Shown here in pieces: positions 1 through 64,000 of a stretch of 64,000 nt of DNA (positions within the stretch are counted from its first letter, which is position 1; every line of letters begins with the position of its first letter). Below the pieces are notes generated by a model. That model saw nothing but the letters and a program-made list of their open reading frames with translations. It had not been told where the DNA came from and did not search any database. The DNA is taken from positions 516,001 to 580,000 of the forward strand of contig CAJHNH020008454.1 of NCBI GenBank assembly GCA_905116865.2. The letters run 5' to 3'. The position numbers and the translations under genes were made by a program. The DNA comes from Candidula unifasciata. Taxonomy: Eukaryota > Mollusca > Gastropoda > Stylommatophora > Geomitridae.

Positions 1-456
1 GAGTAGCAGATACACTTGTGTAAAGATGTGTAGCAGATACACTTGTAAAAAGATGTGTAGCAGAGACACTTGTGTAAAGATGTGTAGCAGATACACTTGT
101 GAAAATATGAGTAGCAGATACACTTGTGTAAAGATGTGTAGCAGATACACTTGTAAAAAGATGTGAAGCAGATACACTTGTGTAAAGATGTGTAGCAGAT
201 ACACTTGTAAAAAGATGTGTAGCAGATACACTTGTGTAAAGATGTGTAGCAGATACACTTGTAAAAAGATGTGAAGCAGATACACTTGTAAAAAGATGTG
301 AAGCAGATACACTTGTGAAAAGATGTGTAGCAGATGCACTTGTAAAAAGATGTGAAGCAGATACACTTGTAAAAAGATGTGAAGCAGATACACTTGTGAA
401 AAGATGTGTAGCAGACACGGTTGTGAAAAGATGTGAAGCAGATACGCTTGAAAAAG
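1..456. repeat. 27-bp minisatellite, about 17 copies
   Basis: Direct tandem repeat with a 27-bp period, core TAGCAGATACACTTGTGTAA followed by AGATGTG. Copies differ mainly by GTGTAAAG versus GTAAAAAG and by TGTAGC versus TGAAGC. The array is cut by the left edge, so its full length is unknown. The last units are decayed. There are no unique spacers between units, so it is not a CRISPR-like array. Confidence 0.95.
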
Positions 457-832
457 AGAGAGATACGTGCTAATGAAAAGATGGGTAAAGTCTATTTTCA
501 GGATTATCTTGGAATTGTCTGGGAAGTAAGAAAATCATTTTGTCTATAAAATGGACTTTGTCTATATAATGGCCAAAAAATATATAAGGGCCAGATACTT
601 CACACTCAACAGCAGTTTTCCGTGCAATGACAAAAGTTCTCAAGAATCTCTCTCCCTATTGTCTTCATCAATCTCCCTGCTCACAACTCTGGCTTTCAAA
701 CATGTGTGTATACGCACACACCTTTCCATGATCTCTATTTAATATTGAAGTTATTCATTGTCCACTTTTCTACAGCATAAAACAGTCTTTAGTGTATTCA
801 TAATATTTGGATTTTCGCCATGACGTTTTCAG
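457..832. other. Intron or upstream sequence, nothing recognised
   Basis: AT-rich single-copy-looking sequence between the minisatellite and the first visible exon of the LRR gene. A 63-codon open frame from 551 to 742 has no domain signature and is probably chance. Confidence 0.5.
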
Positions 833-29196
<28,364 letters not shown>

Positions 29197-29209
29197 CGGC
29201 ACATGGGAA

Positions 29210-29360
29210 CTGTCGTAGCGTAGCGGCTTTATGCTAGCCTACCAACCAGAAGGCCATGGGTTCATATCCGCCATCTAGCGGATTTTTTTCTTTCAAAACT
29301 TGACTGCCAGGTTAACCCAGCCTAGAATTAAAACCATCATGTGATTCCTTGATGGAATAC
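29210..29360 (+). mobile_element. SINE-A fragment
   Basis: Directly after the LRR gene stop: GTAGCGTAGCGGCTTTATGC, box-B-like ATGGGTTCATATCC, then GGTTAACCCAGCCTAGAATT. Its body is cut short after about 130 bp. It would be part of the 3' UTR if transcription continues. Confidence 0.7.
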
Positions 29361-30238
29361 TGTGCGTGCAGCTACTGTTTAGCTGTAACTGCTGCTTCCA
29401 TCGATGATCTGCAATTCTAGTGGCATAATTTTTCTGTTGGCACTTCTACTGGCTGCCTTATGCATTTAAAATGTGTGTGTTCTCCGTTGGCTTCGCCGAG
29501 ACTGCAACCTACAGCAATAGATATTTTGTGTTGTTTTTGCTGGCACAAAACGAGGCAACTCTGGGGTGATCCGTTTGCTGTAAAGTTGGAACTGATTTTA
29601 ATATTAACTGATTAACTTTTTTTAAATATCAGACAATTCACGGTGCGTTTCTTTGCAGTTCGGAATATAATTTGATATTTTTACTGTCTTATACTACAGT
29701 TATGTGTTGTAAGGACTCCTTTGTGCCTAAATTATTAGCTTAACTACTTCTGTTCAGCCAAATCAAAATATGTATTGGCTTTTAAGCTCAACTCCTTGAG
29801 ACAGAAGAAGCTTTAAAAGCTAACATCTGCGTGGAACTTGGACTCCTTGAGTACCAGCAGATTTTGTATAAATAACCAATAGGAGAAGCCACCTGTGTAT
29901 TGTCTTCAAAGTCGCTAAATGTACTAGGGAAGCCAGTTTTCTTAAAATACGGTGACCATCTATGGAAGGACTTGAATATATTACTTGTTGAGTGGGATTC
30001 ACAGCTGTGACTGTTGCGCATCACATTATGTTTGAGACTAAAAGAGTTAAAGAGTTAACTGATTAAAAAGATACCAGATTTACTTCTTATATCTTAAGAA
30101 GGTCTAGTTTTCACCTATTTGTAAATCACCAAAGAGGATGTTCTTGCCTTATGGACTCTACAGTCATCCATCCTGATACGTAACCTAGCGATCTGAGCCT
30201 TCAGAAACATTTAGATAAATGCTGTGATTCGGGCTTTT
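29361..30238. other. Downstream flank of LRR gene, nothing recognised
   Basis: AT-rich DNA. No AATAAA and no domain-bearing open frame were found. Confidence 0.45.
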
Positions 30239-30500
30239 TCCAGTACCTCAGTGTTTGTGATCTTGTCACTTAATGCCAAGTGTTGTTGTTCGTTCCATCA
30301 CGAGTGATGAAGACCACTTTAATCCAAAGATCAGTGATTATGAGTACAAGGTGGCTGATTAGACCAATATGAGCCTCGAAAGTTCTTGGGCAGTGCGGAC
30401 AACAGATGGAAGCCGCAGTAAGTGTGGGATTAACACTACGATTTTTTCTAGTCTACCTCCGTTTCTCTGCCTGTGCAACCTCCGATGCGCCATGCCTGAG
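30239..30500 (-). mobile_element. LINE 3' end remnant (antisense)
   Basis: TTCGTTCCATCACGAGTGAT, GAAGACCACTTTAATCC, GTGCGGACAACAGATGGAAG match, inverted, the 3' region at 41330-41480. Confidence 0.7.
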
Positions 30501-30534
30501 GTGAAAGTTATTTAATCGTTTCTTCTTTCTTCTG

Positions 30535-30870
30535 TGTTTCTAGCCTCCAATGGAGCAGCCCTCAAACAAATCACGCCAAGTCGTACCATGTCCACCTCGT
30601 CTTTTTAACTTCGCCCTCTATCTCTCTTTTACATGTTATTTTGGGAGGGATTGGGGGGGGGGGTCTTCCTTTATTTCTATGCGTCTGTGGGTTCCAGTGC
30701 AAAGACATTCTAATTATATTGTTCTCAGGTTTTCTCAACGTGTCTCATACTCAACGCCAGCGTCTTTTCTTCACCTCTTGGTCCCCTTGAAACTATTTAG
30801 TTCTCTTTCAAAGCTGTACATTAGTGATTCTATCATACCATTTCAATCGTTTCACCTAGTACGAAATAAG
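30535..30870 (-). mobile_element. 3' end of the 2502-5068 LINE family (antisense)
   Basis: Antisense match to 4690-5050: CCTCCAATGGAGCAGCCCTC, TGTGGGTTCCAGTGCAAAGA, TTTTCTCAACGTGTCTCATA, CAACGCCAGCGTCTTTTC. Diverged at roughly one base in six and interrupted by a G run. Confidence 0.85.
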
Positions 30871-31002
30871 TCGACCAAGTTTCAAGGTCGTAAAGAAGAG
30901 TGCTGAGAGTTCAAGTTGTTGTATATTATTGATGTCTATAATATCACTAAGATGTTTGTCAAAATTTTCATCAACTCCACACACTACCGTGTCGCCCCAT
31001 AT

Positions 31003-31197
31003 CAACGGTTCTCAACCTGTCGGTCACGATCCACTGTTGTGTCGAACAACCCTTTCACAGGGTCGCTTAGACCATCTTAAAACACATATTCACTGAAGTT
31101 ATGAAGTAGCAACAAAAATAATTATATGCATGAGGGTCACCACAATATGAAGAACTGTATTGAAGCGTCGCCGCATTAGGAAGGTGGAGAGACACTG
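31003..31197. mobile_element. SPIN-like non-autonomous hAT element (MITE)
   Basis: Starts CAACGGTTCTCAACCTGTCG and contains GAACAACCCTTTCACAGGGT, CAGTTATGAAGTAGCAAC-like GAAGTTATGAAGTAGCAACA, AGGGTCACCACAATATGAAG, AACTGTATTGAAGC and GCATTAGGAAGGTGGAGAG, ending CACTG. These are the terminal and subterminal sequences remembered for SPIN/Charlie-type hAT MITEs. Flanking octamers CCCCATAT and CCCTCTAT (6 of 8 equal) could be a decayed 8-bp target duplication. It lies in the intergenic region. Confidence 0.82.
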
Positions 31198-31734
31198 CCC
31201 TCTATGAACAAGAAGAATCTAACTGTAGAGCACACTCTTTGTCGTCCGTGGCCTAGGAGTTACGAAAGCCAGTTCACAATCCATACATACTGGAGTTTTG
31301 AAGTCAGCTGCGGGCGATGTGACAGCGGACAGTTTCACGGTAATTTTGACGTTCAGTCAATAATAGTAAACTATTAAATGTCAAACTGTTTATCAAAACC
31401 CCTCAGTAGTATTATAGAACACAAAATACACAAGAGCGAACATTACAAATGTAAATAACACTGATGCGTACTGATTTGGGAGAGTGTAATAGTGTGTGAA
31501 GGGACAGAGTGTTATGATAGTAGCTTCTGTGAGTTCACGGGGATTAGTGTCAAAATTGGCCCGAGTAGTGAGGGAGAGAGAATGTTGACCAGTGAACATG
31601 TATTATCATGAACGAGGCGTGCACGCACGAAGAGGTAGACGCGAGGGTTTACTGTGTGGGAGCTGACAAGCATGGGTAACGAGGAGAACAGAGTAAGTGT
31701 GAATTACGTGACAGTGTGATTCTCATGTAACATC
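31198..31734. other. Intergenic sequence, nothing recognised
   Basis: No family copy, RNA gene or credible coding frame was noticed. Confidence 0.45.
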
Positions 31735-31860
31735 AGCCACCCACATAAGCGTGATCCTCGAGAACACCCAGATGAGTGTGAGTCTCGAGAACGCCCACAT
31801 GAGCATGATTCCCGAGAACGCCCACACGAGCGTGCCTCTCGTGTAAACATCATCCGCTCA
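31735..31860. repeat. Degenerate 32-bp minisatellite, four copies
   Basis: Units of the form CCCACATGAGCGTGATYCTC, GAGAACG; each copy shows several substitutions. Confidence 0.8.
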
Positions 31861-31865
31861 CATGA

Positions 31866-32085
31866 GTTTCTTCTTCTTCTTCTTCACTTCCTCTTTTACC
31901 GCTGTGGGTGTCGAGGCGAGATATAAGGTTCTGTTTCTAGCTCTTCTGGCTGCCTCGACCATAGGCACATCGTGCTATTGTAGAGTTTCTCTGATGTTAT
32001 CCTTCCATCTTGTTCTTGGTCTACCCCGTGCTCTACGTCCTTCTTCTCATTCCATGTATGCTTTGTATGGTATTGTGTCACATGA
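31866..32085 (-). mobile_element. LINE 3' end remnant (antisense), GAA tail
   Basis: Begins with TTCTTCTTCTTCTTC (GAA tail in reverse) and contains TTCCATCTTGTTCTTGGTCT, the antisense of a GRPRTRWKD-like motif, followed by antisense post-RT sequence. Confidence 0.65.
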
Positions 32086-32136
32086 GTTTGACAGGGATAA
32101 ATTGGGACTGAGTAGTCAGTCCGAGTCCGAGAGTCA

Positions 32137-32138
<2 letters not shown>

Positions 32139-32200
<62 letters not shown>
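32139..32200. repeat. GA microsatellite
   Basis: About 30 perfect GA units. Confidence 0.95.
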
Positions 32201-32202
<2 letters not shown>

Positions 32203-32204
32203 AA

Positions 32205-32935
32205 GTCAGGGTCAGTTATTATCCCTCTCTGGGAAGACAGACAGAGTACCGTACAACTATTAGGCATCAAGGTCTGAGTAAGGGTTGCGATACTGGTCGA
32301 AGGTATAGTCCCGTTGGCGAAGTAAGTCCAAGGGGACGGAATGCTCCAATAGTAACTGTGTTCTGGGTGACGACGCGAGGAGACGTAGGGTCACTAAGGA
32401 AACATAACAGTGGGGATGCCGACGAGAGCTGTGTGCTAGAGGGGACTTGTGTTAGAAGTCCTGTCGGTCATCGTAATCCTTCGACAGGCTGACGTGCTGT
32501 GTGCTTTCCGAGAACGGTAAGGGAAGTCCGTCTCCAGTCAGCCGTGGTTGTCTGCTGAAATAATATCAAGGTCCAGTGGATAGGAGAATTCGTCCTGTTC
32601 AGCTGTATAGCGTGCCCAGAGTTGTGGGATGCTGTAGACCTTTGGAGCTGTAGTGGTCAGGGAGAGGTCACTACAAATTGAGAGAGAGAGAGCGTGAGTG
32701 AGGACTAATTGGACTATGTGCCAATGTTAATTGGGTTCAATGTCTACGTCTCTGCAGTTTTGTTTATGTGAGAGCTTGTGTATACCCTCTTGTGTTCTGT
32801 CAAATAAACCCCGTGTATGACGGAACTACTGTCGTCGAGTCCTGCATCGAGTGAGAGGGAGCGACTGTTTATTCCGTCTGGACACTTGGAAGTGTGCTGA
32901 TTGGTGTGCAACTCAGATAGCACACAACAAACACA
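32205..32935 (+). other. Possible solo LTR (weak)
   Basis: A G/C-richer stretch unlike its surroundings with an AATAAA at 32802 close to a GTCTGGACACTT...ACACAAC end. No second copy, no TG...CA inverted ends that can be fixed, and no coding remains. Offered only as a candidate. Confidence 0.2.
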
Positions 32936-33059
32936 AACAATAACCTAAAAACTTAGTAACTTCTTGGAAATCACACCATTCACACTCGATAAAGATGTTT
33001 AAACAATACAACTGGTTATTTAATTGATATTACGTACATTTCTGACTGTTCTGTGAAGG

Positions 33060-33255
33060 TCCAGTTTAATGAAGCATGCACGTCTGTCAATCCTCAAATG
33101 TATGAGGGAGTAGAAAGTTTCAAAACAGCGTGCCCTTTGTGACAGACTGTGCCTAACCCAGTCGTGAAGTTTGTCACAGAAGTCACGTCATTTTGAAACT
33201 TCCTTACTCCACCCATATACTTGATGGACTGGCAGGCATGCATCACTATACTGGA
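33060..33255. mobile_element. Hairpin MITE with long inverted repeats
   Basis: Left arm TCCAGTTTAATGAAGCATGC...GAGTAGAAAGTTTCAAAA pairs with right arm TTTTGAAACTTCCTTACTCC...GCATGCATCACTATACTGGA (about 70 bp per arm at roughly 75-80 percent identity). A short centre carries TTGTGACAG/TTTGTCACAG. No transposase. Confidence 0.75.
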
Positions 33256-33950
33256 CTTGTATTCACCGATGAATTTCTAGAAGTTTCACACTTTCAATGA
33301 CCAAAAATAGGATAATAGAATGCTGTTCCTTTTTGGTGCATGTCAAAAGTTGTATTGCCATCTTAGGAGTATCATTATGACGTCCCTGTTTTCATCTGCA
33401 CCATGATGTCATGTGCTTAACACTCTTGACATCCTTAACAACAATAGTCATGGGTCACAAGAACATGCCAGGTACTTTAAGTTTTAGGACCCCATGTCGT
33501 CGGCTTCGAGATTTGGTAAGGAAACCACCAGAACGTCGCATAGTATGGGTGGGGGGGGGTGGGGTTAGGGTTAGTTGGTAGTCGCTATTCATTTCACACT
33601 AACCCTACCCTTTCCCCGTATTGTACTGTCTAGAAAAATCCAAAGGAATTCCCTACGAAATCTCGGAGCCGACGCGATGGGAGTCGACTAAAATTAAAGT
33701 ACCCAGTGACGTGGTTATTGTAATTTCTGACCCTCTTTAAGGTATGATTTAAACACCCCTTTACACCCCCTCCCCCGGTAAATTCGTTCCTTCGTTGGAG
33801 GAAAAAAAAAGGGGGGGGGGCGCAGTATGTATACGTTCAGAAAACTGAGAACAACGTTATTTGTAATTGTAGTCCAAGTTTTCTAGACAGAATAAAATGT
33901 GTCATTTTGACTAAGAGGGCTAGGGTTTCCTTTTCCTTCACACTTTTAGG

Positions 33951-34378
33951 TGAGATCCACTATAATCTCCCCAGCCTAACCAGGTCACGTTCCATTTATA
34001 TATTTTTAAGGCTCGTTTTGCTGTCCGGTGGGTTACGGTTGTGTTGTTTGCTTTCTGGCTTGTCTTGCACTCTCTAGAGGGGTTGTGGGTTAGACGCAGT
34101 TTCTAAATGTTTTGTAGTATCTGGCGTGCTTAAATATACAACACACGATATCAACGCATTGCCGAACACCCCCCTAGCAGTGTACAAAGGTGGGGTGACT
34201 GGAGGTCGACCAATCAGAGCGAGCTAATGTGTAACGTGGGGAGATTGTTGTGGAACTAACCCACTTTTAGTAGGTCAGCTAAACTGTGCAGCTGAGGTTG
34301 TTTTAAGTGTACAGGATAGGGTATGATCCACGATAATCTCCCCACCTTACACACTAGCTGTTCCTGATTGGGGAGCAA
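33951..34378. repeat. Three-copy inverted motif, possible MITE
   Basis: GATCCACTATAATCTCCCCA (33955), its inverse TGGGGAGATTGTTGTGGAA (34238) and GATCCACGATAATCTCCCCA (34327) form + - + copies. The second and third copies pair over about 50 bp, including CTAGCTGTTCCTGATTGG versus CCAATCAGAGCGAGCTA. Confidence 0.6.
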
Positions 34379-34744
34379 ACTCGCACACATTAAAGTAAAA
34401 TTAAATGACACCTTTTCGCATCTTCAGGATATTGGGCACATATCAGATTCCGTTCTGGGGAGAAAAAAAAATAACAACCAGGTTCAACCTGCTGTTGGCA
34501 GCGAAGTGCCAACAGGCTCAGGTTTTATTTGTGGTATGGTTTATTTTTGCCACGTTCGTGGCTAAGATTCTCTGGCCTAATGTGTCTGTCCTCACAGGCA
34601 GACCGCGCCTTCCTGTATAGTCCCCATAGGTTCCTTTTGTCCTTATTTTCCTATTGTTTTTCTCATGGGTCATCCTCTATCTAATTGGGTCTCCTTATTA
34701 TCTTGCTCTTGTGTCCTCTATCGTGTGTTAGAGTCTATTCCCTT

Positions 34745-34920
34745 CTATTCTGGCCAGGCAATGGGCATATAGTGCTAAACCTAAATTGAACAGAACAACC
34801 AGCACTCAGTGGGTGATGTGGTCGACAAAATGCCGGCCGCTTTTACTTCCCAGAAGTGTTCTCTATTTAAGAATAGGTCGACCAGGAAGCCAAAGTCCTT
34901 TAACTCGGAAAATTTTTAAT
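34745..34920 (-). mobile_element. SINE-A, 5'-truncated
   Basis: GGGCATATAGTGCTAAACCT, AGTGGGTGATGTGGTCGACA, TGCCGGCCGCTTTTACTTCC; the head is absent. Confidence 0.75.
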
Positions 34921-34960
34921 CATTTTTCTGAAGTAAATTCATAACAAAATGATGTATGTT

Positions 34961-34973
34961 GTCTCAATATTTC
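34961..34973. repeat. Target-site duplication, left copy
   Basis: GTCTCAATATTTC, repeated at 35260-35272. Confidence 0.88.
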
Positions 34974-35259
34974 TTTCTTCTTCTTCGCGTTCACCAGCTG
35001 TAAACTCTGGCGTAAAGTTCTGGTTGTTCGTCCACTTCTGGGCTGCAGTCCTGCTCCAGAACCTGAGTGTTGCGTGTGCATCAGTTTTACAGATCTGATT
35101 CAATTGAATGCAGTCTGCTGGTTCCTTGCCTCTCAGGCAGATACACTCCGACTTCAAAGGAAGCTTCCAAGTTAGTTGACTCTTACGACATGCTTTTGGG
35201 TAAGCAGTGGGTCTATTCTTGTTTTCCCCCACAATAGGGCTCCGGAACCCACACGGGGA
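34974..35259 (-). mobile_element. SINE-E, full-length reference copy, 13-bp target-site duplication
   Basis: 286 bp antisense. In its own sense it starts with the small stem CCCGTGTGGGTTCCGGAGCC...TGTGGGGGAAAACAAG, passes TAAGAGTCAACTAACTTGG, CAAGGAACCAGCAGACTGCA, CACGCAACACTCAGGTTCTG and ends CCAGCTGGTGAACGCGAAGA with GAA repeats. Same 5' start in several copies, no tRNA head recognisable. Confidence 0.9.
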
Positions 35260-35487
35260 GTCTCAATATTTCATCTTCGCGATAGTAAGATAAGCTGCAA
35301 TCCCCAAAACGAAGGTCGAATCCAATGGTTTTCCATATATCTGTATTTTTTCATGATGGTGAAAGGAAAGATCTTCTTACCAGTCCTTCTGCTGCTTGTT
35401 GACTTCTCATCCCATCTGCGTTTAACCTTACCCTCAAGTACTAAAGTCAAGTCAACTAGACAAAAGGAAACTTTTCTCCATTGACGC

Positions 35488-35560
35488 ATCAGGCATAATG
35501 AACTAGACCTATAATTTAAAACTTGACAGATGACGTTGTCAACATCACTCCCGTCACCTT
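35488..35560 (-). mobile_element. SINE-A 3' fragment
   Basis: AGGCATAATGAACTAGACCT, ATGACGTTGTCAACATCACT correspond to the decayed SINE-A 3' half, directly followed by a second copy. Confidence 0.55.
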
Positions 35561-35800
35561 TATAGAACCCTTTTCCATGCGATTAGGCGTATTGGGCATA
35601 TAGTGGGTATTGTGATCAGCATCACGCCGGCCGCTTTTACTTACCAGGACTTGAATCTGGTACCAATCTAAGGCTGGGTCGACCTGGGAACAGAGGTCAT
35701 TTTGTTTTAAAGAAAAAATCCAGCAGCGTCCGGATTTGAACCTAGGACCTTCTGATCCGTAGGCGAGCGTCCAGCCGCTTCAGTACGGCGGCTCTGAAAA
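35561..35800 (-). mobile_element. SINE-A (A1 head)
   Basis: CCCTTTTCCATGCGATTAGG, GATCAGCATCACGCCGGCCG and, at the right end, the antisense head TCCGTAGGCGAGCGTCCAGC, CGCTTCAGTACGGCGGCTC. Lacks the TAGACCAAACGG segment. Confidence 0.8.
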
Positions 35801-36299
35801 TGAAGTTTGCTCTGTCGACTGAAAATACTTTTTTTAATGGAAAGGGGGAGGGGGGTGTATGTTTGGTCGTAGGTCGAGTGTACTTGTTCCTGCATTAAGA
35901 GGCTGTCATTATTTGAGAAAAGATATCAAACTAAACGAAACATAGAACTAGTCAGCTGCATATTATTAAGTCACAAACCTTCAAAATCAAATTGCCTTTG
36001 TCTGCACATTACATGAACGGTCAATGTCAGGGGTGCGAACAAAAATACCAGACATCACTTAACCGAGGTATCTCTGAGAAAACTCCACATGTCTAACTGG
36101 CCAGTTGAAGCTATGACACACGTGTGAACACAGAAAATGAATACTAGCCATAAAAAGCTTTGGCAGGCAAAGAAGTCATTTGTCAATGTTGATATAACCC
36201 CTGTGCTTTCAAATGGCATATTCTCTAGTTGTGTTAGTTAAATGTTGTTTACAGGACATCGCACACCAGCCACGTGTGGTTTTATTAGGCAGTTTGTCA
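35801..36299. other. Intergenic sequence, nothing recognised
   Basis: No repeat family, RNA gene or convincing coding frame noticed. Confidence 0.4.
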
Positions 36300-36790
36300 G
36301 TGGTTTGTGCAACAAAGTCTGGCATGTGATATCACACCGTCTAGTTTGAGAATGGAGGTGAAGACAGTCACTGCTGCCTTCCGCTTCCTTGAGAATCAGC
36401 TGCACACTCATGTCGTGATTCTAACGGACTCACAGAGTATTTTGAGAAAGGTGAAGACAGGCATGCTTTGTGCAGAGTGGCAAGCTTCGCTTCAGATATC
36501 CCAGATAGTTAGCGTCCTGTGCATATTTTCTCCGGGTGATGCTCGTGTGTTAGGAAACGAGCAGGTAGATAGAAGGACCGGTTCTGACCACTTAGTGGTG
36601 AACTAATTTGTGACAAGCTAGATTATGTGAGGTATACGCTCAAAACTCAAGGGAAAAGCAAGACGGATGTACAATTAGACAGTTACCTGTACCATCGAAA
36701 CTAGAGCTCTTCGCTTGCTGCTGAAGATTGGGACGGGGCGCTAATGGGAGTGCCCCGAGAGCTACGGTATTGATTCTTCATTCAACATTC
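36300..36790 (+). mobile_element. RNase-H LINE, 3' end with most of the RNase H domain
   Basis: Best copy of the family: MEVKTVTAAFRFLENQLHTH, VVILTDSQSILRKVKTGML, AEWQASLQISQIVSVL, FSPGDARVLGNEQVDR. The TDSQS and GNEQVDR boxes are RNase H landmarks. A stop and deletion follow, then the shared terminal GCTCTTCGCTTGCTGCTGAA. Confidence 0.85.
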
Positions 36791-36912
36791 AAAATATGTC
36801 AGTGGTTCTGGGTGGTACAATGCTCATATCGTTGCAGTGGCGAGGCGTGATCGGTTCGCATGTGTAACATTTAGCAGGTAATGGAGAGGCTATCGCGATA
36901 TTTTCCATCTCG

Positions 36913-36925
36913 ACCATGCCACACG
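36913..36925. repeat. Target-site duplication, left copy
   Basis: ACCATGCCACACG, repeated at 37138-37150 around a SINE-B. Confidence 0.88.
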
Positions 36926-37137
36926 TCGGCTCTGTCGAATGCGAACGCTTCGTAAAGCCTGGGTGCCGGGTTCAATCCCAGCCTTGGGCCATGCGCATTG
37001 CGTTGGTTTCGACAGTGGTATCAGGGGACCGACCGACCAGGGCAATGGCAAACACGTAAATTTGCCTAGAGAAACCACACAACATCCAGGGGCTGCTGGG
37101 GTTGGTTCTGCAACGTCCTGTAAAGGATACACAACTA
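36926..37137 (+). mobile_element. SINE-B, full length, 13-bp target-site duplication
   Basis: 212 bp. tRNA-like head TCGGCTCTGTCGAATGCGAA with box-B-like CCGGGTTCAATCCCAG, then TTGGTTTCGACAGTGGTATC, CAATGGCAAAC, GAGAAACCACACAACATCC and the 3' end TGCAACGTCCTGTAAAGGAT, ACACAACTA. Confidence 0.92.
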
Positions 37138-37369
37138 ACCATGCCACACGGCATGGAGTATAAGAAGACGGGGGAAATCAAACATCGCCTGATTCAAAAG
37201 CTACTACTCTCAACCCTTTACTGAACGCCTCAGTTATGGTTAAGTACTCTTGTTAAGTTGAACAAGGACAGATAACCCTAACATCCAAACATGGCAACTT
37301 GCCAGTTGCAACAGATGTTATCGGGACGTACGAAAGTGTGAGTGGGGGAGTGGGTATTGATGCGAGGAA

Positions 37370-37383
37370 AAGGGGGGGGGGGG
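37370..37383. repeat. Poly-G run
   Basis: About 13 consecutive G residues. Confidence 0.9.
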
Positions 37384-37864
37384 TGGCATGGCATGTGATA
37401 GGTCGCTGCTTATACAAACACGAGAAACGTCGAAGGAAATATTCCATCAACCTACTTTCCATTAACTGACCCCCGCCCGCAGCTTATGTCTTCAGTCGCA
37501 GTTTTCATTGTGTGGAGTTTGGACTTGGTTTGTGTAAAATCGTTTTTCGATCGCCTTTTTTTTTCTGTAGGAAATAATTTTTTTACAGAGTGGGGAAGGG
37601 GGAGGAGGGCTGGTCTTATGAGTCGTGTTACTTTCAAACATGAAAGTAGACCTTGTCAAAAGTTAGTATCCGGTCAATTTCAAATAATTTTAACGTCGAA
37701 TGAGGATACAAGATATGAGGGAATGACCAAGGCAGAATATGTTAGTCTGAATCCATCACAGCATGAGTTAATATCTAAATCCGAAATACTGACAGTACAT
37801 GAGACAGGTGACTGTAGAGATAAACGCTAACTAACGCCACCCATCTTGGTCTAATGCGAGAATG

Positions 37865-38303
37865 AGAATACAATCTTACTTACTTTTACTTACTTTTTCC
37901 TTCCTCGTATGCCGCTAAGCGTTGTGGGGAGATGCAAGTTCCTGTCATAAGCAAGGCGGGCAGCATCTGATGTTCTGAGGCCATGCTTTTGGCCGGTTTC
38001 GGAGACCCCGTCAATCCACCGTTTCCTTGGTCTTCCTCTTGCCTTATATCCTGAGCTTCTTTGGTTGAAAATTTGTGATGTTATTTGATCATTTTTCATC
38101 CTGGTTAGATGTCCAAACCATTTAATTCTTTGATGTTCTATGTAGTCTAAACATGGCGTAGTTTTGACAGTGTTTCTAATGTCTATATTCTTTATCCTGT
38201 CTAGTCTGGTCTTGTTCGCTGCTTTTCTTAGACATTTCATTTCACAGGCTTCTATTTTTCTTTCATGGGTCTTGTTGATTGTCCTTTCTAATTTTCGTAG
38301 CAA
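37865..38303 (-). mobile_element. LINE RT C-terminal region
   Basis: Open minus-strand frame of 137 codons: KIEACEMKCLRKAANKTRLD, RIKNIDIRNTVKTTPCLDY, HQRIKWFGHLTRM, GRPRKRWIDGVSETGQKHGL and TLSGIRGRKK. This is the best preserved of the post-RT fragments in the window. Confidence 0.88.
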
Positions 38304-39081
38304 TAAAAAAATCCACTGCCGGCTTGCTAGGCCAGTCGCAGTTTAAGGGAAAATCTGACCAGATGGACCCCATCCCATCTGGCGAGCCAGAGCCTCGTTC
38401 GCCTGTGGCCTCACGGCCACAGTTTCCCGGTCTGCACCACTGGGAGGAGAGGTTGACTTATGTGTACTGTGGGTCATCGGCAGGCTACTAATTTTCACTT
38501 TTCACCTCTCCTAAGAGAAGCTAGCCGACCCCAACCCTGCTGGATGCAGAGCCAGGCACAGTCCACACCTTGCAGACACCTTGAGAATACAATCTTCAGT
38601 GGAAAATAAAGGATTACCCATCTGAAGTTTAACAGAGGTGCTCGAATAATGCACGTAAATAAGCGGTGTTACATTTCCTACTTTTAAATTCAAGAATGTG
38701 CAGATTACCAGAGTGTCTGTGTGTCTCGCATTGTAAGTGTGCGCGTTTATGTTCATACGATTTTTAACACCCGTATATTTAAAAGTTAAAAGCTATCTGA
38801 TAAAGCAAATACCTCCAATATCCAAGGTCCAAACTATCAGAGGAAATTAAGTTAATCGAGCGAACCTGTTTCGATAACGTACAGCTCAAGTACGCCAACC
38901 TCATTTTTTGATAAGATCACCCCTATTACTTATTTATGAATGGTTTCACCCAGTTTATAGGTCAGGTCACGTCTGATGTGACCAACGGACAAGGAAGATT
39001 GTAGTCGTTGACTTGTAGATTCGAAGATTTGATCAGTTTGTGTTGTTTCGCGGAGCGAGGCGGTTCTTGGTTTTAGCCAAC
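38304..39081. other. Upstream flank of the phosphatase gene
   Basis: Begins with GC-rich DNA (CCATCCCATCTGGCGAGCCA) of unknown origin. No TATA box stands out before the start codon. A 19-bp palindrome lies at 38965-38983. Confidence 0.4.
38965..38983. promoter_or_regulatory. Palindrome upstream of ACP7
   Basis: GGTCAC-GTCTGAT-GTGACC, an inverted hexamer about 100 bp before the ATG. It could be a nuclear-receptor or bZIP half-site pair, but similar CGGTCACATCTGACC sequence at 16846 suggests a repeat fragment. Confidence 0.25.
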
Positions 39082-39208
39082 ATGGCTTTAAATATTCCGT
39101 TTGTTGTCAAAGTTGTATTATTTTTTTGCTTGATGAACGTCGCTGAGGCTGGTGTCATAGAAGCAGATAACAACAGGCAACCACAACAAATCCACATTGC
39201 TTACGGAG
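39082..39208 (+). CDS. ACP7: ACP7 exon 1
   Basis: Start codon, signal peptide and the first mature residues (QQIHIAYG). Donor GTGAGT, ends in phase 1. Chosen as start because it gives a clean hydrophobic signal sequence and a good context. Confidence 0.92.
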
Positions 39209-42200
39209 GTGAGTAAAAGCTGTAGTCGTTACTAATTATATTGTTCATTAGTCGGTTTTCTGTCAACATAATCATAATCACGTGCCTTGCCGATTGGCGT
39301 GGGTGTACTCCATAATCTGATATTTTCAACGACATATACTCATATACTATCAGCTCAGTTTGTTAATTTGTCAAAAATCTTCTCCTTTGGTCTTTCAGTG
39401 GTCACAACATATTCACTATTCACATGATACAAAAGTCCAGTTTCCTCTAAAAAAAATTCGGAGTGGGGGAGGGGGGGGGGGGGGTGAGAGCTCCCTCCTA
39501 AATTAAGAGCATTAGTTGTAGGGATGGGGTGGGGTGTGCTCACCTATCCTTCTCACAACCGCACCTATCCTCCTCACAGCCAGAGCAACAACAAAAACAG
39601 TCGATAGGATGGCGGGGGGGGGGGGGGGGGGGGGGAGTTCCAGACATCTACAGAAATACTTCTATCTAAGGTTCAAACTATCACAAAATTATATATCTGA
39701 GTGTTATGTTTTGTGTGAGTTTTGTGTCATGTCACTTGTGTGTTGTCTTTTGTGGGAGTGTTGTGTCTGTGTGTTGTGTAAGTGTTGTGTCTGTGAGTGT
39801 TGTGTCTGTGAGTGTTGTGTCTGTGAGTTTTGTGTCTGTGTGTGTTGTGTGTGCCTGTGAGTGTTATGTCTTGTGTGAGTTTTGTCTTTTTGTCAACTTT
39901 GTGTGATTGTTGTGTCTGTGAGTGTAATGTGTTGTCTGTGAGTTTTGTTTTGTATTTGTGTTGTGTCTTGTGTGAGTATTGTGCTGTGTGTGTTGTGTCT
40001 GTGAGTGTTGTGTCTTGTATGTATGTTGTGTCTGTGAATGTTGTGCCGTGTGTGTATTGTGTATATTTATGTGTGTGTGAATGTTGTGTCTGTTTGAGTG
40101 TGGTGTCTGTGTTGTGATCTTTCTGTATATGTTTTGTGTATGTGAGTGTGTTTACATGTGTCTGTACATTTGTGTGAGTCAGTGTGTGTTTTTCCTCTTA
40201 TGTGTGTGGAGTGTCTGTGTGTAATTGTTGTGTCTGGGAGTACTATGTTTGTGAGCATTTTGTTGTGTGTGGGAGTGTTATATCTATAAATATTGTGTTT
40301 GTGAGTGTAGTGTCTTTGTAAGGGTTGTGCCATGTGTGAGTTTTGTGTCTGTGTGTGTTGTGTATATTTATGAGTGTTGCATTTGTGAGTGTGATGTCTG
40401 TGTATTGTTTTTTTCTGTATGTGTTGTGTCTGTGAGTGTGTGTTTGTTTAATTATTGTGTCCAGTGTATGCGTGTGTCTCTGTATGTTGTGTCTGTGAGT
40501 GCTATGTTTGTGTGTGTTATGTTATGTGTGAAAGTATTATATCTCTGAATGTTGTGTTTGTGAGTGCTACGTCTGTGTAACTGCTGTTTCTTTGTGTTTG
40601 TTTTGGCCTTATTTGTGTGTGTGTGCTGTGTTTGTGTGTAGTGTATATATTGTGAGTGTTCCTCTGTTTGTTGTTTCCAACGCCATCTCTAAATAGAGAA
40701 GGCCGTGGTTGTGTCTGTGTATTTATCATTCATGAGTCTATTATGTTTGTGTGAGTGTTGTCTGTGAATGCTATCTGTATGTAAGGGTTGTTTCTGTTTG
40801 AGTGCTGTATATATGTGTGTGTTGTGTCTGTGTATTGTTGTTTGTGTGTATTGTGTCTGTGAGTAGGTGCTTACCTTTGAATATTCATGCTAAAATGTTG
40901 AATCAGTTTCATATAACCTGTCTCAGAAAGCTGCTCAAAATCAAATGGCAAGATAAGATCCCAAATACTATGGTTCTTGGTAGGGCAAACCTGCCTATAA
41001 CCCACACGATACTGAAAAATTGTCAGCTGTGTTGGGCTGGTCACCTAACCCGCATGCCAGACTAAAGCCTCCCAAAGAAAGTATTTTATTGCGATATCCA
41101 GCAAGGAAAGAGGTACCAGGGAGGTCAGAAAAAGCGCTATGAGGAGACACTGAAAACTGCTCTTGATTCTTTTGACATCAACACGGCGACGTAGGAGGCG
41201 CTGCACAAGGACGTTCTGGATGGTGATCGTCCCTCAGACATAATGCATCGGCCTGCCAGGCAGCGGAGGTTGCACCAGCAGAAAAATGGAGGCAGACTAG
41301 AAAGAATCGTACTGCTAATCCCACACCTAGTGCGGTTTCCATCTGTTGTCTGCACTGCTCAAAAACTTTCCAGGATCATATTGGACTAATTAGCCACCTT
41401 CGTACTCATAATCATTGAACATCACTACTTTGGATGTCAGTGGTCTTCATCACTCGTGATGGACGAACACCACCTTTGATGGTGTCTATGAGGGTGTGTC
41501 TGTGACTGTTGTGTCTGAGAGAGTGTGTGTGGGTAAGTTTTGTTTCTGTGTGTATTGTGTCTAATTGTACTGTGTTTGTGAACAGTGAGCTTGTGTTGAG
41601 TCAGTGTGTATGTATTGTTTTTGTATCTGTTGGTTGTGTGTACGTATTGTATCTGTAAGAGTATGTATGCCAGTGTATGTTTTCTGTGTTTGTCTCTTCT
41701 CTGTGCAGATGTTGTGACTGTTTTTTTTTTTTTTTTTTTTTTGGGGGGGGGGGGGGGTCTCTATTTGTATGTGTTTGTTTTGTCTGTGAATGTGTGTAAG
41801 CCTGTTTATGTTGTGTGTTTGTGATTACTGTGCGCGTCTCTGGGTATCTAAAACTGATGTGTGTGTCTGCACTGTGTGAGTATTTTTGCATGTATATTTG
41901 AAGGTATGCATTTGTCATCCATGCCTCTGTATTATGAATTTACATTTATACAATGAATTTTGATATATGAACATAATATGCTTGATATATAAAATGCAGC
42001 TGCCATATGAAGATGAATGCTTTGAAATGCTGAATGTAAGATGGGCTTGCATGACAATAAATTTCATTCGTTAGGCACCTCACTCCAAAATATTGGGAGG
42101 GGGCGTCTCAGACCCTTACCCGGCCACCCCAAAAAAAAAAAATTTAGGAAGGGCCGAGGGCCTTCTTGTCCAAAATATTGCAAGCATGTTAAGATGTCTT

Positions 42201-45200
42201 CACTTAATATGATGTATAGACGTTATCTGCTAAAGTATTTTTTTTATACCTTTCATATTATTTTAAGCATGTTATTATGTTTATTTGCTATTCAGCAGAT
42301 TATTATTATTATTAATGGCAAATAAATATAATAAGATACTTATAATAATATGAAATGTATAAGTAAATAATTTTAAAGAACATGTCTAATAAAAGGGGGT
42401 ATCTTGGCCCCCTTACAAAATTACTGGGGGCTGAGCCACTCCCCCTAACCGTCTTTAAAAAGGGGGGGGGGGTCTCGAAGGACTTGAGCCTGCATGTTCC
42501 TGTGCTCCATTGACATGGATTTTTTGCTTAAAATGTTCTTAATTTAATGTATTTCTTACATTGCTAATAAAAAATATTTTTGCTCGCCTGGTAACAGTAA
42601 TATCAATTTTACGGTAACCATAACCTATGTATATTTAATTACATTGCTATACTTTTATACTTTAATTATTGGGAGCAATGTTTCCCCATTGTAGCTTTGA
42701 ACAAAGAAGACACAAACATTATTGCACGATTTATTGCTTAACCTATTTCACATTGCTGACACCTGGGGAGATACTGCGAAATAAGCCACACTGTAAATTG
42801 GGCAATAAATTGTTTGTGTCTTCTTAATTTATGTGTGTGTCTGTAAACACATGAGGGCCGCCGTGGTTTAGCCCCTAGATGCTCGCTTAGGGATCGGAAG
42901 GTCGCGGGTTCAGGTTCTGAGGGAGCTAGATTTTTTTTTATTTTTATATTGTCTTTGCTCTCAGGTCGACCAAGCCTTAAATAGGTACCAGGTACAGTCC
43001 TGGGAAGTAAAGGCTGATGATCTGATGCTGACCACATCACCTGCCAAGTGCCATTTGGTCTTTAAAATATAGTTCTAGCCCTATATGCCTAATACACCTT
43101 AATGTGTGGGTATGAATCTTTTTAGTATAATGAGGCCTTAAATTTGATTTCATGTGAGCATAATATTATTCTACTAGTATAAAGTTCAAACTGACATTCA
43201 GACAAGAAAGAGGGTGTTAAAGAGCATTTCATTCTAGAGATTGGACCTGACTGTCAGCTATCCTAGCCTTTACAGTTTCTAAATATTTTCTTGTATGGTC
43301 TGAAACAGATGATGTATCAAAGATGATCATTACATGGAGTACTTTCAAGGACACAGCTTCTGCAGTTTTGTATGGCTTGTCCTCCAGAAATCTAAGCATG
43401 TCCCAGCAGGGCTCCAGCTCCGAATTTATCGATGGCGGGTCTGAGAAGCGCTCTCAGTTCATCCATGTAGTTGAGCTCACTGGTTTGGTCCCCAACACCA
43501 CGTACTGTAAGTTTTTCTACTTACATTTTCTTGTTTGTCCTCTGGCTGTTTTTGGGTTAATGGGTCTTTCTTTTTTTAACCACTTAGCTGAAATGTGTGT
43601 ATCAATGGTATATTTATAAACACACTTATACTGAATATCTGATTGTTTAATAATTTTTTAGATTAGAGATTACAAGTTGTCTTATCATCTCAGTGTTTAT
43701 TTAAATGTGTAATTGCTTTTATATATATTGTGTACTTCTTCTTCTTCTCTTCCACCTTGTACCTCATTGAAGTGTTGAGGGGAGGTGTAACGTTCGTTGG
43801 TGAGCTCTGTCAACAGCTCTATTAAGACTGATGTTCACTTCTGTAAGGTTGTTCCCAATGCCATCACTTCATCTTTTCCGAGGTCTTCCACTCACTCTAT
43901 ACCCATTGTAACATTTTAGTGTGGCTCGCTGTGGCAGTTAGTACCAGGACATTCTTGTTAGGTGTCCAAACCACTTCATTTGTTGTTCTTTGATGACCTG
44001 TAATATTGTGAACTGATGGAGTTGAAGAAATTCTACCCTTTATAGAAATGCAGTTAATTAGTTGAAGACAGATCTAATGTAACTGGAGAAAAAAATTCTT
44101 AATGCAGGCGGATTTTGCAAGTCACACCATTGCCTTGGCCTTGTATTCTCATGCTTCTCTTATAGCCCAGGATAACTGTATCATCTGGAAAGACGAAAAG
44201 AGGCGAATACCAAGATTACACTATATAATATTGACACAGTTCATATTTCAAACATTTTTTAAACACTTCTTATGTAGCTGATAAAACATTGCTATCAGCC
44301 TATGTGGCTTAGGGGTTGCAGACGCTCTTTGTAATACTGAAGTGCCGGGTTTGATCCCAGTTGATTTCACAGCAGATCATGTTGTGTTGGTTTCAACAGT
44401 GTATCGAGCCAAACATTCAGGAAGCAGTGGCAAACTACAGAATTTTAAAATTGCCTAGTGCAATCACAAACTGCCAAGAAATGCTAGGGGTTGGGTCTGC
44501 ATCGTTATGTAAAGCAGACATGTCAAACTGGTGGGGCTGCATGGTGCCCTTCGCGAGCACACCTGCAGCCTGAACAAAGGAAATATTCTGCAATAATTGT
44601 TTCTTAAATTCAAATAATTTTATGTGTGTGGCACTCATGATTGCAAAATTTGACCCATATAGCTGTCAGGAGACCTTCAGTTGGACATGCCTTATATAAA
44701 TGGTACCCAACTGACTTTTTTCAAAACATTGCCATGTTTCTTAGTTGACAAAACATTGCCATGGTTCTTAGTTTCCCCATGTGGGTTCCGGGGCCCCATA
44801 GTGGGGGAAACAAGAATAGACCAGCTGCCTGCCCAAAAGTATGTTGTAAGAGTCGACCAATTGGGAGCTTCCTTTAAAGTCGGAGTGAATCTGCCTGAGA
44901 GGCAAGGAACCAACAGTCTGCATTCAAGTGAATCAGATCTGTAAAAATGATGCCCACGCAACACTCAGGTTCTGACCAACCAGAACTTCCCGCCAGAGTG
45001 TACAGCTGGTGAACGCGAAGAAGAAGAAGGTTCTTAGTTGACAAAACATTGCCATGGTTCTTAGTTGACAAAACATTTTTGTAGTTCTGATCTTTAAAAC
45101 ATTTTTTGTTTTGCCTTTGCAACACAGATTATGTAGTTGGCAGTGGACAAGGATGGTCCTCGGTGTTCTATTTCAAATCCATGCCTGCAGGAGAGGACTG

Positions 45201-48200
45201 GGGCCCAAGCCTTGTGGTGATCGGAGATCTGGGAAGTGCCAATGCTCAGTCTCTACCCCGCCTAGAGTTGGATGCAGCCCAGGGCATGTATGATGCCATC
45301 ATCCATGTTGGTATGTATGTTGGTTTATTTTTTTTTACATCAGTAATAGTAGGTAATCAGAGTCTGTGGCTTAGGCGATGCGAACACGGTTCGATCTCAG
45401 CTGGGGGCCTTGCGTTGGTTTCGACAGTGGTATCGAGAAGCTGACCATCCAGAAAGCAGTGGCAAACTACTGGACGTAAAATTAGCCTAGAAAAATCACA
45501 ACAGCCAAAAAATTATGGGGTTGGTTCTGCAATGTCCTGTAAAGGATACGCAACAAACTAATAGTAGGTAATGGAGCACCAGGAATTGAAATGGTTAGAG
45601 GTTTTTCTGTCTTCCTGGTCTTGGGTTTTGGATCTTCACGAAGAAGGATTTTTATAATTTACCTTGGTTACTAGGTCAGCCCAGTTGAACATGGGTACCA
45701 GGATGCAATAGTGTTATGTTGATAACATTACACATTGAGTGTCAATTGGTGGATACAAAATATAGGCCTAAAACCATAAGCTCAGTTTAGCGATGATTTT
45801 GAAGATGCAGCCTAATTTTAAGGCCTATTTTGAGAACAAAAGAGTATAACTTACACATATATAAATATGATATCCTTTTTACGCTTATACTAATTTTTGT
45901 AAATATTATAACAGTTGGCACTTTTGCTATCATTTCAGGTGATTTTGCCTATGACCTTCAAGCTGTGAGTAAAAGTTTAGATTTATTAGTCTTGTCTCTT
46001 ACCTGTTTTGTCACTTCTTTTAAAAAGATTTAAGTACTGGTGGGAGTAGTTGAAGGCAGCAAGAGGTACACAGTGCTACATGTGGAGGGAAACATTAAGA
46101 TGTGGTGAAAATAACTGGAAAATAAGGTGTAGGTGAGCTTTCAGTCAATTGCCAATCTCCACAGTGAAATGATCATCATCATTCTGTTAATCTTGTTATA
46201 CACTCTACGACATCTCTACATCCTTCATCTGTCTCTCAATGTTATCACCACACTCCAAACGTTGGACAAGCAGCAGTCTGAAAGAAGGCAGTCTAGGACC
46301 GAGACTTAAAAAGTGTTTGAAAATCAATATAGAATGTTGCTGAGAATAAAGAGTGTTTGAAAATCCATATAGAATGTTATCTAGTGCTGAGACTAAATAA
46401 AGAGTATTGCAAATCCATATAGACTTATTTAATGCTGAGCCAAAAAAGAGTATTGCAAATCCATATAGACTTATTTAATGCTGAGACAAAAGAGTATTGA
46501 AAATCCATATAGAATATAATCTAGAGCTGAGACACACGGGTGCTGGAAATCCATTGCAGCCAACCTTCTTTGTACAGATGTGGAGACATTGATTGCTTTT
46601 AATACCAGATATGAAATATGTTGAACAGTGGTAGAGCTGTAACATATACAATGAGAAAATCCATAAAATAGAAAGTGGAAAATGGTTGTACACGAACAAA
46701 ATCATTCAATCACTGACCCATTATGCAATCATGTTACATAGGGCTCGCAGTCTATTTCTTCACTCCAGTCTGTCCTATACAATCACTTCGATATGATGGA
46801 TACAATCCAGTCCAGCACCTTTGGCCTCTGTCATCAGTTTTTATCTTACGGTTTCTCTTGGACTTACTCATTTCCTCAGTCCCTCTGTTTCCCATTTCTT
46901 TGCCTCTTTGGTGAATATATGTTTGTCTGTCCTCAGAATGTTTTCCAATATAGCCCCATCTTCTCTGTCTTATAACTGTTGATACTAGTGGTTGGCCATG
47001 GGTTTTAGCTATCGTGCGATAGCTGTTACAGCTGACCAAGACCTAACTTTAATGTGCAAGAGTTGAATGCTGAATTAGAGCTCGGGACATCCCCATAAGC
47101 GCTCTGTCCCAATCTTCAGCAGCAAACAAAGAGTTCCAATTCCGATGGCACCAGTAACTGTTTCATTGTATATCTGTCTTGCCCTTCCCTTGAGTGTTGA
47201 GCGTCGACCAGATCCCCTGGTAATTCTTCGCAGCGCCATTCTCCCCAGACCATAATGATCTATTTGGGTTTCCGCACTGTTCACTCGCTCTCCCAGAGAA
47301 CCCTCACAATGTCTAGCTTATTATACATCAATTAACCACCAAGTTGTGCAGAACCGGCTCATTTCCTAACACACCAGCATGACCTGGAGAGAATATCCAA
47401 AGGATCCTAACTACCCAGGACCTCTGTAGTGATGCTTGCTATTCTGCACGGTGCATACCTGTCTCCACCTAACTTAACATGCTCTGTGAGTCAGTGACAA
47501 TCACGGCATGTGTATACAGCTGATTCTCAAGCCAGTGGAAGGCAGCACTGTCTCCACCTCCATTCACAAACTAGACATTGTGATATCATATGCTAGGCTT
47601 TATTGCAGTAAGTGACCTCCATTCGTCTTTGCTATGAACCCTCATGCACCTCATCTGCCCCTCAACACAGAGCCATCTGTATAGATAATCACATCACTTA
47701 GGCGGGAATTGTCATGAATCATTTGTTGATGTAGAAGAGACAATGTGTCTAATTATTTATCATGTTGGATTTTTTTTTTGTTCTTGTTATATTTAATAAC
47801 CCATCTATGATCTTTGTTGGTAATATCTTTGTCAGCTTTCTTGAGTTTCTGTGTTCCAGGTAGTCATGTTTTGCTTTCTCTGCAGGATAATGCTAGAGTT
47901 GGTGATAGGTTTATGAATCAGGTTGAATCCCTGACAGCTACTTTGCCTTACATGACATGTCCGGGAAACCATGAATATTATTAGTAAGTTCAACTTTTTT
48001 GTGTGTAATGTATTTATTTTATTTGGATGCAGTTGTATTGCACCTGTTTACAGCAGAGCTGTGATGTTTGCACTTTTTGGCTTTTGTTTCCGGATCTTTG
48101 GATATTTGTTGACTGGCTTAGCCTTTCTGGCATAAGTTCAGCTGTTTGCCAGTGTCTTCATGCTGAAAATGTCCTGCAAGACTGTCCTCTTTTGGATGAA

Positions 48201-51200
48201 CTGTGAAACAATGTGTGGCCACACCCAGTATACCTGATAGCTAAACTTGAGGGAAACCTAAGAGACCTTGAGCTTACATCCAAGATTATTGTCAAAACTA
48301 TACTGAGTGCACGACTAGATATTGCTGAAAAAGTAGTATGACACATAGGATTTATCTTTGATATATTTTTATCTTATCTTTGATATTTATTGAGCAGAAA
48401 CAGATAAGTGTTTTCATATAATGAATAATTTGCTGACATAGTTTTGTTATACAGTTGTCAACAGATATATTTCTTGATAACATTATAAAGACATTTCTCC
48501 TCCACACATTTCCATTATTCAATTGTATAATTCACAAATCTTTTTTTTATTCTGAAAATTTCTCATGGTTTTTGTTTAAAATATGACATTTCCCAATCAA
48601 AAATATACAAAATTCGTCTTCCTCTCTTCTGCTTCATTCTTCTGAGGGGAGTGCTTCACACCTAGTTGGGCACCTTAGAGGGATATGTGTCTGACTTTGT
48701 GTTTATTTGTATAGGATTCAGTCAGAGGTAGCAGGCCATGTGTGCCTATGAGTAAGTTTTCAATTCCTAACAGTTTTGGAATATTGAGGTGAGAGGAAAC
48801 CAGTGTCCTGTCCTCTCTGTTATTGCTTTAATTATTTTCAAGAGACATTTTATGAATCCAGAGGAAGTAAGATGTTGGCTTGGACGCACTTGCAGAATGC
48901 CTCATGACTGGTAACAACAACTTCCCCATTGGATGCCAGATGCGAAAAGGAATGTGGACGACCAAAGAAAACTTGGAGAAAAACGGTCGAATGGGAAATG
49001 GGATGTTACTGACATGGGATATTATGAGCAGCAAGAGAGATCACTTGTGACTGCCTTATGTCAACAACAGCAACATGAAGTGGATCTTCTTCCATGCTGT
49101 GTGGCGGTGGTAGTCACGTCTATCCACAGCCTTCTGTCTTGTGTACCTACTGTCACGATGTACTCCAGTTTTCTCCTTCTCATCTCATGACCAAAGAATG
49201 TAGATTGTCTCTTTCTGATGTGGGCAATCAGTTCTCTTCGTGAGTCAGTTTCTTTCAAAACATCCTCATTACTCTTTTTTATATGTCCAGGGTTTTCTCA
49301 TCATTCGTTTATAAAACCCCATGAATTGGATATAAAGATGACTGTAATCCAGTGCCCCTTTTACTTGGTGGGTGGACCACAGAGGTAATCATTGTTCTAA
49401 GCTGCATTTAATCCTGGCAGTTTTAAAATGTGGGTGGGCACCATACCTATAAGACAAAGAGAACTGGATGTATCCAGTTCCAGTATTGCCCATATATTAC
49501 TGGTGCCATAAAGTGAGAAAAGTAACACTGTAACCCAGTGATTTCCAAACTGCGCCACGGCGTCCCATGGAGCCGCGACCTACCTCTTCACAGGGGCGCC
49601 GCGAAATATTGTAAAAGCTCCATAATTAAATTAACCAAGACACGAATAGTCATACTTTTACTTAGGTTAGGGCGCCATGGAAAATTTTAACTGAAAAAAG
49701 GCGCTGCCACCAAAAAAACTTTGTGTATGCATTATTTTTATTTTTAAATTGCCTCTGTTTTTTTTTTCTTTGTTAACAAATATTATTGTCCTAATGCCTT
49801 AATTAATCTTAAACACCCAGTATCTGTTTTTATTTCACAGCAATTTCTCCAACTATCGGGCCAGATTTAACATGCCAAATGACAATAAGAAAATGTACTA
49901 CAGCTTCAACATGGGACCGATTCACTTTGTTTCTTTGTCAACTGAGTTCTTGTACTTTCCTTACTTTGGGTACAACCAGATATTTGAGCACTATGACTGG
50001 CTTAAGAAAGATTTAATGGTAAGAATAATGTTTAGAAATCCCCTTATTGAGTGTGTAAAAGGCAGTTTTTAAATATATTTTCAATTTATGAAAACTTTCC
50101 TAATTTTAATACTTAAAAAACAGTTTCACAAATATAAATGTTATTTATGTAAAAGTAGTTTTAGAAATAAGGTAAAAAAAAATACATGAAAACTTTCAAA
50201 AATATAAATGGTTAGAATAGATGAGAAATTTTGAATGGCTAATTGGTTAGTATTAATTTGTCCATATTATATTTGTAAACTCAGCTGTTTTGCTGATCTG
50301 ACCTGTTTGTGTGCAGATTCTTGTTCCTGGCCTCTCAGGCAGATGCACTGTGACTTCAAAGAAAGTCCCCAGTTAGTTGACTCTTACTCTTGCTTGTTGG
50401 GGAGGCAGTGGGTCAGTTCTTGTTTTTCCCACAATAGTGCTGCGTCTGGCATCATTTTTTACATTCAAACGTAATTATGTCTGCAAAGCAACATATTATA
50501 CATATCATTATATAGACATTATGCTGCAAATACTACATTTATATACTGTAAAAACTTCACATATGTAAATTCAGAGTGTAAAGTTTTTTTTTTTTTAAAT
50601 ACTTTCCTATTTTCTTTGATATTAGGATGCCAATTTGCCTGAAAACAGAGCCAAACGACCATGGATTGTTACTTTTGGCCACCGTCCTATGTACTGTTCT
50701 AACAATGATAATGATGACTGCACAAGCCATGAAAGTTTGGTGAGTTTTTTCCTTATGCAAGTTTGGTTTGTTTTGTAAGTAATCACTTTCATTGCGCAAC
50801 AGTATCATCCTAAAGTACCCCAGTCTGTTCCCATACTTTGCACTTGCTGGGGAAAAAAGCTTGTTCCTTTTTTTTTTTCTCCAGGCCACTAACTGACAGA
50901 TTGACACCCTGAGATTACAAAATCTCAAATCGAAGGACAGACCAACAACAAAACAAATCCTAGATATCCTACTCACCTTCCAGAGAAGTTTTGATTAGGG
51001 CATCATCATGGCTACACCAGCCGGGTGTAACCTGTAGTCCTGTGTGGGTGACGATTACCGAGGAAGAATATCAGCCCATGACATGAACTCTGTAGCACTA
51101 GCGTGGATCCACATGTATACAGAAGAGTCATAAATGCTGTTAATATTTTTTAGTTTTCCTTTGGATGTTATTTTTTTTTTTTTCTAAATTGAAAAAAAAA

Positions 51201-54200
51201 CGTTCAAGAAGAGACAGGGTTACAAATACCAGAGACTGTGTCTGAGTAATATTGACAGACAAAGAAAGAGATGGTTCATCCCATTTATTGAAAATGTAGC
51301 CAGACCAAACTGCATTTGAGACTTTTTACAGAAGAACATTTGGGGGGAAGACCAAGAAAGAGTTGGATAAATGATATAGCAGAAACCTGCAAAAAAAGAT
51401 AAACAAATCCATCACCCAAGAAGGCAAATACAGAAAACCATGACACTGGGCGACAACCTGGTATCAGAGAGACAACAAAAGAAGAAGAAACTGTTTAGAA
51501 ATTGGCTCGTTCTACCTGTATTTTTTCTTTCATCTACTAAGTGATTTGTGTCGGCTCTGTGGCTAAGTTGATGCGAACGCTTCGTAGTGCCGGGTTCGAT
51601 CCCAGCTGCGGCCCATGCGCCTTGCATTGGTTTCGACAGTGGTATCAAGAAAGCCGACCCTCCTGAAAGCAATGGCAAACTACTGGACGTAATTTTCCTA
51701 GAAAAACCACACAACAGCCCACAACAGCTAGGATCTGTTGGTGTTGGTTCTGCAATGTCCTGTAAAGGATACGCAACTAACCTAAGTGATTTAAGCATGC
51801 ACAATGGTCCTTAAGTTTTTTCACCCTCATCCGTTTGAACCAGGTCTGTTTTGAGTTATCTTACCTTCACAGCACTCCAGAAGCTAAGATTACCTCCCTT
51901 TCCCCCTGTATAATTGAGCGTCTTGCAAGCAACCGTACCAGTCCTGTGCTGGTTGACAATACTTCTCGTACATCCATTATGCTTCTCGTGCCTGGCTGTG
52001 CCAGTCTTTACTCCAGTTCTTGCATTCTTAGCAGCAGTGTGGACGTGCTATTTCTATGCTGTAATCCTCCATTCGTCCTCTCTGTGGACATTAACAATGC
52101 CAGTGTAATCTGCAGGCTGGCCATTTGCAGCTGTGGAAGAACCAGCAAGTCTATCAGCTCTTTCTTTGCGAACAGCTTCTGGGTGATAATGAAGATGCTC
52201 ATAGAATCACTAAGTACCATATCCTCTGAAGCCAGAATTACAGCATAACCTCTAATCTACTAAGATTTGAATGTACTAAATTTTTTTTTTTAATCTTGTT
52301 AGGTTCGTGTTGGAGTTCCCATGCTAAATATACCAGGACTCGAACCCCTGTTTTACGAACAAGGTGTGGATCTGTCTATTTGGGCACATGAACATTCTTA
52401 TGAAAGACTTTGGCCTGTCTACAACATGAAGGTGAGTTGTTCAGATTTAGTTATGCATGTCTGTGCTTGAGAGAGATAGAAAGAGAGAAAGACATTAGAG
52501 TTAACTAATTAGGATTTGTTGAAATCTGAGATTTTTGTCTGAAAGAAGCAAAAATCACAGCCTAACTGTAAACCACAACACAATGTACCAACTGCCTTTT
52601 ATGGACAAATATAGAAGAAGAATACATAATTATCTGCTTACATCAGTTGGTATTTTTATTATCCATTTATTTACAAGTCGTTATGTTAATATATTACTTT
52701 GCCATTTTTGTGTGTTACACTGATGCTTGGGTCAGCCTCTCTTGCTGTCACTTAAACTTTGTGTCATGCTATAATATGTGATTGTCTTGTTAAGTCAGTT
52801 GGTACTTATATAACTATACTCAACTGTACTTTTATTTATTTAAAAGGCTTAATAATAAGATATTTTTTTTGCAATTCCTTATGATACAGTGTTGGTTGGG
52901 TATCCCAGTCTTTGACTTCATGTCAAGCAGTAAAACATGATTCTCTGCTGAAGCCAGTTGGCATTTTTCTATGCATTTACCTAAAGGCTTACGGAGAATA
53001 TATTTCTTTTCTGCAGGTGGAAAATGGGAGCTATGATGAGCCTTACACAAACCCTGGTGGAACAACACACATAATTACTGGATCTGCTGTAAGTTAAAGA
53101 CATTTAGTGTTGAATTACTTTATTTTAAAAAAATCAACTATTAACTTGTGGATAAGAGAACCATCTAGAGGCTAGAGAAATATGGCTTCTGTGAAAAATG
53201 CATCATAGAAAAGGGGGGAAATTTAATGATGCTATTTTTCTAGAGTTGAGTTAAGTGATGTTGGGACAGTTCAAAATTCCAATGCTACCAGTGGCAGTCT
53301 GATTGAATTCTGCCTTTCCTCTGAGTGTTGTGTGTCCGCCAGATCCACTGGTCTCTCGTTACTGTACCATTCTCTTCAGACTGATGATTTATTTATGCTT
53401 CCACACTGATCACTTACTCCCAAAGGGCCTTGACCACATCATGCATCAACAGTGGTGCAGAACCAGCCAGTCTGTCTGCCTATTACTTTCCTAACACCTG
53501 AATACCCTGAGATAATATTTAAAGGTAGCTAGCATGTAACATTGATCTGTGAATTTCTGTTCGCTTCTGTGTGCTAAATCATTATCTAACCTGTTTGTAC
53601 AATTTCTGACTATTAAGTTATGAGACTAATTCCATAAAAATTAAAATTAACAACAGTTGAAGATATAGCCTGTATTTTATTCAAAGCCCCTTGTGCATTG
53701 ATACAGCAAGTGGCACAATCTAACAAATACTGGAACAACCTCTCTAGTTCTTCTGTTGTTATGGTCCTTAAAGTCGATGTTACAGCCCTTTAGATGTCGT
53801 CAGTATCGTCAAAGAAGCATCCTTTTAATGGTAACTTAATTTTGGGAATAGAAAATAACCACAAGACAAATCTGGGGAATAGGGTGGATGGTTGAGAACA
53901 CATACTTGTTTTGGGGCCAAAAACTCATGTACATCTACTGCCCACTGAGCCAGTGCATTGTCATGAGGAAAGAAAAAACTACCAGGTGTTAAATACTCGG
54001 TCGGACTTAGAGAATCATTTTCAATAGATGTTTCAAAATTCTTAAACAAACTGTGGCAGTAACAGTCTGTCCCTCTGGAATAAATTCTTTGTAAATAACT
54101 CCTTTGCTGCCGTAGAAGCACACCTTGTCTTCACTTTCGACTTTTGAAGTCTGATTTTTTTTGCCTTTTGGTGATGATGATGATGACTTCCACTGAAAAC

Positions 54201-56937
54201 ATATATGAAGGTTGCCTCTTTGAATTCCATGCTTTGCTTCCTAGATGGCTTTTTTTTTGTCTTGGCCATAATCAAATTAGTCTCATTACTTAATTTTCGG
54301 ACTTTGTATGTGAGATATTAACCCATGAAAAGATGAATCAAAGTAAGAAGCAGAACTTGTCATTTTTAAATTACCACAATCGTTGATGATAAATGAAAGT
54401 TGTGGCTAGATATAACCTGTCTGGATAACATGTATGTGACTGTGAACTAACTAGGAACAATTATTATAATCCTAGTACCCTGATGGTTGAATATCTCCCA
54501 GTATGACCTGTCCACATTGAAGTAGACACAAACTACTTCTTGGCATTTTGTATGCTCAGGTCAGACCGGCATTTTGTATGCTCAGTCAGACCAGCATTTT
54601 GTATGCTCAGTCAGACCAGCATTTTGTATGCTCAGGTCAGACCAGCATTTCGTATGCTCAGGTCAGACTGTCAAGTGAGCCCAGTCTGTGAAAGGGCTTG
54701 ATGGCTGCAGATCCTCATTGGTTCCCCCTAGCTAGCTCTGCACACTTTGTTCTTGGAGCCAGTTTTTTTTGTGTGGGTGTTAAGCATAGTGCGCAGCCTG
54801 CAGAATGTACTTAGGTGTATGTGGTCTCATCTGGCATGCATACTGTAGGGCAAGGCTATTCAACTGGCAGCCCGTGGGCTAAAACTGGCCCGCAAAGACC
54901 TAGCAAGTGGCCCGCAGATCATTGCCAGTTGTATTGCATTAATGATCTTTCTATGGTGGGACTTTGGCTTCTGGCCCATGATGATGCCCATTTTCCAACA
55001 TTTTGGCCCCTGAATAAACTTAGTTGAATAGTTCTGCTGTAGGGACTGTAAGGTCTTTATTTTATGCATGGAAACAAAGTGTAAACTGTTAATCTTCTCA
55101 GAGCTCAGACAAAATGTGTGATGCATTGTTTGACTCTCTGTTGACAATTACTTTCAGGGCTGCAGTGAAAGGGTGGAATATTTTGAGAAGAACCCACCTG
55201 ATTGGTCAGCTTTCCGCTCTAGTGATTATGGCTACACACGAATGAAGTTTTTCAACAAAACACATTTGTATGTGGAACAAGTGTCAGATGACCAGGTAAG
55301 TACCACCTGACCAATATTAGCAACAACTTACGATAAAGGTAAGTAAAGGACCTTCAGGCAAATTGAGTATATAGGACTAGACCTATTTCTTACAGACCAG
55401 ATGGCACTTGGTGGGGGATGTGGTCAGCATCACGCCGCCCACCTTCACTTCCCAATACTCAAGGCTGGGTTGACCTGGGAGCCAAGGTCATTTTTGGAAA
55501 AAGTCCAGCCCCTAAAAAAATTACAATGTCAAGAAATTTATTTTAGGAAAATCTATTCTTCTCCCTTGTATATTTTAGGAAAATCTATTCTTCTCCCTTG
55601 TATATTTTAGAAAAATCTGTTCTTCTCCCTTGTATGTTTTAAGGAAATCTATTCTTCTCCCATGTATATTTTTGGAAAATCTATTCTTCTCCCTTGTATA
55701 TTTTTGGAAAATCTATTCTTATTCTCGGCCACAGAGGTTAACCTCTATACATATTTACTGTTTTACTGCTCTTTTATTACTATTACTGTTATGTTGGCTT
55801 TAATTTCTCTCAGTGTAAGCTAGACACCTTTTAGCTTGGTACCATAATAAAGTTAAAAACTCTCCTCACGCCTTTTGCATATTAGGGCACAAGCTGCTAG
55901 GCCCATATTTTGTTTGTTTAAGATCGACTAGCACTTGATGGGTGATGTGGTCACTTTTACTTCCCATAACATTTCCTTCTATATATTTTAACCTGTCTTA
56001 ATCTGGCAGCTGAGGTCATTTATTTAAAAGTCTCCCTTGCTGCGAATTTGAAGCCAAGATCTTCAAGTGCCAAGAGATATATAAAACCATGTCTAACACT
56101 GTACGCCAGATGCGTTACTGGGTCTTTTCTCAATGTTGTTCATATACAATGTGTCATCACAAAAACAATTAGTTATCATCTGCAGATTGTAGTCTCTTGT
56201 TTATTCAAATGTTGTCTGAATTGACTGATGTCACACCGTCTGCAAAAAACTTTAAAATCTTGACAACAGCATTCTTCATGATCTGGATGTCGAAGAAAGC
56301 TGGCTCGTAAACAGTTGTGTTCTCATAAAAGTGAAACACTTCTTCCATGTAAAACACTCTAAGGGTTTGGAGGTAACTGAACCATGGGTATGTTTCCTGA
56401 AAGAAGAGGCTGGGAATGACCAGGATATCAAGGACACTCTGTGCTTGAAAGTTCATGGGGTGGGGGCAGCTCTCCAGGGTGCCCTGATAAAAGGCATGTT
56501 TTGCTCAAAGAACCTGCTACCTGATAATAAAAATCATACGATTTTCCCTGTGTGGGTTCCGCGGCCCTATTATAAGGAAAACAAGAATAGACCCACTGCC
56601 TACCCAAAAGCATGTCGTAAGAGTCGACTAATTGGGAGCTTCCTTCGGAGTTGGAGTGCATCTGCCTGAGAGGCAAGGAACCAGCAGTCTGCATACAAAT
56701 GAGTCAGATCTGCAGTTCTGCAGTCCAGAAGTGGACGAACAACCAGAACTTTCTGCCGGAGTTTACAGCTGGTGAACACGAAGAAGAAGAAAAAAAAGTT
56801 AATCTGTGCCAGTCATTTTGTCTACCCCAGACTCACTCATCTTTGTTTTATTATTTCAGGGTGGCCAGATTATTGACAGTTTCACACTAATAAAGGACCA
56901 GCATGGGCCATTTGAAAAACTGAAGAAAACATTTTAA
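39082..56937 (+). CDS. ACP7: Purple acid phosphatase, ACP7/PAPL type, complete
   Basis: Eleven exons join in frame: 39082-39208, 43309-43506, 45128-45310, 45939-45964, 47886-47983, 49841-50018, 50626-50739, 52303-52431, 53017-53088, 55158-55295, 56860-56937; 1341 bp, 446 residues, close to the vertebrate ACP7 length. The ATG sits in CCAACATGG and is followed by a signal peptide (NIPFVVKVVLFFCLMNVAEA), so the enzyme is probably secreted or lysosomal. All five metallophosphoesterase motifs are present: GDLG (Asp142), GDFAY (Asp171, Tyr174), GNHE (Asn206, His207), GHRPMYCS (His289) and AHEHSYER (His337, His339). By homology Asp142, Asp171, Tyr174 and His339 bind Fe(III), and Asp171, Asn206, His289 and His337 bind the divalent metal; it should hydrolyse phosphate monoesters at acid pH. 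N-glycosylation sequons (NLS, NTT, NFS, NKT) fit secretion. All splice borders are GT-AG. Confidence 0.95.
39460..39640. repeat. Poly-G runs
   Basis: Two G runs of roughly 16 and 23 bases, with CTCACAACCGCACCTATCCT and a near copy of it between them. Confidence 0.9.
39700..40866. repeat. Degenerate GT-rich minisatellite (GAGTGTTGTGTCTGT)
   Basis: About 1.2 kb of imperfect 12- to 16-bp units such as GTGAGTGTTGTGTCT. Cys/Val-rich frames here are composition artefacts. The array resumes at 41480 after a LINE fragment. Confidence 0.93.
40867..41479 (+). mobile_element. LINE RT C-terminal region and 3' end
   Basis: Plus frame LNQFHITCLRKLLKIKWQDK, IPNTMVLGRANLPITHTIL, QLCWAGHLTRMPD, then, after stops, PKKVFYCDIQQGKRYQGGQK and KRYEETLKTALDSF. 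This is the widespread LINE post-RT segment IKWQDKIPN...LCWAGHLTRM. It ends with the non-coding CATCACTCGTGATGGACGAA and is embedded in the GT-rich array. Confidence 0.9.
41480..41890. repeat. GT-rich minisatellite, second part, with poly-T/poly-G
   Basis: Continuation of the TGTGTCTGTGA-type array, containing a run of about 22 T followed by 16 G at 41720-41757. Confidence 0.9.
41891..42849. other. Intron sequence with A/T- and C-rich patches
   Basis: Contains TTTATTATTATTATTAATGG, and two C/G-rich patches (GGGCCGAGGGCC near 42152, GGCCCCCTTAC near 42404) that may be the ends of an old inverted-repeat element. No gene seen. Confidence 0.4.
42850..43112 (+). mobile_element. SINE-A, full length (A1 head)
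   Basis: Head GGGCCGCCGTGGTTTAGCCC and box-B-like GGTCGCGGGTTCAGGTTC; body GGTACCAGGTACAGTCCTGG, GATGCTGACCACATCACC; 3' end CCTAATACACCTTAATGTG. Confidence 0.85.
43309..43506 (+). CDS. ACP7: ACP7 exon 2
   Basis: Acceptor CTGAAACAG, donor GTAAGT, 198 bp. Encodes the N-terminal beta-sandwich region with the family-typical MIITWSTF and ELTGLVPNTTY. Confidence 0.93.
43733..44005 (-). mobile_element. LINE 3' end (antisense), GAA tail
   Basis: Reverse-oriented relative of 14905-15200: TTCTTCTTCTCTTCCACCTT, GTACCTCATTGAAGTG, TTTCCGAGGTCTTCCACTCA, GTTAGGTGTCCAAACCACTT. Confidence 0.8.
44296..44520 (+). mobile_element. SINE-B, diverged
   Basis: TATGTGGCTTAGGGGTTGCA, GTGCCGGGTTTGATCCCAGT (box B), TTGGTTTCAACAGTG, AGGAAGCAGTGGCAAACTAC and GTTGGGTCTGCATCGTTATG. 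Confidence 0.75.
44763..44773. repeat. Target-site duplication, left copy
   Basis: GGTTCTTAGTT, repeated at 45029-45039. The SINE landed inside a small tandem array of TTGACAAAACATTGCCATGG. Confidence 0.8.
44774..45028 (+). mobile_element. SINE-E, full length, 11-bp target-site duplication
   Basis: Sense copy from TTCCCCATGTGGGTTCCGGG to GGTGAACGCGAAGAAGAA. It lies directly upstream of ACP7 exon 3. Confidence 0.88.
45128..45310 (+). CDS. ACP7: ACP7 exon 3 (motif I)
   Basis: Acceptor GCAACACAG, donor GTATGT, 183 bp. Encodes WSSVFYFKSMP and the first metal motif VVIGDLGSANAQS, ending inside the codon for Gly of motif II. Confidence 0.95.
45344..45357. repeat. Target-site duplication, left copy
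   Basis: TAATAGTAGGTAAT, repeated at 45558-45571. Confidence 0.88.
45358..45557 (+). mobile_element. SINE-B, full length, 14-bp target-site duplication
   Basis: 200 bp: CAGAGTCTGTGGCTTAGGCG, GTTCGATCTCAG, TTTCGACAGTGGTATCGAGA, CAGTGGCAAACTACTGGACG and the end CTGTAAAGGATACGCAACAA. Confidence 0.9.
45572..45780 (+). mobile_element. Probable SINE-A, decayed
   Basis: AAATGGTTAGAGGTTTTTCT, GTTTTGGATCTTCACG, GGTCAGCCCAGTTGAACATG, GGTACCAGGATGC and ATAACATTACACATTGAGTG follow the SINE-A order with heavy divergence. Confidence 0.5.
45939..45964 (+). CDS. ACP7: ACP7 exon 4, 26-bp micro-exon (motif II)
   Basis: Acceptor TCATTTCAG, donor GTGAGT. Encodes GDFAYDLQA, containing Asp171 and the charge-transfer Tyr174. 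Skipping it would remove the metal-bridging Asp and shift the frame. Confidence 0.93.
46295..46550. repeat. Degenerate minisatellite, about five copies of 50-60 bp
   Basis: Units around AAATCCATATAGAATGTTAT and CTAGTGCTGAGAC with AAAGAGT; spacing varies. Confidence 0.85.
46740..47045. mobile_element. Unclassified retroposon remnant, copy 1
   Basis: GGCTCGCAGTCTATTTCTTC, ATGATGGATACAATCCAGTC, CAGCACCTTTGGCCTCTG and CCATCTTCTCTGTCTTATAA are shared with 60205-60500. Probably an antisense LINE segment; the class is not proven. Confidence 0.6.
47060..47720 (-). mobile_element. RNase-H LINE, 3' end (antisense)
   Basis: Minus strand shows GSGRRSTLKGRARQIYNETV, GAIGIGTLCLLLKIG and, further upstream, broken RNase H sequence starting near IYTDGSVL. 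Longest antisense copy of this family. Confidence 0.8.
47886..47983 (+). CDS. ACP7: ACP7 exon 5 (motif III)
   Basis: Acceptor TCTCTGCAG, donor GTAAGT, 98 bp. Encodes VGDRFMNQVESL and MTCPGNHEYYY with metal ligand Asn206 and the catalytic-site His207. Confidence 0.95.
48830..49065 (+). mobile_element. LINE 3' end remnant
   Basis: Frames give WLGRTCRMPHDW and GRPKKTWRKTVEWEMG with QQERSLVTALCQQQ, the C-terminal region related to that at 4568-5050 but a different family. Confidence 0.65.
49075..49330 (-). mobile_element. LINE RT C-terminal remnant, second family
   Basis: Antisense; minus frame MKETDSRRELIAHIRKRQST, FFGHEMRRRKLEYIVT. Same family as 17455-17930. Confidence 0.7.
49534..49735. mobile_element. 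hAT-type MITE, decayed
   Basis: Begins CAGTGATTTCCAAACTGCGC, CACGGCG, contains GGGCGCCGCGAAATATTGTA and, in the right part, GGGCGCCATGGAAAATTTTA and AAGGCGCTGCC, ending near AAACTTTG. This CAGTGnTTCCCAAACT start and mirrored end is typical of hAT MITEs. Confidence 0.6.
49841..50018 (+). CDS. ACP7: ACP7 exon 6
   Basis: Acceptor ATTTCACAG, donor GTAAGA, 178 bp. Encodes FSNYRARFNMP, MYYSFNMGPIHFVSLSTEF and QYDWLKKDL-like YDWLKKDLM, the conserved central region. Confidence 0.95.
50275..50452 (-). mobile_element. SINE-E, 3'-less copy
   Basis: Antisense: GCTGATCTGACCTGTTTGTG, TTCCTGGCCTCTCAGGCAGA, TTAGTTGACTCTTACTCTTG, TTTTTCCCACAATAGTGC; the GAA-tail side is missing. Confidence 0.7.
50626..50739 (+). 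CDS. ACP7: ACP7 exon 7 (motif IV)
   Basis: Acceptor TTGATATTAG, donor GTGAGT, 114 bp, phase 0. Encodes RPWIVTFGHRPMYCSNND with metal ligand His289. Confidence 0.95.
51180..51495 (+). mobile_element. LINE 3' end remnant, GAA tail
   Basis: Fragments RRDRVTNTRD, GRPRKSWINDIAETCKK and GDNLVSERQQKKKK-type ending in AAAGAAGAAGAAACTG. Related to the antisense copy at 5820-6240. Confidence 0.7.
51537..51547. repeat. Target-site duplication, left copy
   Basis: CTAAGTGATTT, repeated at 51782-51792. Confidence 0.88.
51548..51781 (+). mobile_element. SINE-B, full length, 11-bp target-site duplication
   Basis: 234 bp: GTCGGCTCTGTGGCTAAGTT, CCGGGTTCGATCCCAG (box B), TTTCGACAGTGGTATCAAGA, CAATGGCAAACTACTGGACG and CAATGTCCTGTAAAGGATAC. 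A short CCACAACAGC duplication explains its extra length. Confidence 0.92.
51840..52250 (-). mobile_element. RNase H fragment of a LINE
   Basis: Read on the minus strand in shifting frames: HYHPEAVRKERADRLAGSST, AANGQPADYTGIVNVHRED. The ERADRLAGS box is the RNase H landmark. Frameshifts split it; the long plus-strand frame across it is the antisense shadow. Confidence 0.7.
52303..52431 (+). CDS. ACP7: ACP7 exon 8 (motif V)
   Basis: Acceptor ATCTTGTTAG, donor GTGAGT, 129 bp, phase 0. Encodes LFYEQGVDLSIWAHEHSYER with His337 and His339. Ala replaces the Gly of the plant GHxH motif, as in animal ACP7. Confidence 0.95.
52500..52600. repeat. Unclassified interspersed repeat, copy 2
   Basis: Matches 20150-20250, best over AACTGTAAACCACAACACAA and ACCAACTGCCTTTTA. 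Confidence 0.55.
53017..53088 (+). CDS. ACP7: ACP7 exon 9
   Basis: Acceptor TTTTCTGCAG, donor GTAAGT, 72 bp. Encodes YTNPGGTTHIITGSA, a conserved strand following motif V. Confidence 0.93.
53244..53530 (-). mobile_element. RNase-H LINE, 3' end (antisense)
   Basis: CCTCTGAGTGTTGTGTGTCC, GCCAGATCCACTGGTCTCT, CCAAAGGGCCTTGACCACAT and GTGGTGCAGAACCAGCCAGT follow the antisense order of this family, with a gap. Confidence 0.75.
53640..54275 (-). pseudogene. Mariner-like transposase fossil
   Basis: Minus-strand frames contain KVKT followed, after a frame change, by MLLRQQ and RIYSRGTDCYCHSLF, then HDNALAQWAVDVHEFLAPK and LNHPPYSPDLSCGYFLFPKL. The HDNA and PPYSPDLxxxDYFLFP motifs are the C-terminal DD(34)D catalytic part of Tc1/mariner transposases (second and third acidic residues); the third Asp is altered here. 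N-terminal domain and terminal repeats were not located. Lies in ACP7 intron 9. Confidence 0.82.
54540..54672. repeat. Minisatellite, five copies of about 31 bp
   Basis: Units CATTTTGTATGCTCAGGTCA, GACCRG with loss of GG in two copies. Confidence 0.92.
54843..54850. repeat. 8-bp target-site duplication, left copy
   Basis: CTGTAGGG, repeated exactly at 55037-55044. Confidence 0.85.
54851..55036. mobile_element. hAT-type MITE with perfect 8-bp target-site duplication
   Basis: 186 bp. Left terminal repeat CAAGGCTATTCAACT and right AGTTGAATAGTTCTG pair at 12 of 15 positions. Interior begins GGCAGCCCGTGGGCTAAAAC, TGGCCCGC and ends TTTTGGCCCCTGAATAAACT. Eight-base duplications and this layout are diagnostic of the hAT superfamily. 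Confidence 0.9.
55158..55295 (+). CDS. ACP7: ACP7 exon 10
   Basis: Acceptor TTACTTTCAG, donor GTAAGT, 138 bp. Encodes GCSERVEYF, WSAFRSSDYGYTRMKFFN and HLYVEQVSDD. Confidence 0.93.
55335..55512 (-). mobile_element. SINE-A, 5'-truncated
   Basis: AAGTAAAGGACCTTCAGGCA, GAGTATATAGGACTAGACCT, GATGTGGTCAGCATCACGCC, GGTTGACCTGGGAGCCAAGG. Confidence 0.82.
55530..55722. repeat. Minisatellite, six copies of about 33 bp
   Basis: Units TTTTAGGAAAATCTATTCTT, CTCCCTTGTATA with few substitutions. Confidence 0.93.
55865..56120 (-). mobile_element. SINE-A, diverged
   Basis: CTCCTCACGCCTTTTGCATA, GGCACAAGCTGCTAGGCCCA, GCACTTGATGGGTGATGTGG, CTTTTACTTCCCATAAC; the head side (GCCAAGATCTTCAAG) is decayed. Confidence 0.65.
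56545..56793 (+). mobile_element. SINE-E, near full length
   Basis: Sense copy from CCCTGTGTGGGTTCCGCGGC through CAAGGAACCAGCAGTCTGCA to GGTGAACACGAAGAAGAAGA, directly upstream of the last ACP7 exon. CAGTTCTGCAGTCCAG replaces the ACACTCAGG part. Confidence 0.85.
56860..56937 (+). CDS. ACP7: ACP7 terminal exon
   Basis: Acceptor TTATTTCAG, 78 bp to TAA. Encodes IIDSFTLIKDQHGPF, the family's C-terminal strand. Confidence 0.93.
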   Translation, partial: GGQIIDSFTLIKDQHGPFEKLKKTF

Positions 56938-57289
56938 GAAGGAATTACCTATTTAATGTATAACATACAGAATAATCATTAGATTACAGAACAACACAAC
57001 ACTATGCTCAAGATTTTTAGCTAACATGTTTTAATAGTGTCATTAATTTGTTGTAAGAAGTTCTATCACTGTGAATACTACTTGGGATTATATTTAAATA
57101 TCTATATGGTCTTTGTGGCAATGAGGTTAAGCCATTTGTTACACAGGGGAACATAAGAATTTTAGAAAAGCTTAAGTGGGTCAGGGCACACATAAAAGGT
57201 AGGGAAACCCTGCTTTAGGCACTTATCTAAGATGCCTTATGCAAGGAATATTTTACCTAAACCCTAAGATCGTTTAACTACACATAACT

Positions 57290-57485
57290 TTCAGATTACT
57301 TGTAGCCGTGATACATTACACTTAGACATTCAGATTACCTTTTGAAGTGATACGTTACATTTAAACATTCACATTACTTGTTGAAGTGGTACTTTACTAC
57401 AATTAAACATTCAAATTACTTGTAGTAAAATATTCCACTTAAGTCTTTCATATGATGTGTAGGGGTGATAAATTGTATTTAAACA
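57290..57485. repeat. Degenerate minisatellite, five copies of about 41-60 bp
   Basis: Units CATTCAGATTACTTGTAG, TGATACRTTACAYTTAAAC in the ACP7 3' flank. Confidence 0.82.
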
Positions 57486-57639
57486 CTGAGATGACTTGTA
57501 ATGATTTTACCCTAATTTCAAGAAAATATAATTTGCATTTATAATTTTCATATTTTTATAACCGTCTTTCAGTGAGGTATGCTTTGCATTTGAAATCCAG
57601 TTCATTTTCATGTGCATATGCCTCTTTTGTGGTGTTCCC

Positions 57640-57950
57640 ATCTAGTCTGTTGTGGTGCGGTGGGTAGTGTATTGACTTCTGACACAGTTATCTGTTCCTT
57701 GGTTTAACAGATTTAAGATCCAGGTGAGGTGGTGAAATTGTTTGCCTTGCTCTGAAGATGGTGGGGTTTGTTTGTGCAGTGTTTGAGGAGATACCTAGGG
57801 ATGGTCACCGAAGGCTAGCCATTCTGCAGAGCGAGACCGAGCTGGGTGTGATAACCCAAATGAGTCCTCTGGAATTTTACCATACAGTTGACCAAGCCTG
57901 GTGTACTAGAGATTAAACTGGGGAAGTAAAAGTTTTACTTTAAAGAGAAT
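57640..57950 (+). mobile_element. Possible tRNA-derived SINE
   Basis: GTGCGGTGGGTAGTGTATTG resembles box A and GGTTTAACAGATTTAAGATC a poor box B; the tail has TTGACCAAGCCTGGTGTACT and GGGGAAGTAAAAG as in SINE-A. Confidence 0.4.
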
Positions 57951-58332
57951 TCAAAACTACTATGACTGAGAAATGTACTGCAGACATGCAGTAGAGAGAT
58001 CCCACTGGCCATCTCATGGAAACCAAGCTGTGGAGGACATATGTCCCAACAAAGCCTTTATAGAGGCTTGTGGCCTTCCCATCTTTTGATCACTGGCAGC
58101 GAAAATTAAAAAGATTAACAACACATTGTGACTGGCCTAGCGGGCAAGAGTGCTACTATATATGTTATACCATGACTTCACCAAAACTCCTGTTTTTTAA
58201 TGTTATTTTCTACTTAACTACTTAACTGTAGCCACATTCCACAGTTTATGTGTATAGGTGACTGTTTTTTTTATCACACAAGCATTTCCTGCTTTAAGCA
58301 AGCATCCATTATTTGATCAGAAGTATTTTGGA

Positions 58333-58338
58333 AATAAA
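58333..58338 (+). promoter_or_regulatory. Candidate polyadenylation signal for ACP7
   Basis: First AATAAA after the ACP7 stop, about 1.4 kb downstream, followed by a GT-rich TGTATGTTATC. A second AATAAA lies at 58748-58753. Which one is used cannot be told. Confidence 0.3.
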
Positions 58339-58489
58339 TGTATGTTATCACCACTGTTGAGTTTGCAATAATAGTTATGTTTTTTTGTGGTAACAGAAAG
58401 CAGATTGTTTGCTGCTTAGATAAACATGTGTTATATCACTGCAAAAGGTGTTAGTTTTGTGTTTTCATAATATGTATAGTTTAATTATT

Positions 58490-58521
58490 GCCCCCCCCCC
58501 CCCCCCCTTTTTTTTTTTTTT
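58490..58521. repeat. Poly-C and poly-T runs
   Basis: About 17 C followed by about 15 T. Confidence 0.92.
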
Positions 58522-58544
58522 TCCTTTGTTCATTGGTTGGAGGA

Positions 58545-58640
58545 TCGGCTGGCTGAAATGCTGCGCTCTCATGCAGGAGACCTAGGTTCCTGTCTGAAAA
58601 TAACTGGCAGGGAAAGAATGAAAAGAAGAAGAAGAATGTT
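58545..58640 (+). mobile_element. tRNA-like SINE head with GAA tail
   Basis: ATCGGCTGGCTGAAATGCTG (box A), GACCTAGGTTCCTGTCT (box B), then TAACTGGCAGGGAAAGAATG and AAAAGAAGAAGAAGAATG. No second copy seen; short body. Confidence 0.5.
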
Positions 58641-59384
58641 CACATATGCAGGCATGATCTAGAACAAGGGTGTGCAACCTCTTTTTGGTCTGTGAGCCAA
58701 ATTTAGAATTACCAGCCTGGTCATATGCCAAATAGAAGGAAATCCTTAATAAAGATAACACCCAGATTTCCTCAGAACACATTATTTTTGTAGGATAATA
58801 GGATTATAAACCCTAGCTGCATCTCTCCCCAGACACACTCACCCACTGAAGCTTCTCTGTATTTTCCTTTATGTATTTGTTCAAGCTGGTTATTTGCAGA
58901 AATTAAATAGTAATTTTACACAGCCTCACATGCCAGGAAACAGTTTTCAGTCTAATTGTGTCTTATGGGCCAGGAAACATTTCTTGGACTGTCTGGGTCT
59001 AATATAACTACCAGAGTGGCTTCCCCACAGGAATTGGGACGAAATAATAACACTGACCTGATCCATGATCTTGGTGATCATATATGAGGGTGAAGCATAA
59101 CACCGATGCTTCTCGGTAGAGCACACTATGGTGATGGTAAACTGAACAGCACTTTATAAAAAAAATTGTCAGTCAGAAGGATCGACTTCATCGCACCTGG
59201 TTTTATTCTTTATAACAGCCTCTCTCCGCTGAATGGACAGACTAAAACGTGACCCAAAGCATGAACACTATAGCTCCAGTGACGATCCAGAGAAGGTCTA
59301 GGTAAACAGTGCACTCGTTAACTGAACGACGCAACCGTAAAACGAGCGCACGGCCTTCAGAGCTTGAGGCAAACAGCTTAGACT

Positions 59385-59700
59385 GGTGGTAATGGTGAGT
59401 CACCTGGCACTCCAAATTGTTTGCTTATGGGTTCGGCTCAAGGACCTTGCCCCAGCCTCCTTTCATTCAAAGACGAAACCCACCAGTGGCTGCATGGATT
59501 TGTATCGTGGTATGGGGCATCGCAGGTCGACGCAGTCTAAAACGGGTACCAGGATGGTTGTCCTAGGGAAGTAAAGACGACCGGGGTAATGCTGACCACA
59601 TTACCCACCAAGTGCCAATTGGCCTGTAAAAATATGAGTGCTCTTCCAATATGCCCGATGCACCTAAAGGCGTTTACATTGATCTTTACTTTTTTTTACT
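59385..59700 (+). mobile_element. SINE-A (A2-like head), decayed
   Basis: Body GTCGACGCAGTCTAAAACGG, GTACCAGGATGGTTGTCC, GGTAATGCTGACCACATTAC, CCACCAAGTGCCAATTGG and 3' end GATGCACCTAAAGGCGTTTA are clear; the head with TGGATTTGTATCGTGG fits type A2. Confidence 0.75.
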
Positions 59701-59734
59701 TTTACTAATAACTAAAATATATACATGTAAAACC

Positions 59735-59825
59735 AGTTAAAAGTAAGTTGCATATCCGTTACAGGGCGTTGCAGAACCAACCCCAGCATTTATTTTGGCT
59801 GTTGTGGTTTTTCTATACAAAAAGG
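59735..59825 (-). mobile_element. SINE-B 3' fragment
   Basis: GTTGCATATCCGTTACAGGG, CGTTGCAGAACCAACCCCAG, TTTGGCTGTTGTGGTTTTTC, the antisense 3' end of SINE-B. Confidence 0.75.
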
Positions 59826-59878
59826 AATTAGATAAAATAAATACAAATGTAATCACTTTACCTTCATGAGGAGAGTTG

Positions 59879-60045
59879 GGGGCTGCGTGGTCTCGAAGCA
59901 TAGAGTCCACCTCGAGTGCTAGAGGTCCTTTGTCCAAACCCTGTGAAGGCTAGGATTTTTTCACGTGGAATTCTAGAATTTCAACCTGGTCTCTGGGTAG
60001 TAAAGACCGGACGCCCGTGTGTATTGTTGCGCACGTAAAAGATTC
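59879..60045 (+). mobile_element. SINE-C, 3'-truncated
   Basis: GGGGCTGCGTGGTCTCGAAG, CCACCTCGAGTGCTAGAGGT, CTGGTCTCTGGGTAGTAAAG, GGACGCCCGTGTGTATTG, stopping after GCGCACGTAAAAG where a SINE-B begins. Confidence 0.8.
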
Positions 60046-60700
60046 CTTGGCAGTTGGTGCTGGGCTTGATTCCAGTTGTCGGAGCTTTTGGGCACACCGC
60101 GATGCGTTAGTTTCAACAATGTTATCCAGAGCTTACGTTGCAAAGACATTAGCAAGCTATTGAATTCATTCACTATCATGTTGTGCCATGTCACACAAGG
60201 CTCGCAGTCTATTCCTCCATTCCGTCCTAACCTGTGCGATCAGTTCAATATCGTGGATAGAATCCAGTCCAGCAGCTTTGGTCTCTCTCTTCAACGACCG
60301 TCTTAGGGTTTTTTTTTGGGCACTCGCGCCTCCTTAATCCCTTTATATCTCATTTCAATGCCTGTTTGGTAATTGTCTGCCGGTTTGTTCTCATGATGCG
60401 TCCAACGTAGCACCATCTTCTCTGTCTTATAACTGTCGATTTTAGTGGTTGCCCAGACATTTCTCTTATTTCTTTACTCCTATTGGATTCATCCCATTTC
60501 ATTTTCATTATTTTCCTCAGACATTTGTTTTCAAGTGCAATTATTAAATGATTTAACTTTCATTCGATGTAATTAGTTGTTCTCCAATGACAGCAAACTA
60601 CTGAACATACAATTACATAGTGAAATCACAAACTGACCCCCACAAAATTGTCAGGGCTGGTTCTGCAAAGCCCTTAATGTAGAAGATGCGCAACTAACTG
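60046..60700 (+). mobile_element. SINE-B interrupted by another repeat
   Basis: The first half (TGGGCTTGATTCCAGTTGTC, TTAGTTTCAACAATGTTATC, GCAAGCTATTGAATTC) and the second half (ATGACAGCAAACTACTGAAC, GAAATCACAAACTGACCCCC, CTGGTTCTGCAAAGCCCTTA) flank about 380 bp of foreign sequence. Confidence 0.6.
60205..60560. mobile_element. Unclassified retroposon remnant, copy 2
   Basis: CAAGGCTCGCAGTCTATTCC, GTGGATAGAATCCAGTCCAG, CACCATCTTCTCTGTCTTAT and ACTGTCGATTTTAGTGGTTG match 46740-46990. It sits inside the SINE-B above. Confidence 0.65.
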
Positions 60701-60705
60701 TATAT
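60695..60705. repeat. Target-site duplication, left copy
   Basis: AACTGTATAT at 60696-60705, repeated at 60970-60979. Confidence 0.85.
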
Positions 60706-60969
60706 CTTCTTCTTCTTCTTCTTCACGTTCACCAGCTGTAAACTCTGGCGGAAGGTTCTGGTTGCTCGTCCACTACTGAACTGCAGTCCTGCTCCAGAAC
60801 CTGAGTGTTGCGTGTGCATCAGTTTTACAGATCTCATTCTCTTGAATACAGACTGTTGGTTCCTTGCCTCTCCGGCAGATGCACTCCGACTTCAAAGGAA
60901 GCTTCCCAATTAGTCGACTCTTACGACATGCTTTTGGGGAGGCAGTGGGTCTATTCTTGTTTTCCCCAG
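60706..60969 (-). mobile_element. SINE-E, full length, 10-bp target-site duplication
   Basis: 264 bp antisense, from CTTCTTCTTCTTCTTCACGT to CTATTCTTGTTTTCCCCAG. Very close to the copy at 34974-35259, so probably a fairly recent insertion. Confidence 0.9.
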
Positions 60970-60979
60970 AACTGTATAT

Positions 60980-61300
60980 CAACCGCTACGCATTTTCTGC
61001 TAAGGGAAGTAACCTATTTATTACTTAATACTTTCTTCTGTAAAAGTCGCAACATGTTTTTCACAGACACATTTGATGGAAGAAGTAATTTAAAGTTTCA
61101 CAGCTCAACATGCAGCTGAAGAGTGCAATTATCCAACTATCAAAATAAAAACTTGCACTAAGGCTGAAGTCCTGTCTTCGATGTATTGTACGAGCACCAA
61201 GCAGATATCTGTAGAGAATTTTATTAGGAAAAGCAAATTCGACCAAAGATATACGACCTAGCAATAGGTGTTTCGCCATTTTTAGGACGAAATTTGTTGT
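60980..61300. other. Intergenic sequence, nothing recognised
   Basis: No gene, RNA or family copy noticed. Confidence 0.4.
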
Positions 61301-61304
61301 TATT

Positions 61305-61462
61305 TTTCAATATAGGCAGGCCATAAATATGGCCATTGGTGTGAACGCGGTTTCTGGGACCCCTCCACGGTGATCCTCATCCGCATGGTAGCACTTTGTG
61401 TCATCGGGTGTTTATCGCTTGTGTGATGTCCTGGTGGGGTAGAAAGTCAGTCAGTCAGTCAA
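61305..61462 (+). mobile_element. Family D retroposon, 5'-truncated, with AGTC tail
   Basis: AATATAGGCAGGCCATAAAT, GTGAACGCGGTTTCTGGGAC, CTCATCCGCATGGTAGCACT, GTGATGTCCTGGTGGGGTAG, then AAAGTCAGTCAGTCAGTCAA. This copy and the inverted one at 8540-8745 show the tail best. Confidence 0.8.
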
Positions 61463-61827
61463 AGTTCAATTACCAATACTAAAAGTTTATTTCTCGAGGA
61501 GCGGGAGAAAGCAGTTGGCAACTGCTGACTCCCTAGTCCTAGTCCTAGTCCTTTTGAAAAAAAAAAAAAAAAGCTCGACCACGTTCAGACTGCACCCTTA
61601 ATGTTCTCAGATAAACGCTATGAGTGCGGGTGTGCAAGAAAGTTCTTGATTTATCAACGCAGGTAAGTCAGTGCGAGACAGTGCTTAATTCGGCGACTTC
61701 GCGTTCTGAAAATACTAGTTATATTTAGGACTTCTTTCTTGCGTCTTCACGAGTAGAGGGGGTGGGAGGATATCCCAGGAGTTATCGTCGCAATTTTTTT
61801 TTCTGGATGCCCAGTGAATAGCCCGCT

Positions 61828-61961
61828 TGTATGTATGTATGTATGTATGTATGTATGTATGTATGTATGTATGTATGTATGTATGTATGTATGTATGTAT
61901 GTATGTATGTATGTATGTATGTATGTATGTATGTGTGTGTATGTATGTATGTATGTATGTA

Positions 61962-62011
<50 letters not shown>

Positions 62012-62018
62012 TGTGTGT

Positions 62019-62061
<43 letters not shown>

Positions 62062-62087
62062 TGTGTGTGTGTCTGTGTGTGTGTGTG

Positions 62088-62128
<41 letters not shown>

Positions 62129-62501
62129 GTCTGTCCGTCTGTCTGTCCGTCCGTCCGTCCGTCCGTCCGTCCGCCCGCCCGCCCGCCCGTCTGTCTGTCT
62201 GTGTGCGTGCGTGCGTGCGTAAGTGCGTGCGTGCGTGCGTGCGTGTATGTATGTATGTGTGTGTGTGTGTGTGTATGTAGGCAGGTAGGTAGGTAGGTAG
62301 GCAGGCAGGCAGTATGTATGTATGTATGTATGTATGTATGTATGTATGTATGTATGTATGTATGTATGTATGTATGTATGTATGTATGTATGTATGTCTG
62401 TCTGTATGTATGTATGTATGTATGTATGTATGTATGTATGTATGTATTTATGTATGTATGTAGGTAAGTAGGAATGTAGGTAGGTAGGTAGGTAGGTAGG
62501 T

Positions 62502-62536
<35 letters not shown>

Positions 62537-62560
62537 TAGGTAGGCAGGCAGGTAGGTAGG
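61828..62560. repeat. Compound microsatellite (GTAT, GT, CTGT, CCGT, GCGT, GTAG, GGCA)
   Basis: About 730 bp of successive homogeneous blocks. Long Cys/Val/Met-Tyr-Val-Cys and Thr-His frames on both strands are artefacts of the four-base period. Confidence 0.97.
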
Positions 62561-62943
62561 TGGGTAGTTATGTTTGTATATAAGTGAGGGGCTGTGCATT
62601 ACATTGTTTTACAGCTTTACGGAGTTTCACTAAAAGAAATTGGGTTATCATTGGTCGGGTGTATTCTTAGTGTCATTACCAACATTTGGTTGCAATGTTC
62701 TTGTAAATCATTTAAATTACCCTATTTATCAATGCTAATCTGTGTACAGTATTATCAGTGTCCTATCTAACGAGCCTGTTTTCCCCCATCTGAACTCGGT
62801 GGGTGATTTTGTTTTTAAATGATACGGTTGTCCTATTTCTGCATTAAGCTCGGTCGAAGTAATGATTATAACAACAACAACGTAACTAGGGGTTTTATTG
62901 CCTGGATGAGTGTATGTTATATGGTACTACTCTCATGTTTGTA

Positions 62944-63045
62944 TGCGGCGTCTGTGGCTAAGGCGTTGCGCGTCCAACTCGTAATTCCAAAGTACCGCGA
63001 TCGAAACCTACTGCTGGCTGTGTGGGTTTTTATCACACCCATCTT
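62944..63045 (+). mobile_element. SINE-A head, type A2
   Basis: GCGGCGTCTGTGGCTAAGGC, GTTGCGCGTCCAACTCGTAA, then CGATCGAAACCTACTGCTGG and GTGTGGGTTTTTATC equal the A2 head at 9990-10109; no SINE-A body follows. Confidence 0.75.
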
Positions 63046-63080
63046 GAGCTTTTTAAATGTTTATTTATATATTTATTAGG

Positions 63081-63190
63081 GCTGTACCGAATATTCGCTT
63101 CGTATTCGCTTCAGGGGCCGAATAGTGGACCTAATAACTATTCGGTATTCGGCCCAATAGTTGCGGTCGGACCGAATACGAATAGTGGTT
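63081..63190. repeat. CGAATA-rich inverted motif, possible transposon end
   Basis: GGCTGTACCGAATATTCGC, TTCGTATTCGCTTC, GGGGCCGAATAGTGG, TAACTATTCGGTATTCGGCC, ACCGAATACGAATAGTGG: a cluster of direct and inverted CGAATA units reminiscent of terminal regions of DNA transposons. Confidence 0.45.
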
Positions 63191-63754
63191 ACACCCGTTT
63201 CTGCATACACTGCGATGGACTGAAACAACTCTCTATTTAAAACAATAGTTGCTGATGCCTACGTTTGTCGTAGCGGGAAAACTGCGACCCGGTTGCGTGG
63301 TACCTAAGCTCTCAAGGTCTTTGCCTGCTGACTAAATCGAGGCATTACAGCAGAGGTTCAAACTGGCTGCGTATACCAGGGGTGCGGCGGCGAAAATCAA
63401 GAAAAGTCGGCTATAAATTGTGACATTATTTAAAAAGGCATGAAGATACTTAAATTTAAATTGTCTTTCCTCGCCACTGTCTAAAAGAATTTTTTCCTCT
63501 GTTTCGCTCTCAAAGTTTATCATACTGCATAAAATGCCTACCGCGGCATGCTAAAAATTGTCTTTGTATTTATCTCGAGGTGCGACCGATCCTCCCTCTG
63601 TATTCGTGAAGGTGCAGCGGATAAGTAAGGTTGTGATTACATTTTGGCTGAAATTTTAAAGTGGAAAATGTGGTCTGTACAATAGTAACTGTTAGCCTCG
63701 TCAAGTAAGAACTTATAATTAAGGGCAATGCGTTCTTTTTTGTTGTTGTTGTCG

Positions 63755-63780
63755 CTTGTGTGTGTATGTGTGTGTGTCTC

Positions 63781-63840
<60 letters not shown>

Positions 63841-63850
63841 AAGAGAGAGA
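63755..63850. repeat. GT and GA microsatellite with G run
   Basis: GTGTGTATGTGTGTGTGTC, about 24 GA units and nine G. Confidence 0.95.
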
Positions 63851-64000
63851 GTTCATGCATTTTTCGTTCTTTCATGGTGTCTTCCCCAAAATCAAATTTG
63901 AAGATATTGCTAACGAGAATATAAAGGTGCGTTTAAATTACATTGAACGAACGGCAGAGCGAATGATGGTTTTGAAAGAGGCGGGAGCCCGACGACAACT

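Follow-up and report, generated by a model that had tools for sequence, protein, structure and literature searches.

SPIN elements (SPIN/URR1) are hAT elements of mammals and other tetrapods, for which the source work is reportedly that of Pace et al. 2008. SPIN is one of the classic cases of a DNA transposon crossing phyla, and the route by which it travels is unsettled. Among gastropods, the hAT element of the freshwater snail Lymnaea stagnalis is said, in work attributed to Gilbert et al. 2010, to be SPIN and to be nearly identical to the copies of Old World mammals. A further paper (PMC4344730) cites a transfer of hAT elements in which Lymnaea stagnalis took part. In the freshwater snail Biomphalaria glabrata a hAT element with 'significant identity' to SPIN is present in about 1,000 copies, and no intact transposases were detected in the assembly (PMC5440852). 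In the blood-feeding insect Rhodnius prolixus, SPIN is described as acquired from vertebrates, and the identity of its four transferred families (SPIN, OC1, hAT1 and ET) to opossum, squirrel monkey and bat elements is said to reach about 98.1% (PMC11614815). SPIN has been assigned to the Buster group, and the target duplication of TcBuster (from Tribolium) has the form nnnTAnnn (PMC3499496).

Here we describe a SPIN-type miniature inverted-repeat element (MITE) of the land snail Candidula unifasciata, one copy of which lies in the window, the whole 64,000-nucleotide stretch of DNA that was analysed. The element shares with that of Biomphalaria a snail host and its nature as a hAT DNA element with identity to SPIN, and with that of Lymnaea a panpulmonate host and a likeness to vertebrate elements, but both of those hosts live in fresh water. 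With the SPIN of Rhodnius it has an invertebrate host in common, Rhodnius being an insect that feeds on blood. TcBuster shares with the snail element the Buster group and the nnnTAnnn duplications, and frames related to its transposase occur at three SPIN loci of the snail. No SPIN report in stylommatophorans was found in the literature searched, which is weak evidence of absence as most subscription papers lay outside reach; the genome paper for Arion vulgaris (PMC9392753) gave no hit for SPIN as a transposon. With this snail, a family already known to be transferred horizontally gains a host. The initial annotation had suggested that a copy here would place the lineage in the SPIN network: the host is indeed new, but snails as such were already represented by the Biomphalaria and Lymnaea reports.

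A SPIN-type copy in the window

The reference for all comparisons is a 311-bp sequence that we take to be the mammalian SPIN/URR1 consensus, neither its sequence nor its name being drawn from a curated database entry. It was set down when the window copy alone was known, the other genome copies coming later, and fitting it to those copies was therefore impossible. SPIN sequence was also sought elsewhere, and none was present in the phage collection, in viral contigs (four patterns) or in the genome-contig collection (two patterns); searches of paper texts for SPIN letters found no SPIN sequence, one of the two papers matched holding an unrelated mouse Wee1 primer.

Against this reference the window copy aligns in two colinear blocks (E 5e-17 for the left and E 2e-26 for the right; Table 1), whose outer limits coincide with the stated ends of the element, and is overall ~85% identical (161/190), with 121 bp of the reference interior missing. 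Chance resemblance was rejected on these E-values and on a shuffle control, in which the reference SPIN was dinucleotide-shuffled 200 times and the highest score in the window was 34.0 bits, against the 109 and 78 bits observed. The five sequence words quoted by the initial annotation are all found within the element. Its termini read CAACGG...CACTG, and its terminal inverted repeats (TIRs) are decayed, with 11/17 matching positions versus 15/17 in the reference consensus; the K2P distance of the copy to the first family consensus (below) is 0.135. The flanking octamers CCCCATAT and CCCTCTAT match at 6/8 positions, an imperfect 8-bp target-site duplication. At that spacing an equally good octamer pair is present at 731 of 63,789 window positions (1.1%), or at 372 of 53,616 once the listed tandem repeats are set aside; those that also fit a TA centre number 124 in the whole window and 38 outside the listed tandem repeats.

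Within the 64-kb window no second SPIN copy was detected, tRNA and Rfam scans of the window gave no match, and the copy folded as a DNA hairpin showed no excess structure (z -0.33). Several other repeats of the window are included in Table 1.

Table 1. Coordinates of the SPIN-type copy, its parts and other features of the window
Feature	Position	Strand	Remarks
SPIN-type hAT MITE copy, 195 bp, non-coding	31003..31197	+	86.8% identity to the 197-bp family consensus (30 genome copies, window copy included)
Left target-site duplicate CCCCATAT	30995..31002	+	One change from CCCTATAT, an nnnTAnnn octamer
Right target-site duplicate CCCTCTAT	31198..31205	+	One change from CCCTATAT
5' TIR CAACGGTTCTCAACCTG	31003..31019	+	11/17 vs 3' end in reverse complement
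3' TIR, reverse complement CAGTGTCTCTCCACCTT	31181..31197	-	
Segment corresponding to bases 1-89 of reference SPIN consensus	31003..31089	+	73/89
TCACTGA junction replacing 121 bp of SPIN interior	31090..31096	+	Identical in family consensus
Segment corresponding to bases 211-311 of reference SPIN consensus	31097..31197	+	88/101
Acid phosphatase type 7 (purple acid phosphatase, ACP7) exons	43251..56940 (approximate span)	+	Pfam PF16656, E 1.8e-12, first exon
Broken non-LTR retrotransposon	3539-4534	+	RVT_1, E 6.3e-36; neighbouring frames 2523-5050
Frame that looks by eye like the end of a Tc1/mariner transposase	53825-54130	-	No Pfam match; HPPYSPDL motif, which we take to be that of Tc1/mariner transposase
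Dispersed repeat, core like GTGGTCAGCATCACGCCGGCCGCCTTTACTTCCC	9911-9976, 10268-10372, 11791-11895		Copies 62-80% identical to reference copies
Dispersed repeat, core like GTGGTCAGCATCACGCCGGCCGCCTTTACTTCCC, further copies	34762-34866, 35595-35660, 55364-55468		
Long microsatellite/minisatellite arrays	20794-21477, 22663-23645, 27826-28334, 39777-40522, 61828-62567		

A dispersed family in the snail genome

The assembly searched comprises 1,344,651,174 bases in 7,176 contigs. With the window copy as query, all 40 scored candidates (of 2640 at first look) matched, the window copy itself included. An exact search for the 16-mer GTTATGAAGTAGCAAC gave 1274 hits across the genome (636 forward, 638 reverse) and none for its reversed control. 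The first 30 of these loci in contig order all align to the family consensus with an E-value of 1e-4 or lower, some of them partially. Of the 29 copies L002-L030, a set picked for resemblance to the window copy, 14 keep the 16-mer intact, and from this fraction and the count there are likely to be at least about 2,600 copies in all.

Two consensus sequences were built. The first, from 30 copies turned to one strand (L001-L030), is 197 bp long and is identical to the reference SPIN at 87/89 and 98/101 positions of the two ends, 185/190 in all (97.4%). The second, from 28 copies taken in contig order (L051-L080, minus L060 and L073, which have tandem arrays inside), is identical at 186/190 positions (97.9%) and thus differs at 4/190; three copies are common to both sets (L052=L021, L053=L018, L068=L011), which are accordingly not wholly independent. 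Of the 311-bp reference form, 121 bp are missing from the snail MITE, and TCACTGA stands at the joint. The family consensus begins CAGCGGTTCTCAACC and finishes GGTTGAGAACCACTG, that is, with short TIRs starting CAG as in the hAT superfamily, and the family has the features of MITEs: short length (195-197 bp), no coding content, many copies and common ends. The initial annotation had named the window copy a SPIN-like hAT MITE, a reading upheld by the alignments and by the two rebuilt ancestors, and the genome-wide count and host consensus that it called for are those given here.

The flanks of the family were compared at 25 places with both ends present, all from the first locus set, which was chosen for likeness to the window copy; six matches with a missing end were excluded from this count. 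The flanking octamers match at 6/8 or better in 23 of the 25 places, perfectly in four, while among mismatched pairs (flanks from different copies) 52 of 600 reach that level; the two places below it stand at 5 and at 0. Position 4 is T in 23 and 22 of the 25, and position 5 is A in 21 and 23. Both the 8-bp duplication of hAT elements and the TA-centred (nnnTAnnn) duplication of the Buster group are thus seen across the family.

In the first set, where good matches are over-represented, the mean K2P distance to the first consensus is 0.107. In the contig-order set, where 16 of the 28 copies measured are full-length, the mean distance to the consensus is 0.146, and because of this mean the SPIN MITE family is, judged by divergence, not recent in the snail genome, in keeping with the earlier remark that the window copy was not brand new.

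Some SPIN MITE copies contain tandem arrays expanded from inside the element: L014 at 977-1536 (31-bp unit x 18), L073 at about 1630-3014 (31-bp spacing) and L060 at about 1031-1450 (35-bp spacing). The occurrence of such arrays in 2 of 30 contig-order copies suggests that the SPIN MITE seeds minisatellites.

Longer SPIN relics and transposase frames

A genome search with the 311-bp reference SPIN listed 70 matches (40 scored of 4,049 first-look candidates), none of which covers bases 1-311, the mammal short form, continuously. The SPIN interior that is missing from the MITE is nevertheless present in the snail genome: among the 40 scored candidates it occurs at 9 loci, at 78-91% identity, and five of these 9 loci start at base 86 of the reference SPIN.

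Three of the SPIN-interior loci (C114, C5 and C5008) carry decayed Buster-type transposase frames upstream of the SPIN 3' end and on the same strand. The transposase is broken into several frames, which in pieces of at least 19 residues show 27-49% protein identity to TcBuster (P0121), the query being a sequence that we take to be the TcBuster transposase. In mutual alignment the three loci share pieces of 63-84% identity, the longest at 71-75% except for a 590-column piece at 63%. An intact transposase was not seen at any of the three, nor did the surrounding stretches examined show a MITE-like 5' terminus. The search for an autonomous copy, which the initial annotation had recommended, thus led to decayed Buster-type frames before a SPIN 3' end at three loci, but to neither an intact frame nor, in the stretches examined, a 5' terminus. 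At two other SPIN 3' ends, L081 (C827) and L083 (C665), the best transposase match in the 3.1 kb searched reached only E 0.71.

The TcBuster query had no match among solved structures at E 1e-5, and in a protein search with it no mollusc was seen by eye among the named matches (best 120 of 1322, most of them without a name). The 20 best TcBuster matches in the genome (L031-L050) were examined as SPIN candidates and, having no SPIN ends within their 1.5-kb flanks, were not taken as SPIN. We take them to be other Buster families, and most of the Buster transposases examined would then not be SPIN.

C5008 (L088/L086) also contains a full-length MITE, 80% identical, at 1027-1213 of the joined reverse strand; the first transposase match of this decayed SPIN-type copy follows ~160 bp downstream, and the MITE is perhaps a nested insertion. 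At C114 and C5 a single unit of ~55 bp immediately precedes the SPIN 3' end, a unit that is tandemly repeated at C827 (L081, about 2250-2790) and C5008 (joined reverse strand, about 3550-4260).

Host gene comparison

The exons of the ACP7 gene in the window beyond the first were recognized from exon motifs, the last two being placed by eye against P0001; searched against solved structures, an ACP7 exon gave no match. A 331-aa sequence was spliced from the exons as far as about 53,080. Among its best 120 of 1402 protein matches, identity is 88% and 86% for two proteins of Bradybaena similaris, 71% for those of Physella acuta and Aplysia, 68% for that of Biomphalaria glabrata, 66% for a Candidula protein and 56% for that of the coelacanth. 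The Candidula match is probably a paralogue, judging from the proteins compared, since Bradybaena too has one at 66%. Bradybaena is a stylommatophoran land snail (order from the database lineage), and the gastropod host proposed at the outset is, on the 88% match, more precisely a stylommatophoran land snail that is placed near Bradybaena.

The noncoding ends of the rebuilt ancestral SPIN sequences are ~98% identical in DNA to the reference mammal consensus, against 56% identity in protein for a conserved enzyme compared between snail and coelacanth. From this disparity we infer horizontal transfer, in agreement with the initial annotation, which had taken SPIN as horizontally transferred.

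Origin of the family and alternatives

We consider it highly probable that the family is a non-autonomous SPIN (hAT, Buster group) MITE that arose by internal deletion, and that its ancestor was horizontally transferred to the snail lineage. The mechanism we propose is based on the common ends, the common internal joint, the dispersed copies, the 8-bp TA-centred duplications and the decayed transposase frames at loci that share the 3' terminus. The MITE would have arisen when a full-length SPIN lost its interior; transposase from full-length copies would have bound the common ends in trans and excised it; and the MITE would have been pasted into nnnTAnnn targets, repair leaving the 8-bp duplication. 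The ancestral element would have reached the land-snail lineage or its ancestor horizontally, and not by way of the common ancestor of molluscs and vertebrates. To our knowledge the TCACTGA deletion joint is peculiar to the snail element, which argues that full-length SPIN probably arrived first and that the MITE formed afterwards, its copies having decayed since. Under an assumed neutral rate of 2-5e-9 per site per year, the invasion would be 29-73 million years old. It is possible, and we put it forward tentatively, that SPIN entered land snails separately from the freshwater-snail events, as a full-length element and at about the period of the tetrapod sweep.

The alternative that bears on the last point is that SPIN entered once, before freshwater and land pulmonates diverged, and that Lymnaea, Biomphalaria and the present snail all inherited it, with no separate transfer to land snails. 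The SPIN-like hAT element of Biomphalaria and the cited hAT transfer involving Lymnaea would fit it, as would the fact that all these snails belong to Panpulmonata (Bradybaena by its database lineage). If the split between freshwater and land pulmonates is more than 150 million years old, the mean K2P of 0.146 over 28 copies would need a neutral rate, uncalibrated here, of less than about 1e-9 per site per year; we regard a single entry as unlikely. A different kind of alternative would make the family a mollusc-specific hAT MITE with only terminal repeats and short motifs in common with tetrapod SPIN. TIR words are indeed common among hAT-Charlie MITEs, and the TIR by itself is shared with others of them: a MER5A sequence, which we take to be the consensus of a hAT-Charlie MITE, has 13 exact bases in common with the element. 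Kinship through the TIR only was rejected for MER5A, the remaining likeness being a weak 48-column match on the opposite strand (E 0.006). Provided that the reference is indeed SPIN, a mollusc-specific origin is very improbable, as the consensus is 97.4-97.9% identical to it over 190 bp outside the deletion and the SPIN interior is present at up to 91% identity in the same genome. That the window holds a single short copy might suggest chance resemblance or contamination of the assembly, an explanation to which we give practically no credence: the E-values and shuffles speak against it, as do more than 1000 copies of the 16-mer (those listed lying on many contigs), the separate target-site duplications and the position of the window copy on one contig with a snail gene.

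Implications for the SPIN family

A SPIN-derived MITE that arose by internal deletion from a horizontally acquired ancestor remains the preferred reading, and the land-snail SPIN copies, together with the apparent full-length relics, provide a further snail lineage for testing the date, number and direction of the transfers. Land snails also harbour vertebrate-infecting trematodes and nematodes, and a host-parasite route of transfer becomes testable in a terrestrial setting. If a separate, full-length entry into land snails is true, Stylommatophora, with a very large copy load, would be a hub of the SPIN network or even a donor, and not a dead end.
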